Part shown: piece by piece, positions 1-64,000 of the stretch
Numbering within the stretch: position 1 is the first letter of the stretch
Layout: the number at the start of each line of letters is the position of its first letter
Assembly (NCBI RefSeq): GCF_000419525.1
Contig: NZ_ATTE01000001.1
Location: 3,755,501-3,819,500 of the forward strand
From: Leucothrix mucor DSM 2157
GTDB taxonomy: Bacteria; Pseudomonadota; Gammaproteobacteria; Thiotrichales; Thiotrichaceae
Length of the DNA stretch: 64,000 nt
Direction of reading: 5' to 3'
Made by a program: the position numbers and the translations under genes
Notes under the pieces: generated by a model
What the model was told of the DNA's origin: nothing
Seen by the model: the letters and a program-made list of their open reading frames with translations, nothing else
Databases searched by the model: none

Positions 1-1
1 T

Positions 2-304
2 GCAGTGCTGTCTGAAGAACGCATTCCGGGCTTTGACGATATCCCAACGGCTAAAGAGCAAGGCTACGACGTCGTTGCGGTTAACTGGCGCGGTATGTAC
101 ATCCCTAAAGGCGTTAGCGATGATACTTTCAACCTATGGGCAGATCGCCTGAAGAAAGTCGCAGAAAGTGACGAGTGGAAAGAATCAATGAAGGCTAACG
201 GTCTGGCTCCATTCACTAAAGTGGGTGCTGACTTCCAAGGCTATGTAGATGGCGTTGTTGCAGAAATTCACGCGTTATCTAAAGACATCGGAGTAATCAA
301 GTAA
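2..304 (+). CDS. tctC: TctC-type tricarboxylate-binding protein, C-terminal part (5' end outside window)
   Basis: This is the C-terminal part (about 100 residues) of a periplasmic solute-binding protein of the Bug/TctC family, the capture component of tripartite tricarboxylate transporters. The reading frame is open to the left edge, so the true start lies upstream. Residues such as GFDDIPTAKEQGYDV followed by NWRGMYIPKG match the second lobe of Bug proteins, where the ligand-contacting loops of the C-terminal domain sit. The stop codon TAA (302-304) shares its last base with the ATG of the tctB-like gene, indicating translational coupling. The order C-B-A is the usual one for this transporter. 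The substrate cannot be read from this fragment; citrate-like di- or tricarboxylates are the family norm, but many Bug proteins bind other organic acids. Confidence 0.9.
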   Translation, partial: AVLSEERIPGFDDIPTAKEQGYDVVAVNWRGMYIPKGVSDDTFNLWADRLKKVAESDEWKESMKANGLAPFTKVGADFQGYVDGVVAEIHALSKDIGVIK

Positions 305-744
305 TGATCAGCGACCGGATTTTTGGTCTGGTCGTGTTACTGGTAGCAGTGGCGTATGTCGCCGCTGCTACTCAGATTCAGACCAGCTTCTTAGCCGACC
401 CGGTGGGCCCCAAAGCCTTCCCAATTATGATCGGCTCCATTGCCGCCTTGTGCGGTTTATTTTTAATGGTAAAACCAGATCCCGACCCCGAGTGGCCTGC
501 AATGCGGACCTTCCTCGCCTTATTGGTTGCGGTTGCGGTATTGATTGCTTACGCGTTTGCGCTAAAACCATTGGGATTCATCTTACCGACTGCGATTGCA
601 GCGGGCATTTTGAGTTTTCAGATTTCACCGCGCGCGGGTCCTGCGGCACTCGCCGGTGTTGGTTTATCGGTCGGGCTGTTTGTATTGTTTAAATTCGCTC
701 TAGGGCTCGGCTTAGTGCCGTTTCCAAAAGGCCTCTTCGGTTAA
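304..744 (+). CDS. tctB: TctB-family small membrane subunit of tripartite tricarboxylate transporter
   Basis: A 146-aa integral membrane protein with four hydrophobic stretches (about residues 6-24, 38-55, 69-105 as a pair, and 116-138). This matches the small poorly conserved TctB subunit, which lies between the binding protein and the large TctA channel. The start is fixed by a one-base overlap with the tctC stop codon. The gene for the large subunit begins 11 bp after its stop. Identification rests mostly on length, topology and position, because TctB sequences diverge strongly between orthologues. The product would act in the inner membrane together with TctA in cation-driven uptake of organic acids. 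Confidence 0.88.
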   Translation: MISDRIFGLVVLLVAVAYVAAATQIQTSFLADPVGPKAFPIMIGSIAALCGLFLMVKPDPDPEWPAMRTFLALLVAVAVLIAYAFALKPLGFILPTAIAAGILSFQISPRAGPAALAGVGLSVGLFVLFKFALGLGLVPFPKGLFG

Positions 745-755
745 GGATTAGCGAT

Positions 756-2261
756 ATGGATATTCTTAATAACCTCATGCTCGGGTTTTCGGTCGCGTTC
801 TCACCGTTTACCCTGATGCTGGCCATTATCGGCTGCTTTCTGGGTACCATTATCGGTGCGCTGCCGGGCTTAGGCCCCTCCAATGGCGTGGCCATTCTAA
901 TCCCGATTACCTTTACCATGGGCTTAGATGCAACCTCGGCATTGGTACTAATGACCTCGGTGTATTACGGGGCGATGTACGGCGGACGGATCAGCTCGAT
1001 TTTGCTCAATATTCCGGGCGATGAACCGGCGCTGATGACCACGCTCGATGGCTATCCCATGGCCAAAAACGGCCGCGCTGGCGATGCCTTAGTATTGTCT
1101 GGTGTTGCGTCTTTTGTGGGTGCTTTTCTAGCCACGATCGGCTTGATTCTGCTGGCACCACTGCTGGCTCGCGTGGCTTATGTCTTTGGCCCTGCGGAGT
1201 ACTTTGCACTGTATTTACTGGCGTTCTGTACGCTGGGTGGCATGTCATCCAATAACCAAGCAAAATCTGCTTTGGCGGCATGTATTGGTCTGGGTATTTC
1301 CATGATTGGTGTGGACAACTCATCCGGTATGGCACGACTAACAGGCGGTAATTTGCACCTTATGGATGGCATCGACTTCCTGGTGGCGATTGTTGGTTTG
1401 TTTGCAATTGCGGAAGTGTTCTTCTTTATTGAAAGTCACGGTAAAAGCTCCTCCATTGGTGTGAAGCTGGACAAAGTCACTATCCCTTGGAAAGACATCA
1501 AAGACACCAAATGGACCATGTTGCGCTCTAGTGTTTTAGGCTTTGTGGCCGGAATCCTGCCGGGTGCCGGTGCCTCACTAGGAAGCTTCCTGGCTTATAT
1601 GAGCGAGAAGTCGATTGCGGGTGAAAAAGGTGGTTTTGGTACCGGTGTTCCTAAAGGGATTGCGGCACCAGAAGCGGGTAACAATGCGGCGGCAGGTGGT
1701 GCACTCGTGCCAATGTTGACCCTCGGTGTACCAGGTTCTGGAACCACAGCAGTATTGTTAGCCTTGCTAATGACACTGAATATCACCCCCGGCCCGACCT
1801 TGTTTACGGAACAGCCAGAAGTGGTTTGGGGCTTGATTGCGTCACTGCTGATTGCCAACGTCGTGTTGCTGCTAATGAACGTGCCGATGGTTAAGGTGTT
1901 CGTGAAGATTCTGATGGTACCGCCCTGGATTTTATTACCCGGCGTGACCATGGTGTCGTTCGTGGGTATCTACTCACTGTCAGGCAGCTATTTTGATCTG
2001 TTGCTGATGGTAGGCTTTGGTGCACTAGGCTATGTATTGCGCAAGTTAGAAATCCCAACAGTACCCGTTATTCTCGGAATACTGCTGGGCGGCAATATGG
2101 AAAATGCGCTGCGCCGTGCCATGGTGATTGCAGATGGAGACTATATGTACCTGTTCTCCTCTCCGATCTCGATTGGCCTCTGGATCGCTGCGATCGTTGG
2201 CTTTATCGCGCCAATGTTCTTACGCAACGTGCTAAGAAAGCCACAACGCATTACCGACTAA
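756..2261 (+). CDS. tctA: TctA-family large permease subunit of tripartite tricarboxylate transporter
   Basis: A 501-aa polytopic inner-membrane protein of normal TctA length with about 10-12 hydrophobic segments. The N-terminal GALPGLGPSNGVAILIPIT segment (about residues 34-52) and its internal counterpart GILPGAGASLGSFLAYMSE (about residues 266-284) are the two glycine/proline-rich signature loops of the family; their similarity reflects the known two-fold internal repeat. APEAGNNAAAGGALVPMLTLG (about residues 304-324) is another family hallmark. The start has a good AAGGAT ribosome-binding site 6-7 bases upstream and follows tctB by 11 bp, so the three genes form one operon. A convergent nhaD gene ends 15 bp downstream, and no clear terminator is visible in that gap. 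Confidence 0.95.
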   Translation: MDILNNLMLGFSVAFSPFTLMLAIIGCFLGTIIGALPGLGPSNGVAILIPITFTMGLDATSALVLMTSVYYGAMYGGRISSILLNIPGDEPALMTTLDGYPMAKNGRAGDALVLSGVASFVGAFLATIGLILLAPLLARVAYVFGPAEYFALYLLAFCTLGGMSSNNQAKSALAACIGLGISMIGVDNSSGMARLTGGNLHLMDGIDFLVAIVGLFAIAEVFFFIESHGKSSSIGVKLDKVTIPWKDIKDTKWTMLRSSVLGFVAGILPGAGASLGSFLAYMSEKSIAGEKGGFGTGVPKGIAAPEAGNNAAAGGALVPMLTLGVPGSGTTAVLLALLMTLNITPGPTLFTEQPEVVWGLIASLLIANVVLLLMNVPMVKVFVKILMVPPWILLPGVTMVSFVGIYSLSGSYFDLLLMVGFGALGYVLRKLEIPTVPVILGILLGGNMENALRRAMVIADGDYMYLFSSPISIGLWIAAIVGFIAPMFLRNVLRKPQRITD

Positions 2262-2276
2262 AAGGCTTAGGGGTAG

Positions 2277-3518
2277 TTAGGCTCCAGTAATACCATGGAC
2301 TAACTGCCCCAATCCCCACGCCAACGCAAAGCCGATCGTATACGCGATCAATAAGTACTTTGAATACCGCGCGTAACTGGCAAAGGTCAGACCTTCCACT
2401 TTACTCATCGCGATGATTCCCGCCGCAGAGCCGATGACTAACAAAGAACCACCCACGCCCACCGCATAGACTAGCGAAATCCAATCGCTTAACGGCATTT
2501 CCATACCCGAGTGCAGTACAGCCGCTGTTAACGGAACGTTATCCACTAATGCAGAGAAAATACCCAGAGCATAGTTAGCCACTGGCGTTGGCAGATAGGT
2601 ATACACCTGACTCAACATATCCAGTACTTTAAGCTCTTTCAGCATGCCGACCATCAGCAGGACACCTAAGAAGAACAGCAGTGTATCGAACTCGATTAAG
2701 CGAATATTGCGCATCATGTCTTCGTCTTTATTCAGGAACTGCATCAGCACGAATAACATCGACAGGGACACAAGGAAGGTCAGTAATGGCGGTACATGGA
2801 ACAATACGTTCAGTGCCAAAATACTTAAAATAGTGATTAGGAACTGGCCGCCAGCCACCCAATCCACCATTAGAATGGGTTGCTGATTTTTCTCAATCAC
2901 CAGATCCCCACTCATGCGCTTCGACATAAAGAAGGTCAAAATCATCAAGGCCGCATAAGCCGGTGCGATCAACATCAGCAGATTACCGATGGTGACTTTG
3001 CCAGCGAGGAATACCATCAGCGTGGTGACATCACCGGTGATTAGCGAGACACCGCCGGAGTTCACACCAAATACGATCACTGCCATAAAGCGCAGCATAT
3101 CTTTGTTATCTAACTTCAACGGGATTAACAGGCTGATACACACCAGCGTGGTGGTTACGTTATCGGCCAGCGAGGAAAAGATAAACGCGAAGTTAGCCGT
3201 AATAAATAACAGAGTGCGAATCGAGAGTTTTGCGGGTAATAAGCGCATCACCAGATTGGCAATAAAACCTCGGTTATTGAGGTAGGCGACGAAGGTCATA
3301 GCGGACATTAAAAAGAGCCAGAGCGAGGCGACTTCGAGGAGGTTTTCGTTGAGCTTGATATCGACTTCGGCGGAAGTTGCCGCGTGTTCGACGTAGTAGA
3401 GTAACCAGATCAGACTTCCAAAAAACAAGGTGGTTTTTGCCTTGTTAATATGAGTCAAATCCTCCAACACAATGCTGATGAATCCCAGCGCGGTTAGAAT
3501 GAGGATGAAGGTATCCAT
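2277..3518 (-). CDS. nhaD: NhaD-type Na+/H+ antiporter
   Basis: A protein of about 413 aa with roughly twelve membrane segments that resembles NhaD sodium/proton antiporters of the IT (ion transporter) superfamily. These exchange cytoplasmic sodium for protons and are common in marine and halophilic bacteria. Visible family features include SSLADNVTTTLVCISLLIPL, FGVNSGGVSLITGDVTTLM and, in the second half, a SALVDNVPLTAAV segment; the conserved Asp/Asn/Thr residues of these loops form the ion pathway in the family. I place the start at 3518 because this ATG has an AGGA ribosome-binding site about 8 bases upstream and gives a hydrophobic N-terminus. A longer frame to 3551 has no ribosome-binding site. 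The gene converges on tctA with a 15-bp gap. Confidence 0.9.
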   Translation of the reverse strand: MDTFILILTALGFISIVLEDLTHINKAKTTLFFGSLIWLLYYVEHAATSAEVDIKLNENLLEVASLWLFLMSAMTFVAYLNNRGFIANLVMRLLPAKLSIRTLLFITANFAFIFSSLADNVTTTLVCISLLIPLKLDNKDMLRFMAVIVFGVNSGGVSLITGDVTTLMVFLAGKVTIGNLLMLIAPAYAALMILTFFMSKRMSGDLVIEKNQQPILMVDWVAGGQFLITILSILALNVLFHVPPLLTFLVSLSMLFVLMQFLNKDEDMMRNIRLIEFDTLLFFLGVLLMVGMLKELKVLDMLSQVYTYLPTPVANYALGIFSALVDNVPLTAAVLHSGMEMPLSDWISLVYAVGVGGSLLVIGSAAGIIAMSKVEGLTFASYARYSKYLLIAYTIGFALAWGLGQLVHGITGA

Positions 3519-3648
3519 TTTGTATTTCCTAAAAACGGTATTCCTGCACAATGGGCAGGGTCTTAAAATTCGGGGATTATAGGCCTGCTTTTTTTCAGCG
3601 TCAGGTGATTTTTTGTATCAGCGGCGATTAGTGTAAACTGGATTTATT

Positions 3649-4326
3649 ATGAAAATACTACTGGTTGAGGATACTCCGGACTTGGCAGAGGCCATCGCTG
3701 AGCGGCTGCGGGCTGATGGCCATGCTGTCGATTGGTTAACTGACGGAGAACAGGCCAATAAATTACTGAGTTATCAAGATTACAGTCTGGTAATCCTTGA
3801 TTTAGGCTTGCCAAAATTGGATGGCATGCGCGTATTGCAGCTATTACGCGAACGTAAAAACAAAACCCCTGTGATGATTTTAACCGCCCGCTCTGGTATT
3901 GATGACCGGGTGAATGCGCTGGATTTAGGCGCTGATGATTACCTAATTAAGCCGGTTGATTTGCGTGAGCTATCGGCACGCTGTCGCGCCTTAATTCGTC
4001 GCAATAGTGGCGAGGTTGCAAGCTTAGTCAATTATGGCAATCTGAGTTTTAACCGAGGCTCCGCGACTGTATTGGTGAATGAGACAGAAGTAGATTTGCC
4101 CAAGCGCGAATTAAGCATTCTCGATTTACTGTTAAGCCATCAGGGGCGCACCTTGAGTAAGTCGCAAATTGCCGATCAACTGTGCTCGTTTGATGATATT
4201 GATGAGCTACCCAGTGACAATGCCATTGAGCTGTATATCGCGCGACTGCGTAAAAAAATCGCGGCCAGCAATGTACGCATCAAAACCTTACGCGGGATTG
4301 GATACATGATTTATGTTGAGCAATAG
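3649..4326 (+). CDS. TctD/QseB-like OmpR-family response regulator
   Basis: A 225-aa two-domain response regulator. The receiver domain (about residues 1-118) has the acidic pair E7-D8, the phospho-acceptor D51 in VILDLGLP, the switch threonine T79 and K101 in the IKP motif. The C-terminal winged helix (about 125-223) is of the OmpR/PhoB type, ending in the wing sequence RIKTLRGIGYMI. Sequence style and neighbour order match the TctD/QseB group. It overlaps the kinase gene by 14 bp, so the two are translationally coupled. A plausible target is the tctCBA transporter operon upstream, since TctDE systems control such transporters in other proteobacteria; this is inference. The gene is divergent from nhaD, with a 130-bp space that holds both promoters. 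Confidence 0.92.
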   Translation: MKILLVEDTPDLAEAIAERLRADGHAVDWLTDGEQANKLLSYQDYSLVILDLGLPKLDGMRVLQLLRERKNKTPVMILTARSGIDDRVNALDLGADDYLIKPVDLRELSARCRALIRRNSGEVASLVNYGNLSFNRGSATVLVNETEVDLPKRELSILDLLLSHQGRTLSKSQIADQLCSFDDIDELPSDNAIELYIARLRKKIAASNVRIKTLRGIGYMIYVEQ

Positions 4327-5722
4327 TGGCTCGCTGCGGGTACGGCTCGCGACATTATTTGGGCTCGTGCTGCTAATCGGTGGCTCGGTTGTGCTGCTAG
4401 CTACGAATAGTTTTGCTAAACGCGCGGCCGAACAAGCCTATGACAAACTGCTGGCCAGTGCCGCCTTTACGGCGTTGGAAAGCCTCAGCGTCACCGGTGA
4501 TAAAATCAATTTTGATCTCCCCTATGCTTCAATGGACACCTTGTCGCTCTCTGAAAATGACCGGGTGACGTATCACTTAAAGAGCGAAGCCAAAGGCCTA
4601 CTCACCGGCTACGAAGGCTTGCCAGAACCCACTGCCAAGGCAATGGAGAAAGACTTTGAAGATGGTAGTCCGCACTTTTTTACGCGCGATTATCAGGGCG
4701 AGTCGTTTCGTTTTATTGTGCTGGAACGCCAGTTAACCGAGTCTGGTTTGCGGGATAAGGTCTGGCTGCAAATGGGACAAAGCCGCTTGGCACGGGATGA
4801 GCTCGCCAGAGATTTAACCTTAAAAGCCATGATCGGCATTATCGGGCTGATTGTATTGGGATTATTGTTTGTTTGGCTGGCGGCGGGTTGGTCGCTGCGC
4901 CCTTTGTTTCGGGTTGAAAATGAATTATTAAGCCGCCAGCCGAGCGACCTCAAACCGCTCACCACGCAAGTGCCCAATGAAGCCACTCATTTGGTGGAAG
5001 CCATTAACCGTTTTATGGGCCGGCTGCAGCGTAATCAGGACCGTAATCACGCCTTTATTGCCGAGGCGGCTCATCAGTTACGCACGCCGTTAGCCAGCTT
5101 GCAAGCTCAAGCCGAACTGGCCGCGGAAGACAGCGATGCGGCTGTATTTCGCAGCCGCGCCGAGCGTATTCGCCGCAATGCCATTGAAACCAATAGCCGG
5201 ATTAATCAGTTATTGAGTTATGCCACCCTCGCCCACCGCGTGGATGTGTTAATTCCCGAGCCGGTTGTGCTGGAAGAGGAAGTCATCAAATGCTTAGCCG
5301 ACCTTGCGCCCATCGCCATTACCCAGCAGGTTGAGCTGAACTTTGATAATAGTTTGGGGGCGGTGCAAGTGACGGCTGACCCGGAAGCGCTACGCGAAGT
5401 GCTGCGTAATCTGGTTGATAACGCGCTGAAATATGGCCAGCTTAATGCCACAAAAGCCGAAGTGCATGTCAGCCTTGAAGCGGCCCCAAAAGCGGGTTGG
5501 GTGGTATTGCAAGTTAGGGACTATGGCATGGGGCTGCCGGAAGAATTATTGCAGCAAGTGACCCGACGCTTTGGGCGTGGGGAGTTTCGTCAGCAAAGTG
5601 GCAGTGGCTTGGGTTTGGCTATTGTTGAGCAAATCACGCGCGGCTTAGGCGGCACACTGGAGTTGGAAAATGGCATACAAGGTGGGCTAAAAGCGCGACT
5701 AATCTTACCGGTGAGTGTATGA
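4313..5722 (+). CDS. TctE/QseC-like sensor histidine kinase
   Basis: A 469-aa membrane sensor kinase. Transmembrane segments lie at about residues 12-31 and 171-192 and flank a periplasmic sensor of about 140 residues that resembles the TctE-type (2CSK_N) domain. Then follow a HAMP-like linker, the HisKA box with the phospho-accepting histidine H254 in EAAHQLRTPL, and a HATPase domain with N-box (VDNALKYG), G1 (DYGMGLP) and G2 (SGSGLGLAIV) motifs. All catalytic elements are intact. The start codon lies inside the end of the response-regulator gene. The stop overlaps the start of the following binding-protein gene (ATGA), so all three should be co-expressed. The periplasmic partner may modulate sensing. 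Confidence 0.92.
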   Translation: MLSNSGSLRVRLATLFGLVLLIGGSVVLLATNSFAKRAAEQAYDKLLASAAFTALESLSVTGDKINFDLPYASMDTLSLSENDRVTYHLKSEAKGLLTGYEGLPEPTAKAMEKDFEDGSPHFFTRDYQGESFRFIVLERQLTESGLRDKVWLQMGQSRLARDELARDLTLKAMIGIIGLIVLGLLFVWLAAGWSLRPLFRVENELLSRQPSDLKPLTTQVPNEATHLVEAINRFMGRLQRNQDRNHAFIAEAAHQLRTPLASLQAQAELAAEDSDAAVFRSRAERIRRNAIETNSRINQLLSYATLAHRVDVLIPEPVVLEEEVIKCLADLAPIAITQQVELNFDNSLGAVQVTADPEALREVLRNLVDNALKYGQLNATKAEVHVSLEAAPKAGWVVLQVRDYGMGLPEELLQQVTRRFGRGEFRQQSGSGLGLAIVEQITRGLGGTLELENGIQGGLKARLILPVSV

Positions 5723-6864
5723 GTAGTTTTATAACAACCAATCTTTCGAGTGCGCGTATTGGGAACTTAACGAGTTGTGGACATGCTTTGAAACAGGCAC
5801 AGTTAACGCTAGCCATCGTCATGATTTCATGCTTATTGTTGGCGACTGTTAGCAATCCCGTTAAAGCCGCCACTTATCCCGCTCCAAGCAAGGAACAGCA
5901 ACACTTAAAAATACTCTCCAGCACTGATGAAAGTGTGATGAAAATACTGATTACGGATTATCAGAGTCGCCACCCTAACGTTACCATTGAGTATAAAGAA
6001 TCAAACTCTGTCCCTCTGTTTGATGATTTTCGTGAGAATTATAAGCAAGGTCGTACTGCTGATTTAATCATTAGCTCAGCGATGGATTTGCAGATTAAGC
6101 TGGTCAATGATGGCTATGCCGCCACGCATATCAGTAATCTGCCAGACACACTGCCCGCATGGTCGCAATGGCGCAATCAAGCCTTTGGCTTTACTTACGA
6201 GCCGGCAGTCATGGTGTACAACAAAAAGCTGCTAACTGGCGCTTATATACCAAAAGACCGCTTTGAACTGATTGATTTGCTACGCGATAAAACCGATGAC
6301 TTTAAAGGTCGGATCGGCACCTACGACATTGAGAAAAGTGGCTTTGGCTACTTACTGGCTAGTCAGGATGCACAGCAAGCCAGCACTTGGGGGCGACTCA
6401 CCGAAAACTTGAATAGTGTCGATGTGAAACTCTACGACAGCACCCGAGGCATGTTAAATGCACTGGAAAGTGGCGAGCTACTGCTGGGGTATAACGTGCT
6501 GGGCTCTTATGCTTATGCGGCGATTGAAGCTTCCGATCAATTGGCGATGATTTTACCCAATGACTACACCTTGGTGATGTCGCGGGTTGCGTTTGTTTCG
6601 AAGAAAGCCAGTAACCCACAAGCTGGACATCAGTTTTTGGATTACTTGATGTCGGTTCAGGGGCAGCAGTTATTGGCGATTAAGGCGCGACTGTACCCGA
6701 TTCATCCTCAGGTTACCGGGCAAGCGACGTATTCAGGGTTACAGGCAGCGACGCGTAATCGTGGGTTGCTTAGGTTGATTAAGCTGGGGCCTGCCTTGCT
6801 GACTTATCAGGACCAAATGAAGAAGGCGAATTTTTTGAGTGAGTGGAAAAAGGTTATTCACTAA
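5719..6864 (+). CDS. Periplasmic ABC-type (iron/AfuA-like) solute-binding protein linked to the two-component system
   Basis: A 381-aa exported protein. A hydrophobic segment at about residues 30-45 ends in NPVKA|ATYPAP, a good signal-peptidase I site. The mature part resembles family-1 extracellular binding proteins of the Fe3+/AfuA type: LKILSSTDESVMKIL, then VTIEYKESNS, TADLIISSAMD and the AFGFTYEPAVMVYNKK region of the hinge. No permease or ATPase gene follows, so it probably serves as a sensor accessory of the preceding kinase rather than in transport; binding proteins encoded with TctDE-like kinases are known. The ATGA overlap with the kinase gene supports this start, although it gives an unusually long N-region of about 28 residues before the hydrophobic core. 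Confidence 0.82.
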   Translation: MSSFITTNLSSARIGNLTSCGHALKQAQLTLAIVMISCLLLATVSNPVKAATYPAPSKEQQHLKILSSTDESVMKILITDYQSRHPNVTIEYKESNSVPLFDDFRENYKQGRTADLIISSAMDLQIKLVNDGYAATHISNLPDTLPAWSQWRNQAFGFTYEPAVMVYNKKLLTGAYIPKDRFELIDLLRDKTDDFKGRIGTYDIEKSGFGYLLASQDAQQASTWGRLTENLNSVDVKLYDSTRGMLNALESGELLLGYNVLGSYAYAAIEASDQLAMILPNDYTLVMSRVAFVSKKASNPQAGHQFLDYLMSVQGQQLLAIKARLYPIHPQVTGQATYSGLQAATRNRGLLRLIKLGPALLTYQDQMKKANFLSEWKKVIH

Positions 6865-6868
6865 AGTC

Positions 6869-6897
6869 GGAGCGCCTCGACAATGCCAAAGCGCTCC
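6869..6897. terminator. Stem-loop between convergent genes
   Basis: An inverted repeat with 7-bp arms (GGAGCGC at 6869-6875 and GCGCTCC at 6891-6897) lies in the 41-bp gap between the convergent binding-protein gene and the 1788-aa giant gene. It could terminate both transcripts, but there is no U-tract on either side, so rho-independent action is uncertain. Confidence 0.4.
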
Positions 6898-6905
6898 TGC
6901 TACCA

Positions 6906-9900
6906 CTAATCATCAATCTCCACGTCGTAACTAACAACGCCAGATGCTCCACCAATCAGTGGCCCGACAAACTCCCACTTCACGCGGTCGTCACTGATAA
7001 CTGGCGTACAGGTCATTCCTGATGGCGGCGTACCACAAACTGCCGAGTTAGGTTTGATCGACGTAAACGCCTGCGCATTATCATTCACTGTCAGCTCAGT
7101 CAGTGGTCCGGTGCCGGTATTACTGTAATAAATCCGGTACTTAAGCGTATCGCCTGGCGCTGCCTGATTCACCGTCGCGGTCTCGGCTGAGCTCTGCGTT
7201 GTATTCTGAACTGTTTTACGCAGCTCCAAGCGTGAAGGGCCAACGGCCGGAGTCACCGGTGTTGGATCAACCTGTGCCTGAGCTGGCGCTTCCGGAATCT
7301 CAGGAATATACGGCGTAGTTGGTGTTGCGTCGACTGGGTCCTGAGCGGGTGTAACTGGTTCCGCGACCACTTCGGGCGTTGCAGGTAAAGCAGGTACCAC
7401 TACCTGCAACGCCGTCGTCACGTCTCGAACTATCAGCGCCAAGGTGCCTGCAACCGTATTTTCAAAATCAAAGTCCGCCGTGATATTTTGAACATAGCGG
7501 TCATTCGCTGCGACATTAGATGGCGCATAGACCTTGTTGATCAGACAAACCTTAGCTTCAGCATCTACTGGTATCGAACCTGTACTTATCGGTGATGCCC
7601 CCTCCGTGCCATTGAGCGAACCATCACAGTTTACATCGCGATAAATAATCGACGACCAACCACTGCTTTTATTCCCACTGGATACACTGCTAAAGCTCAC
7701 ACTTCCCTTAGCTGGCGTAGTCAACTTATGTGCATAAAACAGCACATTACCGGCTAAAACCTGACCCATATTACTGGGCTCGAGAATTGGCCTTTTGACA
7801 TCACCAAAATCCTGCCCCGTTACACTGGTATCAAATACCGTAAACTCAGCCCTAACATTAGCAGTGGTTGACACATACGCAGCTGAGTCCTTAGCAAAGC
7901 TGGTTCCACAATTGCGTGGCGTAGGTACACTTTCGCGTGATGCTTCATAGACCTGATAAGTCCCCGCAAACACATTTTCAAACAGATAGTCGCCGTTGCC
8001 ATTGGTACGCGCACTCACGCAACTATTATTGGCAGAATTCGATTCAATCCTGATGAGTACAACCGGCAATGAACTGACTCCAGTCTCCGAGCTATCGTTC
8101 ACTGTATCCGTATTTGCATCCCGATACACACGACCACTCACTGAGGTGGTTTCAATCATGATCGGGTAATCTTCCACCTCACCGTCAGACGCTTGACCCT
8201 CGGCACTCTCCAGCTCTGCCTGAGCGGTTGCAGTACGCACACGAAGATAACTAACCCCTGGCTCTAAGCCACTTAAACCGCTCCAACTCAGGCTCGCCGA
8301 ACCACCAGCACAAGTCACCGGATGATTACTGTTTTGCTCCGCACCCGAAAAGCTACCCGACAAATCAAAATCCACCCAGCCCGCGACGATTCCATTACCA
8401 GTACATGCCACACTAAAACTGTAATCGGTACGACCAGCAAGCAGTACGGGCAGATTACTAACGCCGTCTTCATCATCACCTGAGGAGTCAGCATCATCCC
8501 CGCGCGCATTCAAGCCAGCATCACTTCCCTGCTGACTGACCGCCTCACTATCCGGTGCAACACTACCTAAATACACACTCGGAGAATCAGTAAATAAATG
8601 CACTGCATCGCCAAAGCTGATGGGCGCATCACCATAGTCAGAGCCGTAAAGGATAATACTGGTCGGGACGTTTTCATCGCTATTTTCATCCTCCCCATTA
8701 CCGGTATCCATTTCATTCGCGAGACCATCGCCATCCGTATCAATTGCTTTTGCGATACCATCGTTAGACAAATCGGTGTACACATTGCCCACGGCATCTT
8801 CCCCGCTCACAGTGACCTGATTAGTATAGGTGCCAGGTGAGCTAAACACCTCCACTACCAACTGTAATTGGGCAGACTCGCCGCTCGCTAAGGATGAACC
8901 AGCACCAATCATGTCAATGACGGTCGCGCCATCATAGGTCGCATTCACCTCAATCGTGCCGGGCCCCGAAACTTTCGTGAGGCTCACAAAATCCCAGTCG
9001 ACCGTTTTCTGGCCAAAAACACTGCTCAAATCATCGGGCAAACTTAATGATCCTAAGCTTGAAAGTGGGCTGAGGTTTTTCAGGTAAAAATCGTAGGTAA
9101 CGGTATATTTAAGTGGTAATGGGCCGTCTGAAACCGTCGCGTTTTTAGCCACACCAATGGCGGGTAACTCCATCTCTGTCGTCGCATCACTGTAAACCAA
9201 ACCGATAATACCATCGACCCGCCCACCAAAGGAGTTCGTTTGTAACTGTGCCGCCTCGCCGTCATGCTCAAGCTCGATCAGAACATTTCGGGTCGTTCCA
9301 TTTTTAGGGAAATCTGGTGTCAGTATCCGAATCGCGGTGATTTCACTGAAAGACTGAGGACAACCACTAGTCGACGCTGTAATTTCAGCCTCTGTACACC
9401 ACTGCGTACTTCCACCAGCCAAATTGCTACTGTGGGTCGGGTCGATAAACAAATCCGCCGAGGGCGTCTTCGTATAGAGGAAACTCTCATTTGCATACGA
9501 TGGCGTCACGGCTAATAAATTGACTGTACCTGAAGGCGTCGGTGTAAAGTTAGTCGCCGGATCGCGAATTTTGGATGAGCCCGGAATATCCAGCACCGCT
9601 GGGTCATCATTGATATTAATCGTGTCATCTCCGCCGTAGGGCAGGATATCGATAAAATCACCGGTCGATAAGTCGGATGAACCAATATTGGCAAACGATA
9701 ACTGATAAGAAATATTATCCCCGGGCGCCACCAAGGGAGTCAGTGACTCCTTAACCACATTAAATGCACCCGAGTTGCCAATCACCACCGTACGGGTTGC
9801 TGTGCGATCTTCTTCCCCAGAACCATCAGCAATACTATCAACCATAACCGTGTTGATCGCATCGGTACCATTGGATGTATCAAACTTTGCCTTCGCTTCC

Positions 9901-12272
9901 AAAGTGATAGGCGTAATACTGCTATCCAGTGATACCTCCGGCAGAGTCCAGATAATGGTGGTGGTACCATCCGCATTCACGGTTACACTATCAGGGACTC
10001 GACTGGCGGAGTTAGCCACATAGCTCAGTCTCTCCGGTAGTGTATCGGTCACCACCACATCGTAAGACTGATCCGGAGCGGGCTTTAAAATTGAGGTAAA
10101 GGTCGGTGCTAACTGATATTCCAAAGTCTGACCCGCTAACACACTATTCTTCTCATCATTGGGTAACGTGGTTTTCTCAATGCGGGCCAATGCTCTGGTT
10201 AATCGTAAACGGTCACCGTAAGCTTTCTGGCCACTGTGATCACTGGGCTGATAAGTGGTATTCACCCAAGTACTGCTATTGTAATTGGTGCGGGTGGTAT
10301 ACGCCGGCATCAAGATCCCTTCCGGCAAGCTCACATTACTAATGGGGTCGACAGTCAGTGCCTTCAAATTTAAGCCTACATCGAAGCGCGCACCGGGCTC
10401 AAGCGGCTCAAGCGCGACGATTCTTACCTTCGTAACAGCTTCCGGACCACCCGGAACATCGCGAATATCGCTATACCAACCCGATGGAGAGTTTGCCTCG
10501 CCACAGGTTTCGGTGCGCATATCTTCAAAAGTAGTTTGGCCATTGGTTAACGGATCGCCATCTCCATCTGTATCGTAGTAATACACACCACCACTTAAAA
10601 TGTCACCCCCAGTACCGTACTCAATTTTATGCGCTACCTTGGTCGATGTCTCATAACTTCTGTGGGCGATTGAGGAGGTAGTACTCAGCGGGTCCAAAAC
10701 ATAGGTTCGGTTATCAATGCGCGTACACATGCTAAACCCTTCACCGGTATAACCGCCTGCCCCATCATCAACCAGTCCACCATTCCAAGCCAGCGCACCG
10801 TTGTTATTACCGTACATGCGATAGCCGTATACCTGAGTCGGCATCACCACACCATTACCGGCATTCGTTGAGGTCATCGGCGCAAGCACCTGCCCCCGTC
10901 CACTGGAGTAATTTCTCACATAATAGCTAGTGAAAGACCCACGAGTGGTAATCACAGTGTAGTTGTTGGTTGTGTTATTGCTTAGATCCGTTTCGGCATT
11001 ATTGACACCACTAACGCCCTTGGTGGTGAGTTCAGTATAATTATTCTTGAGAGTAACCTCCCCACCGTTAGCATCAACGTACGATAGAGGAATCCAATAA
11101 TTAAGTAGCCCGGCAACGATGTACTTGTCATCCGCAGACAAGCTCGCACCGGAGTGTACGTAGTCTGGGGTGTGTAGTGCAGAAGAATCAACATCAGCAA
11201 TTCTAACCGTAATCGGCTCACCGGCACTCGCTTGTGTACAGGTGTAAGTTGCATTTCCGGCAATGGAACGATCAGGATAATCCGTCTCGTAATAACCATA
11301 AGGAAAGGTAGTACGGCCTTGCTTGCCGTCCAGATAGCTATTGCCAAAGCAGCCCGGATCATATTTAACCGGCGCACCCGACCAATTAACAACGCGATAA
11401 GGTACAGCACTGGCAGGGTCTGTTGCATTGACGATTGTTGCCTCAAACACAATATCCTCAATCAGTGCCTCGGTGCCTTTGCCGTTTTCCACCTTGACTA
11501 AAATCGGCACCTGATAGATAACCCCAGTCTCACCAGTATCATCATCTTCTACGATCCGGTAAATCGGGTTATCGAGGCTTTTAATATCCAAATCAAATTT
11601 CGGCCTCGCAGAAATAATCAGATCATCCGCCACTGAGTTCAAACTTGAAGTGGTAGTCTTTCCGTTACCATTTTTGAAACTGGTCGCAGTAACATTAGCG
11701 GTAACACTGGCAGGCACCGTGCCATTGGCAACGTAATTACCTAAACGGTCCAGAGTGAGTGCAGTCAGCTGCAAAGGTAGTGCTAGAATCGATGATTGCG
11801 AGAGGGTGCTATCCGGATCACTTGATGGGTTATTGCCTGGAATTGTACAGGTCAATGTTTGCTCACCCGTCACTGTATTATCCACTAAACTGGAGCCGGT
11901 ATTACAGTAAGCAGGAACGTCGCTAAGATCTAACTCCTTAGGAATCAAAACGGTGACCGTCGTATCGCTTAACTCTTTGAAGGTAGTAAATTGCACTTCG
12001 TAGGAGACGACATCCAATGTTCTGAGGTATTCATTATCCTCACCGGTGTCGTTACCTGCTAAGTTATCCGACTCAAATGGCGAGCTACCCGTAGCCAACG
12101 TTTTTAGCTCGAATGACAGATTACTATCGCTATCGGAGGTTCCCGCAAAGGCAGGCACCACTAACATTGCCATCCAGCACCACAGTGCCAGCAGTAACTG
12201 TGAAAGCCCAAAGGATGCCCCAGATCGTGGCTCATCATCAAACCAACGCGCTTTTTTATTATTAGTTACCAT
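6906..12272 (-). CDS. Giant secreted GEVED/SdrD/DUF11 adhesin-like protein (1788 aa)
   Basis: A 1788-aa exported protein. A hydrophobic N-terminal segment (about residues 22-43, ending VVPAFA|GTSDSD) looks like a signal peptide after a charged N-region. The middle holds several DUF11-like Ig-type beta domains (about 700-775, 835-880 and 1055-1140) and a calcium-type acidic stretch DTDGDGLANEMDTG (about 1180). Next come one YGDAP...GEVEDYPI (GEVED) unit at about 1213-1370, an SdrD-like B domain (about 1378-1488), the shared YAHK...CDG segment (about 1518-1600), a Pro/Thr-rich hinge (about 1626-1680) and a final DUF11 domain. No LPXTG, PEP-CTERM or autotransporter barrel is present. It is the third of three giant same-strand genes. 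Role inferred: surface adhesin or matrix protein. Confidence 0.8.
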   Translation of the reverse strand: MVTNNKKARWFDDEPRSGASFGLSQLLLALWCWMAMLVVPAFAGTSDSDSNLSFELKTLATGSSPFESDNLAGNDTGEDNEYLRTLDVVSYEVQFTTFKELSDTTVTVLIPKELDLSDVPAYCNTGSSLVDNTVTGEQTLTCTIPGNNPSSDPDSTLSQSSILALPLQLTALTLDRLGNYVANGTVPASVTANVTATSFKNGNGKTTTSSLNSVADDLIISARPKFDLDIKSLDNPIYRIVEDDDTGETGVIYQVPILVKVENGKGTEALIEDIVFEATIVNATDPASAVPYRVVNWSGAPVKYDPGCFGNSYLDGKQGRTTFPYGYYETDYPDRSIAGNATYTCTQASAGEPITVRIADVDSSALHTPDYVHSGASLSADDKYIVAGLLNYWIPLSYVDANGGEVTLKNNYTELTTKGVSGVNNAETDLSNNTTNNYTVITTRGSFTSYYVRNYSSGRGQVLAPMTSTNAGNGVVMPTQVYGYRMYGNNNGALAWNGGLVDDGAGGYTGEGFSMCTRIDNRTYVLDPLSTTSSIAHRSYETSTKVAHKIEYGTGGDILSGGVYYYDTDGDGDPLTNGQTTFEDMRTETCGEANSPSGWYSDIRDVPGGPEAVTKVRIVALEPLEPGARFDVGLNLKALTVDPISNVSLPEGILMPAYTTRTNYNSSTWVNTTYQPSDHSGQKAYGDRLRLTRALARIEKTTLPNDEKNSVLAGQTLEYQLAPTFTSILKPAPDQSYDVVVTDTLPERLSYVANSASRVPDSVTVNADGTTTIIWTLPEVSLDSSITPITLEAKAKFDTSNGTDAINTVMVDSIADGSGEEDRTATRTVVIGNSGAFNVVKESLTPLVAPGDNISYQLSFANIGSSDLSTGDFIDILPYGGDDTININDDPAVLDIPGSSKIRDPATNFTPTPSGTVNLLAVTPSYANESFLYTKTPSADLFIDPTHSSNLAGGSTQWCTEAEITASTSGCPQSFSEITAIRILTPDFPKNGTTRNVLIELEHDGEAAQLQTNSFGGRVDGIIGLVYSDATTEMELPAIGVAKNATVSDGPLPLKYTVTYDFYLKNLSPLSSLGSLSLPDDLSSVFGQKTVDWDFVSLTKVSGPGTIEVNATYDGATVIDMIGAGSSLASGESAQLQLVVEVFSSPGTYTNQVTVSGEDAVGNVYTDLSNDGIAKAIDTDGDGLANEMDTGNGEDENSDENVPTSIILYGSDYGDAPISFGDAVHLFTDSPSVYLGSVAPDSEAVSQQGSDAGLNARGDDADSSGDDEDGVSNLPVLLAGRTDYSFSVACTGNGIVAGWVDFDLSGSFSGAEQNSNHPVTCAGGSASLSWSGLSGLEPGVSYLRVRTATAQAELESAEGQASDGEVEDYPIMIETTSVSGRVYRDANTDTVNDSSETGVSSLPVVLIRIESNSANNSCVSARTNGNGDYLFENVFAGTYQVYEASRESVPTPRNCGTSFAKDSAAYVSTTANVRAEFTVFDTSVTGQDFGDVKRPILEPSNMGQVLAGNVLFYAHKLTTPAKGSVSFSSVSSGNKSSGWSSIIYRDVNCDGSLNGTEGASPISTGSIPVDAEAKVCLINKVYAPSNVAANDRYVQNITADFDFENTVAGTLALIVRDVTTALQVVVPALPATPEVVAEPVTPAQDPVDATPTTPYIPEIPEAPAQAQVDPTPVTPAVGPSRLELRKTVQNTTQSSAETATVNQAAPGDTLKYRIYYSNTGTGPLTELTVNDNAQAFTSIKPNSAVCGTPPSGMTCTPVISDDRVKWEFVGPLIGGASGVVSYDVEIDD

Positions 12273-12302
12273 GCTCCGCTGCCCCCAGCAGGATAGTATG
12301 CA

Positions 12303-12340
12303 TTAGCCGCCGACCGTTTATTTCAACGCTCGGCGGCTAA
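12303..12340. other. Large imperfect hairpin between two giant genes
   Basis: Perfect 10-bp arms TTAGCCGCCG (12303-12312) and CGGCGGCTAA (12331-12340) enclose a second 4-bp stem (CGTT with AACG) and a 6-base loop. The element lies 77-114 bp past the stop of the 3861-aa gene and 31-68 bp upstream of the 1788-aa gene start, both read on the minus strand. It may be a terminator, attenuator or RNA-processing site between the two genes. There is no T-run on either strand. A smaller stem (CCCAA and TTGGG, 12386-12401) lies beside it. Confidence 0.5.
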
Positions 12341-12416
12341 TTAGTAGCAGTCCACTATCCTTGTAAAGCACTACAAACCCTATAACCCAAATCTTCTTGG
12401 GCCAAATTTATGTTAG

Positions 12417-15400
12417 CTACTCATCAATAACGACCCGATAGCTGACCGAGCTTCCGGCGCCACCCAATACAGCACCAGTGAAATTCCACTGCAAACTGCC
12501 ATTCAAACCAACCGGACTCGTTGTACAACTCATTCCCGTCAGCACACCGCCACAATCTAAAGCACCATCGAGTTCGGTGTAAGCCGGAACCAAGTCATTC
12601 ACCACCAGATCAGTCAAAGGACCAGTACCCGTATTGCTGTAATAAATTCGGTACTCCAATATATCCCCAGGACTGGCGGTATTCACTGTATCGGTTTCCC
12701 CGCTATTAGTGCTTATATTACGCACAGTTTTTCGCAATTCCAAACGCGATGGCCCAACGGTAGGTGTTACCGGGGTAGCCGCCACCGGAGCCTGTGCAGG
12801 AACTTCCTCAGTTTCAGGAATATACGGCGTGGTTGGCGTTGCTTCCACCGGTGCTTGTACCGGAGTGACCGGTTCCGCGACCACTTCAGGCGTTGCAGGT
12901 AAAGCAGGTGCCACCACCTGCAATGCCGTCGTCACATCCCGGACTATCAGCGCTAAGGTGCCTGCAACCGTATTTTCAAAATCAAAGTCCGCCGTGATAT
13001 TTTGAACATACTGATCATTAGCCGCCACATTAGCTGGCGCATAGACTTTGTTAATCAAACAGATATTATCAGCCGCATCGACCGCCAACGAGCCAGTACC
13101 CAACGGCACAGCCCCATCACTTTGATTAAGCGTGCCATCACAGTTTGCATCGCGATAAATAATCGACGACCAACCACTGCTTTTATTCCCACTGGATACA
13201 CTGCTAAAACTCACGCTTCCCTTGGCTGGCGTTGTAAATTTATGCGCATAGAACAACACATTGCCCGGTAAAACCTGACCCGTATTATCCGGTTCAAAAA
13301 CTGGCAACTTAACATCACCAAAATCCTGCCCGGTAATATCACTGGTGGTAACGATAAATGCTTCACGCACATTATCCATAGTAGAGCGGTAACTACCTGG
13401 GTTTTTAGCAAATGCCGGACCACAGTTTCGAGGAACTGGCACACTTTCACGCGAAGCCTCATAGACCTGATAAGTTCCCGGAACTACATCTTCAAAAGCG
13501 TAAGCACCGCTGCCATCGGTTCGAGTACTCACACACACTTTATTGACCGTGTCATACAGCACAACTGGCAACTGGGTTACACCCACTTCACCGCTGTCAT
13601 TAGCTGCATTCACATTTGCATCATTAAATACACGTCCGCTTACCGTCACACCCACTGTCGTAATGGTGATGGGGTAATCCTCAACCTCACCATCCAGCTT
13701 AGGGCCATCCGGCTCACGATTATTCAGTGAATCCGTCGTCAGACGAACACGCAGGTACGTATCACCCGCTTTAATATCCAAGGGAATACTAGACCAGTTG
13801 AGCGTAATATCAGAACCACTCGCACCGGCCGAGACCGTACGAATCGCCGCTTCATCAGCATCGAAACGTCCGTTGCCATCAAAATCAATCCAGGCAATCA
13901 AGGTGGCGGTATTGCTGGTGCTATTATTCACTCTGGCAACAACGCTATAACTGCTGTCACTGATGGTGAGCGCGCCAAAGCTGGCAATCCCATCTTCATC
14001 AGCACCATCGCTATTAGCAGCGGTACTTGGCTGGCCATCGCTATCAACATCCGGCTTTACACTACCCAAATACACATTGTTAATCACATCATGTCGCGCG
14101 CCATCGGAGGCTAACGTCGTGTTGTAACGACTTGGCGCATCACCATAATCCTGACCGGCAATAATCGCCACGGCGGAGAACTCGGACGTTCCGGTTCCAG
14201 TAAGCGTTGCGGTAGCGGTCAGCTTATCGCCAACCTGCAAGCCTGCTGGCAATGCCATGCGCCATTGGAACGGACTCATACCGGTCGCATCATTGCCATC
14301 TGCATCGCTAAGGCCACTACAGTTCACTGCGGCTAAGGTACTATCTTCATCCACGCCTTCTTCAAAGCTGGTTATATAGACTTCACCTTCACCGTAATCC
14401 TGCGTTTTGCCAAAGCTATTATCACCAGCCGTCGCACCGCTGGACGAGGTAGAAGAAACATCCGCCTCAAACAGCTCAACCGTCGAGCCAGTTGGCGCAC
14501 AGCCCTGAATAATCAGATCAGAACCAGAATATACTACGCGGGTAAGCTGCGGGAAGTTAAGCCCGCCATTAGGCCCGGTATCCGCATCGTTGGCATCATT
14601 CAGCGTTACATCAGCAGCGGCACTTACCAGATCAATTCCCAACCCTCCATTGCTATACAGACTGTTGCGGCTAATCACCGCATCCGTCGCCCCATCGACA
14701 TACAAACCATCCGAACCATTATTGGCAATAATATTGCTGCCGGGTGCAGTACCATCTCCGATAGTAATATCAGCGCTGTTTAGTATGCGAATACCAAAGC
14801 TGTTATTACCGGCTGAATTACCAGCGGTATCTACACCAATACGGTTGTTGGTGATATTGATCATACGGCTATTGGCAATCCATACACCATTCTGAGTGTT
14901 ACCCGACAACGTATTATTAGTAATAGTGGCGTTGAAAGTACCCGTGCCACCACCGGAAATATGTAAACCATGCCCACCATTCGCCAGCGTTGTTGTGCCA
15001 TTAGCGGCCATACCCAACAGGTTGTTGGTAGTCGTTAATGTCAAATTTTCACTGTTAATCACGTACAGACCAGAAATAGTATTACCGGATGAGACGTTAT
15101 TTTGTACCGTTAACGTGGCACCGGCAGTAGAGATATTGGCCGCAAAGATACCGTGTTTCCCATTAGGTAGCGCGGTCTGACCATCAAGGGTGGTACCCAT
15201 GTGGTTTGTGTCTACTACAATACCCGCACCGGTTACGCCTATGAACAGGCCCTGTTCTGTATTGCCCGATAGCACGTTCATGCCGGCTGCACTACCATCA
15301 CCAATTTGCACATTGACTGAGGTAGAAACATTGATTCCGTTAACTGTATTCGGTGTTGCAGTTGTACCGGCAGCATCCAAACCCACATGGTTACAGACGA

Positions 15401-18400
15401 GCAACGCATCGTCACCCGAGAGGTTAATCCCGTGACGATCATAACCACCAATAGAGAAACCGCGCACGGTTGCGTTATTACCGGTGATAGTGAAGCCATC
15501 AATGCCAGAACCAGCAGCGGTACTACTACCATCTAGTACGACTTTTAACGTTCTTGGTGAACAGCTAGCACCGTTTTGGGTGCTGGCATCCAATGCCGTA
15601 AAGTGATCGGTGATCGCATCAAACCCTGTACCAGTGGCAATGGTTGCGAGACCTCCTGCAGTCAAATCCAGTGCGCCGTGGTTTGCTGTACCAGCATAGC
15701 CGGTACCATCCGGGATCATAAAGATGGAGGTTTCCTGTCCAGCATTAATGTTCTGATTCGGGATGTCAGTCAGCAAGTTACTGTTGAGAATAAACTGGCG
15801 CAGCGAGCCTTGGCCGGCATCGTTCGTATTGACGATGGTGTCGAAGTTAAAGCCAAAATCAATGCCTGTGATATCTGCGCCTACCAAGGTAACCGGAGTA
15901 ACCGATTGCGATTGACCACCATCCAAGGTGCCGCCGGTAAAGGCATAGCTTGTGGTATTCAGAACGGAAGGGCTGGCAATATCATATGCCGTGCCATCGC
16001 TAAGTGCTGGCTGTCGCCCACCAACTTCCGCAGTAACTGGTGTTGTGCCATCCGTACGGAAGGTTTGCACCGCAAGCTCACTGCCATCCGCACCGCTTCG
16101 GGTAGAGCTAATAGTGTCACTCACAACACGCACATGATAATCGCCATTAATCAAACCAGCGAACTCATACGCGCCGTCGTTAGTACCATCATTCGCAGTG
16201 GTTGTACTTGCGATAAATGCGCCGGTATTGTCGTAAAGCTCAACCGTTACGCCATTCACCCCAACGCCTGAAGCGCTCGCCTGATCACGTCCGGCACCAC
16301 CGCCGTAGTTGATATCTTCAAACACAATACCGTTCAACTTGCTGGCTTCAACAATGGGAATCGGGTAATCCTCGACCTCACCATCAATCGCCGCCAGTGT
16401 CGCACGCTCATCCACTCCCGTCGTTCCGGCCACATCAACCAGGGTATCGGACGTTAAACGGAAACGCGCATAGCTGGTACCAGCCGCCATAATATCGGTA
16501 AATGCCCAGTCTAAATCGGCCTGCACCACACCTGCAACCACCTCAGCCGTGGCTAATTCATCTGCCTGATATGCACCATCACCATCAAAATCGATCCACG
16601 CAGACAGCGTACCGTCTCCTGTGGCTACAATGTCAGTAGCTTTAATCTGGTAGCTAGTCATCGCTTCAGATAGCAGTGGAAAACTGGCAATCGCATCATC
16701 CGAAGCATCATCCGCCGCCAATACACTGGCCGTGTCTGCTGTCACACTTGCACCCAATTGAATGCCCGGTAATAACTGGTGCGTCGCGTCGCCATAAGCC
16801 GAAGCCGTCACCGTGCCATTTGGCGTATCTAAGCCATCGGCCAACCCATCGGAATAATCCGTTGGACAGGTGTAATTAAGCAGTGTAGGTCTGCCATAGG
16901 CCTGAGTCGGGTCAAACAAGACCGAGTAAACATACACCACGCCATCCGTAGGGTAAGTCACGGATATATCGAAGCTCTCACCAATACCGCCGCCACTGGC
17001 ATAGGTATACACAAAGTCTGCAGCGCTCAGTACATTGCCCGCCGCATCTTCAACCCAGTAAGCCGAGTACTCTGCTCCACCATTGGTATCGTAATTCACC
17101 GTTTCAGTGGCACCGGGAGTGCCTTCAAGACGGAATATGGTCGCATGATACTCAGAGCGATGACCGCTATCTGTACGTGCCGTAGTGATTAAATTATTAC
17201 CTGCACGCGTCGGAATGCTGCCCGTCAGCGTTTCCAGAAGATCAGGATCACCAAACGAGGTTACAATTTTGCCATTCGCCTGACGTCTTAACGCTAGGAA
17301 GGCATAAGGATCATTTTGCGCACTACCAGAGTTAAAGCGGATGTCGTTATCATGCAAGATTCCCGCCGCATCCGTTGCCCAACCACGTGACACAAAGCCA
17401 CCACACACGCCCGGTCTGGTCATTACATCCGGCGTATTATCCAGAATGGTCATGGCATAGTCTTCAACCTCACCATTTGCCGCAATTGAAGCGGGCGTGC
17501 TGGCGGTGATTGAGGCATCGGAGGTAAACCGGAAACGCGCAAATGTCGTGCTGGCACCGGCTAAACTAAAGTCAGGATTGCCACCGGCGCCGTCCATGGT
17601 CCAACTCAGCGTACCCGCTGTACCACTGGAAATCGCAGTGCTGCTGTGCTCATCGGCATCAAACGTACCGTTACCATCAAAGTCGATCCAAGCATGTAAT
17701 GTACCGCTACCAACTGCGGTAATATCTGCACTGACAATAGAATATTGCGTATCACCCGCCACCAAAGCCGGTAGCAAAATACCATCTTCATCATCCGCGC
17801 CATTAACATCATCACCATCGGCTAAGGCACTATCTTGATAGCTTGCGTCGATATCAGGATCACTGCTACCTAAGCTCATACCCGACACCACGGCATGTTG
17901 CGTGATGCCATAATTATTATTACCCGAACCACTTGGCGCAGTGCCTGACAATGGCGCATCACCATAATCAAAACTGGCCACCAAACCAATGGCCGAGAAT
18001 TCAGAAGTACCGGTACCAGCCAAAGTCGCAATCGCGGTCAACTTATCATCCAGTACGATACTCGCTCCGGCAGGCAAACTGCTCAAGGCAAAGGTCTGGC
18101 TAAAGGCCAACATACCCGTCGAGTCATTGCCATCCGCATCGGCAGGCAACGCACAGGCTGTGCCGCTAGCAGGCATAGTCCAAGCCGTCAGGAATACTTC
18201 ACCTTCACCATAATCCTGAGTCTTGCCAAACGCATTTGAACCTGCGCTGACACCGCTACCAGAAGTTGGTGAAACATCTGCTTCAAACAGCTCGACCGTC
18301 GCTCCCGCAGGTGCACAACCGGCTACCGTTAAATTGCCGCTAATCAGTGTGATTTGTGAGAACTGTGGGAAGTTAAGGCCGTCATTACCCGCTCCGGAAT

Positions 18401-21400
18401 CACTATCGCCAGCATCATTGAGCGTGACGTTATCCTGATCCAAATCGATACCTAAACCGGTATTGGCATACATCACGTTACGACTAACAGTATTGTTCTT
18501 AGCACCCGAACTTAAGACAGTAATTGCATCGCCCGTATTATAAGCAATGATATTGCTCTCATTAGCCGCACTGCCACCAACTGTCACGCCAGAAGTACTT
18601 TGAATCAGCACACCGCCGTTGGTATTACCCATGCCTGTCGTGCCATCCAGCGCGACACCGATTCGGTTATTAGTAATGACGTTATTCGTCGCATCACCAT
18701 TAATAATTCGGATACCGGTACTGCCATTGCCAGCAATGGTATTGCCGTTGACAGCCAAGTTCACCGCCGCAGTATCAACATCGATACCATAGCTGGTATT
18801 GCCGCGATCAGCCGTACCCGCTTCATTCAAACCAATCAGGTTATTGGTCACCGTGGTGTTCGGGCTATTCACCAAATGCACACCGCGTGAGCCATTGCCC
18901 GAGGCGACGTTGTCATGAATCACGACACCATTAGTTCCCGAGGTTTCAATACCCGCACCACCATTGGCTGCAATGGTATCGCCATCGGACAGCAAGCCGA
19001 CCACGTTATTTTCAACCCGTGTGTCAGACGTCGCACCGACCATATAGACGCCTATAACGCCATTACCAGAGACCACATTGCGATCATTCGCCGCACTGCC
19101 TCCGACTACAACGTCAGCCGAATTTTGGACATACACGCCGTGCAAACTATTCCCAATCGCACTCATGCCCGTGGCATCAACACCAATATAGTTACCTTTT
19201 ACCGTCGTGCCACCAGAAGCTGAAATACGCACACCGCTAATATCATTGCCAGCGATAACATTTCGACCCGCCACCGTGCCATCACCAATAATGGCATTGG
19301 CAGTATCTGCTAAGAAAATACCGTTATCCGTATTACCCAGCTCACTCGTGCCATTGATAGCAACACCAATATAGTTGCTGAGAATCGAGACCGTATCAGT
19401 ACCAAAGCGGGTGTTAATTCCATCTTCACCATTTCCGGAAATCACATTGCGGTCAGCGACTGAGCCACCCACGACAATATTTTTAGTATTGAAGCTGTAA
19501 ATACCGTGACCAGAGTTGGATAAAGCTGCCAAGCCATCGGCTCGCGTTCCGATCAGATTGCGCTTGATATCAATCGTGTTGGCCGCGTAGAGATAAATAC
19601 CATCAGTGGCATTGATCGGCGATGTACCGGAGATCTTGTCGTTACCTGAAATCAGGTTGTCTAAGATGCTGATATTGGTCGCACTAGCGATCGCCGCAAC
19701 ACCACCGTACTGAGCCCCTTCATTATTATTCGTCCGTGCGCTGTCACCACTCTCATCCGTACCGACATAGTTAAACTGTACCGTCGCGCCATTCACGCCA
19801 TCCAGATTTATCCCGTGGCGTGTGTTACCGGAGACAATATTTCGCTCAGTGTCGGTGCTACCACCAATGGTGATATTCGTGGCATCTTCAATCCAAATCC
19901 CGTGCAAACCGTTGGTGGCTAAGGTGCTGCCATCCGCGGCCAAACCGACATTATTACAAGCAACTACCAAGTTATCCGCATTGGCACTACCGTGAATACC
20001 CTGCTCGCTAAACTCACCAATGGCGAAGCCGCGAATAATCGCATCGCTAGCATCAATACTAATACCCTGCTCATTCACACCCGCATTGCTACCGTCTAAT
20101 TGCACTTGCAATGTACGCGCACCTGCCACACAACTTGCACCTTGCTGAGTTGTTGCATCCAGCGCGGTAAAGCTATCGGTTACTGCGGGTAAACCGGTAG
20201 TCGGCTCAATGACTTGTACGCCAGACCCCGGAATTTCAAAGATTGAGGTTTCAACACCGGCTGCTGGGTCAGTCGCGCCATCCGCAGCATTATCAACCTG
20301 ATCCAATCCCGTGTTATCCAGTAAATTACTGTTGAGAATAAATTGGCGTAAAGAGCCTTGGCCGGCATCATTTGTATTGACGATGGTGTCGAAGTTAAAG
20401 CCGAAATCAACCTCAGTCAGGTCAGCGCCTGCCATAGTGATTGGCTGCAATGATTGCGCCTCTCCACCATCCAAGGTACCGCCGGTAAACACAAACGTAC
20501 TGGTATTGAGTGTCGATGGGCTCGCGTCATCATAGGCAACATCATCTGCGATGGCCGGATTGCGACCACCCACTTCATTAGTAACCGCCGTCGTTCCATC
20601 TGTGCGGAAAGTTTGCACTGCAAGCTCGCTACCATTAGCACCACCACGAGTAGAGCCAACCGTATCATTCACAATACGAACGAAATAATCGCCATCCGTG
20701 ATGGTTTCAAATTTATACGTACCATCTGTACTGCCATCATTGACCGTCGTTGTGCTGCTGACATAAGCACCAGTATCATCATAAAGCTCAACCGTTACCC
20801 CATTTACGCCAACACCTGAAGCGCTTGCCTGATCGCGACCCGCGCCACCACCGTAATTAATGTCTTCAAAAACGACACCACTTAAATCAGAGGGACACGT
20901 GTAGTCTTCAACCGTCGTCTTACCGTAGTAAGAGGAAGGATCAAATAAGCTACCATAGAGATATACAACGCCATCTGCCGGATAAGTAAAGGTCAGTGGA
21001 AGCTCTTCGCCGTCGCCATCTTGAGGCTCAGGAGCAGCCGGAACTGAGTAAATAAACTCATTGGCATGTGTCAGTACATTACCTGCCGAGTCCTCAATCC
21101 AAGCGTAAATATTGTCCGCACCACCTACCGAGGTAAACTTCACGGTATCGGTCGTGCCGGGTTTACCATCTAAGCGGAATACGGTCAGGTGATATTCTGA
21201 TTTTTGACCAGGCTCCCCAACTGCAATCTCTGACAATTCAGTGCCCGCTTTACCGGGAATTGAACCACTCAACGTCTCATTCGGCAGACCAAACGACGTT
21301 ATGATGCGGCCGTCAGCATCTTTACCAAAGTTGGCATAGGCATAGGGATCACGCAGTTGGTCACCGCTTCCAAACAATATTTGCTTATTAATGTAGGGAC

Positions 21401-24002
21401 CAGCATTAGTCAGCCACCCAGCATGGTTATACACACCACAGCCCGTCGGCCTTGCAAGCACATCAGGAGCGCTAATAGCGAGCACATAGTCTTCTACCTC
21501 ACCATCGCTGGCTCCCGAGGCTGGCGTACTTGCCGTTACAGAGGTATCCGAAGTAAGACGGAAACGCGCAAAGGTACTATCACCAGCACTCAGTGTGAAA
21601 TTCGGATTGCCACCCACCCCATCCAAAGTCCAGATCAGGGAGCCGGCTGCAGAACCACCACTTACGCTAGTGCTGCTATGTTCATCGGCATCAAACGTGC
21701 CATTACCATCAAAGTCGATCCAAGCATGTAGTGTTCCGGTACCAGCAGCGGTAATGTCTGAACTTAAGATTGAATAAGAACTAACAAGGCCAGCGGTCAA
21801 TTTCGGTAAATCAATACCATCATCATCGCTGCCATCCCCATCCGCATTGGCACTTGCGATACTTGCTGTTTCGTCATCTACCGCCGAACCAAGATATAAA
21901 GCGCTGGTGGCATCTTCAATGTGTGAAGCTGTTCCATAGTTTGTTCCACTTGTTGGCGTATCCGAGCAGTCAACCCCAGGGAGATCATAAGCAAAGTGGA
22001 ATCCACCGATGTAACCCAGGTTGATAAATCTAATCAGCACTTCATCATTGGCAGCAACAGACACTTGTCCCGGATTTGTCTGGCTTATCCAACCATTAGG
22101 TCCTCCGCTAGGTGGGTGTGTCGCCCATTGACGCACACCATTAACGTACACCTCGACACCATCATCTACATAGCTGTCCGCGATGTCTGCGATTCGAATA
22201 ACACCGGCTAAATCAATCTTACGTCTGTAATCAATCTGGTAGTAGGCATTACTGTCTGACCAAGTTGAACCAACGTAGCTTGGATGCGGAAGGCTTGGCG
22301 AAGTTGGTGTTTCACCACCATTAGACCATGTTCCTATGGCGTTCCATGTTCCATTCGACGACGTTTGCACCGGATTCTCACCAGTACCCCAGAATGCTTC
22401 ACCACGGAACTCAGCTGCTCCGCTGCCACCTGATCCATTAGTAGGACCGTAGCTTGAGCTGGCAAAACCATTCTGCCCTTGATAATAACTGGCCGCCCAG
22501 TAGCCGCGAGGGAAACTGCGATCTTCAAGTCCATCTGGCGAGATTCCAGTAAAGTCTGAAGCCTGACAGGCCGCAAAAGGCACGTCGGGACTTGCAGGAG
22601 CCGAAGGCAAAAGCGTTATTTCATAATCCTCAACCTCACCATTAGTGGCTAAACCTGTACTAGCCACATTCAGATCACTTGACCAGCGAAAACGAGCATA
22701 GGTAGTTCCAACGGTGGAACTCAAAGCCGGGGTAATAGCAAAGCCAATCCTGCCCAGAGTTAAGTCCGTATCTCCAACACCATTATCCTGAACATTAGTG
22801 AGTAGCTGCTCGCCAAGGTCGGCAAAGTCACCGTCACCATTCCAGTCAATCCAAGCTTGTAACTTACCATTCGTTCCGGAAACGGTTGCACTGACTACCG
22901 TGGCCACTCCTAAAGTCAGCGGAGGTATAACCACGCCATCCTCATCATCAGTCCCATCTAAATCATCACCGGTGCCTTCAGCACCGCCATTGGCTAAATT
23001 CTGAGACTCCGCATCCTGATCAGGAGCTATCACTCCTAACTGCACACCAGCTTCAATGGAATGACTGGCATCGCCATAACTATCCGGAGCATCGCCATAA
23101 TCTGCTGGCTTTACACACACGATATCAGTGCTGTAACTCAGCGTATCCAAGCCATGAGGGTCACGTGCGCCGGCATCGATAGTGCCGCTTTCCACAATAT
23201 GTTTTATCGATACATTACTGACTGGCGAACTTGCGATAAAGCCAAGTGTGTTCTCAATATTTTGTCCTGCAGTAACTGTTCCACGCGTCGTGCCGTTGCC
23301 ATCCACTAAGGTTAGTGATCCCGTTAAGTCATCCCCAAGAAAGGGACCTTTTAAATAGGCTACCAGTTCACCGTCAGCATAGATCTCATAACGAAGTACA
23401 GGGCTGTTAAGGTTCAGTGTGTCAAAAATATCAATCAGATCAAAACTGAAAGCATTAACGGGTGTGGTAAAGTCTATTGATACGGTATAAGAGTCACCTG
23501 CAGTTCCACCCTGCTCCGGGAAGATATAAACTCCGTTACCAGTTTCGCCCGAAAAGAAATTAGCGGCTGTTGTCGTTCGAAATTGAGACAAATTGGTTGT
23601 GACATAGTCTGTACTGAAACGCATTGTTCCGTTATCAAAAGTACCCACACTATTAACCGCAGACCCAGAACCGGTATTACCTGTAAAACTATAATCACTA
23701 TTACCATTGAGTGTGGTTAGAGTGCCTCCCATTTGAGCAACCACATCCTGAAAGCCTGACTCCCTATAGCCCAGTGCATTGGTATTGTTACCAATAGTGT
23801 AGATACTGAGACCATCATCCAGCCAGCTAATAGCGTCACCTGCTGCGTTTATGGAGGCAGGAGGTAAACAATAGCTTTCGAAAGGTGTCGTTGCACCTAA
23901 GGCAGAAGCGCTAGCTAAGGCTAGGTTAACAGCCACTGCTGTTTTAAGAAAAACACGATTTAATCGCCCAAGGCGACTAGTAACTAAGCCACTCATTTTC
24001 AT
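12417..24002 (-). CDS. Giant secreted beta-helix/GEVED/SdrD protein (3861 aa)
   Basis: An 11.6-kb gene for an exported protein with an N-terminal signal peptide (hydrophobic core about residues 18-34, cleavage near ALG|ATT). In approximate order it has: a unique N-domain (40-300), GEVED unit 1 (305-465), a PA14/lectin-like SPDVPFAACQ...GVDCSDTP domain (471-680), GEVED unit 2 (to 835), an SdrD-like domain FEDINYGGGAGRDQ (1035-1200), and a first right-handed beta-helix of NosD-like NVISGN/IGG repeats (1300-1850). GEVED unit 3 follows (2011-2180), then GEVED 4, a second SdrD copy (2555) and a second beta-helix (2835-3135). It ends with GEVED 5 (3285-3440) and the shared C-terminal module (3452-3861). 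Many DxDGNGxxDxDE loops suggest Ca2+ binding. Probable surface adhesin or carbohydrate-binding fibre; no enzyme residues were identified. Confidence 0.82.
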   Translation of the reverse strand: MKMSGLVTSRLGRLNRVFLKTAVAVNLALASASALGATTPFESYCLPPASINAAGDAISWLDDGLSIYTIGNNTNALGYRESGFQDVVAQMGGTLTTLNGNSDYSFTGNTGSGSAVNSVGTFDNGTMRFSTDYVTTNLSQFRTTTAANFFSGETGNGVYIFPEQGGTAGDSYTVSIDFTTPVNAFSFDLIDIFDTLNLNSPVLRYEIYADGELVAYLKGPFLGDDLTGSLTLVDGNGTTRGTVTAGQNIENTLGFIASSPVSNVSIKHIVESGTIDAGARDPHGLDTLSYSTDIVCVKPADYGDAPDSYGDASHSIEAGVQLGVIAPDQDAESQNLANGGAEGTGDDLDGTDDEDGVVIPPLTLGVATVVSATVSGTNGKLQAWIDWNGDGDFADLGEQLLTNVQDNGVGDTDLTLGRIGFAITPALSSTVGTTYARFRWSSDLNVASTGLATNGEVEDYEITLLPSAPASPDVPFAACQASDFTGISPDGLEDRSFPRGYWAASYYQGQNGFASSSYGPTNGSGGSGAAEFRGEAFWGTGENPVQTSSNGTWNAIGTWSNGGETPTSPSLPHPSYVGSTWSDSNAYYQIDYRRKIDLAGVIRIADIADSYVDDGVEVYVNGVRQWATHPPSGGPNGWISQTNPGQVSVAANDEVLIRFINLGYIGGFHFAYDLPGVDCSDTPTSGTNYGTASHIEDATSALYLGSAVDDETASIASANADGDGSDDDGIDLPKLTAGLVSSYSILSSDITAAGTGTLHAWIDFDGNGTFDADEHSSTSVSGGSAAGSLIWTLDGVGGNPNFTLSAGDSTFARFRLTSDTSVTASTPASGASDGEVEDYVLAISAPDVLARPTGCGVYNHAGWLTNAGPYINKQILFGSGDQLRDPYAYANFGKDADGRIITSFGLPNETLSGSIPGKAGTELSEIAVGEPGQKSEYHLTVFRLDGKPGTTDTVKFTSVGGADNIYAWIEDSAGNVLTHANEFIYSVPAAPEPQDGDGEELPLTFTYPADGVVYLYGSLFDPSSYYGKTTVEDYTCPSDLSGVVFEDINYGGGAGRDQASASGVGVNGVTVELYDDTGAYVSSTTTVNDGSTDGTYKFETITDGDYFVRIVNDTVGSTRGGANGSELAVQTFRTDGTTAVTNEVGGRNPAIADDVAYDDASPSTLNTSTFVFTGGTLDGGEAQSLQPITMAGADLTEVDFGFNFDTIVNTNDAGQGSLRQFILNSNLLDNTGLDQVDNAADGATDPAAGVETSIFEIPGSGVQVIEPTTGLPAVTDSFTALDATTQQGASCVAGARTLQVQLDGSNAGVNEQGISIDASDAIIRGFAIGEFSEQGIHGSANADNLVVACNNVGLAADGSTLATNGLHGIWIEDATNITIGGSTDTERNIVSGNTRHGINLDGVNGATVQFNYVGTDESGDSARTNNNEGAQYGGVAAIASATNISILDNLISGNDKISGTSPINATDGIYLYAANTIDIKRNLIGTRADGLAALSNSGHGIYSFNTKNIVVGGSVADRNVISGNGEDGINTRFGTDTVSILSNYIGVAINGTSELGNTDNGIFLADTANAIIGDGTVAGRNVIAGNDISGVRISASGGTTVKGNYIGVDATGMSAIGNSLHGVYVQNSADVVVGGSAANDRNVVSGNGVIGVYMVGATSDTRVENNVVGLLSDGDTIAANGGAGIETSGTNGVVIHDNVASGNGSRGVHLVNSPNTTVTNNLIGLNEAGTADRGNTSYGIDVDTAAVNLAVNGNTIAGNGSTGIRIINGDATNNVITNNRIGVALDGTTGMGNTNGGVLIQSTSGVTVGGSAANESNIIAYNTGDAITVLSSGAKNNTVSRNVMYANTGLGIDLDQDNVTLNDAGDSDSGAGNDGLNFPQFSQITLISGNLTVAGCAPAGATVELFEADVSPTSGSGVSAGSNAFGKTQDYGEGEVFLTAWTMPASGTACALPADADGNDSTGMLAFSQTFALSSLPAGASIVLDDKLTAIATLAGTGTSEFSAIGLVASFDYGDAPLSGTAPSGSGNNNYGITQHAVVSGMSLGSSDPDIDASYQDSALADGDDVNGADDEDGILLPALVAGDTQYSIVSADITAVGSGTLHAWIDFDGNGTFDADEHSSTAISSGTAGTLSWTMDGAGGNPDFSLAGASTTFARFRFTSDASITASTPASIAANGEVEDYAMTILDNTPDVMTRPGVCGGFVSRGWATDAAGILHDNDIRFNSGSAQNDPYAFLALRRQANGKIVTSFGDPDLLETLTGSIPTRAGNNLITTARTDSGHRSEYHATIFRLEGTPGATETVNYDTNGGAEYSAYWVEDAAGNVLSAADFVYTYASGGGIGESFDISVTYPTDGVVYVYSVLFDPTQAYGRPTLLNYTCPTDYSDGLADGLDTPNGTVTASAYGDATHQLLPGIQLGASVTADTASVLAADDASDDAIASFPLLSEAMTSYQIKATDIVATGDGTLSAWIDFDGDGAYQADELATAEVVAGVVQADLDWAFTDIMAAGTSYARFRLTSDTLVDVAGTTGVDERATLAAIDGEVEDYPIPIVEASKLNGIVFEDINYGGGAGRDQASASGVGVNGVTVELYDNTGAFIASTTTANDGTNDGAYEFAGLINGDYHVRVVSDTISSTRSGADGSELAVQTFRTDGTTPVTAEVGGRQPALSDGTAYDIASPSVLNTTSYAFTGGTLDGGQSQSVTPVTLVGADITGIDFGFNFDTIVNTNDAGQGSLRQFILNSNLLTDIPNQNINAGQETSIFMIPDGTGYAGTANHGALDLTAGGLATIATGTGFDAITDHFTALDASTQNGASCSPRTLKVVLDGSSTAAGSGIDGFTITGNNATVRGFSIGGYDRHGINLSGDDALLVCNHVGLDAAGTTATPNTVNGINVSTSVNVQIGDGSAAGMNVLSGNTEQGLFIGVTGAGIVVDTNHMGTTLDGQTALPNGKHGIFAANISTAGATLTVQNNVSSGNTISGLYVINSENLTLTTTNNLLGMAANGTTTLANGGHGLHISGGGTGTFNATITNNTLSGNTQNGVWIANSRMINITNNRIGVDTAGNSAGNNSFGIRILNSADITIGDGTAPGSNIIANNGSDGLYVDGATDAVISRNSLYSNGGLGIDLVSAAADVTLNDANDADTGPNGGLNFPQLTRVVYSGSDLIIQGCAPTGSTVELFEADVSSTSSSGATAGDNSFGKTQDYGEGEVYITSFEEGVDEDSTLAAVNCSGLSDADGNDATGMSPFQWRMALPAGLQVGDKLTATATLTGTGTSEFSAVAIIAGQDYGDAPSRYNTTLASDGARHDVINNVYLGSVKPDVDSDGQPSTAANSDGADEDGIASFGALTISDSSYSVVARVNNSTSNTATLIAWIDFDGNGRFDADEAAIRTVSAGASGSDITLNWSSIPLDIKAGDTYLRVRLTTDSLNNREPDGPKLDGEVEDYPITITTVGVTVSGRVFNDANVNAANDSGEVGVTQLPVVLYDTVNKVCVSTRTDGSGAYAFEDVVPGTYQVYEASRESVPVPRNCGPAFAKNPGSYRSTMDNVREAFIVTTSDITGQDFGDVKLPVFEPDNTGQVLPGNVLFYAHKFTTPAKGSVSFSSVSSGNKSSGWSSIIYRDANCDGTLNQSDGAVPLGTGSLAVDAADNICLINKVYAPANVAANDQYVQNITADFDFENTVAGTLALIVRDVTTALQVVAPALPATPEVVAEPVTPVQAPVEATPTTPYIPETEEVPAQAPVAATPVTPTVGPSRLELRKTVRNISTNSGETDTVNTASPGDILEYRIYYSNTGTGPLTDLVVNDLVPAYTELDGALDCGGVLTGMSCTTSPVGLNGSLQWNFTGAVLGGAGSSVSYRVVIDE
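15500..20900 (-). repeat. Long internal duplication inside the 3861-aa gene (SdrD domain + linker + beta-helix)
   Basis: Two copies of the same domain series lie about 4.5 kb apart. Each begins with FEDINYGGGAGRDQASASG, continues through SELAVQTFRTDGTT and the 20-residue stretch ending in NTNDAGQGSLRQFILNSNLL, and leads into a parallel beta-helix. Copies start near 20890 and 16330. At the protein level the first about 190 residues of each copy are nearly the same, while the beta-helix parts have diverged in length. Confidence 0.75.
21952..22492. repeat. Near-identical 541-bp segment shared by two giant genes, copy A
   Basis: This coding segment (PA14/lectin-like domain, minus strand) matches 28330-28870 at a constant offset of 6378 bp. 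Reading both copies side by side I count only about four substitutions, while the flanking sequence is clearly diverged. This points to recent gene conversion or duplication of one domain. Confidence 0.9.
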
Positions 24003-24004
24003 TC

Positions 24005-24030
24005 TTATTCTTATTCTTATTCTCTTATTC
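24005..24030 (-). repeat. Hexanucleotide microsatellite abutting the start codon of the 3861-aa gene
   Basis: On the plus strand three perfect TTATTC units (24005-24022) are followed by TC and a fourth unit (24025-24030). On the coding strand this is a GAATAA/AAGAATAA purine-rich array ending directly at the ATG (24000-24002). It takes the place where the ribosome-binding site should be; AAGA/AGAG parts of the repeat may serve as a weak one. Confidence 0.85.
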
Positions 24031-24037
24031 TCATGGC

Positions 24038-24059
24038 TCTGGAATTTATACTTTCCAGA
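24038..24059. promoter_or_regulatory. Inverted repeat upstream of the 3861-aa gene (possible operator)
   Basis: TCTGGAA (24038-24044) and TTCCAGA (24053-24059) form 7-bp arms around an 8-bp centre that includes a TATAAA-like -10 element on the minus strand. It lies 36-57 bp upstream of the start codon, so a bound regulator would occlude transcription initiation. No regulator can be named. Confidence 0.4.
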
Positions 24060-24151
24060 TCAAATCTAATGCCAAGATGAGTTTTGCGGAACTACTTCAT
24101 GGCAACTTTCAGTCAACACCAGATAACTCTGTGACACTGTAGGTATTACTT

Positions 24152-24259
24152 CAAAACTAACACCTCCTTCCACAACCAAAGCTGAATAAACACCTCCAAA
24201 TAAGCTTTCCCACACAATATCCACAGGCACAAAAAAGGGGCTGAATAAATTCAGCCCCT
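24152..24259. repeat. Non-coding repeat with terminator, copy A
   Basis: About 108 bp of non-coding DNA that resembles 32666-32774. Shared blocks are CAAAACTAACA, ACCAAAGCTGAA, TATCCACAGGCACAAAAAA and the terminator hairpin, in the same order and at similar spacing, with diverged sequence between them. Confidence 0.6.
24231..24258 (-). terminator. Rho-independent terminator after the 2749-aa gene
   Basis: A hairpin with 9-bp arms (GGGGCTGAA at 24237-24245 and TTCAGCCCC at 24250-24258) and a 4-base loop is followed on the minus strand by six T residues (A-run 24231-24236 on the plus strand). It lies 45 bp after the stop codon. A second copy of this terminator follows isocitrate lyase. Confidence 0.92.
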
Positions 24260-24302
24260 ATTCACACAAACCATCATCCAAAACGGTCAGTGTCCGAACC
24301 GC

Positions 24303-27300
24303 TCAATCATCAACCTTTACCTGATAACTTACCCAAGCACCCGAGCCACCTCTTAACTCCCCGTCAAAAGTCCACTTAAGGCTATCATCCAGCCCCAAAG
24401 GGCTGGCAATACAACTCATCCCACTCGGCGCACTGCCACAATCAGGCGAGCCAGACAGCGACGTATAAGCTGGAACAGTGTCATTGATTACAAGTTCATC
24501 CAACGGCCCGGTTCCGGTATTGCGGTAATAAATCCGGTACTCTAGGATATCACCGGGCGCAGCCGAATTAACGCTCTCAGTCTCGGGACTCCCAACCACG
24601 GAAACGTTCCGCACAGACTTGCGCAACTCTAGGCGGGATGGACCAACGGTAGGCGTTACCGGTGTTGGATCAACCTGTGCCTGAACGGGTGCTTCCGGAA
24701 TCTCAGGAATATACGGCGTAGTTGGTGTTGCAGGAACGGGGTCTTGCTCTGGCGTAACATCTGGCACAGCCACTACCTCAGGAGTGGCGGGTAATGCAGG
24801 CGCTTGTACCTGTTGCGCCGTCGTGACATCCCGGACTATCAGCGCCAAGGTGCCTGCAAACGTATTTTCAAAATCAAAGTCCGCCATGATATTTTGAACA
24901 TACTGATCATTAGCCGCCACATTAGCTGGCGCATAGACTTTGTTAATCAAACAGATATTGTCAGCCGCATCCACCGCCAACGAACCAGTACCCAACGGCA
25001 CGGCTCCATCAGTTTGATTAAGCTTGCCATCACAGTTTGCATCGCGATAAATAATCGACGACCAACCACTGCTGCGATGACCACTGGATAAGCTGCTAAA
25101 GCTCACACTACCGGCGGCTGGCGTGGTGAATTTATGCGCATAGAACAGCACATTACCCGGTAAAATCTGACCCGTATTATCCGGCTCAAAGACGGGTAAC
25201 TTCACATTTCCAAAGTCCTGCTTTGTTATGTCACTGGTGGTGACGGTAAATGCTTCACGTACTTTTTTAGTAGTAGAGCGATAACCACTGGGATCTTTGG
25301 CAAATGCCGGATCACAATTCCTGGGAACCTGCACACTTTCACGCGAAGCCTCATAGACCTGATAAGTCCCGGGCACCACATCTTCAAAGACGTAAGCACC
25401 ACTGCCATCGGTTCGAGTACTCACGCATACTTGATTGACCCTGTCATACAGCACAACTGGCAACTGGGTTACACCCACTTCGCCACTGTCATTAACTGCA
25501 TTCACATTTGCATCATTGAACACACGTCCGCTCACCGTTACGCCAGCGGTGGTAATAGTGATTGGGTAGTCCTCAACCTCACCATCCAGCTTAGCCCCGC
25601 CTGGCTCCCGGTTGCTTAAAGCATCCGTGGTTAACCGTAAGCGCAGATAGCTGTTACCTGCTTTAATATCGAGCGGAATATTTGACCAGTTCAGCTTAAC
25701 ACTGACATTACTGCTACCAGCAGCTATAGCTCTGATCGCCGCCTCATCAGCGTCAAAGCGCCCGTTCCCATCAAAATCAATCCATGCAATCAATGTGGCC
25801 GAGCTCAAAGTGTCATTGCTGGCAGTAACTGAAACGCTGTAAGTACGATCAGAGGTTGTCAGTATCGGTAAAGCACTAACCCCATTTTCATCCGCGTCTT
25901 CATCCGCGTCATCATTCGCTGCCGTTGCAGAAGGCTGTCCATCATCTTCAGTATCCGGGGCATTGGAGCCAAGATATACGCCATTTATCACGCTATGTTG
26001 CGGGCCTGAGCTAGTCTTGTAGGTCGCATAAGTGTCGGGAGCATCGCCGTGGTCCTGAGGGATGCAGCTGACAAATCCGATATTGGCTGAGCCCGCATAG
26101 GTCTGGTACGCCACACGTAGATTGGTTAAACCACTGACCGGCCAGACATAAGCTTCCTGATCATTATTTGGCCCGTCTGAAAGCGTAACAATCTGCTGCA
26201 ACACGTTATTCCATGAAGCAAACAAACTCGGACTATTCGCAGTAGTGGTTAAAGGGCTCTGCGTTTCCCAAAGACTTGGCGCAGGCAACAATCCCAAATT
26301 ATTATTTGAAAAGGTTACTGACTCGTTGGTGGCATCAACATCTCTGACCACCATATAAGTATTCGCCGGTAGGGCTTCACTAAACACAATATCGGCCGTT
26401 GTTGTACCGGTGCCGCTAAGGTCATCAGGATAGTTCAGATTAATACCATATCCCGGAGACCCAAACCGGTCAGAGAAGGTGCTTTGAGTAAAGGCTTTTG
26501 CAGCCGCCGCTGTCCACTTAGCGTTGCTACCCGTCATCGTCGAATTAAACATTACATTCGCGCTAAGCCCTCTCTCAGCCCAGTCAATCGCCCAAGTTGA
26601 ATTTGGATCTGCCGACTGACCGGAGGTATTCATCCAGCTGGTTATACCGTTACATACCGGAGGGGGCGTTCCCGGATTTTGGAGAATGACAGGGTAATCT
26701 TCCACCTCACCATCGGAAGCCTCACCAATTGCTGTCGATACCTCTGTCTGATCTGAAGCAATGCGTAAGCGCGCATAGGTCGTGCCCGTACTTAAGCCCG
26801 ACAATCCGATCCAGTTCAGCGTTGCAGTACCATTAACATTGCAGCGCTCCGGGTAATCCGTATTTCGTTCACCAGCATCGAACTCACCATTTTGATTGAA
26901 ATCAATCCAGCCCGAAACATAAGCCCCCTGATCACTGCAATCCACCTTCAAACGATACTGTGATTGCGTCGTCCAGATTGCCGGAAGCGTGTCATAAGCA
27001 TCTTCATCGTCAGTGCCATTAAGGTCGTCGCCCTTACCATCACTACCGCCATTCGCAGTGTGCTGAGTTTGAGATTCGTTATCCGGTGCAACGCTACCTA
27101 AATAAACGGTCGGTGTTTCCGGAATCTTATGTGCCGCCTCCTGATAGGAGGCCGGAGCATCACCATAATCATAAGGCTCGGCGCACACGACAAACTCAAT
27201 GCCATCACCACCTGCCCCCTCAACACCGACGCCGCTAAAGTCCAGACTCAAACTGTTATAAGTACCATTCACCTGCACCGAACCCATCGCGGTGTAAATA

Positions 27301-30300
27301 GTACTGTCAGCACCTGAAAGCCCTGTCACGCCAATGTCTTGCATAACTTCATTGGGCGTACGCTGAATCATATTACCGGTCACCTCAAAGTGGGTCGTTC
27401 CTGCAAGTCGGGTAAAGGTTGCGGCAGAGTTGGCCGTATTCGGCGTAATGATTGATGAGTTACTCAGCCCCTGCGGAGTGGATGCAGTACTACTACCATA
27501 GCCACCCTGACGGTCAATATGAATGACTGGGTTCTTAACCGGCACACCAAAGCCAAAGGTCAACGTACCCGTTGCTGCATCATCTGCCGCATTCGCCAAG
27601 CGACCGTCTTCCGGCGTGGTATCCCAGCTAAAGACCGTACTTAAGGATGACGTGCCATTGAGCGCAGACAAACTAAAACTACCTGCTGGATTAAGCGCAT
27701 CATTTGGCGCAAACGACCACGAAGCGCCAGCCGCTGCTGCTGTACTTGCCGTGATCTCTACACCCTGAGCGGTGGTAGATTTATACACGCCACCATCCAG
27801 TGCCCAGGTATTACTACAGTAAGCAATGGGTGGCTCGGTTGGTGCAGTCACCGTTTGAGCTACCGTCACCTGATAATCCTCAACCTCACCATCACTGGCG
27901 GAACCTGCCGGAGTACTTAGCGATGCATCACTGCTAAAACGGAATCGAGCATAGGTTGTACCAAGTGTGGAGGCTATCGGAACCGATGCATTCACCACCA
28001 TGGTTTCATCCGCACCGGCGATGCCGTTGGCAATTACCTCGTTGCTGTTATTACCAAACACGCCGTTGCCATCCCAGTCAACCCAGGCATATAACTTACC
28101 GCTACCTGTCACCGGAATGTATAAGGCAGCGCTTTCTTCAGGGGTGAAACTAAAACCCTGCAGACCACTACTCAGGCCGGCATCCGTAAAGACACCATCA
28201 TCATCCGTACCATCGCCGTCAGCATTAACACTGGCGATATTGCTTGTATCATCATCAATAGTTGAGCCAAGGTACACAGAGCTGGACGCATCCTTGATGT
28301 GTAATGCCGTGCCATAACTCGTACCACTGGTTGGCGTATCCGAGCAGTCAACCCCGGGGAGGTCATAAGCAAAGTGGAATCCACCGATGTAACCCAGGTT
28401 GATAAATCTAATCAGCACTTCATCATTGGCAGCAACAGACACTTGTCCCGGATTTGTCTGGCTTATCCAACCATTAGGTCCTCCGCTAGGTGGATGTGTC
28501 GCCCATTGACGCACACCATTAACGTACACCTCGACACCATCATCTACATAGCTGTCCGCGATGTCTGCGATTCGAATAACACCGGCTAAATCAATCTTAC
28601 GTCTGTAATCAATCTGGTAGTAGGCATTACTGTCTGACCAAGTTGAACCAACGTAGCTTGGATGCGGAAGGCTTGGCGAAGTTGGTGTTTCACCACCATT
28701 AGACCATGTTCCTATGGCGTTCCATGTTCCATTCGACGACGTTTGCACCGGATTCTCACCAGTACCCCAGAATGCTTCACCACGGAACTCAGCGGCTCCG
28801 CTGCCACCTGATCCATTAGTAGGACCGTAGCTTGAGCTGGCAAAACCATTCTGCCCTTGATAATAACTGGTCGCCCAGTAGCCACGAGGGAAACTAAGAT
28901 CTTCAATACCATCCGGAGAAATGCCAGCAAAGTTCGCAGCCTGGCAGGCCGCAAAAGGCACATCAGGGCTTGCAGGGCCTAAGGCCGTTACAACTTTAAC
29001 TAAATAATCCTCTAACTCACCTTCAACCACATTATCGGTGGCATTAACAACACTGTTTGGTGACCAACGGAAGCGAGCATAGGTGTCTCCAACGATAGCA
29101 TCTGCTGGAACAGGAACGCTCAACGAAATAGTACCACTGGCTGCTGCAGCATTGGAGAGTTGTGCATCCGTTGCAATCTTTTCAGAAGCATCAAATGCAT
29201 TATTCTTATTCCAGTCGATCCAGGCATTTAGCTTTCCATTCGCGCCAACCACGGGAACATCAATAGTTACTGTACTGCCTGCCCGCAAAGTTGGCAGTAT
29301 TACACCGGCTTCTTCATCCGTTGTTACTACACCGGAAGTATTGTCGTCTCCCGAAGGACCCATCTCAGCATCAGGAGATACAGTACCAATGTAGTGTGAA
29401 CGGATTTCTGGCAGATAATGTGCACCCGCATTAGCATCATTCGTAGCATAAGGTGCATCACCACGGTCAGCACAATTGTCGAAGGAGATCCTAAAATCAT
29501 CCATCGTTACTTTGCCGCCAACCTGAACGGCATCATATAAGACAGCACGAATTTTGTATTCGGTGTCAGGTTTAACGTACATTTCTGTCAGATCACTTTT
29601 AATCCAAGTAAACGTATTTCCACTTTCCGGATCAGTACTTCCATCAACCTGAAACCCTGTATGCAAACGAACTGCCGTTGTGAAGTTATCGTCAGAGATC
29701 AGTAAATCCATCTTATAACTGTCACCGCCGAGCCGCCCTCCATTTTCGGCAAAGCCAGCAAGGACTAGAGTATTGCCAATAGTCGACTGTGTCTGAAGGG
29801 TATATTCAAGATAGTCCCCATTCCTATAAGCACTCTCGAAGTTGCTTTGATTAATACCGCTGATTTCTACATACGTGCTCGCAACAGCGACTGAAATACC
29901 CGAACCGGAAGTAGATGGGTCCGCTCGCGATATATAGTTTGAATCAATGTTTCTTGGGTCAAAGTTGCCCGGGCCATTCTCTGTACTCCACTCAACACGA
30001 CTCTGCCAAAACTGCGTTGAAGGGGATGCAATAGAGCACATCCCGGCAGTCACTTCAGTCGGCAGTGGTATCAAACAGCTAGCGGCCGACAACTCCACAT
30101 TATCCAGAGTAACCTCGGCAGTTTGACCACTGCTGCCTAAGCCATCAACGGTACAAAAGCCTGAAGTATCTGGATTACAAAAGCCGCCGTTGTCCTGATA
30201 AAAATGACCATAGTTGGTAAAACTAATCACAGAGCTGCTGCTATTAGCTGTGAACTCAACCGTATAACTTTTTGTGCCGCTATTACCGGGCACTTCAAGG

Positions 30301-32552
30301 TGAACATAGTTGCCGTTAATATCCAGCTTTACGATGCCAGAAGGGCCATTGCCACCCTCACCTTTAACGGTAAATCTAGCCCGATATGTCTCACCACTAA
30401 CAGTCGTTACTGTCTGCGATAAGCTTGGCGCAGTACCACCATAGTCACAGCAATTACTGGTAGAGCCTGGCGTCGAGCCATTAACGCCCACCACGTCATC
30501 ATTGATATCACGGATTTGGATAAAGCCAGGAACGTTAGTCGCCTCGCCGTCAGCAGTGAATGCAAATCCGCCTGTGAGTGCTGGCGAGACGCGCTTCACG
30601 CCACCATTTCCAAAATAAGCACTATTGCCTACAACTGCACCACCGCCATTGTTGATGGCTGCATAGGTATCGGTACCGCCACCACTGGCTGTCCAGCCAT
30701 TGATTGTGCCTGAGCCTGCCCGGTTAACACCCCAGAAAGTGCCTGATACTGTGTCTTCAAAGTCACCATTAACTAGCACACTTGGGCATGACAGAATTGG
30801 TGCATTAGGAACAATCGTGATACCGCCAGTTGGCTGAGTCGATACCTGAAGTACATCGATTGTTTGGCGAGTCTCATCATCATCGGCAATACCATCACCT
30901 AAGTCATCCACACCAAGGCCAGAAGCATCCGACGCATCAATATCTGTTATACCGGAATTGGTAATGACCGCATCGTTCAGGTACTCACCGACACTCGTCG
31001 CCGTCGCCATAATGGTTAAAGTCGCATTACCACCCGCATTCACAGTGCCGACACTCCACACACCCGTGGTGCTGTTATAAGTGCCCTGTGATGGCAATGC
31101 AGAAGCAAAACTTAAACCAGCCGGTAACAAATCTGTTACCTGTAAACCAGAGGTTGGATCGCCACCTGCCGCGTTATTAACCGTTAGAGTAATCGTTACA
31201 GTATCGCCCACATCAAGCGTATTAGCGCTCACGGACTGAGTGATGGAAACATCCGACTGAGGAACACACATGACGATTTCGATTCCGTCACCACCTCCCC
31301 CTTCTGTACCAACACCCTTTGTATTAAAACTGATACTTGAATGAGTACCCAGCACACCAAACGTTCCTGCAGCGGTGCCAAGTGTGGAAGTGAGACTGGA
31401 CTCAGCCGTGTTACTGGGACTTAAGAGCTGGTAAGGTGTTCTTTGTATGTAATCGGTAGTTACCTCAAGATGGCTTCCCGTGTTGACATCAACTAATTGA
31501 AGAGAAGGGTCTACAGGCGTAAAGCGCATACCGTTGGAATAATTTAATTGTCCTTTACCATCTGAGGAACCTGCATTCCCTCCTATTCTGTCCAGATGGA
31601 TAATTGGATTCGTTACTGCCCGACCAAAAGAGAAAGTAATCTGGCCTGTTGAGCCATCGTAGTCAGCAGCTTCCGCGCCAGAGGCCTCAGCAGTCGTGTC
31701 CCAATAAAATACATTTTGCCATGATGGACGTCCCTGCACCGCAGACGAGCTCCATGCATTTATTGTATTCATCACACCTGCTGAGACGCCACTCCAACTA
31801 GCACCTGCGGCGGCAGATGTTGAAATGGTTGCCGTAAATGCTCCTGCAGTCGAAGAGGCATTTGAGCCTGCAGCCGACCAACTCCCAGTCAGATTCGCAC
31901 TTTGGCAAGAGAGATTAACGCTTGGTGCATTGTCTGGCGGCGTGTCATTAGTTGACTCGATAAACAGTTGCGAGCGTAACAATGACCCGGCTGTTCCAAG
32001 ATTATTCTGGTCACACACCTGAAGCGTCCAGGTACCGGCAGCATTCTCACCATCAAAAACGCCTAAGGCTATCGATGGTCTTACCGTGTGCTGATAAGTT
32101 GACGTTGTGTTGTGGTTTCCGGTATCAGGGCCAAACAAACCGCCGTTCGGGTCCCTGCCATCAAAGCTCGATGGTGCCTCATCATCAAACAAGTAATTTG
32201 CATTGGTGCGATTAATTTCGCCATAACTCATTAAGATAGTTTCAGTACCGCCCGGAGAGACCAGACGTGCTGATATATCATTTCTAAAGCCGTGCTGTAT
32301 TACCAATCCAAGGTTCACATCCCCGACGGTTATGTTGTCAGTGACATTAAAAGTTCGGCTAAGCGTGGAGGTACACGTTGGAAAATTGTCCGGAATGCTT
32401 CCTACTGTAGTATTGGCATATGTGTAGGTCGCAGCATTCGCTGGCGACATAAAAAGCATGGAAAAAAACAACATCAAGCAGATCACCCCCATAACAAAGG
32501 AGTGAATGACGTTTGAAACAAGCGTATGGTGCTGTCGCTTTATAGGCTGCAT
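24303..32552 (-). CDS. Giant secreted P-domain/GEVED/DUF11/SdrD protein (2749 aa)
   Basis: A 2749-aa exported protein with a signal peptide (core about residues 17-38, ending SPANA|ATYTY). Domains in approximate order are: a proprotein-convertase P/Homo-B-like beta-sandwich (41-200, with LGLVIQHGFRNDISARLVSP and WTLQVCDQN), a jelly-roll-like segment, a DUF11 domain (432-531), and a carbohydrate-binding-like module starting VLVNGDFED (586-835). GEVED unit 1 follows (about 1029-1180), then the PA14/lectin-like domain shared with the 3861-aa protein (1195-1402), GEVED 2 (to 1556), an AYCSNTW...CAEP domain (1578-1788), GEVED 3 (to 1950), a WMNTSGQ...CIPQ domain (1971-2165) and GEVED 4 (to 2322). 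The shared C-terminal module occupies 2335-2749. From about 1450 onward it is collinear with the plus-strand giant protein at 40.8-47.0 kb. The ribosome-binding site is weak. Confidence 0.82.
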   Translation of the reverse strand: MQPIKRQHHTLVSNVIHSFVMGVICLMLFFSMLFMSPANAATYTYANTTVGSIPDNFPTCTSTLSRTFNVTDNITVGDVNLGLVIQHGFRNDISARLVSPGGTETILMSYGEINRTNANYLFDDEAPSSFDGRDPNGGLFGPDTGNHNTTSTYQHTVRPSIALGVFDGENAAGTWTLQVCDQNNLGTAGSLLRSQLFIESTNDTPPDNAPSVNLSCQSANLTGSWSAAGSNASSTAGAFTATISTSAAAGASWSGVSAGVMNTINAWSSSAVQGRPSWQNVFYWDTTAEASGAEAADYDGSTGQITFSFGRAVTNPIIHLDRIGGNAGSSDGKGQLNYSNGMRFTPVDPSLQLVDVNTGSHLEVTTDYIQRTPYQLLSPSNTAESSLTSTLGTAAGTFGVLGTHSSISFNTKGVGTEGGGGDGIEIVMCVPQSDVSITQSVSANTLDVGDTVTITLTVNNAAGGDPTSGLQVTDLLPAGLSFASALPSQGTYNSTTGVWSVGTVNAGGNATLTIMATATSVGEYLNDAVITNSGITDIDASDASGLGVDDLGDGIADDDETRQTIDVLQVSTQPTGGITIVPNAPILSCPSVLVNGDFEDTVSGTFWGVNRAGSGTINGWTASGGGTDTYAAINNGGGAVVGNSAYFGNGGVKRVSPALTGGFAFTADGEATNVPGFIQIRDINDDVVGVNGSTPGSTSNCCDYGGTAPSLSQTVTTVSGETYRARFTVKGEGGNGPSGIVKLDINGNYVHLEVPGNSGTKSYTVEFTANSSSSVISFTNYGHFYQDNGGFCNPDTSGFCTVDGLGSSGQTAEVTLDNVELSAASCLIPLPTEVTAGMCSIASPSTQFWQSRVEWSTENGPGNFDPRNIDSNYISRADPSTSGSGISVAVASTYVEISGINQSNFESAYRNGDYLEYTLQTQSTIGNTLVLAGFAENGGRLGGDSYKMDLLISDDNFTTAVRLHTGFQVDGSTDPESGNTFTWIKSDLTEMYVKPDTEYKIRAVLYDAVQVGGKVTMDDFRISFDNCADRGDAPYATNDANAGAHYLPEIRSHYIGTVSPDAEMGPSGDDNTSGVVTTDEEAGVILPTLRAGSTVTIDVPVVGANGKLNAWIDWNKNNAFDASEKIATDAQLSNAAAASGTISLSVPVPADAIVGDTYARFRWSPNSVVNATDNVVEGELEDYLVKVVTALGPASPDVPFAACQAANFAGISPDGIEDLSFPRGYWATSYYQGQNGFASSSYGPTNGSGGSGAAEFRGEAFWGTGENPVQTSSNGTWNAIGTWSNGGETPTSPSLPHPSYVGSTWSDSNAYYQIDYRRKIDLAGVIRIADIADSYVDDGVEVYVNGVRQWATHPPSGGPNGWISQTNPGQVSVAANDEVLIRFINLGYIGGFHFAYDLPGVDCSDTPTSGTSYGTALHIKDASSSVYLGSTIDDDTSNIASVNADGDGTDDDGVFTDAGLSSGLQGFSFTPEESAALYIPVTGSGKLYAWVDWDGNGVFGNNSNEVIANGIAGADETMVVNASVPIASTLGTTYARFRFSSDASLSTPAGSASDGEVEDYQVTVAQTVTAPTEPPIAYCSNTWALDGGVYKSTTAQGVEITASTAAAAGASWSFAPNDALNPAGSFSLSALNGTSSLSTVFSWDTTPEDGRLANAADDAATGTLTFGFGVPVKNPVIHIDRQGGYGSSTASTPQGLSNSSIITPNTANSAATFTRLAGTTHFEVTGNMIQRTPNEVMQDIGVTGLSGADSTIYTAMGSVQVNGTYNSLSLDFSGVGVEGAGGDGIEFVVCAEPYDYGDAPASYQEAAHKIPETPTVYLGSVAPDNESQTQHTANGGSDGKGDDLNGTDDEDAYDTLPAIWTTQSQYRLKVDCSDQGAYVSGWIDFNQNGEFDAGERNTDYPERCNVNGTATLNWIGLSGLSTGTTYARLRIASDQTEVSTAIGEASDGEVEDYPVILQNPGTPPPVCNGITSWMNTSGQSADPNSTWAIDWAERGLSANVMFNSTMTGSNAKWTAAAAKAFTQSTFSDRFGSPGYGINLNYPDDLSGTGTTTADIVFSEALPANTYMVVRDVDATNESVTFSNNNLGLLPAPSLWETQSPLTTTANSPSLFASWNNVLQQIVTLSDGPNNDQEAYVWPVSGLTNLRVAYQTYAGSANIGFVSCIPQDHGDAPDTYATYKTSSGPQHSVINGVYLGSNAPDTEDDGQPSATAANDDADEDADENGVSALPILTTSDRTYSVSVTASNDTLSSATLIAWIDFDGNGRFDADEAAIRAIAAGSSNVSVKLNWSNIPLDIKAGNSYLRLRLTTDALSNREPGGAKLDGEVEDYPITITTAGVTVSGRVFNDANVNAVNDSGEVGVTQLPVVLYDRVNQVCVSTRTDGSGAYVFEDVVPGTYQVYEASRESVQVPRNCDPAFAKDPSGYRSTTKKVREAFTVTTSDITKQDFGNVKLPVFEPDNTGQILPGNVLFYAHKFTTPAAGSVSFSSLSSGHRSSGWSSIIYRDANCDGKLNQTDGAVPLGTGSLAVDAADNICLINKVYAPANVAANDQYVQNIMADFDFENTFAGTLALIVRDVTTAQQVQAPALPATPEVVAVPDVTPEQDPVPATPTTPYIPEIPEAPVQAQVDPTPVTPTVGPSRLELRKSVRNVSVVGSPETESVNSAAPGDILEYRIYYRNTGTGPLDELVINDTVPAYTSLSGSPDCGSAPSGMSCIASPLGLDDSLKWTFDGELRGGSGAWVSYQVKVDD
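28330..28870. repeat. Near-identical 541-bp segment shared by two giant genes, copy B
   Basis: Second copy of the segment at 21952-22492, lying in the middle of the 2749-aa gene and encoding the same PA14/lectin-like domain. It is preserved to about four mismatches although the surrounding GEVED units differ. Confidence 0.9.
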
Positions 32553-32665
32553 AGGTAACCACTTTCTTTTTATTTATTTTTTATCTGCAATAGGGGTAAG
32601 TATTGCAAAAAACATCAAAACGTAGCGCCCACAACAAACTACCTGCGCCACAGTTATATTGCCTC

Positions 32666-32774
32666 CAAAACTAACAGCCTAAGCCCCGACCAAAGCTGAA
32701 CCATTTTAACGTTATCCACTTTTACACAGAGATATCCACAGGCACAAAAAAAGGGCTGAATAAATTCAGCCCCT
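32666..32774. repeat. Non-coding repeat with terminator, copy B
   Basis: Counterpart of 24152-24259, between the isocitrate lyase stop and the 2749-aa gene start. The conserved blocks keep their order. The AACCGCTCA stretch next to the downstream stop codon is also shared, so a terminator-bearing 3' flank has been copied between unrelated genes. Confidence 0.6.
32746..32772 (-). terminator. Rho-independent terminator of isocitrate lyase
   Basis: Hairpin GGGCTGAA (32753-32760), loop TAAA, TTCAGCCC (32765-32772), followed on the minus strand by seven T residues (plus-strand A-run 32746-32752). It lies about 50 bp after the aceA stop codon. Confidence 0.92.
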
Positions 32775-32823
32775 TCTCATCAATCACCAATCACATTCGA
32801 TTAGTGTATAAACCGCTCAGTCA

Positions 32824-34407
32824 TTAACTGAACTGGTTCATGGTGTTGTCTTTACCGCCTGCTTTCAGTGCAGCTTCACCGGCGAAGTATTCTTTGTGAT
32901 CATCACCCATATCTGAGCCAGACATGTTTTGGTGTTTAACACAGGCAATACCTTGGCGGATCTCTTTACGCTGTACGCCAGCCACATAACCCAGCATACC
33001 TTCTTCACCGAAGTACTCCTTCGCCAGATTGTCAGTAGACAATGCGGCAGTGTGGTAAGTCGGCAGCGTGATCAAGTGGTGGAAGATACCGGCTTCACGA
33101 GCAGAATCAGCTTGGAAGGTACGGATCTTATCATCAGCACGAGCAGCCAATTCAGTCTCATCGTACTCAACACTCATCAGGTTATCGCGGTTGTATGCAG
33201 ACACATCTTCACCGGCTTCAGCCATCGCATCAAAGATCTGCTGACGGAAGTTAAGGGTCCAGTTGAATGATGGGCTGTTGTTGTAAACCAGCTTCGCATT
33301 TGGAATCACTTCACGGATGCGGTTAACCATGCCACCGATCTGGCCAATGTGTGGCTTCTCAGTTTCGATCCAGATCATATCTGCGCCGTTTTGTAGTGAC
33401 GTGATGCAATCCAGTACGCAGCGATCTTCACCAGTGCCCGAACGGAACTGGAACAAGTTAGAAGGCAAACGCTTAGGACGAACCAGCTTGCCGCCTTGCT
33501 TGATCACTAAGTCGCCGTTGTTCATGTCATCAGCAGAGACTTCTTCAACATCTAAGAAGCTGTTGTACTGATCACCCAGATCGCCTGGCTCTTTGGTTAC
33601 TGCGATTTGCTTAGTCAAGCCAGCACCCAGTGAGTCAGTACGGGCAACGATTACACCGTTGTCTACGCCCAGCTCCAAGAATGCGTAGCGAACTGCGCGG
33701 ATTTTCGCTAAGAAGTCTTCATGAGGAACGGTTACTTTACCGTCTTGGTGGCCACACTGCTTCTCATCCGATACTTGGTTTTCGATTTGGATACAGCAAG
33801 CACCCGCTTCGATCATCTGCTTAGCCATCAGGTAAGTCGCTTCAGCGTTACCGAAACCCGCGTCGATATCTGCAACGATAGGCACTACGTGCGTTTCAAA
33901 GTTATCGATTTGTGCTTGAATCGCTGGCTTATCAGCATCAGAAGCCGCATCCAACTCGCGGAACAAACCACCCAGTACACGGGCATCTGCCTGGCGAAGG
34001 AAGGTGTACAGCTCAGCAATCAGGCTAGCAACCGAAGTCTTCTCATGCATTGACTGATCCGGGAGGGGACCGAACTCAGAACGCAGCGCTGCAACCATCC
34101 AGCCAGACAGATAGAGGTATTTTTTGTCAGTCGTACCGAAGTGTTTCTTGATCGAAATCATCTTCTGCTGACCGATGAAACCGTGCCAGCAACCTAAAGA
34201 TTGAGTATACTGAGAAGGATCAGCGTCATAAGCGTCCATATCTGCACGCATAATGTCAGCGGTGTATTTGGCGATATCTAAGCCAGTTTTGAATCGGTTT
34301 TGAGCTCTCATGCGGGCTGCAGACTCAGGATTGATAGAATCCCATGCGCCTCGGGCAGCTTCAATGGAATTAGCAACTGATAAAGTGTCTTCTTGATACT
34401 GTGACAT
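32824..34407 (-). CDS. aceA: Isocitrate lyase (long form)
   Basis: A 527-aa isocitrate lyase, the first enzyme of the glyoxylate shunt, which cleaves isocitrate to glyoxylate and succinate and allows growth on acetate and fatty acids. The catalytic cysteine C218 lies in the KQCGHQDGKVTVP motif. The Mg2+-binding VDIDAGFGNAEA loop precedes it, and NSPSFNW marks the substrate-binding region. The length fits the long Pseudomonas-type enzyme rather than the about 430-aa E. coli type. A strong GAGGAG ribosome-binding site lies 8 bases before the ATG. No malate synthase gene is adjacent. The divergent LysR gene 171 bp away is a likely regulator, and a rho-independent terminator follows the gene. Confidence 0.97.
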   Translation of the reverse strand: MSQYQEDTLSVANSIEAARGAWDSINPESAARMRAQNRFKTGLDIAKYTADIMRADMDAYDADPSQYTQSLGCWHGFIGQQKMISIKKHFGTTDKKYLYLSGWMVAALRSEFGPLPDQSMHEKTSVASLIAELYTFLRQADARVLGGLFRELDAASDADKPAIQAQIDNFETHVVPIVADIDAGFGNAEATYLMAKQMIEAGACCIQIENQVSDEKQCGHQDGKVTVPHEDFLAKIRAVRYAFLELGVDNGVIVARTDSLGAGLTKQIAVTKEPGDLGDQYNSFLDVEEVSADDMNNGDLVIKQGGKLVRPKRLPSNLFQFRSGTGEDRCVLDCITSLQNGADMIWIETEKPHIGQIGGMVNRIREVIPNAKLVYNNSPSFNWTLNFRQQIFDAMAEAGEDVSAYNRDNLMSVEYDETELAARADDKIRTFQADSAREAGIFHHLITLPTYHTAALSTDNLAKEYFGEEGMLGYVAGVQRKEIRQGIACVKHQNMSGSDMGDDHKEYFAGEAALKAGGKDNTMNQFS

Positions 34408-34578
34408 AGGTGATACTCCTCAAACGTTAATCGTTATTACTCTCTAGTTGCTAATCATCTTATTCGCAGTTGCAGCATTTTTGAAATAAATGGAGATTAT
34501 TCTTATAATTCACCAGCGAAATAAAGGTCGAAATATGAGGGTTTTCCTAGCATCCACGGCTACAAAGGTTCCGACGAA

Positions 34579-35532
34579 ATGAACATTGGACGCATTGATT
34601 TAAACCTTCTGGTCTACTTAGATGCACTACTTCGTGAGCGAAATGTCACCAAAGCGGCCAATCAATTAGGTATTAGTCAGCCAGCTTTAAGTAATGGATT
34701 GCGTCGTTTACGGGATTTATTTGATGACCCGCTGCTGGTTCGCACCAGTGAAGGCATGATTCCCACCGAGCGCGCCGAGCAATTGCAGCCGGTTATTCGC
34801 GATGTGCTATCCAAAGTGGACATGGCTGTGCAGCCACAAGCCGACTTTGATGCCGCCAACGAAGAACACTTATTTCGGATTATGGCCAGCGATTACGCCG
34901 AATCCACCCTATTTCCACACTTATTACAGCGCCTGCGCCGTGAAGCGCCCGGCATTATTCTGGACATACTTACGCCCAGCGACGTGAGCTTTCTCGATGT
35001 AGAGCGCGGCAAAGTGGATATGGTCATCAACCGCTTTGAGACCATGCCGCAGTCGTTTCACCAAAAAGGCATCTGGAAAGATCACTTTGCCTGCCTGACT
35101 AGCATCGACAATCCCATCCTGCAAAATTTCACGCTGGAAACCTATATGGATGCGCAGCATGTCTGGGTGAGTAAAACTGGCATGGGCATCGGCGTAGGCA
35201 TGGACCCGCACGATGTGCAACACCTTGGCTGGGTCGATGAATCGCTATGTAATATCGGCAAACAGCGCCGTATTACCGTATTCACCCGCCACTATCAGGC
35301 CGCCATGCTACTGGCCGAACAAAACGATTTGCTGGTAACCTTGCCTTCACGCGCCGCTAAATTGCAGCGTGATAATCCGCGGGTTGCCATCTTAGAGCCA
35401 CCGTTCGAAATCCCCCCATTCGAACTAAAAATGGCCTGGAGCCCGTTAGTACAACACAATCCCGCCCACCGCTGGATGCGCCGTTTTATAATTGACGTCG
35501 CCAACAGCTTACTTGCTGAAGATCAAACTTAA
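34579..35532 (+). CDS. LysR-family transcriptional regulator, divergent from aceA
   Basis: A 317-aa LysR-type regulator. The N-terminal winged helix (about residues 1-65) contains the typical NVTKAANQLGISQPALSNGLRRLR helix-turn-helix. The C-terminal part is a periplasmic-binding-protein-like effector domain (about 95-300), with FRIMASDYAESTLFP at its start. The 171-bp gap to divergent aceA is AT-rich and large enough for a LysR regulatory region, so control of isocitrate lyase is plausible but unproven. The antiporter gene follows by 20 bp and may be co-transcribed. The effector is unknown. Confidence 0.9.
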   Translation: MNIGRIDLNLLVYLDALLRERNVTKAANQLGISQPALSNGLRRLRDLFDDPLLVRTSEGMIPTERAEQLQPVIRDVLSKVDMAVQPQADFDAANEEHLFRIMASDYAESTLFPHLLQRLRREAPGIILDILTPSDVSFLDVERGKVDMVINRFETMPQSFHQKGIWKDHFACLTSIDNPILQNFTLETYMDAQHVWVSKTGMGIGVGMDPHDVQHLGWVDESLCNIGKQRRITVFTRHYQAAMLLAEQNDLLVTLPSRAAKLQRDNPRVAILEPPFEIPPFELKMAWSPLVQHNPAHRWMRRFIIDVANSLLAEDQT

Positions 35533-35552
35533 AGGGGAAAATTTACGCTGCC

Positions 35553-37193
35553 ATGGACACACTGGTCTCACTGTTTGCTTCGATTAATTATCACGATCCG
35601 GCTTGGATCGGCATCGCCTATGTTTTTGGATTTGTTGTCTGGCAAATCGGCTTACCGCCGTTAGTTGGCTTTCTGATTGCAGGCTTTACGCTCAATTTAC
35701 TGGGCGCTCAAGGCGGCGAATTCCTGGATATCATGGCCGATATCGGCGTGACCTTGCTGCTGTTTAGTATCGGCTTAAAGCTGCATATCCGGCAATTGCT
35801 ACGCCCCGAAGTGTGGGCCACCGCTACACTGCACTTAATCGCCCTGACCCTAAGCAGCGCCATTTTTATTATCCTGCTCAGCGTTTCCGGCCTGCCACTC
35901 CTTAAAGATTTAGATTACAACGCCGCGCTTATTCTGGCGTTTGCGCTCTCTTTCTCCAGTACCGTGTTTGCGGTCAAAGTGTTTGAAGATAAAGGGGAAA
36001 TGGGTAGCCCTTATGCCAAGGTGTCGATTGGTATTCTAATCGTGCAGGACATTGCCGCCGTAGTGTTCTTAGCTACCTCCGCCGCCAAACTGCCCTCACC
36101 TTGGGCTGCTGCCGCAATTATTGGTTTAATCGCCTTAAAGCCGGTGTTGATTGCCTTATTAAAGCGCGCCGGTCATGGTGAGTTACTGCTGTTGTATGGC
36201 TTGCTGCTGGCCAGTGGGGGTTATGCTTTATTTGAATTGGTCAGTCTTAAAGGCGACTTAGGCGCTTTATTCCTCGGTATTCTGGTGGCGTCACACCCTA
36301 AAGCCTCCGAGCTTGCCAAGTCCTTGTTATCACTAAAAGATTTATTCTTGGTAGGCTTCTTTCTCAGTATTGGTATCGCGGTCACGCCAACGGTAGATAC
36401 CGTGCTGATTGCGCTGCTACTCATCACCATTATTCCACTTAAAGCGCTACTGTTTTTCCTATTCCTTACGCGCCTGAAACTGCGCACCCGCATGGCGACG
36501 TTCACTTCACTGGCGCTCTCTAATTTTAGTGAATTCGGCCTGATTGTAACCGCTATCGGCGTTGCCAAAGGTTGGCTCAGTAATGACTGGCTGGCGGTTA
36601 TGGCGATTGCCGTGGTGATGTCGTTTATCCTTGCCTCGCCGCTTAATGTGAAAAATGGCGCGATCTATGCCCGCTATAAAGCATGGCTGCATAAACTCGA
36701 ACACAGCAAGCGACTGGAAGCCGATAGCACCATTAACCTTGGTCGCACTAAAGCCTTAGTGTGTGGAATGGGTCGCGTGGGCCATGGTGCATACGAACAA
36801 CTGCACCGCAGCCTTGGCGATTATGTGGTGGGGATTGATACGCAAACTGAGAAAATCAACGCCCATCAGCAAGCGGGTCGCAAAGTGTTTAATGGCGATG
36901 CCAGTAACCCCGACTTCTGGTTGCGGGTCGGCAGGGTCAAGCCGGAGCTGGAAACCGTGTTGCTGTGCCTGCCCAACCATCCTACCAATCTGCGCGCGGC
37001 CACCGCCATTCGCGACTGGGGATTTACCGGCCATATCGCCGCCATTACCAAGTATGAGGATGAGATTCCCGAGCTAATGGAAGTCGGCGTCAACTCCACG
37101 TTTAATATCTACGCGGAAGTCGGCACCGGTTTTGCAGAAAATGTATTGGAGCAAGCCTACCCGCCCGAGGAAAATACCTCAGTCTCAGGGTGA
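35553..37193 (+). CDS. KefB/KefC-like CPA2 cation/proton antiporter with RCK (TrkA-N) domain
   Basis: A 546-aa monovalent cation:proton antiporter-2 protein. The first about 380 residues form roughly a dozen membrane helices (LPPLVGFLIAGFTLNLLG and ADIGVTLLLFSIGLKL are typical of Kef proteins). A cytosolic TrkA-N/RCK domain (about 400-515) has the nucleotide-binding glycine motif GMGRVGHG and the acidic end of the second strand (VVGIDTQ). The family moves K+ or Na+ against protons, often gated by NAD(H) or glutathione adducts; the exact ion cannot be read here. It lies 20 bp after the LysR gene. The last 37 bp overlap the 3' end of the convergent DUF3179 gene. Confidence 0.88.
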   Translation: MDTLVSLFASINYHDPAWIGIAYVFGFVVWQIGLPPLVGFLIAGFTLNLLGAQGGEFLDIMADIGVTLLLFSIGLKLHIRQLLRPEVWATATLHLIALTLSSAIFIILLSVSGLPLLKDLDYNAALILAFALSFSSTVFAVKVFEDKGEMGSPYAKVSIGILIVQDIAAVVFLATSAAKLPSPWAAAAIIGLIALKPVLIALLKRAGHGELLLLYGLLLASGGYALFELVSLKGDLGALFLGILVASHPKASELAKSLLSLKDLFLVGFFLSIGIAVTPTVDTVLIALLLITIIPLKALLFFLFLTRLKLRTRMATFTSLALSNFSEFGLIVTAIGVAKGWLSNDWLAVMAIAVVMSFILASPLNVKNGAIYARYKAWLHKLEHSKRLEADSTINLGRTKALVCGMGRVGHGAYEQLHRSLGDYVVGIDTQTEKINAHQQAGRKVFNGDASNPDFWLRVGRVKPELETVLLCLPNHPTNLRAATAIRDWGFTGHIAAITKYEDEIPELMEVGVNSTFNIYAEVGTGFAENVLEQAYPPEENTSVSG

Positions 37194-38089
37194 AAGGCGT
37201 ACCAGGCAAACCAGAAGCCATTCACCAGCTCAAGGTTATTGCCATTGGCGTCTTTAATCTGGCCATCGCGATTGGGCACATCAAATTCGATGCTTAAGGT
37301 TTGCCCGGCGAACTGATCCGTTAGTGTAGTACCACCAGCTAAAGCCAACTCCTTAAACGGATAGGCTTTATGCTGGCCGTTAATGGTAATGCCCAGCACG
37401 CGCTCTTTCGGGTGATAACGGCGACTCTCGGCCGATACCGGAAAATACGTTTTGCGACTATCGTCATAATTACCATAGGGCGAGCTTTCATAATCCCGCG
37501 TATAACCCGTGTTAGTGGATAACACTTTGGTCGCCGGATATTGTTCCAACCATTTTCCCCAACTGGTTTGCGAAGACGTTACCATGCGTAACTTCTGCCC
37601 TTTCATCGGGCCATTGATGGCTTTGGATAAAATCTGTGACCACAGCGTTTCAGTCTGCCGGTCGTACAGCAACACATCGCTGTTATAGAGCAAACCCGAG
37701 ACGCCAAACTGCAAGGTCTTACCGCCGAGCGCTGCCTCGTACACAATGCCCGTGCCGCACAAGGGGCAGAACGTTACCGAAATCGGTTTACCCTGAATCG
37801 TGTCATTCACAATCTCATGCCAATTCAGAATTTTGATGGGATAAGCCCGCGCCTCGCCATTCACCTGAATGCCGATAATGCGGTCTTTGGCTTGTAGAAA
37901 ATCAGCTTGTGCAGCAGGGATAAAATCGGGGCGATCAATGGAGGGAATGCCATCTCGTGGCGGCCCACCTTGAAGTATTTGATTAGCAGGGATCAGGCTT
38001 TGGCTCAATTCAAAACCATTCTTGGTTTCGGCGCTGGCAAGGCCGCTAATGAGCAGTGTGCTGAGTAATATAGTGTTTAAAATATGCAT
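37157..38089 (-). CDS. DUF3179 domain-containing exported protein
   Basis: A 310-aa protein with a signal peptide (MHILNTILLSTLLISGLASA, cleaved before ETKNG) and one DUF3179 domain covering the rest. The family hallmark TFCPLCGTGIVYEA (about residues 103-116) with its Cys-x-x-Cys pair, and the VNGEARAYPIKILNWHEIVND segment, are visible. The function of this family is not known; the CxxC pair suggests metal or haem binding or redox, which is speculation. The start has an AGGA site 8-9 bases upstream. Its 3' end overlaps the convergent antiporter gene by 37 bp, so antisense pairing of the two mRNAs is possible. Confidence 0.88.
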   Translation of the reverse strand: MHILNTILLSTLLISGLASAETKNGFELSQSLIPANQILQGGPPRDGIPSIDRPDFIPAAQADFLQAKDRIIGIQVNGEARAYPIKILNWHEIVNDTIQGKPISVTFCPLCGTGIVYEAALGGKTLQFGVSGLLYNSDVLLYDRQTETLWSQILSKAINGPMKGQKLRMVTSSQTSWGKWLEQYPATKVLSTNTGYTRDYESSPYGNYDDSRKTYFPVSAESRRYHPKERVLGITINGQHKAYPFKELALAGGTTLTDQFAGQTLSIEFDVPNRDGQIKDANGNNLELVNGFWFAWYAFHPETEVFSSGG

Positions 38090-38272
38090 ACGATGTTCCT
38101 CTGGTATCAGTATGCAATACGTAAAAACCAGCCTGTCAGATGCAGAAGATCATTCTCCATACTCTTTTCAAGCTCACTGCACATTTACTGCACAATTGGC
38201 GAATAAGCTGCTCGCAGGCTATCTAAAACCAGACCCAGCGAACAGCAACCTCTAACAATAATAGGACCAGCT

Positions 38273-39775
38273 ATGCATAATCACTCCACTGCCAAGGGCT
38301 TACCCGAGGCACTTCGCCACTCATTACTTATTTTAGTGTGTGGCTCAATGTTGCTGTTAGCCGGTTGCGGCAGTAGCTCCAGCTCTGACACCACGACTTC
38401 CGATTCCAACGTCACTACCGTACCAACCGCTGATACAGATACGGATGACACAACGGACGACACAGACACCAGCACAGTCGCCGATGCTGATTTCGAAGCC
38501 ACTGACTGGACCGATGAAACCCACAGTAAAAACGTAGACCCTAATTTCGATGAAGTCTTCGATGACAGCCAAGTTAAGCGCTTAGACTTTGTGGTGAGCG
38601 ATGAGCGCTGGCAAAGTATGTTGGATGACATGACCGCCACCTACGGCACCTTTGGCCAACGCTCCAACTCGCAAGGTTTACTGGATACCGAAGAAGATCC
38701 CATTTTCGTACCAGCAGACGTCTACTACAACGGCACGCAATGGTATCGCGTCGGCATTCGCTTTAAAGGTAACTCCTCACTGCAAAGTAGCTGGCAGGCC
38801 GGTATTCTCAAGCTCTCATTCAAACTAGACTTTGACGAATTTGAGGATGATTACCCGCAAATCAAAAACCAACGCTTTTACGGGTTCAAGAAATTCAGTC
38901 TGAAAAACAACTACGACGACGAGTCGCTAATGCGCGAGAAAGTCGCTTCCGATGTGTTTAAAAATGCAGGTGTACCCGTTTCTCACACCGCGTTTTACAC
39001 CCTCTATGTCGACCACGGCAACGGGCCGGAATACTTCGGGCTTTACACGCTGGTTGAAGAAATCGATAGCACCGTGATCGACACACAGTTCTCAAACAAT
39101 GACGGCAATCTGTACAAGCCGGAAGATGGCAGCGCCAATTTTGAGGATGGCACCTTTAACGCTGACGACTTTGAGAAAAAGACCAATGAAGACGATGAAG
39201 ACTGGACTGACATCATCACTCTATTCACCGCTCTGCATGATGACTCTGCTACTTCCGAGCCGTCTGCCTGGCGTGAGAACCTCGAAGCGATCTTTGATGT
39301 CGATGGCTTTTTAAAGTACTTAGCGGTTAATGGCATTATCCAAAACTGGGATACTTACGGGCGCATGCCGCATAACTATTACCTGTATAACAATCCGGAC
39401 ACAGGCAAGCTATCTTGGATTCCTTGGGATAATAACGAAGCACTGCAAACTGGCAAACAAGGTGGCGCGCTGGCGCTCAATTTCTCCGGTCTGAATAGTA
39501 CCGAGTGGCCTCTGATTGCCAAGATTTACGACGATGACGTGTACAAAGCCCGCTATGACAGCTACTTGAACGATGTCATTTACGGTGCGTTTGAAACCAG
39601 CAGCATGCAAACAATGTACGACACTTATTCTGCTTTAATCGAGCAATATGCAACTACTGAACGCTCGGGCTTTTCATACCTTGAAAGCACTAATGACTTC
39701 TACAATGCCGTGGATACGCTCAAGTCGCACGCTAGCAGCCGAGCCAATGCGGTGAGTAGCTATTTGAATAACTAA
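38273..39775 (+). CDS. CotH-kinase-like surface lipoprotein
   Basis: A 500-aa lipoprotein. The lipobox LLAGC (Cys about residue 31) is followed by a Ser/Thr/Asp-rich linker of about 45 residues (TDTDDTTDDTDTSTVADAD), then a CotH-like domain (about 95-490). Recognisable are RVGIRFKGNSSLQSSW, FYGFKKFSLKNNYDDESLMREKV, FGLYTLVEEID, the conserved NWD in GIIQNWDTYGRMPHNYYLY and PWDNN, the site of the metal-binding Asp in this atypical protein-kinase fold. CotH proteins phosphorylate extracellular or spore-coat proteins. Here the enzyme would sit on the cell surface or periplasmic face, and its substrate is unknown. AGGACC ribosome-binding site; no operon partner. Confidence 0.87.
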   Translation: MHNHSTAKGLPEALRHSLLILVCGSMLLLAGCGSSSSSDTTTSDSNVTTVPTADTDTDDTTDDTDTSTVADADFEATDWTDETHSKNVDPNFDEVFDDSQVKRLDFVVSDERWQSMLDDMTATYGTFGQRSNSQGLLDTEEDPIFVPADVYYNGTQWYRVGIRFKGNSSLQSSWQAGILKLSFKLDFDEFEDDYPQIKNQRFYGFKKFSLKNNYDDESLMREKVASDVFKNAGVPVSHTAFYTLYVDHGNGPEYFGLYTLVEEIDSTVIDTQFSNNDGNLYKPEDGSANFEDGTFNADDFEKKTNEDDEDWTDIITLFTALHDDSATSEPSAWRENLEAIFDVDGFLKYLAVNGIIQNWDTYGRMPHNYYLYNNPDTGKLSWIPWDNNEALQTGKQGGALALNFSGLNSTEWPLIAKIYDDDVYKARYDSYLNDVIYGAFETSSMQTMYDTYSALIEQYATTERSGFSYLESTNDFYNAVDTLKSHASSRANAVSSYLNN

Positions 39776-39871
39776 TACGCTAAGTAACAACGCGGCGGCT
39801 CAGAATTACGCATATCACTTGATACCATTTAGCATTCGCAGTAGTCTGATCTTTTAGCAGAGAGCTGATTT

Positions 39872-40555
39872 ATGTCTAACGAAGCTAATGAATTTCATGT
39901 TGATATGCCTGAGTCGCCCCTACCGCAACTCACTCCCGCGCAAGCTCGCGTATTTGCTTGCCTCGTCGAAAAACACCTCGCCACCCCCAATAGCTACCCG
40001 CTAACCGTTAATTCCTTAATTACCGCCTGCAACCAAAAAACCAACCGACAGCCCGTTATGGCACTCACCGAAGGCGAAGTAAGCCGCTCCTGCAATGAGC
40101 TGGTCGAGCTGGAACTGGCCCGTATCGAATATGGAAGCCGTGCCAATAAAATCACCCACACCGCCATGCGCGCGCTAAATATGAATCGCGAGCAAATCGC
40201 CGTGCTAGCCATACTCATGCTGCGCGAGCCGCTCACCCTCAGCGAGATCAAAGCCCGTACTGACAAGATGGTTGCCTTTGATAGTGTCGATAAGGTGCAG
40301 GAACTGGTCACTGGCTTGTTAGAAAGAACTTATCCGCCGATTGTGGTGCTGGGCAAAGGCCCCGGCAGGCGTGAAGATCGCTACTCACATACCTTATGCG
40401 GCGAAGTGGATATTGACTCGTTTAGCTTTTCGGAATCATCCGGCGGTGGTGCGCAAGGTGGGATTAGTGCCGATAGCGAAGCTATGAAGCGAATTGAAGC
40501 GCTGGAGGCTAGAGTTGAGAGTTTGGAGCGGATGCTAGAGGAATTAACCTCCTAA
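39872..40555 (+). CDS. yceH: YceH family protein (DUF480)
   Basis: A 227-aa protein of the YceH/DUF480 family: two winged-helix domains (about residues 15-95 and 105-185), then a Ser/Gly-rich link and a C-terminal coiled coil (about 200-226, heptads in ALEARVESLERMLEEL). PQLTPAQARVFACLVEKHLATP and YPLTVNSLITACNQKTNR at the N-terminus are diagnostic. The molecular role is not established; a DNA-binding regulator is the usual suggestion from the fold. It stands alone between cotH and the pilus locus, with a probable terminator 64-91 bp after the stop. Confidence 0.92.
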   Translation: MSNEANEFHVDMPESPLPQLTPAQARVFACLVEKHLATPNSYPLTVNSLITACNQKTNRQPVMALTEGEVSRSCNELVELELARIEYGSRANKITHTAMRALNMNREQIAVLAILMLREPLTLSEIKARTDKMVAFDSVDKVQELVTGLLERTYPPIVVLGKGPGRREDRYSHTLCGEVDIDSFSFSESSGGGAQGGISADSEAMKRIEALEARVESLERMLEELTS

Positions 40556-40618
40556 TGGTAAAATGACACATAAAATATACTAATTGAATCAATAGTTAAG
40601 CGTTTTAATGATAAATAA

Positions 40619-40646
40619 GGGGCAATTTTATACAGCCTCTTTTTTT
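40619..40646 (+). terminator. Probable rho-independent terminator after yceH
   Basis: A short stem GGGGC (40619-40623) with GCCTC (40635-40639, one G-T pair) is followed at once by a T-run (40640-40646). The stem is short, so confidence is moderate. It separates yceH from the giant pilus-locus gene; the remaining 180 bp upstream of that gene hold a 14-codon ORF at 40676-40720 without a ribosome-binding site and no other clear element. Confidence 0.55.
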
Positions 40647-40829
40647 GTGCCTGCCTATATCCCGAGATTAAAAAAATGAGTCAACAACCGTTAAGCTTTG
40701 GTCGAGCTTCGGACTGTTAGCTTGAAAAGACAATTTTTCCGTGGCGATAGTTTTAGAGCAGACGCTGGGGCTTCGTATTTCCTGCTAAATACAAAAAACC
40801 ACCAGAAGAGTCTAGCGCGGAACTTAACA

Positions 40830-43800
40830 GTGAAAAATAAAAATACCTGTCGCCTTCATTATTTTATGGGGTACTTAAGTACCTTATTTGTAAGCCTTTT
40901 ATTAGCCAACGGGCAAGCTCAGGCAGCAAGCTTCACCTTAGGAGGCCCAACCAGCCCAGCCATCATTAGCGGTAGTGAGTGTGAACCGGTCTTATACCGG
41001 GTACCCATTGACCAGACCTATGAAGGCAAGTTACTGGATATGTTGGTCGATATCACAGAGGAAGATAATCAATGGAATTTGACCCGCGCCTCACATGGAT
41101 ACTCAATCCCCTGTACCCGGGTTGTTGATGGCACTTTGAGCTTTGTCCTCGACTCTGTTAGATATTCTAATACCATCAATAGCTGGACGTTAGATGAAAG
41201 CGATGATATCGGCGCCGACGGAATTTCCGGAACGGCTGACGATGGTGATGATTCCGCCCACATGAATATGACTTTAACTGTTGTGGAGCGCAATACGACA
41301 ACCCCGGTTACAGTCGACCGCCTTATCATTACCGGTTTTGATCTTGATCAGGGGTCAGGCACCGATGATATCTATTATATATCCGCTAGCAATACCCAAC
41401 CAATTCTCGCTAGTGACAGCGAGGTTGACCTATCGGAAAATACCTCCTACAACACTTACAACCTGAAAAACAAAGGCAGATTAGAGTCCTGCAACGATAC
41501 TGCAACCGCGCCAGACTCAACCTGTCGGGCGAGTAGTATCTTTCTGGATACATCGTCAGTAACACTTCGCATACAAAATGATCTTGCCTACGTGCGTCTA
41601 TTCAATTTTTCTTTTCGGGTTCAGGATCTGGAAGCGATTATAGGTACATCCAGCGATTACGGCGACACTCCTAACACCTACCCTGTCGGCGCCCAAACTA
41701 TAGGCACTGCCTTGGCTGCTCTTGGTACCGGCTTCGTGCCTGATGGTGAGACTGCACAGCAATTTACAAATAATGCTGATGGAGATGACACTGACGGAGC
41801 TGGAGGCGCACTCACGGCGCTTGATGATGAAGACGGTGTTTTCCTGTCGGATGGTACAACCAAACTGGATGGCGCCGATTTAACCACAGGTGAAACAACT
41901 ACGTTAAGCATCAAGACGTTTGGCTCAGGTTACTTAAATGTCTGGATCGACTGGAACCAGAATAACAGCTTCGCAGATAGTGGTGAGAAAATCATCATCG
42001 ACCAGAATATTGTAAATACCGGTGAGACAGCAATCGATGGCACAGCAACTACTAACGCCACTGATGCGCGTAGCACTACCAATATTTCAGTTCCGGTTCC
42101 TGCTGGTGCTGTCGTCGGCCAAACCTATGCGCGCTTCAAGTTCACCTCAGAGGCTGCACCTGGTGTTGGTGTCACCGCCAGTAAAGGCGAAGTTGAAGAC
42201 TACTCCCTAATACTGTCTGCACCACCTTCATTCGGGACTGGAATGACCTACTGTGAATCAACCGGAAACTTATTGCTTGGTCCCAATCTAATCTCCGGGG
42301 GCTCTTTTTCAAAACAAGGGAGCTTATCTACAAATATTCCAGGAGCGACAACGGGTTATGAGTATTACACGGGAGTAGGCTTCTCCGACGGCTGGCCAAA
42401 TGATAAGCAGTATGAGCCTGAAAATGGTAAGTACCTAATCACATCGCGAACAGGACCTAACCTCTATGGTGCGGCTTTAAGTTCAGCAAGAGAATCAGGC
42501 CTCTGGCACGACCTGAGAGGAGTTCAGGCAGCAACTAATTCAACTGACAAGTTTATGGTGATTAATGGTGATGAGACCCCAGGTGGCGTTTTTGTCCTGC
42601 CCATTTCAGTTGAAGTCGGTGACAACTATGAGTTTTCTGCCTATTTTTCGAATCTGATCTCACGGCCCGACCTTAAGACCTATATCGAACCGAATATTGC
42701 TTTTGAATACTCCATAGACGATGGTGATACTTGGATTGAGATTGATACAACAGGCAATGTAGAGGCCTCTCAATATCCGGACCCCGCGGGATGGCAACAA
42801 AGCGCAGGGTTCATCACTTCGAGTATTACAGGAACGATGTTAGTTCGCCTTAATTCAATTGCCCCCGGAGGCAGTGGTAATGACTTTGCGGTGGATGAAC
42901 TGGTTTTTCAAAAATGTTCGGCAATACCAGTTGGCGAAGCCTCATCAATCGATTACTCAGATGCACCCGCCGATAACTCCACAGCGCCAAATGGTATAAC
43001 AAAATCCACCGCTTACGGTACAGCCACTCATGTGGTGACTTCCGGTATTCAATTGGGCGCTTCCATCACCGGTGAAACCAGTGCCGTTGAAGATGCCGAT
43101 AATGATTCAGATGATGGCGTATTTACCGATGCGGCATTGACGGCAGGCCTACAGGGTGGAAATTTTAAACCTGAAGACAGCTCTACCTTATACATCCCCG
43201 TTTCAGGCAGCGGTAAGCTTTACGCGTGGATCGATTGGGATGGCAATGGCGTATTTGGTAACAACAGCAATGAGCTGATTGCCAATGGTATTGCCGGCGC
43301 CAATGAAACGCTGATAGTAAATGCCAGCGTGCCGATAGCCGCCAATCTTGGCACCACTTATGCCCGCTTCCGTTTCAGTAGCGATGCGGCATTAACGGAA
43401 CCAACGGGGGCAGCGAGTGATGGTGAAGTCGAAGACTACCAAGTCACTATTGCCAATACCGCAACGGCTCCTACTGCACCAGCAATTGCTTATTGTAGTA
43501 ACACCTGGACCTTAGACGGCGGCGTTTATAAAGCCACAACCAGTCAAGGCGTTGCAATCTCTGCAAGCACTACCGCAGAGCCAGGAACTTCCTGGTCATT
43601 TGCGCCCAACGATGCACTCAATACCTCCGGAAATTTTAGCTTTGCAGCACTCAATGGCTCCCCCTCTTTAAGCACCGTCTTTACTTGGGACACCTCTCCG
43701 GAAGATGGACGTTTAGCCAATGCAGCCAATGATGCTGCAAGCGGCACGCTAACATTTAGCTTTGGGGTACCTGTTAAAAATCCGGTTCTACATATCGATC

Positions 43801-46800
43801 GTCAAGGTGGTTATGGCTCCAGTGCGGCTGCCACCCCTCAAGGGCTTAGTAATTCCTCAATTATTACGCCAAATACAGCGAACGCCAGCGCCAGTTTTAC
43901 CCGTCTTGCAGGCACTACACACTTTTTAGTGACCAGTAATAGCATCCAACGCACGCCCAACGAAACCATGCAAGATACGGGTGTGACCGGTGCCTCAGGG
44001 GCTGATAGCACCATCTATACCGCCATGGGGTCAGTACAAGTTAACGGCACCTTTAATAGCCTAAGCCTTGACCTAAGCGGCGTCGGCGTTGAGGGAGCAG
44101 GTGCCGATGGCATTGAATTTGTCATCTGTGCCGAGCCTTATGACTACGGCGATGCACCTGCCAGCTATGGTGAAGCCGCTCATAAAATTCCTGATACTCC
44201 CGTTGTCTACTTAGGCGATGTGGCACCCGATCACGAACCACAAATCCTGAATACTGCTAATGGTGGTTCAGATGGTACCGGGGATGACCTGAATGGCAGC
44301 AATGACGAAGATGCTTATGTAAAACTACCCGCAGTGTGGACCAGCCAGTCTCACTATCGCCTAAAGTTAACCTGTAACGATACCGGTGCTTTCGTCTCCG
44401 GCTGGGTTGATTTCAATCAAAATAATCAGTTTGATGTGGGCGAGCGCAATACCGACTACCCAAGCAAATGCAGCAGCACCGGCAGCGTGACGCTTAACTG
44501 GACAGGACTCTCCGGCTTAACCGCTGGCAACACCTATGCCCGCTTACGGATTGGTTCGGATACCGATGAGATTTCCACCGCAACCGGTACCGCCAGTGAT
44601 GGTGAAGTAGAAGATTACCCAATCGTACTGCAAGCGACGGGTACACCACCGGGCGCTTGTAATGGAGAATTAAGCTGGCTAAATCTGGCCGGCCAACCGG
44701 CTTATCCAACAGCGAGCTGGAATGTCAATTGGGCCGAGCGCGGCCTCAATGCCACCCTAGGCTTTAGCACTACGATGACCGGCAGCAACGCCAAATGGAC
44801 CTCCGCTGCACCCAGAGTATTTACCGAAAGCAACTTTATTAATCGCTTCAGCTCTCCGGGCTATGCGTTGGGCTTAAACCATCCAGCAGACCTAAGCGGT
44901 ACAGGCTCAACCATCGCCAATATTGGATTTGATACCCCATTACCAGCTAACACCTACATGGTGGTACGGGATGTTGATGCGACCAATGAATCTATTAGCT
45001 TCTCCAATAACAGCTTGGGGTCTTTGCCAGCCCCCAGTCTCTGGGAAACTCAGAGCACTACCGAGCTTAATGCGAACGCTATCGAGACCCCCTCATGGAA
45101 CAACCCAAGCCTGTTCGCCGCCTGGGACGCCGCCAACCAGAAACTAGTCACACTGTCGGATGGCCCGAATAATGATCAGGAAGCTTATGTCTGGCCTGTC
45201 GCCGGATTAACGGATATTCGTGTCACCTACCAAACCTATGCAGGCTCGGCGAATATCGGCTTTGTCAGCTGTATTCCACAAGACTACGGAGATGCACCGA
45301 ATACTTATTTGACCACGAAGTCCGCAGCAGGCCCGCAACACGGCATTATTAATGACGTCCGCCTTGGCGCGAACACTCCGGACACTGATAGCGACGGCCA
45401 ACCTTCAACCGATGGCAATGGTGATGGTGCCGATGAAGACGGCATTAGTAGCCTACCCACCCTCACCAGCTCCGACCGCAGCTTTAGCGCGACCGTGAGT
45501 GCCAGAAATGACACCGCTAACCCCGCGACCTTAGTCGGTTGGATTGATTTTGATAATAACGGCACGTTGGATGCTGATGAAGCGGCCATCCGAACCATTG
45601 CTGCTGGCAGTAGTAACGCCAGCTACACTCTCAACTGGTCTAATATTCCGGTCGATATTCAAACTGGTGATAGTTATTTACGCTTGCGTTTAACCACCGA
45701 CTCCTTAAGCAACCGGGAACCAGGTGGTGCCAAACGCGATGGTGAGGTTGAGGATTACCTTATCACTATTAAGGCGGCTGGGGTTATGGTCAGTGGCCGG
45801 GTGTTTAACGATTCGAATGTCGATGCAGCCAATGACAGCACTGAAATCGGCGTGACTAATTTACCAGTCGTACTCTATGAAACGATTAGTAAAACCTGCA
45901 TCAGCACACGAACTAACGGCTCAGGAAATTACGTGTTTAAGGATGTAACTCCCGGTACCTATCAAGTGTATGAAGCCTCTCGGGAAAGTGTGCCAACTCC
46001 TGGGCAATGTGGCCCTGTCAATGCTAAAGACCCAAGCGGCTACCGCTCAACGACCAGCAAAGTACGTGAAGCATTTACCGTGACGACCAATGACATTACC
46101 GGACAAGACTTCGGAAATGTGAAATTACCCGTCTTCGAGCCAGATAACACGGGTCAGATTTTACCGGGCAATGTGTTGTTCTATGCGCATAAATTCACCA
46201 CGCCAACTGCCGGCAGCGTCCGCTTTAGCAGCTTATCCAGTACGCATCGCAGTAGTGGTTGGTCTTCGATTATTTATCGGGATGAAAACTGCGATGGCAA
46301 GCTAAACCAAAGTGATGGAGCCTCGCCTTTACAGACCAGCTCAATGGAAGTCAATGCGAATGATAAAGTTTGCCTGATCAATAAAGTCTATGCGCCATCT
46401 AATGTGGCCGCCAATGAGCAGTATGCTCAAAACATCACGGCTGACTTTGACTTTAAAAATATCGTTGCGGGTACATTAGCGCTGACAGTACGAGATGTCA
46501 CGACGGCAAAACAGGTTCAGGCACCCGCTTTACCCGCAACACCAGAGGTAGTCGCTGAGCCAATCACACCCGCTCAGGAGCCGGTCGATGCAACACCAAC
46601 CACACCCTACATTCCTGAGGTTCCGGAAGCTCCTGCACAAGCGCAGGTCGACCCAACACCAGTGACTCCGGCCGTCGGCCCATCTCGCTTGGAGCTGCGC
46701 AAAACAGTTAAAAACATTAGCCAAGGAACCGCTGAAACCAGCACGGTAAACTCAGCAGATCCCGGCAATATACTGGAATACCGCATTTACTACAGCAATA

Positions 46801-47015
46801 CCGGTACCGGACCGCTAAGTGATCTCACCGTGAATGATCGCGTGCCAGCCTATACCGAACTTGTAGGCGTTGCCGACTGCGGCATGATCTTACCTGATAT
46901 GGGTTGCACCGCCAGCCCACTAAGCTTGGATGATGCTTTACAGTGGACATTCACCGGGCAGTTGCCAGGTGGTTCAGGGAGCTCAGTCAGCTATCAGGTG
47001 GTTATTGATCAATAG
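40830..47015 (+). CDS. Giant GEVED/SdrD/DUF11 protein at the head of the chaperone-usher locus (about 2061 aa)
   Basis: A secreted multidomain protein. I choose the GTG at 40830, which gives MKNKNTCRLHYFMG followed by a hydrophobic core and ANGQAQA|ASF, a normal signal peptide; the frame is open further upstream (TTG at 40698), and ATG 40866 is also possible. Order, approximate: a novel N-domain (35-290), GEVED 1 (to 460), a unique jelly-roll-like domain (475-705), GEVED 2 (to 875), AYCSNTW...CAEP domain (888-1100), GEVED 3 (to 1265), WLNLAGQ...CIPQ domain (1284-1482), GEVED 4 (to 1645) and the shared C-terminal module (1654-2061). The C-terminal two thirds are collinear with the 2749-aa protein. 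It precedes chaperone and usher genes on the same strand, so a pilus-linked (tip) adhesin is plausible. Confidence 0.8.
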   Translation: MKNKNTCRLHYFMGYLSTLFVSLLLANGQAQAASFTLGGPTSPAIISGSECEPVLYRVPIDQTYEGKLLDMLVDITEEDNQWNLTRASHGYSIPCTRVVDGTLSFVLDSVRYSNTINSWTLDESDDIGADGISGTADDGDDSAHMNMTLTVVERNTTTPVTVDRLIITGFDLDQGSGTDDIYYISASNTQPILASDSEVDLSENTSYNTYNLKNKGRLESCNDTATAPDSTCRASSIFLDTSSVTLRIQNDLAYVRLFNFSFRVQDLEAIIGTSSDYGDTPNTYPVGAQTIGTALAALGTGFVPDGETAQQFTNNADGDDTDGAGGALTALDDEDGVFLSDGTTKLDGADLTTGETTTLSIKTFGSGYLNVWIDWNQNNSFADSGEKIIIDQNIVNTGETAIDGTATTNATDARSTTNISVPVPAGAVVGQTYARFKFTSEAAPGVGVTASKGEVEDYSLILSAPPSFGTGMTYCESTGNLLLGPNLISGGSFSKQGSLSTNIPGATTGYEYYTGVGFSDGWPNDKQYEPENGKYLITSRTGPNLYGAALSSARESGLWHDLRGVQAATNSTDKFMVINGDETPGGVFVLPISVEVGDNYEFSAYFSNLISRPDLKTYIEPNIAFEYSIDDGDTWIEIDTTGNVEASQYPDPAGWQQSAGFITSSITGTMLVRLNSIAPGGSGNDFAVDELVFQKCSAIPVGEASSIDYSDAPADNSTAPNGITKSTAYGTATHVVTSGIQLGASITGETSAVEDADNDSDDGVFTDAALTAGLQGGNFKPEDSSTLYIPVSGSGKLYAWIDWDGNGVFGNNSNELIANGIAGANETLIVNASVPIAANLGTTYARFRFSSDAALTEPTGAASDGEVEDYQVTIANTATAPTAPAIAYCSNTWTLDGGVYKATTSQGVAISASTTAEPGTSWSFAPNDALNTSGNFSFAALNGSPSLSTVFTWDTSPEDGRLANAANDAASGTLTFSFGVPVKNPVLHIDRQGGYGSSAAATPQGLSNSSIITPNTANASASFTRLAGTTHFLVTSNSIQRTPNETMQDTGVTGASGADSTIYTAMGSVQVNGTFNSLSLDLSGVGVEGAGADGIEFVICAEPYDYGDAPASYGEAAHKIPDTPVVYLGDVAPDHEPQILNTANGGSDGTGDDLNGSNDEDAYVKLPAVWTSQSHYRLKLTCNDTGAFVSGWVDFNQNNQFDVGERNTDYPSKCSSTGSVTLNWTGLSGLTAGNTYARLRIGSDTDEISTATGTASDGEVEDYPIVLQATGTPPGACNGELSWLNLAGQPAYPTASWNVNWAERGLNATLGFSTTMTGSNAKWTSAAPRVFTESNFINRFSSPGYALGLNHPADLSGTGSTIANIGFDTPLPANTYMVVRDVDATNESISFSNNSLGSLPAPSLWETQSTTELNANAIETPSWNNPSLFAAWDAANQKLVTLSDGPNNDQEAYVWPVAGLTDIRVTYQTYAGSANIGFVSCIPQDYGDAPNTYLTTKSAAGPQHGIINDVRLGANTPDTDSDGQPSTDGNGDGADEDGISSLPTLTSSDRSFSATVSARNDTANPATLVGWIDFDNNGTLDADEAAIRTIAAGSSNASYTLNWSNIPVDIQTGDSYLRLRLTTDSLSNREPGGAKRDGEVEDYLITIKAAGVMVSGRVFNDSNVDAANDSTEIGVTNLPVVLYETISKTCISTRTNGSGNYVFKDVTPGTYQVYEASRESVPTPGQCGPVNAKDPSGYRSTTSKVREAFTVTTNDITGQDFGNVKLPVFEPDNTGQILPGNVLFYAHKFTTPTAGSVRFSSLSSTHRSSGWSSIIYRDENCDGKLNQSDGASPLQTSSMEVNANDKVCLINKVYAPSNVAANEQYAQNITADFDFKNIVAGTLALTVRDVTTAKQVQAPALPATPEVVAEPITPAQEPVDATPTTPYIPEVPEAPAQAQVDPTPVTPAVGPSRLELRKTVKNISQGTAETSTVNSADPGNILEYRIYYSNTGTGPLSDLTVNDRVPAYTELVGVADCGMILPDMGCTASPLSLDDALQWTFTGQLPGGSGSSVSYQVVIDQ

Positions 47016-47132
47016 GTTGCTCATGACAAATTTTAGAGAAAACAACCGCTTGGTCTGCAAAGTGTTGTGCTTATCGGGTTTCAGAGCTAGCATCGAGATA
47101 GCCATAATAATCAATATAATAGGTTTACCCAG

Positions 47133-47849
47133 ATGAAACTTAAAAAAAGCACATTGCTCCTGCCCCTTGTTTTTGCAGCTTCCATGTTCGCCAGCCCATT
47201 TGCGAATGCACTACAAATGGAGCCATTGTCATTAGTTTTAAAACCAGCCGGTGCGGGTGCTAACCAGATATTTAGCGTGATCAATGAAAGCGCCAAGCCG
47301 ATTGCAGTGCAGTTCAGCATGACGACTCGCCAGCAGCAAGGCGATAAAGAAATCCGCTTACCTGCTGATGATAAATTTATGATTTATCCTCCTCAAACCA
47401 TTATCCCACCAAAAACAGCACAGAAAGTGCGCGTGCAATGGTTGGGTGATAGCAATGTTCAGCAAGAGCAGGCGTTCCGTTTGATTGCTGAGCAAGTGCA
47501 TGTGTCTTTGGACAAAGAGCCAACCGGCGTCACTATGTTAATGAAGCTGGTCGGTGCCTTATATGTACAGCCTAGCAAAACGCAAAGTAATGTCCGCGTG
47601 AGTGCAGTGCGCCCTCAGGGCAACAAGCTTAGTGTAACCGTTGCCAATACCGGCACGCGCCACCAAATCTTAGATAAAGCCATTCTCAACCTGCAACATG
47701 GCAATCAGGTGATCTCGCTTAAAGGCAATCAGCTATTGGGAATGGAAGGTAAAAATGTACTGGCCAAATCCACACAGCAGTTTTTGATCAATAAGCCTGC
47801 GCAGGTTCAAAATGCCGCTTGGGTTGCATCACTAAACGTACAAAAATAA
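47133..47849 (+). CDS. PapD-like periplasmic pilus chaperone
   Basis: A 238-aa exported protein (signal peptide about residues 1-26, MFASPFANA|LQMEP) with two Ig-like domains of the PapD chaperone fold. Visible are the N-domain strand LEPLSLVLKPAG-like start, IYPPQTIIPPKTAQKVRVQWLG (strand G1 region with the family Pro and the alternating hydrophobics that complete pilus subunits) and EQAFRLIAEQVHV leading into the second domain. Such chaperones hold pilins by donor-strand complementation and deliver them to the usher. The sequence is far from the classical FimC/PapD group and closer to non-classical systems. It lies 117 bp after the giant gene and 52 bp before the usher. Confidence 0.85.
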   Translation: MKLKKSTLLLPLVFAASMFASPFANALQMEPLSLVLKPAGAGANQIFSVINESAKPIAVQFSMTTRQQQGDKEIRLPADDKFMIYPPQTIIPPKTAQKVRVQWLGDSNVQQEQAFRLIAEQVHVSLDKEPTGVTMLMKLVGALYVQPSKTQSNVRVSAVRPQGNKLSVTVANTGTRHQILDKAILNLQHGNQVISLKGNQLLGMEGKNVLAKSTQQFLINKPAQVQNAAWVASLNVQK

Positions 47850-47862
47850 AAGCAGTAATCAA

Positions 47863-47891
47863 TTCAGGGCCGTTTGAATAGCGGCCCTGAA
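47863..47891 (+). promoter_or_regulatory. Intercistronic hairpin between chaperone and usher genes
   Basis: Perfect 10-bp arms TTCAGGGCCG (47863-47872) and CGGCCCTGAA (47882-47891) around a 9-base loop. There is no T-run, so it is unlikely to be a full terminator. The usher ribosome-binding site (TAAGG, 47892-47896) starts right at the base of the stem, so folding should limit usher translation or protect the upstream chaperone mRNA. Confidence 0.65.
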
Positions 47892-47901
47892 TAAGGTGTT
47901 T

Positions 47902-50487
47902 GTGGGCAGTATGGGGTTAAAATTTGGTGGCTGCGCAGGCAGCGCTTCCAGCCGGATTCATCGGGAGTTACCCGCATGCACCACCCTATCGCTATGCATG
48001 GCTATTGCCCTGTCCATTCCCGTTACACTCATTCCAACTCCAGCAAGCGCCGATCAGGCGAGCGACATGCAAGCCATGTTCCTCAAAGCCTTTGGCTCTA
48101 AGAAAAAAGCCACGCCTTCCCAATTCACCGTCGACTTAAAGATTGATGGCGAAACGCATCAGTCGGTCATGGTGTTTAATAACAAGCAGCAAGTGGTGAG
48201 TCGGGTAAAGACAGTCGACCTCATCCCGCAGCTAAAATCCATCTTAAAAGAAGACGTGTTTTTAGAGCTGGAAAAAGCCATTGGCGACACCAAAGAAGTC
48301 AGCTTTGAATGGCTGGCTAAACATGATATTAAAGCCGCGTACGATACCGCCGCCTTGAGCCTGAATCTGGCACTCGACCCTGAACAACGCGAACCGCTGG
48401 TGCTCTCTTTACTGCAAGAACTGTCATCCACCATTCGCAAAGACAATAAAGTAGAAGCCAGCCAAGTCAGTGGTTACTTAAACCTATATACCAATACCGA
48501 GCTCTCCTATCAGGAAGATGAGCACAGTACCGACTTTCAGCTTCAGCTCGATGGCAGTCTAACCATCGACAAAGCCACCCTGCAAAGCCAGCTAACCCGA
48601 AACACTGATGACTGGTCGCTGGATAAAACCTACATAACCTATGACGAACCTGAAAACTTAAGACGCTACCGTGCCGGCGAAGTCAGCGCGATTACGCGTA
48701 ATTTTCAAGATAGCTTCTCGCTGATCGGGCTATCGGTGAGTAAAGACTTCACCTTAGATAAAACGCAGGAAACACAGCCAAAAGCCAGCGAGCGACTGAT
48801 CTTAACCACCCGCTCCGATGTCATTATCTTACTCAATAACTTTCAGATCGAGCGCTACACACTGGCACCCGGTACTTACTTATTAGAAGACATTGGTTTG
48901 AGTAATGGCCAAAACGACCTGACGCTAAAAATCATCGACTCCTTTGGTAAAGAGACCATTAAGCAGTCCTCCCAATTATTTGATACCCGCTTACTAAAAC
49001 CTGAGCTCTCCAAATACGCCTTCGCAGTCGGCGCACTAAGCAATAGCGACACGGATGAGTTTGCGGTGAATGGCATTTACCAATATGGCGTCTCCGATAC
49101 CTTAACTGCCGGAGCGGACGCACAAGTCATTGGAAAGCAGTTTTTACTCGGCGCAGAAGCGCTAAAAGTGGTGAATGCGGGCGTGTTTGATACTGGCATT
49201 GCAATCAATGGCGATGCCTCCGGCGTCTCTGGTGCAGCGGCCAGCGTAAAATTTAAACCGAGTTTCTCCCGCGAAAAAGGCTCCGTGCATTGGGATGTCG
49301 GCGGTGAAGTGCGTTCCGAGCAATTTACCACCACACTATTTACCACCACCCTCAGCGATACAGACTCAGACACCGAAGTAACGGATGATAGAAGCTTAGA
49401 GACGACTCTCTACCTCAACACCAGCAAATTGTTATTTGATAAATGGAACACCTCACTGGGAGTCAACTACAGCCGTTTCTATGGTGCGGATGATGCGCTA
49501 TCGCTGGACTTATCAACCTCCCGCCGCTTTGCCAAAGGCATTAGCTTTAGCGCAGGCTTAAACTATCAGGAAGACAGCGACTGGAGCGTTAAGGCGCAGT
49601 TATCCGTACCGCTTGGTGGCAAACAATCGCGACGCAAGCGGCTGGGCCTACTCGCCAATGGCAAAGATGACTCTTTTGAAGCGCGCTATGAAATTAAAGC
49701 ACGCAACTCAATCGGGCGGGATAGCCTATCCGGCAACCTGATACACCGCCAAAAAGGCAGCAGCTCAGAAGACAGAGCCGAAGGCGCAGTCAGGTTCCCG
49801 CAATTTGAGTCGCACTTTAGCGCAAGCCATTTAAGCTCCGACAGCCTCAATCAACAGCGCTTGCAAGTGGGCGTAAATACCAGCTTAGCCTGCGCCGGAG
49901 AAGACTGCGCCATCACCTACCCCATTGAAGATAGCTTTGCACTGGTTGGCGGCCCTAAAAACCAGAAGCAAGCCATTGCGCTGAATACCGGCAACCGACG
50001 CTTTGTGTACTCAGAAGATGAAGACTCCATGCTCCCGATCAGCTACGCCGCCCTAATTCCAACACGCGACAGTAAGGCGGTGATCCATCTGGATGACTAC
50101 CAAACGCAGCGCATAACCGTTGATGAAGTCTCCCTACCCTTTGGCTACAACCCCGAGAAAACCGAGTTTGAAGCCTCCCCAGGCTATCACCACGGCTTTA
50201 GCTTTGATGTCGGTGGCGAGCCAGGCACGGTAGTCGATGGCGTACTCGTAGATAAAGACGGCAAGCCGCTTGCCTATAAAGGTGGCCAATGGATTTCCAC
50301 TAAGAACAAAGATAAAGCCATTGCCTTCTTCTCAAACAAAGCAGGCCGCTTCCGTGTGCCCTCTATGGTCTCTGGCAGCTATCGCCTTGAGCTGCATGAC
50401 TACCCCAATATGGCACCGGTAGAAGTCGATATAAGCATGCAGGATAATGGCGTTCAGGATCTGGGCAACGTCGCCATTCTCCTATAA
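47902..50487 (+). CDS. Outer-membrane pilus usher (non-classical, FimD/TcfC-like)
   Basis: About 861 aa. A long N-region precedes a hydrophobic stretch and the likely cleavage TPASA|DQASDM (about residue 51). The mature N-terminal part (to about 180, with SFEWLAKHDIKAAYDTAALSLNLAL) resembles the usher periplasmic domain that receives chaperone-subunit complexes. The centre holds many amphipathic beta strands of a 24-strand pore (GVSDTLTAGADAQVIGKQFLLG, SLGVNYSRFYGADDAL) and the usher motif LAPGTYLLEDIGLSNGQNDL. The end (about 770-861) is a carboxypeptidase-regulatory-like domain (VDGVLVDKDGKPL). GTG 47902 has TAAGG five bases upstream; GTG 47896 and ATG 47911 are alternatives. It would secrete and assemble the downstream pilins. 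Confidence 0.82.
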   Translation: MGSMGLKFGGCAGSASSRIHRELPACTTLSLCMAIALSIPVTLIPTPASADQASDMQAMFLKAFGSKKKATPSQFTVDLKIDGETHQSVMVFNNKQQVVSRVKTVDLIPQLKSILKEDVFLELEKAIGDTKEVSFEWLAKHDIKAAYDTAALSLNLALDPEQREPLVLSLLQELSSTIRKDNKVEASQVSGYLNLYTNTELSYQEDEHSTDFQLQLDGSLTIDKATLQSQLTRNTDDWSLDKTYITYDEPENLRRYRAGEVSAITRNFQDSFSLIGLSVSKDFTLDKTQETQPKASERLILTTRSDVIILLNNFQIERYTLAPGTYLLEDIGLSNGQNDLTLKIIDSFGKETIKQSSQLFDTRLLKPELSKYAFAVGALSNSDTDEFAVNGIYQYGVSDTLTAGADAQVIGKQFLLGAEALKVVNAGVFDTGIAINGDASGVSGAAASVKFKPSFSREKGSVHWDVGGEVRSEQFTTTLFTTTLSDTDSDTEVTDDRSLETTLYLNTSKLLFDKWNTSLGVNYSRFYGADDALSLDLSTSRRFAKGISFSAGLNYQEDSDWSVKAQLSVPLGGKQSRRKRLGLLANGKDDSFEARYEIKARNSIGRDSLSGNLIHRQKGSSSEDRAEGAVRFPQFESHFSASHLSSDSLNQQRLQVGVNTSLACAGEDCAITYPIEDSFALVGGPKNQKQAIALNTGNRRFVYSEDEDSMLPISYAALIPTRDSKAVIHLDDYQTQRITVDEVSLPFGYNPEKTEFEASPGYHHGFSFDVGGEPGTVVDGVLVDKDGKPLAYKGGQWISTKNKDKAIAFFSNKAGRFRVPSMVSGSYRLELHDYPNMAPVEVDISMQDNGVQDLGNVAILL

Positions 50488-51097
50488 ACACCTAACGCCT
50501 CGCCGAATACTTTAGCCAATACCCTCCTGATAATTGCCACTCCACTACTCCGCCTGTCTGCAACACTAAGAATTTCCCTAAAAAATCCCTCAATACCCTC
50601 CGACTAAATGCCCTCCAAAATCCGGCCAAATACGCAAAACCCCGACGACTGGCCCAAAATTCTCATTCACTACCTATTCAGCTTTGATTTTGTAAGCCAA
50701 CCTGAAACAGCGATAGAAAGTGCCTCAGCCAATCACGAAAAAAACACCCAGGCAACTCATCGTTCCGCAACAGAATCACTCTCTAAGATCACACGAAAAA
50801 CAAATAATTTATATAAAAATTAACAACTTATAAAAAACAGAACCACCTCTAATAACGGCCCAATATCGCTAATAGAAAATAAAGACATCGTTATCATTTA
50901 AAGGAAAACAAACCTCTAAAATACCTATTTAAAAAGACGATCTCCTGCCACCACTCGTCTGTAAACGCCGAAACTGAACAGATATTAAGATTCGTTCATA
51001 ATCCGTTCATATAATATTCAGTAAAGTAGGCACCAGATTTGAGACGCTTCCCCCAGCTTTCAAATACTCTAATTATAAAAATAAACAGGTATACAAA
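50488..51097. other. 610-bp intergenic region before the pilin genes
   Basis: No convincing gene: the open frame at 50608-50823 lacks a ribosome-binding site and family resemblance. The 5' part has two AATACCCTCC copies (50519-50528 and 50592-50601). The 3' part is AT-rich with two GTTCATA/GTTCATAT repeats and a TATAAT at 51010-51015, a likely -10 element for the pilin genes without a good -35 box. The last 63 bp (from 51035) are repeated upstream of the second pilin gene. The long AT-rich leader suggests that pilins have their own regulated promoter apart from chaperone and usher. Confidence 0.5.
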
Positions 51098-51583
51098 ATG
51101 AAAAAGTTTTCCCCGATCCTAGCTTCAGCCGCATTCGTTATTCTTAGCTCTTCTGCCATGGCAGCAACCGATACTAAGACAATTGATATTGAAGTTATTC
51201 AGGGTACTTACGCAGAACTGGTTGGTTCAGCAGTAGATGGCAACATCAACAACATCGACATGGGTAAGATCACTGGTAACTCAGCGACTTCTCTAGGTAC
51301 ATTAGGTGTTAAATCTAACGGCAAGAATTGCGAAATCTCTTTCTCAACATTAAATAACTACCGCTTAAAACACGAAACCAGCGGAGCGACACTGAAGACA
51401 TTTTTCCTGAACTATCAGGGCACTAATATCTATTCAAACGTTGATGAAAACTCAAACCGTAAATTAGATTCTTGTGTGATGGCAGCCAGCGCACTGACTT
51501 TTGAAACATCGGGTGAAGCACCAGATGTAATCGAAGCCGGTACTTACAAAGACACAGTGACAATTACTCTGACCGCTGAGTAA
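51098..51583 (+). CDS. Pilin-like structural subunit 1
   Basis: A 161-aa exported protein with signal peptide ending SSSAMA|ATDTK. The mature part of about 139 residues is predicted all-beta, with two cysteines (C78 in GKNCEISF and C126 in LDSCVMAA) that can form one disulfide. The C-terminal strand AGTYKDTVTITLTAE shows the alternating hydrophobic pattern by which chaperone-usher pilins bind their chaperone. The N-terminal TKTIDIEVIQ would be the donor strand. Its place after chaperone and usher supports a major pilin. I do not recognise a named pilus family. AGGTAT lies at ribosome-binding-site distance before the ATG. Confidence 0.78.
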   Translation: MKKFSPILASAAFVILSSSAMAATDTKTIDIEVIQGTYAELVGSAVDGNINNIDMGKITGNSATSLGTLGVKSNGKNCEISFSTLNNYRLKHETSGATLKTFFLNYQGTNIYSNVDENSNRKLDSCVMAASALTFETSGEAPDVIEAGTYKDTVTITLTAE

Positions 51584-51681
51584 GACTCCACCCCACTTTA
51601 AAGCAAGTAATAGATGATAGATTTGAAACGCTCCCCCCAGCGTGCAAACCTTCTAAATATAAAAATAAATAGGTACACAAA

Positions 51682-52167
51682 ATGAAAAAGTTTTCCCCGA
51701 TCTTAGCTTCAGCCGCATTCGTTATCCTTAGCTCTTCTGCGATGGCAGCGACTGACACTAAAACAATCGACATTGAAGTCATTCAAGGTACTTATGCTGA
51801 ATTAGTAGGTTCCGCAGTGGATGGCAACATCAACAACATCGATATGGGTAAAATCACCGGTAACTCTGCAACGTCATTGGGTACATTGGGCGTAAAGTCT
51901 AACGGTAAAAACTGCGCGATTTCTTTCTCGACATTGAACAACTACCGCTTAAAGCACGAAACAAGTGGAACCACACTGAAGACTTACTTCCTGAGCTACT
52001 TAGGCACTAACATCTATTCAAACGTTGATGAAAACTCGACTAGAAAGCTGGATTCGTGTGTGATGGCAGCCAGTGCGCTGAATTTTGAAACATCTGGCGA
52101 AGCACCAGACGTAATCGAAGCCGGTACTTACAAAGACACTGTGACAATTACTCTGACCGCTGAGTAG
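51682..52167 (+). CDS. Pilin-like structural subunit 2 (tandem paralogue of subunit 1)
   Basis: A 161-aa protein identical to subunit 1 except for seven substitutions (E79A, A97T, F103Y, N105S, Q107L, N120T and T134N by my count). Signal peptide, both cysteines and the C-terminal TVTITLTAE strand are conserved. The substitutions cluster in the middle of the mature domain, which may be the exposed surface in the fibre. The leader sequence is duplicated too, so both copies probably share regulation. A strong rho-independent terminator follows at 52201-52239. Confidence 0.78.
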   Translation: MKKFSPILASAAFVILSSSAMAATDTKTIDIEVIQGTYAELVGSAVDGNINNIDMGKITGNSATSLGTLGVKSNGKNCAISFSTLNNYRLKHETSGTTLKTYFLSYLGTNIYSNVDENSTRKLDSCVMAASALNFETSGEAPDVIEAGTYKDTVTITLTAE

Positions 52168-52200
52168 GAAAGAGATACCTTTTTGTAAAAAAAGCTAGTA

Positions 52201-52239
52201 GGTTAGGACGCTCTAATACGCGTCCTAACCTCGTTTTTT
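52201..52239 (+). terminator. Strong rho-independent terminator after pilin gene 2
   Basis: An 11-bp perfect stem GGTTAGGACGC (52201-52211) with GCGTCCTAACC (52220-52230), an 8-base loop and a run of six T (52234-52239). It ends the transcript of the two tandem pilins only 16 bp before the third pilin gene, whose expression therefore depends on readthrough. Confidence 0.93.
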
Positions 52240-52255
52240 ATAAGAAGGAACATAA

Positions 52256-52735
52256 ATGACAACATTCCCCCGTGCTGTCTTTTTAACTGCATTGATTGTT
52301 TCAACATCAGCAGCACTTGCCACCAGCGACACTAAGACTATTAATGTCCAAGTCACTCAAGGCACCTTTGCCGAACTCACCGGATCTGCGGTAGATGGGC
52401 ATATCAACACCGTCAGTATGAACAATATTGAGTCGAATGCCGCTGTTTCATTGGGAACATTAGGCGTGAGATCAAACGGCGACAGCTGCGCACTTAAGTT
52501 TTCTACGCTTAATAACTTCGCGATGATTCATGATACGACGGGTTCGCTGCTTAAACGTTACCAACTCAGCTATCTTGGGCGTAGTGTCTCGTCTAATGAT
52601 GCGCCGACTATTCGTCTGGATGCTTGCACGATTAACAATCAACTACTGACCTTTGCAGCACGTGGCAATATGCCGGAAGTGATCGAAACAGGTTGGTATC
52701 AAGATCGGGTCACCATCACTTTGACCGCAGAGTAA
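52256..52735 (+). CDS. Pilin-like structural subunit 3 (divergent paralogue)
   Basis: A 159-aa exported protein (signal peptide to about SAALA|TSDTK) of the same family as subunits 1 and 2. It keeps TKTI.VQVTQGTFAEL-like N-terminal strand residues, SLGTLGVRSNG, two cysteines (DSCALKF and LDACTIN) and the same C-terminal VTITLTAE strand, but most other positions differ. AAGGAA lies 8 bases before the ATG. It sits directly behind the terminator of the tandem pilins, so it should be made in smaller amount. A minor subunit, adaptor or tip initiator is a reasonable reading. The ParD-like gene follows by 15 bp. Confidence 0.75.
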   Translation: MTTFPRAVFLTALIVSTSAALATSDTKTINVQVTQGTFAELTGSAVDGHINTVSMNNIESNAAVSLGTLGVRSNGDSCALKFSTLNNFAMIHDTTGSLLKRYQLSYLGRSVSSNDAPTIRLDACTINNQLLTFAARGNMPEVIETGWYQDRVTITLTAE

Positions 52736-52750
52736 TTTTTTGAACAAGCT

Positions 52751-53017
52751 ATGAAAATATCGTTATCGCAAGCCCTTGAAGACTATGTAAACAAAAAGGT
52801 CGGCAGTGGTCTTTACCGCTCAGCCGATGAGATCATCGAAGAAGCCCTTCTGCTGCTGCAAAAACAAGAGCAAGCGCTGGAACGTCGCACTCAACGCGAT
52901 GGTTTACTCACCCAACGACTCGCAGCACCGCGTAAAAAAGTCATCGCGCCTGCCGAGACGAGAAAAGGCATTCTGGAAAGCTTAAAAGATGAATATATTG
53001 GAACACGGCGTAGCTGA
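52751..53017 (+). CDS. ParD/CopG-like ribbon-helix-helix antitoxin without visible toxin
   Basis: An 88-aa protein. The N-terminal half (MKISLSQALEDYVNKKVGSGLYRSADEIIEEALLLLQKQ) matches ParD-type antitoxins: a short beta strand for DNA-groove contact, two helices, and the SGLYRSADEIIEEAL motif. The C-terminal half is charged and probably disordered, as is usual for the toxin-binding tail. No ParE/RelE-like toxin follows: the next gene is on the other strand 5 bp away. It is therefore an orphan antitoxin, the remnant of a lost module, or a stand-alone repressor. The ribosome-binding site is poor, and translation may couple to the upstream pilin gene. Confidence 0.75.
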   Translation: MKISLSQALEDYVNKKVGSGLYRSADEIIEEALLLLQKQEQALERRTQRDGLLTQRLAAPRKKVIAPAETRKGILESLKDEYIGTRRS

Positions 53018-53022
53018 AAAGC

Positions 53023-53460
53023 TTACAAACCCCGCCCCAAGTTAGCCACCATCTTTTCGCCTAAGCTTAAAAACTGAGCGAGCTCTGCATCGCTAATGCC
53101 CTCGCGCATATTCGTTAGCGTTACAAAATCAAACTCCTGAAGCCCTTTAAAGCACGCCGAGCCCTGCTCACTCAAGATGAGAAACTGGCTGCGCTTATCA
53201 TTTGGATTCGCCACTTTTTCAACAAGCCCTTTGTCAACTAACTCTTTGACCAGTCTCGTTATTTGCCCCTTATCCTTTCTCAAGTGATCCGCTAAGGCAT
53301 TAGACGTGCAGCCTTCAATGTGGTGAATACTGCGCAAAATAATGAAGTGTAACGGCGATAACTCCAGACCTTGCGCCTTCAGGTGCTCAGTCATTGAGTG
53401 CTTCAGGCCTCCCAATATTTGAATGAACATACTTTGTAACTCTGACTGATAACCTTTCAT
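53023..53460 (-). CDS. MarR-family transcriptional regulator
   Basis: A 145-aa MarR-type winged-helix repressor. The recognition region is CTSNALADHLRKDKGQITRLVKELVDKGLVEKV (about residues 52-84), followed by the wing PNDKRSQFLILSEQG. Terminal helices for dimerisation flank it. It is divergent from a DUF2798 membrane-protein gene, and two near-identical palindromes (53479-53497 and 53522-53540) lie between them, which are the expected operators. Autoregulation and control of the neighbour are thus likely. The ligand is unknown. Confidence 0.92.
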   Translation of the reverse strand: MKGYQSELQSMFIQILGGLKHSMTEHLKAQGLELSPLHFIILRSIHHIEGCTSNALADHLRKDKGQITRLVKELVDKGLVEKVANPNDKRSQFLILSEQGSACFKGLQEFDFVTLTNMREGISDAELAQFLSLGEKMVANLGRGL

Positions 53461-53478
53461 CTTACCCTTCCATAAATT

Positions 53479-53497
53479 TAGTTGACTTAGTCAACTA
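53479..53497. promoter_or_regulatory. MarR operator 1
   Basis: TAGTTGACTTAGTCAACTA, 8-bp perfect arms around a 3-bp centre. It covers the -35 box (TTGACT, 53482-53487) of the DUF2798 gene promoter. MarR dimers typically bind palindromes of this size. Confidence 0.8.
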
Positions 53498-53510
53498 CAA
53501 CATCTAAGAT
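53482..53510 (+). promoter_or_regulatory. Sigma70-type promoter of the DUF2798 gene
   Basis: TTGACT (53482-53487), a 17-bp spacer and TAAGAT (53505-53510). It lies about 60 bp upstream of the ATG at 53572. The -35 box is embedded in MarR operator 1, and operator 2 lies just downstream of the expected start site, so binding at either site should repress. Confidence 0.65.
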
Positions 53511-53521
53511 TCTCACCATTA

Positions 53522-53540
53522 TAGTTGATATTGTCAACTA
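53522..53540. promoter_or_regulatory. MarR operator 2
   Basis: TAGTTGATATTGTCAACTA, 7-bp perfect arms, a near copy of operator 1 with centres 43 bp apart (about four helical turns, same face). On the minus strand a TATAAT (plus coordinates 53518-53523) overlaps its edge and is the likely -10 element of the marR gene. Confidence 0.78.
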
Positions 53541-53571
53541 AATTACACACATCACACCTTAGAGAACACTC

Positions 53572-54015
53572 ATGCCAAAACTAGCACAGAAAATTCTAAT
53601 CATTGCTTCTATCATTGCAACCTTGGGCGGCACCTTAACCTTTTTAATGACATGGCGCAGTATCGGTTTTAGCGACACATTCGTGACATCGTGGCTGTCT
53701 TCATTTGCCTTATGCGTGCTGTGTATCGCACCGCTGGGTGGCGTGATTTCGTATGCGCTCAACCGGACGATTAATGCCGTGTTGCCAAACTTCTCCAGCC
53801 TTCAGAAAAACATCACGTTTGGCTTCGGAATGGCATTCATTATGGAAGCGATTATGGGCGCAGTCACTACCATGAACCTGCATGGCTATGAATCATCCGT
53901 CTTTGCCAGCCAATGGTCTGCTGCATTTTTAGCGGCGCTGCCAGTTGGGATCGTGTTTTCGATCGTTATGTCGTTGGTGATTAAGCCGCGTTTGGAGACG
54001 TTTTTGGCGAGTTGA
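53572..54015 (+). CDS. DUF2798 family membrane protein
   Basis: A 147-aa integral membrane protein with four hydrophobic segments arranged as two similar hairpins (about residues 7-27 with 41-62, and 77-98 with 112-139), the pattern of DUF2798 proteins. SFALCVLCIAPLGGVISYALNR and SAAFLAALPVGIVFSIVMSLVIKPRL are the matching second helices of the two repeats. The function of this family is unknown. It is divergent from the MarR gene and has a good sigma70 promoter overlapped by two MarR operators, so it is probably the main target of that repressor. Confidence 0.82.
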   Translation: MPKLAQKILIIASIIATLGGTLTFLMTWRSIGFSDTFVTSWLSSFALCVLCIAPLGGVISYALNRTINAVLPNFSSLQKNITFGFGMAFIMEAIMGAVTTMNLHGYESSVFASQWSAAFLAALPVGIVFSIVMSLVIKPRLETFLAS

Positions 54016-54029
54016 TGGATACAGCGTAA

Positions 54030-54042
54030 CGAGAAGCTCTCG
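54030..54042. other. Small hairpin between convergent genes
   Basis: CGAGA (54030-54034), loop AGC, TCTCG (54038-54042), 15 bp after the DUF2798 stop and just past the 3' end of the convergent Uma2 gene. It has no T-run; a weak terminator at best. Confidence 0.25.
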
Positions 54043-54047
54043 CCAGC

Positions 54048-54630
54048 CTACCGCCAAACAACATCCTCATAAATATCATCCAGGCACAAGCCTGCACTGA
54101 AGCGACTAGTCCCGTCCTCGCATTGCACAAGGATAGTATCCATCGAGGAAAGCGCTGAAACTTGCCATGCCCCCTCCTCATCTCGTTGGTAATAATCAAC
54201 ATGCTTTCTGTCAGCAGAAATCAGAAGGTAATAGCGAAGGCTGTCTAGCTCACTGTAAGCCAGCCACTTTTCACGTCGGTCAACTGCCTCAGTCGACGGG
54301 GATAATACTTCAGCAATTAAACACGGCGCATCTTTGTAATGACTATGATCGTCGTTCTCATTACAAACCAGCATAACGTCCGGGTAATAAAAACGTTCTC
54401 CGTTTTCGATGCGAAGCTTCATATCGCTCATGAAGACACCACAACGACCGCCTCGGGCTTTACTCCGAAGCTGAAAGAAAACATTCCCCGCTATACGATT
54501 ATGATTTTTCGCCTGCCACTGCCATTGCATAAACTGCACCTGTCACATATTCACGACGCGTTTCCGCACGCTCTTCTCCGTCTAAATACTCTTCAGCTGA
54601 CAATGTTGTTTTGATGACTGCTTTTGACAT
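54048..54630 (-). pseudogene. Uma2-family (DUF820) endonuclease, frameshifted
   Basis: Two overlapping reading frames together make a full Uma2 protein. The N-terminal part begins at the ATG at 54630 (MSKAVIKTTLSAEEYLDGEE..., through TRREYVTGAVYAMAVAGEK) and stops after about 43 codons. The rest continues in another frame from NHNRIAGNVFFQLR to the stop at 54048. Removing one base from the run of five T at 54505-54509 (A on the coding strand) joins them. The PD-(D/E)XK-type residues are present: YYPDVML, AEVLSPST and REKW. Uma2 proteins are putative nucleases widespread in cyanobacteria and filamentous bacteria, with unknown biological role. Either a recent pseudogene or a homopolymer sequencing error. 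Confidence 0.82.
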
Positions 54631-54739
54631 GACTGGTTACCATTTTTTACTGCGTTTAGATAAACACAACATAGCAGGATAACTCTCTAAAATAACTGAT
54701 AAAAGTTACCGCCACCGACATGCCCGAGGATCAGTGCAA

Positions 54740-54988
54740 TCAGGCCCGCTGCTGTCGGCTTCTGAGAATGGCTGCCGTCAGTAATACGACGGTTAAGGAC
54801 AAACACACCACCGCCATAACGACATACGCTTCCAGTGTTTGCTGGTGATAGACGATGCTCTCGACGGGCTCGAAATAGCGGCCGGTTTCATCATATGGGT
54901 AGTGCCAGACGGAGTAGCTCAGGTAGGTGGAGAGAATGCCGAGTAGAGCGAAGAGGTAGCTGGCGTAGTAGAGAGTTTTGGTTAGCAT
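54740..54988 (-). CDS. Small two-helix membrane protein, hypothetical
   Basis: An 82-aa protein with two transmembrane segments (about residues 7-24 and 50-72), separated by a polar loop (SVWHYPYDETGRYFEPVE), and a basic C-terminus (RSRQQRA) that should face the cytoplasm. I chose the ATG at 54988 because AAAGAG lies 6-8 bases upstream; a longer frame to 55027 has no ribosome-binding site. I do not recognise the family. It stands alone between the broken Uma2 gene and the C-protein module. Confidence 0.5.
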   Translation of the reverse strand: MLTKTLYYASYLFALLGILSTYLSYSVWHYPYDETGRYFEPVESIVYHQQTLEAYVVMAVVCLSLTVVLLTAAILRSRQQRA

Positions 54989-55326
54989 TATATCTCTTTG
55001 AAATCTCATAGATGACCCGCGATTCACTTAGTATAAAACTGCCTCTAAACCACCACAAATATGCCGTGCGAACCAATCGTATCTTCCTGTTTTTGAGCCA
55101 CTACCATGATCACCAATGGGCTAAACACCTTGATGAGTCACAAATAGAACTGGGGTCTGGAAAGCGGCAAGTGGTTCCTGAAGGTCGCTATGATGAGCGC
55201 TATAAAATTACTGTGCCTGAATCTTTGAAGACCAATAGGAAACCATAGCATGTGACTTATAGTCCGTAGACTTATAAGTCTAGCTTGATGAGTATGTTTT
55301 GCACTTAAACTACTCAAAATAAGCAA
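54989..55326. other. 338-bp region upstream of the controller gene
   Basis: No secure gene. A plus-strand open frame at 55012-55248 (78 codons) lacks a ribosome-binding site and family resemblance. The last 75 bp hold the paired C-boxes (55254-55280) and the promoter of the controller gene. A plausible but non-ideal promoter is TTGATG (55285-55290), 15-bp spacer, TAAACT (55306-55311). This would give a leader of fewer than ten bases before the ATG at 55327, as in other C-protein genes, which are often almost leaderless. Confidence 0.5.
55254..55280 (+). promoter_or_regulatory. Paired C-boxes (restriction-modification controller operator)
   Basis: GACTTATAGTC (55254-55264), a CGTA spacer, and GACTTATAAGTC (55269-55280). 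This GACT-N3/4-AGTC pair with a 4-bp spacer is the layout of the O-L/O-R operator bound by C proteins of type II restriction-modification systems such as the PvuII and AhdI groups. There the upstream site activates and the downstream site represses the C promoter. It lies 46 bp before the controller start codon. Confidence 0.8.
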
Positions 55327-55554
55327 ATGACGGACAATATTCTCCTCGCCTTCGGTGCCAGAGTAAAAGAGCTACGTCTCGCTAAAGAGCTCAGCCAAGA
55401 AAAGCTAGCTCAAATCTGTGAGCTAGACCGAACTTACATTAGCGGCATTGAAAGAGGGATTAGAAATGTCGGCTTACTAAACGTCAAAAAGCTTTCAGAT
55501 GCTCTAGAAATATCACCCTCTGAACTACTTCGGTTTGGAGATGATAATGTCTAA
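55327..55554 (+). CDS. Controller (C) protein-like XRE-family regulator
   Basis: A 75-aa protein that is almost entirely one Cro/C1-type helix-turn-helix domain: AFGARVKELRLAKELSQEKLAQICELDRTYISGIERGIRNVGLLNVKKLSDALEISPSELLRF. The stretch DRTYISGIERGIRN and the length of about 75 residues are typical of C proteins of type II restriction-modification systems, which act as dimers at paired C-boxes. Exactly such a pair lies 46 bp upstream. There is almost no ribosome-binding site, consistent with a near-leaderless mRNA. Its last 8 bp overlap the nuclease-helicase gene, so it should govern delayed expression of that gene. Phage-type repressors are the alternative reading. Confidence 0.82.
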   Translation: MTDNILLAFGARVKELRLAKELSQEKLAQICELDRTYISGIERGIRNVGLLNVKKLSDALEISPSELLRFGDDNV

Positions 55555-57529
55555 TAAAGCCTATTATCACGCGCCTGTTAGCAAATTCCTCAACACAACC
55601 ACTGAAGAAATTCGCGGTACGATTACCACCTCTCACACGCAATCCATTGAATACAATCAAACACGCGCATGGATGGGACAAGTCGAGAATCTGCAGGAGC
55701 AGTTGTCAGACTTTAGTGATGGTTATATTTGCTTTGAATTATTAATTCCTCGCATGGGCAAAAGAGCCGACGTAGTTTTACTCTACCAAGGGATAGTTTT
55801 TGTCTTGGAATATAAGGTCGGAGAAAAGAACTATAAACCCATGGATAGCCGCCAAGCCCTAGGTTACGCAATGGATTTAAAGCACTTCCACAGCGCCAGC
55901 CATGAACGTGTAATCATTCCTATTCTTGTGGCAACCAAAGCAAAAAATGCTGACATTGACGTAATCAAACATGAATCTGGTGTTTCAGATGTTATTTGTA
56001 GTAACGGCCAAAATCTCTCACAAATTATCAAAGCCTGCACTGCGGCCTTCAACACAAAGAAATTTTGCTATACGGACTGGTTAAACGCTCCTTACAGGCC
56101 GACGCCAACGATTATTGAAGCGGCTAAAGCTCTCTATGCCAAGCATGATGTAAGAGATATTTCTCGCAATGATGCAGGTGCAGTTAATCTAGCTACAACC
56201 TCCAAGCAAATCCAAGAAATCATTACGACTTCAAGAAACAAGAAACAAAAATCCATCTGTTTTGTGACAGGTGTTCCCGGTGCAGGGAAAACACTTGTAG
56301 GCTTAAATATTGCGACTACCCACCCAGACGGAGATGTTGATCATGCTGTTTTTCTATCGGGTAATGGACCGCTTGTAGCCGTACTGCAGGAAGCCCTTGC
56401 AAGAGATAGTAAATTAAGAAACAAGCGTATTAAAAAAGATGATGCTAAGCGTGAAGCCAGAGCAGCTATTCAAAATATTCATCACTTTAGAGACCAAGCA
56501 TTGACTGACTCCGGAGCTCCACCGGAGAATGTTGTCATTTTTGATGAGGCTCAGCGCGCTTGGGATTTAAAGAAAACAGAAGATTTTATGATCCGTAAAC
56601 GGCAGCGTGAGACATGGAATCAGTCAGAGCCCGAGTTCCTAATTAGCATTATGGACCGACACGAGGAATGGTGCGTCATCATTGCCCTCATTGGTGGCGG
56701 CCAAGAAATTAATACCGGAGAATCTGGATTACAAGGATGGTTATCTGCATTGGAAAACTCGTTTGATGATTGGCAGGTCTACTATTCAAATGAATTAAGA
56801 CAATCAGAATATGCCGGCAACGGGGTCAAACTAGAATATTTAGAAAAATCTGATAAAGCTCTAAGCTTGAAGAATCTCCATTTAGCAACATCGATGAGAT
56901 CATTTCGAGCAGAGAAACTCTCCAATTTCGTCCATTATGTTATCGGCAATGACGCTAAAAAAGCGAATGAGAATGCCGCATTTTTAGTTGAGAAATTCCC
57001 ACTGTTTGTGACCCGCAACTTACAAAGTGCTAAGTCATGGGTCAGATCTCAAACTAGGGGAACAGAGCGGTCAGGAGTTATGACCTCATCTAGCGCTGTT
57101 CGCCTAAAAGCAGAGGGTATTTACTTCCCGGACTCAGAGAAGTTTAAGCCCGAAAATTGGTTTCTCAATAGTGCTGACGATGTGAGAAGCAGTAATTATC
57201 TTGAGGATGTAGCGAGTGAGTTCGTCGTTCAAGGCTTAGAGCTGGATTGGTGCTTGGTAGGTTGGGATTCTGATTTTAGATATCAGGATGGAGCTTTTCA
57301 GCACTTAGTATTCAATGTAACTACCTCGAAATGGAGACCGCTTAAAACCGATGAGGAAAAGCAATACTTAGAGAATGCTTACCGAGTGCTCTTAACTCGC
57401 GCCCGCCAAGGAATGGTGATTTATATCCCGCATGGTGATATCGAAGATGAAACTCGTAAACCTGAGTTCTACGACCAAACCTACTCATACTTGTTAAGAT
57501 GCGGGATGCAGCCGCTAGATAAAGATTAG
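55547..57529 (+). CDS. PD-(D/E)XK nuclease-DUF2075 (Schlafen-3-like) helicase fusion, putative defence effector
   Basis: A 660-aa protein. The N-terminal region (about residues 40-170) has a restriction-nuclease-like core, D75 in KRADVVLLYQG and E88-Y-K90 in VFVLEYKVG (D-X12-EXK), then a conserved QALGYAMDLKHFH helix. The helicase part (about 235-650) has Walker A GVPGAGKT (242-249), Walker B DEAQ (333-336), a motif-III-like IIALIGGGQEINTGE and motif VI YRVLLTRARQGMVIYIP, matching the DUF2075/Schlafen group-3 superfamily-1 helicase domain. The start is the ATG at 55547, with GGAG six bases upstream inside the controller gene. Coupling to a C protein suggests a toxic, tightly timed anti-phage or anti-plasmid enzyme. 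No methyltransferase is nearby. It overlaps the convergent 93-aa gene by 4 bp. Confidence 0.82.
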   Translation: MSNKAYYHAPVSKFLNTTTEEIRGTITTSHTQSIEYNQTRAWMGQVENLQEQLSDFSDGYICFELLIPRMGKRADVVLLYQGIVFVLEYKVGEKNYKPMDSRQALGYAMDLKHFHSASHERVIIPILVATKAKNADIDVIKHESGVSDVICSNGQNLSQIIKACTAAFNTKKFCYTDWLNAPYRPTPTIIEAAKALYAKHDVRDISRNDAGAVNLATTSKQIQEIITTSRNKKQKSICFVTGVPGAGKTLVGLNIATTHPDGDVDHAVFLSGNGPLVAVLQEALARDSKLRNKRIKKDDAKREARAAIQNIHHFRDQALTDSGAPPENVVIFDEAQRAWDLKKTEDFMIRKRQRETWNQSEPEFLISIMDRHEEWCVIIALIGGGQEINTGESGLQGWLSALENSFDDWQVYYSNELRQSEYAGNGVKLEYLEKSDKALSLKNLHLATSMRSFRAEKLSNFVHYVIGNDAKKANENAAFLVEKFPLFVTRNLQSAKSWVRSQTRGTERSGVMTSSSAVRLKAEGIYFPDSEKFKPENWFLNSADDVRSSNYLEDVASEFVVQGLELDWCLVGWDSDFRYQDGAFQHLVFNVTTSKWRPLKTDEEKQYLENAYRVLLTRARQGMVIYIPHGDIEDETRKPEFYDQTYSYLLRCGMQPLDKD

Positions 57530-57807
57530 TGAAACGACAACAACTGAGCTAAATTTGGCATCACATGCTCAGTAAATTCACTAACTTCCATGACATTACC
57601 ACTCCGGTTACACGCGATAAACGTGCCATCCGGAGTGTCATTCTCAAAGTTATGAGTTTGGCTGCGGCCATCTAAATAGCCAACGCAGTACCATTCGTTT
57701 TTAAATTTAAAGAACTCAGAATCCATCGCTGACTGATGTGGAAATTCAACTTTTGCAGTCGATGGTAAGTCTTTCCATTCAATAATTTTACAGTGTGAAA
57801 TAGCCAT
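57526..57807 (-). CDS. Hypothetical 93-aa protein convergent with the nuclease-helicase
   Basis: A 93-aa soluble acidic protein (MAISHCKIIEWKDLPSTAKVEF-like start, then EFFKFKNEWYCVGYLDGRSQ and FENDTPDGTFIACNRSGN). It has no signal peptide or membrane segment and reads as a small mixed alpha/beta domain. I do not recognise the family. A strong AGAGGA ribosome-binding site lies 6-7 bases before the ATG, which supports a real gene. Its 3' end overlaps the nuclease-helicase 3' end by 4 bp. Whether it belongs to that system (for example as an immunity protein) or to the following regulator cannot be told; the AraC-type gene upstream on the same strand ends 9 bp before its start. Confidence 0.6.
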   Translation of the reverse strand: MAISHCKIIEWKDLPSTAKVEFPHQSAMDSEFFKFKNEWYCVGYLDGRSQTHNFENDTPDGTFIACNRSGNVMEVSEFTEHVMPNLAQLLSFH

Positions 57808-57816
57808 AAATCCTCT

Positions 57817-58848
57817 CTACTTCCGATCCCCAGTAGCCCGCCAAACCAGCTCATTCCTCAACTGCCCTTCCGGTACGATCGACTCATAGCCGTGCTCGCG
57901 TACATGGCCGAGCATGTGCTTGGGCGATATGCCAAATTCGCGTTTAAACGCCCGCGACAAGCTGGCCGATGAGCTAAAGCCGGAGGCAAAGGCGACATCG
58001 GTCATTGAGCATTGGCTTTGCAGCAGTAGGTGTTGTGCGTGTTGCAGTCGCAAGATGACGTAGTAGCGGTTGGGCGACATGCCGAGTTTGGTTTGAAATT
58101 TGCGAAACAGGCTACGCTCCGACACGCCGAGTTGCTTGGCTAAGGCTTTGATCGATAAGGGCTCTTCCACGTAGGTGCGCATGAGTAGCGAGGCACGCCC
58201 GACGATGCTGGGGTTGTTATACACGCGACTGGCTTTCATGCCGGTGTCGGGAGCCGAGAGTTCGACGGGGTTGATCTGCATATCGTGCGCCACGGCGTGT
58301 ACCAGCGCTTCGCCGCCGTGTTGGCCAACTAAGTGCAACATCATCGGCACCACGCTTAGGCCGCCCGCGCAGCTTATGCGGCGATCGGTAACCAGCATGT
58401 CGCCCTGCTGGATTTCAATGTTAGCGGTGCGGTAGCGTTCGGTAAACGCGGTGACGCCAGTGGGGTGTAAGGTGATTTTTTGGTTTTGCAGCAGTTGCGC
58501 TTCAGCTAGGATAAACGCACCACTGTCGATCGCGCCCAGCACCACTTTCTGGCGGTTTAAGCGCTGTAACATCTGTTTCATAGCGGGCGAGAAGTCGGCC
58601 AGCGCGTCGTAGCCTGCCACTACGATCAGGTAGTCTACGTCTTTGGTATCGTAAAACTGCTGTTCTACGGCCAGCCGCGTGCTGTTGCTGGCCTCTACCG
58701 AAAGCCCGTCGAGGCTGGAGTAGTGCCATTCAAACAGGCGCTTTCCCGCATAGCGATTGGCGAGGCGCAGCACTTCGGTAGCGAGTATTAAACAGTACAG
58801 CGGCAGTAGGCGAATGAGCAAAAACGATACAGTGACAGGGGCTTGCAC
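57817..58848 (-). CDS. GlxA-family AraC-type regulator (GbdR-like)
   Basis: A 343-aa regulator. The N-terminal DJ-1/PfpI-like domain (about residues 5-180) contains FLLI...LATEVLRLANRYAG and AIDSGAFILAEAQLL, where the usual nucleophile cysteine is replaced (Ser-Gly), so the domain is a ligand sensor and not an enzyme. The C-terminal part (about 225-325) is an AraC helix-turn-helix pair (IKALAKQLGVSERSLFRKFQ and MTDVAFASGFSSSASLSRAFKREFG). The start is a GTG at 58848 with GGAG 8 bases upstream. GlxA/GbdR regulators sense glycine betaine or dimethylglycine in pseudomonads. Here the gene is divergent from two dimethylglycine/sarcosine-dehydrogenase-like genes, which fits that role. Confidence 0.87.
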   Translation of the reverse strand: MQAPVTVSFLLIRLLPLYCLILATEVLRLANRYAGKRLFEWHYSSLDGLSVEASNSTRLAVEQQFYDTKDVDYLIVVAGYDALADFSPAMKQMLQRLNRQKVVLGAIDSGAFILAEAQLLQNQKITLHPTGVTAFTERYRTANIEIQQGDMLVTDRRISCAGGLSVVPMMLHLVGQHGGEALVHAVAHDMQINPVELSAPDTGMKASRVYNNPSIVGRASLLMRTYVEEPLSIKALAKQLGVSERSLFRKFQTKLGMSPNRYYVILRLQHAQHLLLQSQCSMTDVAFASGFSSSASLSRAFKREFGISPKHMLGHVREHGYESIVPEGQLRNELVWRATGDRK

Positions 58849-58878
58849 GGCGGTTACTCCGTAGTCATTTTCTTAAAG

Positions 58879-58893
58879 TGCCACATTATGGCA
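58879..58893. promoter_or_regulatory. Inverted repeat between the GlxA-type regulator and the dehydrogenase genes
   Basis: TGCCA (58879-58883), CATTA, TGGCA (58889-58893), with a further TGCCA half-site at 58911-58915. It lies in the 132-bp divergent gap and is a candidate binding site for the adjacent AraC-type regulator; no consensus is claimed. Confidence 0.4.
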
Positions 58894-58980
58894 GTTTAGG
58901 ATAAAAGTCATGCCATTTCTCAGATTATCTTGAATAGCTTAAGGCCCGTTCTGTGCCGTCTAGCAAAATCTGGAGAAGCT

Positions 58981-61404
58981 ATGAGAAGTCACGCAAGAGT
59001 CGTTATTATCGGTGGTGGTTCACTGGGTATCAATCTGCTGTATCACCTCACGAAAGAAGGCTGGACCGATATCGCGCTGATCGAAAAGGGTGAGCTAACC
59101 AGTGGTTCTACCTGGCACGCAGCGGGGCTTTGCCCAAGCTTTAACGGCAATATGACGGTCTCTCAGATCCACGAATACACCATGAAGCTGTATGACGAGA
59201 TCCTCCCACAAGAAACCGGCCTGCCCTCCACCTTCCACAAAACCGGTAGCTTGCGCGTTGGTTTTACTAAGCTGGAAGAGGATTGGTTCCGCAATCTGGA
59301 AAGCCGCGCCAAAACGGTTGGCTGCGAGTTTAATTTCATCAGTAAAGACGAAGCCCGCAAGCTCAACCCGTTTATGGATTTTGATAAGGCACGAGTGATT
59401 GTCAGCACGCCAAACGATGGCCATGTTGACCCAACCTCTGTGGTAATGCCATTGGGCCAGCTGGCTAAAGCCAATGGCGCTGAGATCAACCGGTTTACTC
59501 ACGTCAGCGCGATTAATCAGCTGCCATCCGGTGAGTGGGAAGTGGTGACCAACAAAGGCAATATTATCGCCGAGCATGTGGTGAATGCGGGTGGCTGTTT
59601 TGCGCCGGAAGTCGGTGCCATGGTGGGTGTGAATGTACCCTTGGTGAATCTGGAACATCAGTACCTGATTACCGACGATCACCCTGCACTGTCTGAGCTG
59701 GATTTTGAGCTGCCGGTGTGCCGCGACTCTTACACCAGCAGTTATATCCGTCAGGAAGGTAAAGGCTTATTGATTGGCCCGTATGAGACCTTTGGCTCTA
59801 AGCCGTGGGCGCTGGGTGGTATGGATTGGAGTTTCGATCGCGAGCTGTTCCCCGGTGCGCTGGAGCGCTTAATGCCGTTTCTGGAAAAGTGCATGGAAAT
59901 CATGCCGATCTTTAGTGAAGTGGGCGTTAAAACCGTGATTAACGGCCCGATTACCCACACGCCGGATGACAATATTTTAGCCGGTCCTCAAGCCGGTTTA
60001 CGCAATTTCTGGAACTTACATGGCGCGAGTATCGGTATCGCTCAGGGTGGTATCGGTAAGTTTATGGCGCAGTGGATGGTACACGGCCAAACTGAAATCA
60101 ATATGGCCCCGCTGGATAGCCGCCGCTTTGGCCCTTGGGCGGATAAGAAGTTCTGCATTACTAAAGCCATCGAAGCCTATGAGAATATGTATACCGCGCC
60201 GGGTGTGAATGATAACCGCCCTCATGCGCGCCCAATGCGCACCAGCCCGCTGCATCAGGAATTGGTGAACCGTGGTTGCGTGCATGGCGTGGTGCATGGC
60301 TATGAGAAGCCTTTGTGGTTTAAAACCGCAACCGTCACTGGCGAAACGCCGACCTGGTCGCGCAGTGAAAGCCATGCGGCGGTCGCTGAGGAGTGTCAGG
60401 CGATTATGACTAGCGCGGGCGTGGTGGATATTTCCGGCTCGTCTAAGTTTGAAGTCACGGGTAAGGATGCAGCGGCATTCCTCGATCACTTATCCTGCAA
60501 TCGCTTGCCGGCGAAAGATGGTCGCCTCTCGCTGACGCTATTCCACGGGCCGGAAGGCGGAATTATGAGCGAGTTCTCGATTACCCGCATTGCGCCTGAT
60601 CATTTCTATCTGGTAAGCGCGATTGGTTCAGAGCTGAAAGATCTGCACTGGATGCAGCAGCATACCGATGGCTATGAGGTTGAAGTGAAGAATGTGACCG
60701 AGGAGATCGGTGCGATTCTGGTCACTGGCCCTAAGTCTCGCGAGATTCTGCAACACATGACGGAAGATGATTTATCTCACGCGGCCTTCCCATGGCTCAC
60801 CGCGCAAGCGATCACGCTGGATAGCGCTGTGATTCGGATGATTCGCGTGTCGTATGTCGGCGAGTTGGGTTATGAGCTGCACATGCCGGCATGGCAGTTG
60901 ATGTCGATTTACGAGTCGATGCATCAGGTGTGCAAGCGCGAGGGCATTACCATTCGCGATTTTGGTACGCAAACCATGAATGCACTGCGACTGGAAAAAG
61001 CCTATCGCACCTATGGCCACGAGTTTACGGAGGAAGTGAGTGCGGTAGAGGCCATGATGGACCGCTTCTTAGACACATCCCGCGACTTTATTGGCGCTGA
61101 AAACTTGCGCCAACGTCAGCAATCCACCCCAAAACATCAGCTGGCCTTTTTAGCTTTTGATGACGATGTGCCGTGTGAGTGCTTTGGTAACGAGGCGGTT
61201 TACGATGGCGATGAGTATATCGGCGTAATGACTAGCGGTGGCTTTGGGCATCGTGTGGGTTATAGCGTTGGTTTTGCTTATATCACGCCTGCGGCCAATG
61301 TTCAGGGCAAGTCATTAAACGTGTTAACCACAATGGGCGTGCGTAAAGCCCATGTTGAGATGGATGGTGTTTACGATCCTGAAAACAAGAAACTGCGCGC
61401 TTAA
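58981..61404 (+). CDS. FAD-dependent dimethylglycine/sarcosine dehydrogenase-like protein with GcvT domain (copy 1)
   Basis: An 807-aa protein. The N-terminal D-amino-acid-oxidase-like FAD domain (about residues 1-370) has the dinucleotide motif VVIIGGGSLG (GGGSLG 11-16) and STWHAAGL with H46, the histidine that binds FAD covalently in dimethylglycine and sarcosine dehydrogenases. A short FAO_M linker domain and the folate-binding GcvT (about 430-705) and GcvT_C (about 715-805) domains follow. Such enzymes oxidatively demethylate N-methyl glycines and pass the one-carbon unit to tetrahydrofolate. GGAGA lies 6 bases before the ATG at 58981; the frame is open upstream to a TTG at 58930 but without a ribosome-binding site. 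It is divergent from the GlxA-type regulator, and a paralogue follows. Confidence 0.88.
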   Translation: MRSHARVVIIGGGSLGINLLYHLTKEGWTDIALIEKGELTSGSTWHAAGLCPSFNGNMTVSQIHEYTMKLYDEILPQETGLPSTFHKTGSLRVGFTKLEEDWFRNLESRAKTVGCEFNFISKDEARKLNPFMDFDKARVIVSTPNDGHVDPTSVVMPLGQLAKANGAEINRFTHVSAINQLPSGEWEVVTNKGNIIAEHVVNAGGCFAPEVGAMVGVNVPLVNLEHQYLITDDHPALSELDFELPVCRDSYTSSYIRQEGKGLLIGPYETFGSKPWALGGMDWSFDRELFPGALERLMPFLEKCMEIMPIFSEVGVKTVINGPITHTPDDNILAGPQAGLRNFWNLHGASIGIAQGGIGKFMAQWMVHGQTEINMAPLDSRRFGPWADKKFCITKAIEAYENMYTAPGVNDNRPHARPMRTSPLHQELVNRGCVHGVVHGYEKPLWFKTATVTGETPTWSRSESHAAVAEECQAIMTSAGVVDISGSSKFEVTGKDAAAFLDHLSCNRLPAKDGRLSLTLFHGPEGGIMSEFSITRIAPDHFYLVSAIGSELKDLHWMQQHTDGYEVEVKNVTEEIGAILVTGPKSREILQHMTEDDLSHAAFPWLTAQAITLDSAVIRMIRVSYVGELGYELHMPAWQLMSIYESMHQVCKREGITIRDFGTQTMNALRLEKAYRTYGHEFTEEVSAVEAMMDRFLDTSRDFIGAENLRQRQQSTPKHQLAFLAFDDDVPCECFGNEAVYDGDEYIGVMTSGGFGHRVGYSVGFAYITPAANVQGKSLNVLTTMGVRKAHVEMDGVYDPENKKLRA

Positions 61405-61464
61405 GCCGCTAATTTTTAAATCATTAATTAACAGAAATATCACCCTATTTTACAGGATTAGACC

Positions 61465-63903
61465 ATGAGTGAATCGAGACTTCCGGAACGTGCTTCCGTT
61501 GTGATTGTTGGTGGCGGCATTACCGGCTGCTCTATTGCTTATCATTTGGCGAAACGTGGCGTGACCGATGTTGTGGTGCTGGAGCGCAAACAGCTCACCT
61601 GCGGCACCACTTGGCACGCGGCGGGCTTGGTTACCATGATGTGGCCAACGCCAACGCTGACTAATTTGGCCAAGTACAGCCATGAGCTGTATGCCTCGCT
61701 GGAGGAAGAAACTGGCCAAGCAACGGGGTATCGTCGTACCGGTAGTATTTCGCTGGCGCGTACTGAAGAGCGTTTGGAAGAGCTGCAACGTACCGCGTCA
61801 TTGACTAAAGTGTTTGGGGTGGAGTCTGAGTTTATTGACCATGCGCGCTTGGAAGAATTGTACCCTGGCATTAATACCGAAGGCGTTTTAGGCGCGTTGT
61901 ATATCGAAGCGGATGGCCAAACGAATCCGGTTGATACTACGATGGCGCTGGCCAAAGGCGCGCGTAATCGCGGTGCGAAGGTGTTGGAAGGCATTAAGGT
62001 CGAAGAGATCTTGGTTGAGGATGGCACCGCGACGGGTGTGCGCACCGAGCAAGGCACCATTCTGGCGGATAAGGTGATTTTGGCCGGTGGCTTGTGGTCG
62101 CGCGATATTGCGCAAAAGATTGGTGTGGATCTGCCTTTATATGCCTGTGAGCATTTCTATGTGGTAACTGAGCCGATGGAAAATCTCACTAAGCGCCCTG
62201 TGCTGCGCGATTACGATAAAGGCGTTTACTATAAAGAAGATGCCGGAAAAATGCTGGTTGGCTGGTTTGAGTTAAACGCCATCGGCTGCCCCATGAGCCG
62301 TATTTCGGAGGACTTTTGTTTTGATGAATTCCCAACGGATATGGAACACATTGAGCCGTACTTAATGGCGGGTATGGAGACATTCCCTCCGCTGGAAGAG
62401 ACCGGTATTAATACCTTCTTTAATGGCCCTGAGAGTTTTACCAACGACAATCTGCATTTGCTTGGCCCAACGCCGGAAGTGGATAATTTCTGGGTGGCTT
62501 GCGGCATGAATTCCAAAGGCATTGGCGCTGGCGGCGGCATGGGTAAGATCATGGCTGACTGGGTGATTGATGGCTATCCTTCCGGCGATATTCTGGAATG
62601 TGATGTGCGCCGTAATCAGCCGGTACAGAAAACACAGAGCTATGTTGAAGCGCGTATTCCGGAAGCACTGGGCCACACTTATGACATGCACTGGCCGTTT
62701 TATCAGTACAAAACTTCGCGTGATTTAGTGTTGTCGCCGCTGCATGAAACCTTAAAAGCACAAGGTGCCTGCTTTGGTGAAGTAGGCGGCTATGAGCGCC
62801 CGAACTGGTTTGCTAAAAACGGCGCGCCAGCGGAATACGTGTACAGCTACAAGCGCCAGAACTGGTTTGATTTTTACGCCGCTGAGCACATGGCCATGCG
62901 TGAAAATGTCGGTATTTATGATATTTCATCCTTTGGTAAATTTGAGGTGAAAGGTCCGGATGCTCAGGCGACTTTGAACTACCTGTGCGTGGGTGACATG
63001 AATGTTGAGCCGGGTAAATTGGTGTATACCCAATGCCTGAATGCACAAGGCGGTATTGAAGCGGATATCACGGTCGTGAAAATGGCGGAGAATCACTTCT
63101 TTATTACCACCGGTGTGGCCTCGACTTATCGCGATTACTGGCATCTGAAAAAGAACCTGATCGGCGATACCACGCTGACCGATGTGACGGATCAATACGC
63201 TTGTTTGTCGCTGCAAGGCCCGAATGCACGTGCGGTTTTAACTGATCTGGCTGAAACGGATATCACGGCAGAAGGCTTTAGCTTTGGTACGGGCCGCTTT
63301 GCCAAGGTGGCGGGCGTTGAGGTTTGGCTGCAGCGTTTGTCGTATGTTGGCGAGCTGGGCTGGGAAATCTTTGTACCGTCAGCAAAAGCGGTTGAGGTGT
63401 ACAAAGCGCTGATGTTGGCAGGCTCAACTTATGAGATTTGCAATGTCGGCCTGCATGCGCTGAACAGTTTGCGGATGGAGAAGGGTTTCCGTCATTGGGG
63501 CCATGATATTGGTCCGGCGGATAACTTGGTACAGGCGGGTTTGAGCTTTACGGCCAAGCCAGATGCCGGTGACTTTATTGGTCGCGATGCCTTTATTGCA
63601 GCCAAAGCGGCAGGTGTTCCTGATCGCCGCCTGTTGCAGTTTAAATTGGATGACCCAGAGCCGCTGTTATATCACAACGAATCGATTGTGATGGATGGCC
63701 AGATTGTGGGCTACCTGACCTCCGGCATGTATGGCCATGCAGTGGGCGGCGCACTCGGTATGGGCTTTGCCAATGTGCCGGGCTTAACGGCGGATAAGAT
63801 TGCATCGTCCAACTTTGAAATTGAGATTGCCACTAAACGCTTTAGTGCATCAGCCTCATTACGGGCCTTTTACGACCCAAGCGGCGAGAAGATGCGCGGC
63901 TAA
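61465..63903 (+). CDS. FAD-dependent sarcosine/dimethylglycine dehydrogenase-like protein with GcvT domain (copy 2)
   Basis: An 812-aa paralogue of the preceding gene with the same layout: FAD motif VVIVGGGITG (GGGITG 16-21), GTTWHAAGL with the likely FAD-linking H51, FAO_M, GcvT and GcvT_C domains; MNSLRMEK-type GcvT residues appear as LNSLRMEKGFRHWGHD. The two proteins differ at most positions, so the pair is old and probably has separate substrates, for example dimethylglycine and sarcosine, giving sequential demethylation to glycine. AGGA lies 8 bases upstream of the ATG; the 60-bp gap to copy 1 has no terminator, so both are likely one operon. The assignment to exact substrates is inference. 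Confidence 0.88.
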   Translation: MSESRLPERASVVIVGGGITGCSIAYHLAKRGVTDVVVLERKQLTCGTTWHAAGLVTMMWPTPTLTNLAKYSHELYASLEEETGQATGYRRTGSISLARTEERLEELQRTASLTKVFGVESEFIDHARLEELYPGINTEGVLGALYIEADGQTNPVDTTMALAKGARNRGAKVLEGIKVEEILVEDGTATGVRTEQGTILADKVILAGGLWSRDIAQKIGVDLPLYACEHFYVVTEPMENLTKRPVLRDYDKGVYYKEDAGKMLVGWFELNAIGCPMSRISEDFCFDEFPTDMEHIEPYLMAGMETFPPLEETGINTFFNGPESFTNDNLHLLGPTPEVDNFWVACGMNSKGIGAGGGMGKIMADWVIDGYPSGDILECDVRRNQPVQKTQSYVEARIPEALGHTYDMHWPFYQYKTSRDLVLSPLHETLKAQGACFGEVGGYERPNWFAKNGAPAEYVYSYKRQNWFDFYAAEHMAMRENVGIYDISSFGKFEVKGPDAQATLNYLCVGDMNVEPGKLVYTQCLNAQGGIEADITVVKMAENHFFITTGVASTYRDYWHLKKNLIGDTTLTDVTDQYACLSLQGPNARAVLTDLAETDITAEGFSFGTGRFAKVAGVEVWLQRLSYVGELGWEIFVPSAKAVEVYKALMLAGSTYEICNVGLHALNSLRMEKGFRHWGHDIGPADNLVQAGLSFTAKPDAGDFIGRDAFIAAKAAGVPDRRLLQFKLDDPEPLLYHNESIVMDGQIVGYLTSGMYGHAVGGALGMGFANVPGLTADKIASSNFEIEIATKRFSASASLRAFYDPSGEKMRG

Positions 63904-63951
63904 ACAGTACTTTTTTGCAGTATGCGTGTTGACATATTCATTCGTGGGTAG

Positions 63952-63980
63952 TTGACACGGTATACTTCCATCCATATACT
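63952..63980 (+). promoter_or_regulatory. Consensus sigma70 promoter reading out of the window
   Basis: TTGACA (63952-63957), a 17-bp spacer and TATACT (63975-63980). A second TTGACA at 63929-63934 lies 23 bp upstream. The transcript would start near 63987 and serve a gene beyond the right edge. No terminator is visible between the dehydrogenase stop (63903) and this promoter. Confidence 0.7.
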
Positions 63981-64000
63981 TGCACGCAACAAGTAAATTA

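Follow-up and report, generated by a model that had tools for sequence, protein, structure and literature searches.

A perfect hexanucleotide array abutting the start codon of a giant surface-type gene in Leucothrix mucor: a possible Hfq-controlled initiation region

In this study, we analysed a stretch of 64,000 nucleotides from Leucothrix mucor DSM 2157 (the window), in which an ORF of 3861 aa begins directly at a short tandem repeat. The features of the gene and its leader are as follows:

12417..24002, minus strand: 3861-aa ORF, ATG at 24002-24000, with GEVED, SdrD_B and right-handed beta-helix domains
24001..24023, minus strand: perfect hexanucleotide array of 3.8 copies by TRF, reading (AATAAG)n on the coding strand
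24001..24021, minus strand: seven consecutive A-R-N triplets in the sequence, AAU AAG AAU AAG AAU AAG AAU
24025..24030, minus strand: fourth TTATTC unit, offset by 2 nt (24023-24024) from the perfect array
24017..24034, minus strand: five-codon upstream frame in the sequence, ATG AGA ATA AGA GAA TAA, its stop inside the array
23960..24045, minus strand: predicted leader fold of two hairpins, -16.9 kcal/mol
24045..24075, minus strand: promoter-like TTGGCA-N19-TATAAA, read by eye
24236..24259, minus strand: predicted intrinsic terminator of the upstream 2749-aa gene

The original prediction spoke of a surface-protein gene, and the domains do suggest a surface-type product, with an N-terminus that by eye resembles a signal peptide; a second in-frame ATG stands at 23996-23994. 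A search of 63 family genomes found the N-terminal 300 aa in the window's own alone, the other 62 giving no match, and in a scan of genome contigs that returned 30 relatives, those spanning the N-terminal domain were flavobacterial proteins with 47-53% identity. The array is absent from the leader of the 2749-aa neighbour, which is homologous, and from that of a 291-aa paralogue. Since the predicted terminator of the 2749-aa gene stands upstream, the giant gene probably has a promoter of its own. Inverted repeat arms (TCTGGAA/TTCCAGA, 24059-24053 and 24044-24038) enclose the TATAAA of the promoter-like site, and a sigma-70 scan of 23800-24400 with spacers of 16-18 nt only returned 0 promoters.

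Three to four TTATTC units had been noted at the start codon, and on the plus strand we indeed find three contiguous ones (24005-24010, 24011-24016 and 24017-24022), flanked at both ends by part units, together with the fourth, offset unit; TRF also gives a period-8 row at 24015-24032. The perfect array reaches into the ATG and shares its first two bases. We simulated 20 Mb of sequence from a first-order Markov model with the dinucleotide composition of the sampled genome; it held 247 period-6 arrays of at least 14 bp, 1 of at least 18 bp and none of 19 bp or more, so that the simulation rules against a chance origin: chance does not make this array. The 13-mer of two adjacent units has two overlapping matches in the whole 5.19-Mb genome, both inside the array. 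A 23-bp match with the identical hexamer in another genome (G034) immediately follows the 3' end of a 363-aa ORF where the contig ends; it is not at a start and was set aside as unrelated.

Perfect microsatellites are frequent in this genome: the 839,500 bases sampled contain 15, not counting two T9 runs and two stretches of N, and four of the 15 form one 200-bp cluster in L055. The array at the start codon is the shortest of them; the other 14 span 31-126 bp, and a called ORF start (ORFs of at least 150 aa only) stands within 150 nt of just one of them, 137 nt away. Elsewhere in the family, perfect microsatellites numbered 4 in 135,652 bases of G003, 1 in 328,000 of G006, 0 in 200,000 of G030 and 0 in 10,534 of G002; as density differs among genomes, it is not a family-wide trait. 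Loss of mismatch repair was considered as the cause of the many arrays and rejected, one MutS_V match being present.

It had further been claimed that the units fill the space of the ribosome-binding site. The position holds, and the region is Shine-Dalgarno-weak rather than empty: the best exact anti-SD match in the leader is 4 nt, which makes it Shine-Dalgarno-poor. Weak SD is common in the genome, the best match being at most 4 nt in 415 of 573 sampled leaders, a sample in which the choice of starts is biased towards SD. The A content of the 40 nt before the ATG is 0.55, matched by 8 of the 573. In the predicted fold, a 7-bp stem (GAGCCAU/GUGGCUU) closes a 40-nt unpaired loop that holds both the array and the ATG, so the array is predicted to be single-stranded, and the second hairpin comes after this first one; the fold has a z of -2.28, joint for both hairpins, with 1 of 200 shuffles as good, and a 171-nt version a z of -1.47.

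The original prediction proposed that changes in unit number tune expression by shifting SD or -10/-35 spacing, with no frameshift. The frame would indeed be unaffected, as the array stands before the ATG. The spacing mechanism itself fits poorly and is not supported: with the array running right up to the ATG, the 18 nt that precede the start codon, and with them any SD spacing, are constant at three or more units, and the only promoter-like elements we see, on our own reading, lie upstream of the array, therefore unit number would not move the -35/-10 spacing. Predicted accessibility of the start region is 0.94-0.98 from one unit upwards, and 0.96-0.98 for 3, 4, 5, 6, 8 and 9 units.

The array can be read instead as a run of A-R-N triplets, the first six of which (24021-24004) span 18 nt, from -19 to -2 relative to the ATG, equal to one Hfq distal-face footprint. 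The run of seven is the longest A-R-N and also the longest A-A-N run among the 573 leaders, the runner-up having five. The pattern (AAN)5AA occurs in the window at this site only, as 2 overlapping matches against 0.01 expected, and at 16 distinct sites in the genome, of which four, the present one included, end no more than 16 nt ahead of an ORF start, and six fall within one CrcZ-like element family. A-A-N runs of at least five were found in 4 of the 573 leaders, where dinucleotide shuffling predicts 0.82 and none of 200 shuffles gave as many as 4, and runs of at least four in 11 against 4.58 expected (1 of 200 as high); A-R-N runs show no clear enrichment in these leaders, at least five occurring in 4 against 3.31 expected and at least six in 1 against 0.62. 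Hfq is encoded in the genome (E 7.7e-29), and in alignment its distal-face stretch YLVNGIKLQG is identical to that of P. aeruginosa Hfq. On the other hand, the A-R-N run may be a coincidence, because a suitable A-rich hexamer will yield a perfect one whenever it is repeated in tandem.

The CrcZ-like elements form a multi-copy family that resembles the CrcZ decoy; they appear to be small RNAs, and their loops are rich in A-R-N. All six other genomes of the genus carry such elements, with 22 matches, as do 2 of the 56 remaining genomes of the bacterial family. The Rfam CrcZ model scores 16.9-23 bits in this genome, its gathering score being 95. Most copies, when folded singly, support a stem closing the A-rich loop, and in an arm-swap test of 27 distinct copies, own arms averaged 17.5 and swapped arms 15.2, with 0 of 2000 permutations as high, a result that kinship among the copies can inflate. 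RNAalifold on 26 copies gave 4 weakly covarying pairs of the first hairpin only and did not recover the closing stem of the A-rich loop. The family looks like new multi-copy Hfq-decoy-like small RNAs in the genus. No true Crc was found: the genome has seven PF03372 matches, and the one of the seven compared with PDB scored 347.8 bits to exodeoxyribonucleases versus 264.1 bits to Crc and keeps exonuclease residues absent from Crc.

Taken together, we propose, tentatively, that the array is the slippage-born, Shine-Dalgarno-poor initiation region of a giant surface-type gene under Hfq control. A short microsatellite would have arisen by slippage in the 5' leader and would now form the translation-initiation region; the distal face of Hfq would bind the A-R-N run in competition with the 30S subunit, and the giant protein would be produced once Hfq is titrated off, for example by the A-R-N-rich small RNAs of the genome. 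Gain or loss of a unit, if any, would add or remove two triplets in the Hfq site with no change of spacing, and the array, rich in A, probably serves for ribosome landing and Hfq binding and not as a spacing switch.

The closest alternative, which we regard as somewhat unlikely, is that the 30S subunit simply lands on the array as A-rich, unstructured RNA by S1-type recognition, independently of Shine-Dalgarno pairing, with no role for Hfq and little weight on copy number. The A content of the leader, reached by so few others, and the predicted accessibility from a single unit are what it would lead one to expect, but it leaves unexplained the exact A-R-N phase and the A-R-N-rich small-RNA family, though neither need be connected with the array. 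A stronger form of the Hfq reading, in which the array is a slippage-tunable operator with two A-R-N triplets per unit, a step near three units where the six distal-face pockets are filled, and a link to the genus-specific multi-copy A-R-N-loop decoy RNAs, seems to us unlikely. If it were true, the repeat array would tune affinity for an RNA chaperone, not spacing or reading frame, and a leader microsatellite would act by counting Hfq-binding triplets, allowing heritable tuning of expression without change of spacing or frame; no description of such counting was found in the literature searched. If it is wrong, start-codon repeats still deserve an in-register RNA reading before phase variation is invoked. 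The CrcZ-like family can be tested independently of the array.

That slippage alters unit number and thereby surface-protein expression, by whatever molecular step, is quite unlikely. A contingency locus of this kind would suit a slippage-type array in a surface-type gene of a microsatellite-rich genome, and has precedents in the NadA repeat (PMC2791445) and in the AGAT repeat of the Moraxella catarrhalis uspA2 5'-UTR, for which 6-23 copies, strain variation and an expression effect are reported as cited in PMC4679880. The present repeat likewise lies in the leader of a surface-type protein gene, but with only 3.8 units, against the 6-23 of uspA2, it is the shortest array of the sample; moreover, neither SD spacing nor predicted accessibility depends on array length, and the remaining 14 arrays do not cluster at starts. 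An account of H. influenzae describes no evidence that its hexanucleotide repeats mediate phase variation, although strains do differ by one unit in a repeat located 19 bp from a start codon (PMC2651432). A neutral microsatellite that chances to sit at the start codon is improbable: most of the frequent arrays of the genome have no evident role at their sites, and the 2749-aa neighbour and the 291-aa paralogue manage without one, but full neutrality is unlikely because the ribosome has to contact the very sequence that this array fills. Reinitiation from the five-codon upstream frame, with unit number setting the stop-to-start distance, is very improbable, for although the frame exists with its stop within the array, its ATG has just a 3-nt anti-SD match, it would lie very near the 5' end if the promoter-like site is used, and chance readily yields short frames.

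Repeats upstream of start codons are described in marine Beggiatoaceae, where TAACTGA heptamers form 169 sets in a genome (PMC4679880); like these, the present repeat ends at the start codon, overlaps the expected RBS and has little SD character, but it is a hexamer at a single genome site. Autorepression of E. coli hfq is reported to act mainly through the distal face on (ARN)3 in the 5'-UTR, and A-R-N-repeat small RNAs to relieve it (PMC6348989), so that a 5'-UTR A-R-N repeat comparable to ours is read there by the distal face without Crc; unlike (ARN)3, our site has seven triplets in a perfect tandem repeat. The P. aeruginosa amiE6ARN Hfq/Crc operator, as described, has six A-R-N triplets in 18 nt comprising the RBS (PMC6422490, PMC8266614), and the leader here likewise places 18 nt of six such triplets at the RBS of one gene. 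The differences are that our triplets come from a tandem hexamer abutting the ATG, with a putative operator role, and that the target is a giant surface-type protein rather than a catabolic enzyme, in a genome with no confirmed Crc. As a side observation, the other ORFs behind (AAN)5 leaders appear by eye to be envelope or pilus-type, not catabolic enzymes.

On the + strand, three uninterrupted TTATTC units occupy 24005-24022, the perfect period-6 array extends over 24001-24023 once part units are counted, and a fourth TTATTC lies at 24025-24030, two extra bases beyond it. The sequence of the leader on the coding strand is ...GCCATGAGAATAAGAGAATAAGAATAAGAATAAGAATGAAAATG..., with the array's final part unit overlapping the ATG of the 3861-aa ORF. 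The position given in the original prediction was thus borne out, with three contiguous units and one offset by two bases, and so were its proposals that the array arose by slippage and that its target encodes a surface-type protein, as the product carries GEVED, SdrD_B and beta-helix domains and an N-terminus resembling, by eye, that of a secreted protein. Simulating 20 Mb with matched dinucleotides produced no period-6 array of 19 bp or longer, and an adjacent TTATTC pair is found nowhere else in the 5.19 Mb (2 contigs) of the genome.

As RNA, the tract from 24021 to 24001 is AAU AAG AAU AAG AAU AAG AAU, i.e. seven A-R-N triplets, six of which (18 nt) span -19 to -2 of the ATG, and the predicted fold places it in an unpaired loop of 40 nt on a closing stem of 7 bp. 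The distal face of Hfq has six pockets and binds 18 nt of A-R-N. The likeliest reading, which we hold tentatively, is that the tract forms an A-rich initiation region open to Hfq, from which decoy RNAs would probably displace it; the anatomy is seen in the sequence, and we infer the action of Hfq and its release by A-R-N-rich decoys. The genome encodes hfq, and alignment to P. aeruginosa Hfq showed that YLVNGIKLQG is kept. Of seven PF03372 proteins, the one candidate Crc that was compared with solved structures was nearer to exodeoxyribonucleases than to Crc. According to PMC8266614, Crc strengthens Hfq action at an A-R-N operator in P. aeruginosa. In E. coli, according to PMC6348989, Hfq by itself keeps its own message repressed, chiefly via the distal face, the hfq 5'-UTR has an (ARN)3 site, and sRNAs bearing A-R-N repeats relieve this self-repression; A-R-N repeats were also recovered by Hfq crosslinking (PMC4104026). 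Leader repeats are already known from the TAACTGA sets described in PMC4679880 and from uspA2, as cited in that paper. As a kind, the present feature stands between known leader repeats and known Hfq operators, and the new part would be the combination of the two.

A search for (AAN)5AA across the genome yielded 24 matches, which fall at 16 distinct sites. Four of these, including the focal one, end no more than 16 nt ahead of an ORF start, and six fall in one family of intergenic elements. These elements consist of a promoter with direct repeats of the GTTAAT/GTTCAT type (about 11 nt apart), a -10-like TAGAAT/CATAAT, a block CAGCTTCNAGGGGCTA able to form a GGGG-loop hairpin, and an A-rich tract predicted to form an A-R-N-rich, stem-closed loop; several copies also have a terminator-like inverted repeat. 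The promoter, block and tract of seven copies served as the search model, which these copies match by construction.

Intergenic element copies in the L. mucor genome (contig C1)
2188619-2188713, element copy (locus L156)
2189640-2189733, element copy (locus L172)
2461977-2462067, element copy (locus L185)
4691874-4691966, element copy (locus L181)
5035870-5035963, element copy (locus L165)
5044476-5044562, element copy (locus L183)
5044917-5045011, element copy (locus L177)

The model found 22 matches in all six other genomes of the genus (2-7 per genome) and, among 56 further genomes in the family, one weak match each in two. In all 28 genus copies examined, AANAANAA occurs 3-8 times in the first 100 nt past the -10 region, an enrichment that is partly built in as the model contains part of the tract. 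The tract forms a stem-closed loop in most single-sequence folds and arm swapping favours stem pairing (0/2000 permutations); RNAalifold on a MAFFT alignment did not recover the closing stem. The Rfam CrcZ model reached no more than 16.9-23 bits against a gathering score of 95, and at gathering scores tRNAs alone were matched at ten element loci. Judged by sequence, we read the elements as a multi-copy family of putative, Hfq-decoy-like small RNAs, which looks like an unlisted CrcZ-type decoy. The sole Rfam CrcZ match of the genome (C1 3160197-3160245; 23 bits, below the gathering score) is absent from the matches of the element model; by eye, it shares GTTCATC, TATAATG and an A-rich tract with the family.

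The main rival to Hfq occupation, which we consider somewhat less likely, is a plain A-rich landing site. The array region is A-rich and predicted to be mostly unpaired around the start, with an unpaired fraction of 0.96-0.98 for 3, 4, 5, 6, 8 or 9 units, 0.94-0.95 for one or two and 0.78-0.81 for none. It is also possible that the A-R-N run arose by coincidence, since any A-rich hexamer repeated in the right phase yields a perfect run. Among 573 sampled leaders no A-R-N or A-A-N run is longer than that of the focal one (7; runners-up 5). Compared with 200 dinucleotide shuffles of these leaders, the focal one counted in, A-A-N runs of at least 4 (11 observed, 4.58 expected; 1/200 shuffles as high) and at least 5 (4 observed, 0.82 expected; 0/200) were enriched, A-R-N runs of at least 5 were not (4 observed, 3.31 expected), and a single run of at least 6 was unremarkable (expected 0.62 for ARN and 0.14 for AAN). 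The proposal that unit number tunes Shine-Dalgarno or -35/-10 spacing is contradicted by the anatomy, since the array touches the ATG, leaving the last 18 nt before it constant and the predicted unpaired fraction within 0.96-0.98 from three units upward, and the sole promoter-like elements discerned lie upstream of the array; altered unit number would only lengthen or shorten the leader and its A-rich tract.

24075-24045, - strand, promoter-like TTGGCA-N19-TATAAA, read by eye with no tool match

Repeat growth is typical of this genome in general rather than a signature of start-codon switching, as indicated by the location and number of arrays. In a sample of 839,500 bases, 15 perfect arrays (three or more copies, 20 bp or longer) were found, with periods of 3, 6, 7, 8 and 9 and lengths of 23-126 bp, the focal one being the shortest. 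Six lie within called ORFs, every one with an in-frame period of 6 or 9. The other nine lie outside called ORFs, among them all seven with period 7 or 8. With ORFs of at least 150 aa, the focal array alone is at an ORF start, and one further array lies less than 150 nt from a start, at 137 nt. Of the other genomes sampled, G003 is comparably rich (4 in 135,652 bases), and G006 and G030 are poor (1 in 328,000 and 0 in 200,000 bases). Long perfect microsatellites of periods 6-9 and up to 126 bp occur at four listed loci and others, and MutS is present.

Long perfect microsatellites in the L. mucor genome (positions within fetched loci)
L040 5289-5409, long perfect microsatellite
L083 5341-5454, long perfect microsatellite
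L080 13018-13143, long perfect microsatellite
L051 5213-5283, long perfect microsatellite

On the same strand, the focal gene lies between giant ORFs of 2749 aa and 1788 aa, both with GEVED/SdrD_B/DUF11 domains, and a terminator separates it from the 2749-aa gene. The 3861-aa and the 2749-aa gene are preceded by intergenic sequences that share homology in the initial part (column identity averaging 77% across the full alignment; 91% in a shared 56-bp piece), and despite this the start of the 2749-aa gene has no array. Neither has the leader of a 291-aa frame, the closest relative of the focal N-terminal domain within the genome (52% identity). The gene upstream of the giant ORFs, which we take from its sequence to resemble isocitrate lyase, has homologues in three genomes of the genus (G002, G003, G006), and no ORF above 1,250 aa was found in the stretches fetched around them, thus the giant cluster (window 12417-32823) was probably added in this species.

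Elsewhere in the window, 50992-51087 is a weak match of the element model (E 5.1e-4) directly preceding the first of three ORFs of 161, 161 and 159 aa, which have no Pfam match. A GTTCATAATCCGTTCAT direct repeat lies there ahead of a TATAAT-like element, and perhaps answers to the regulator of the element family. These three ORFs follow a 2105-aa GEVED/SdrD_B protein, a 238-aa ORF and an outer-membrane usher (PF00577) in 40698-52735, together perhaps a chaperone-usher surface cluster close to the giant ORFs.
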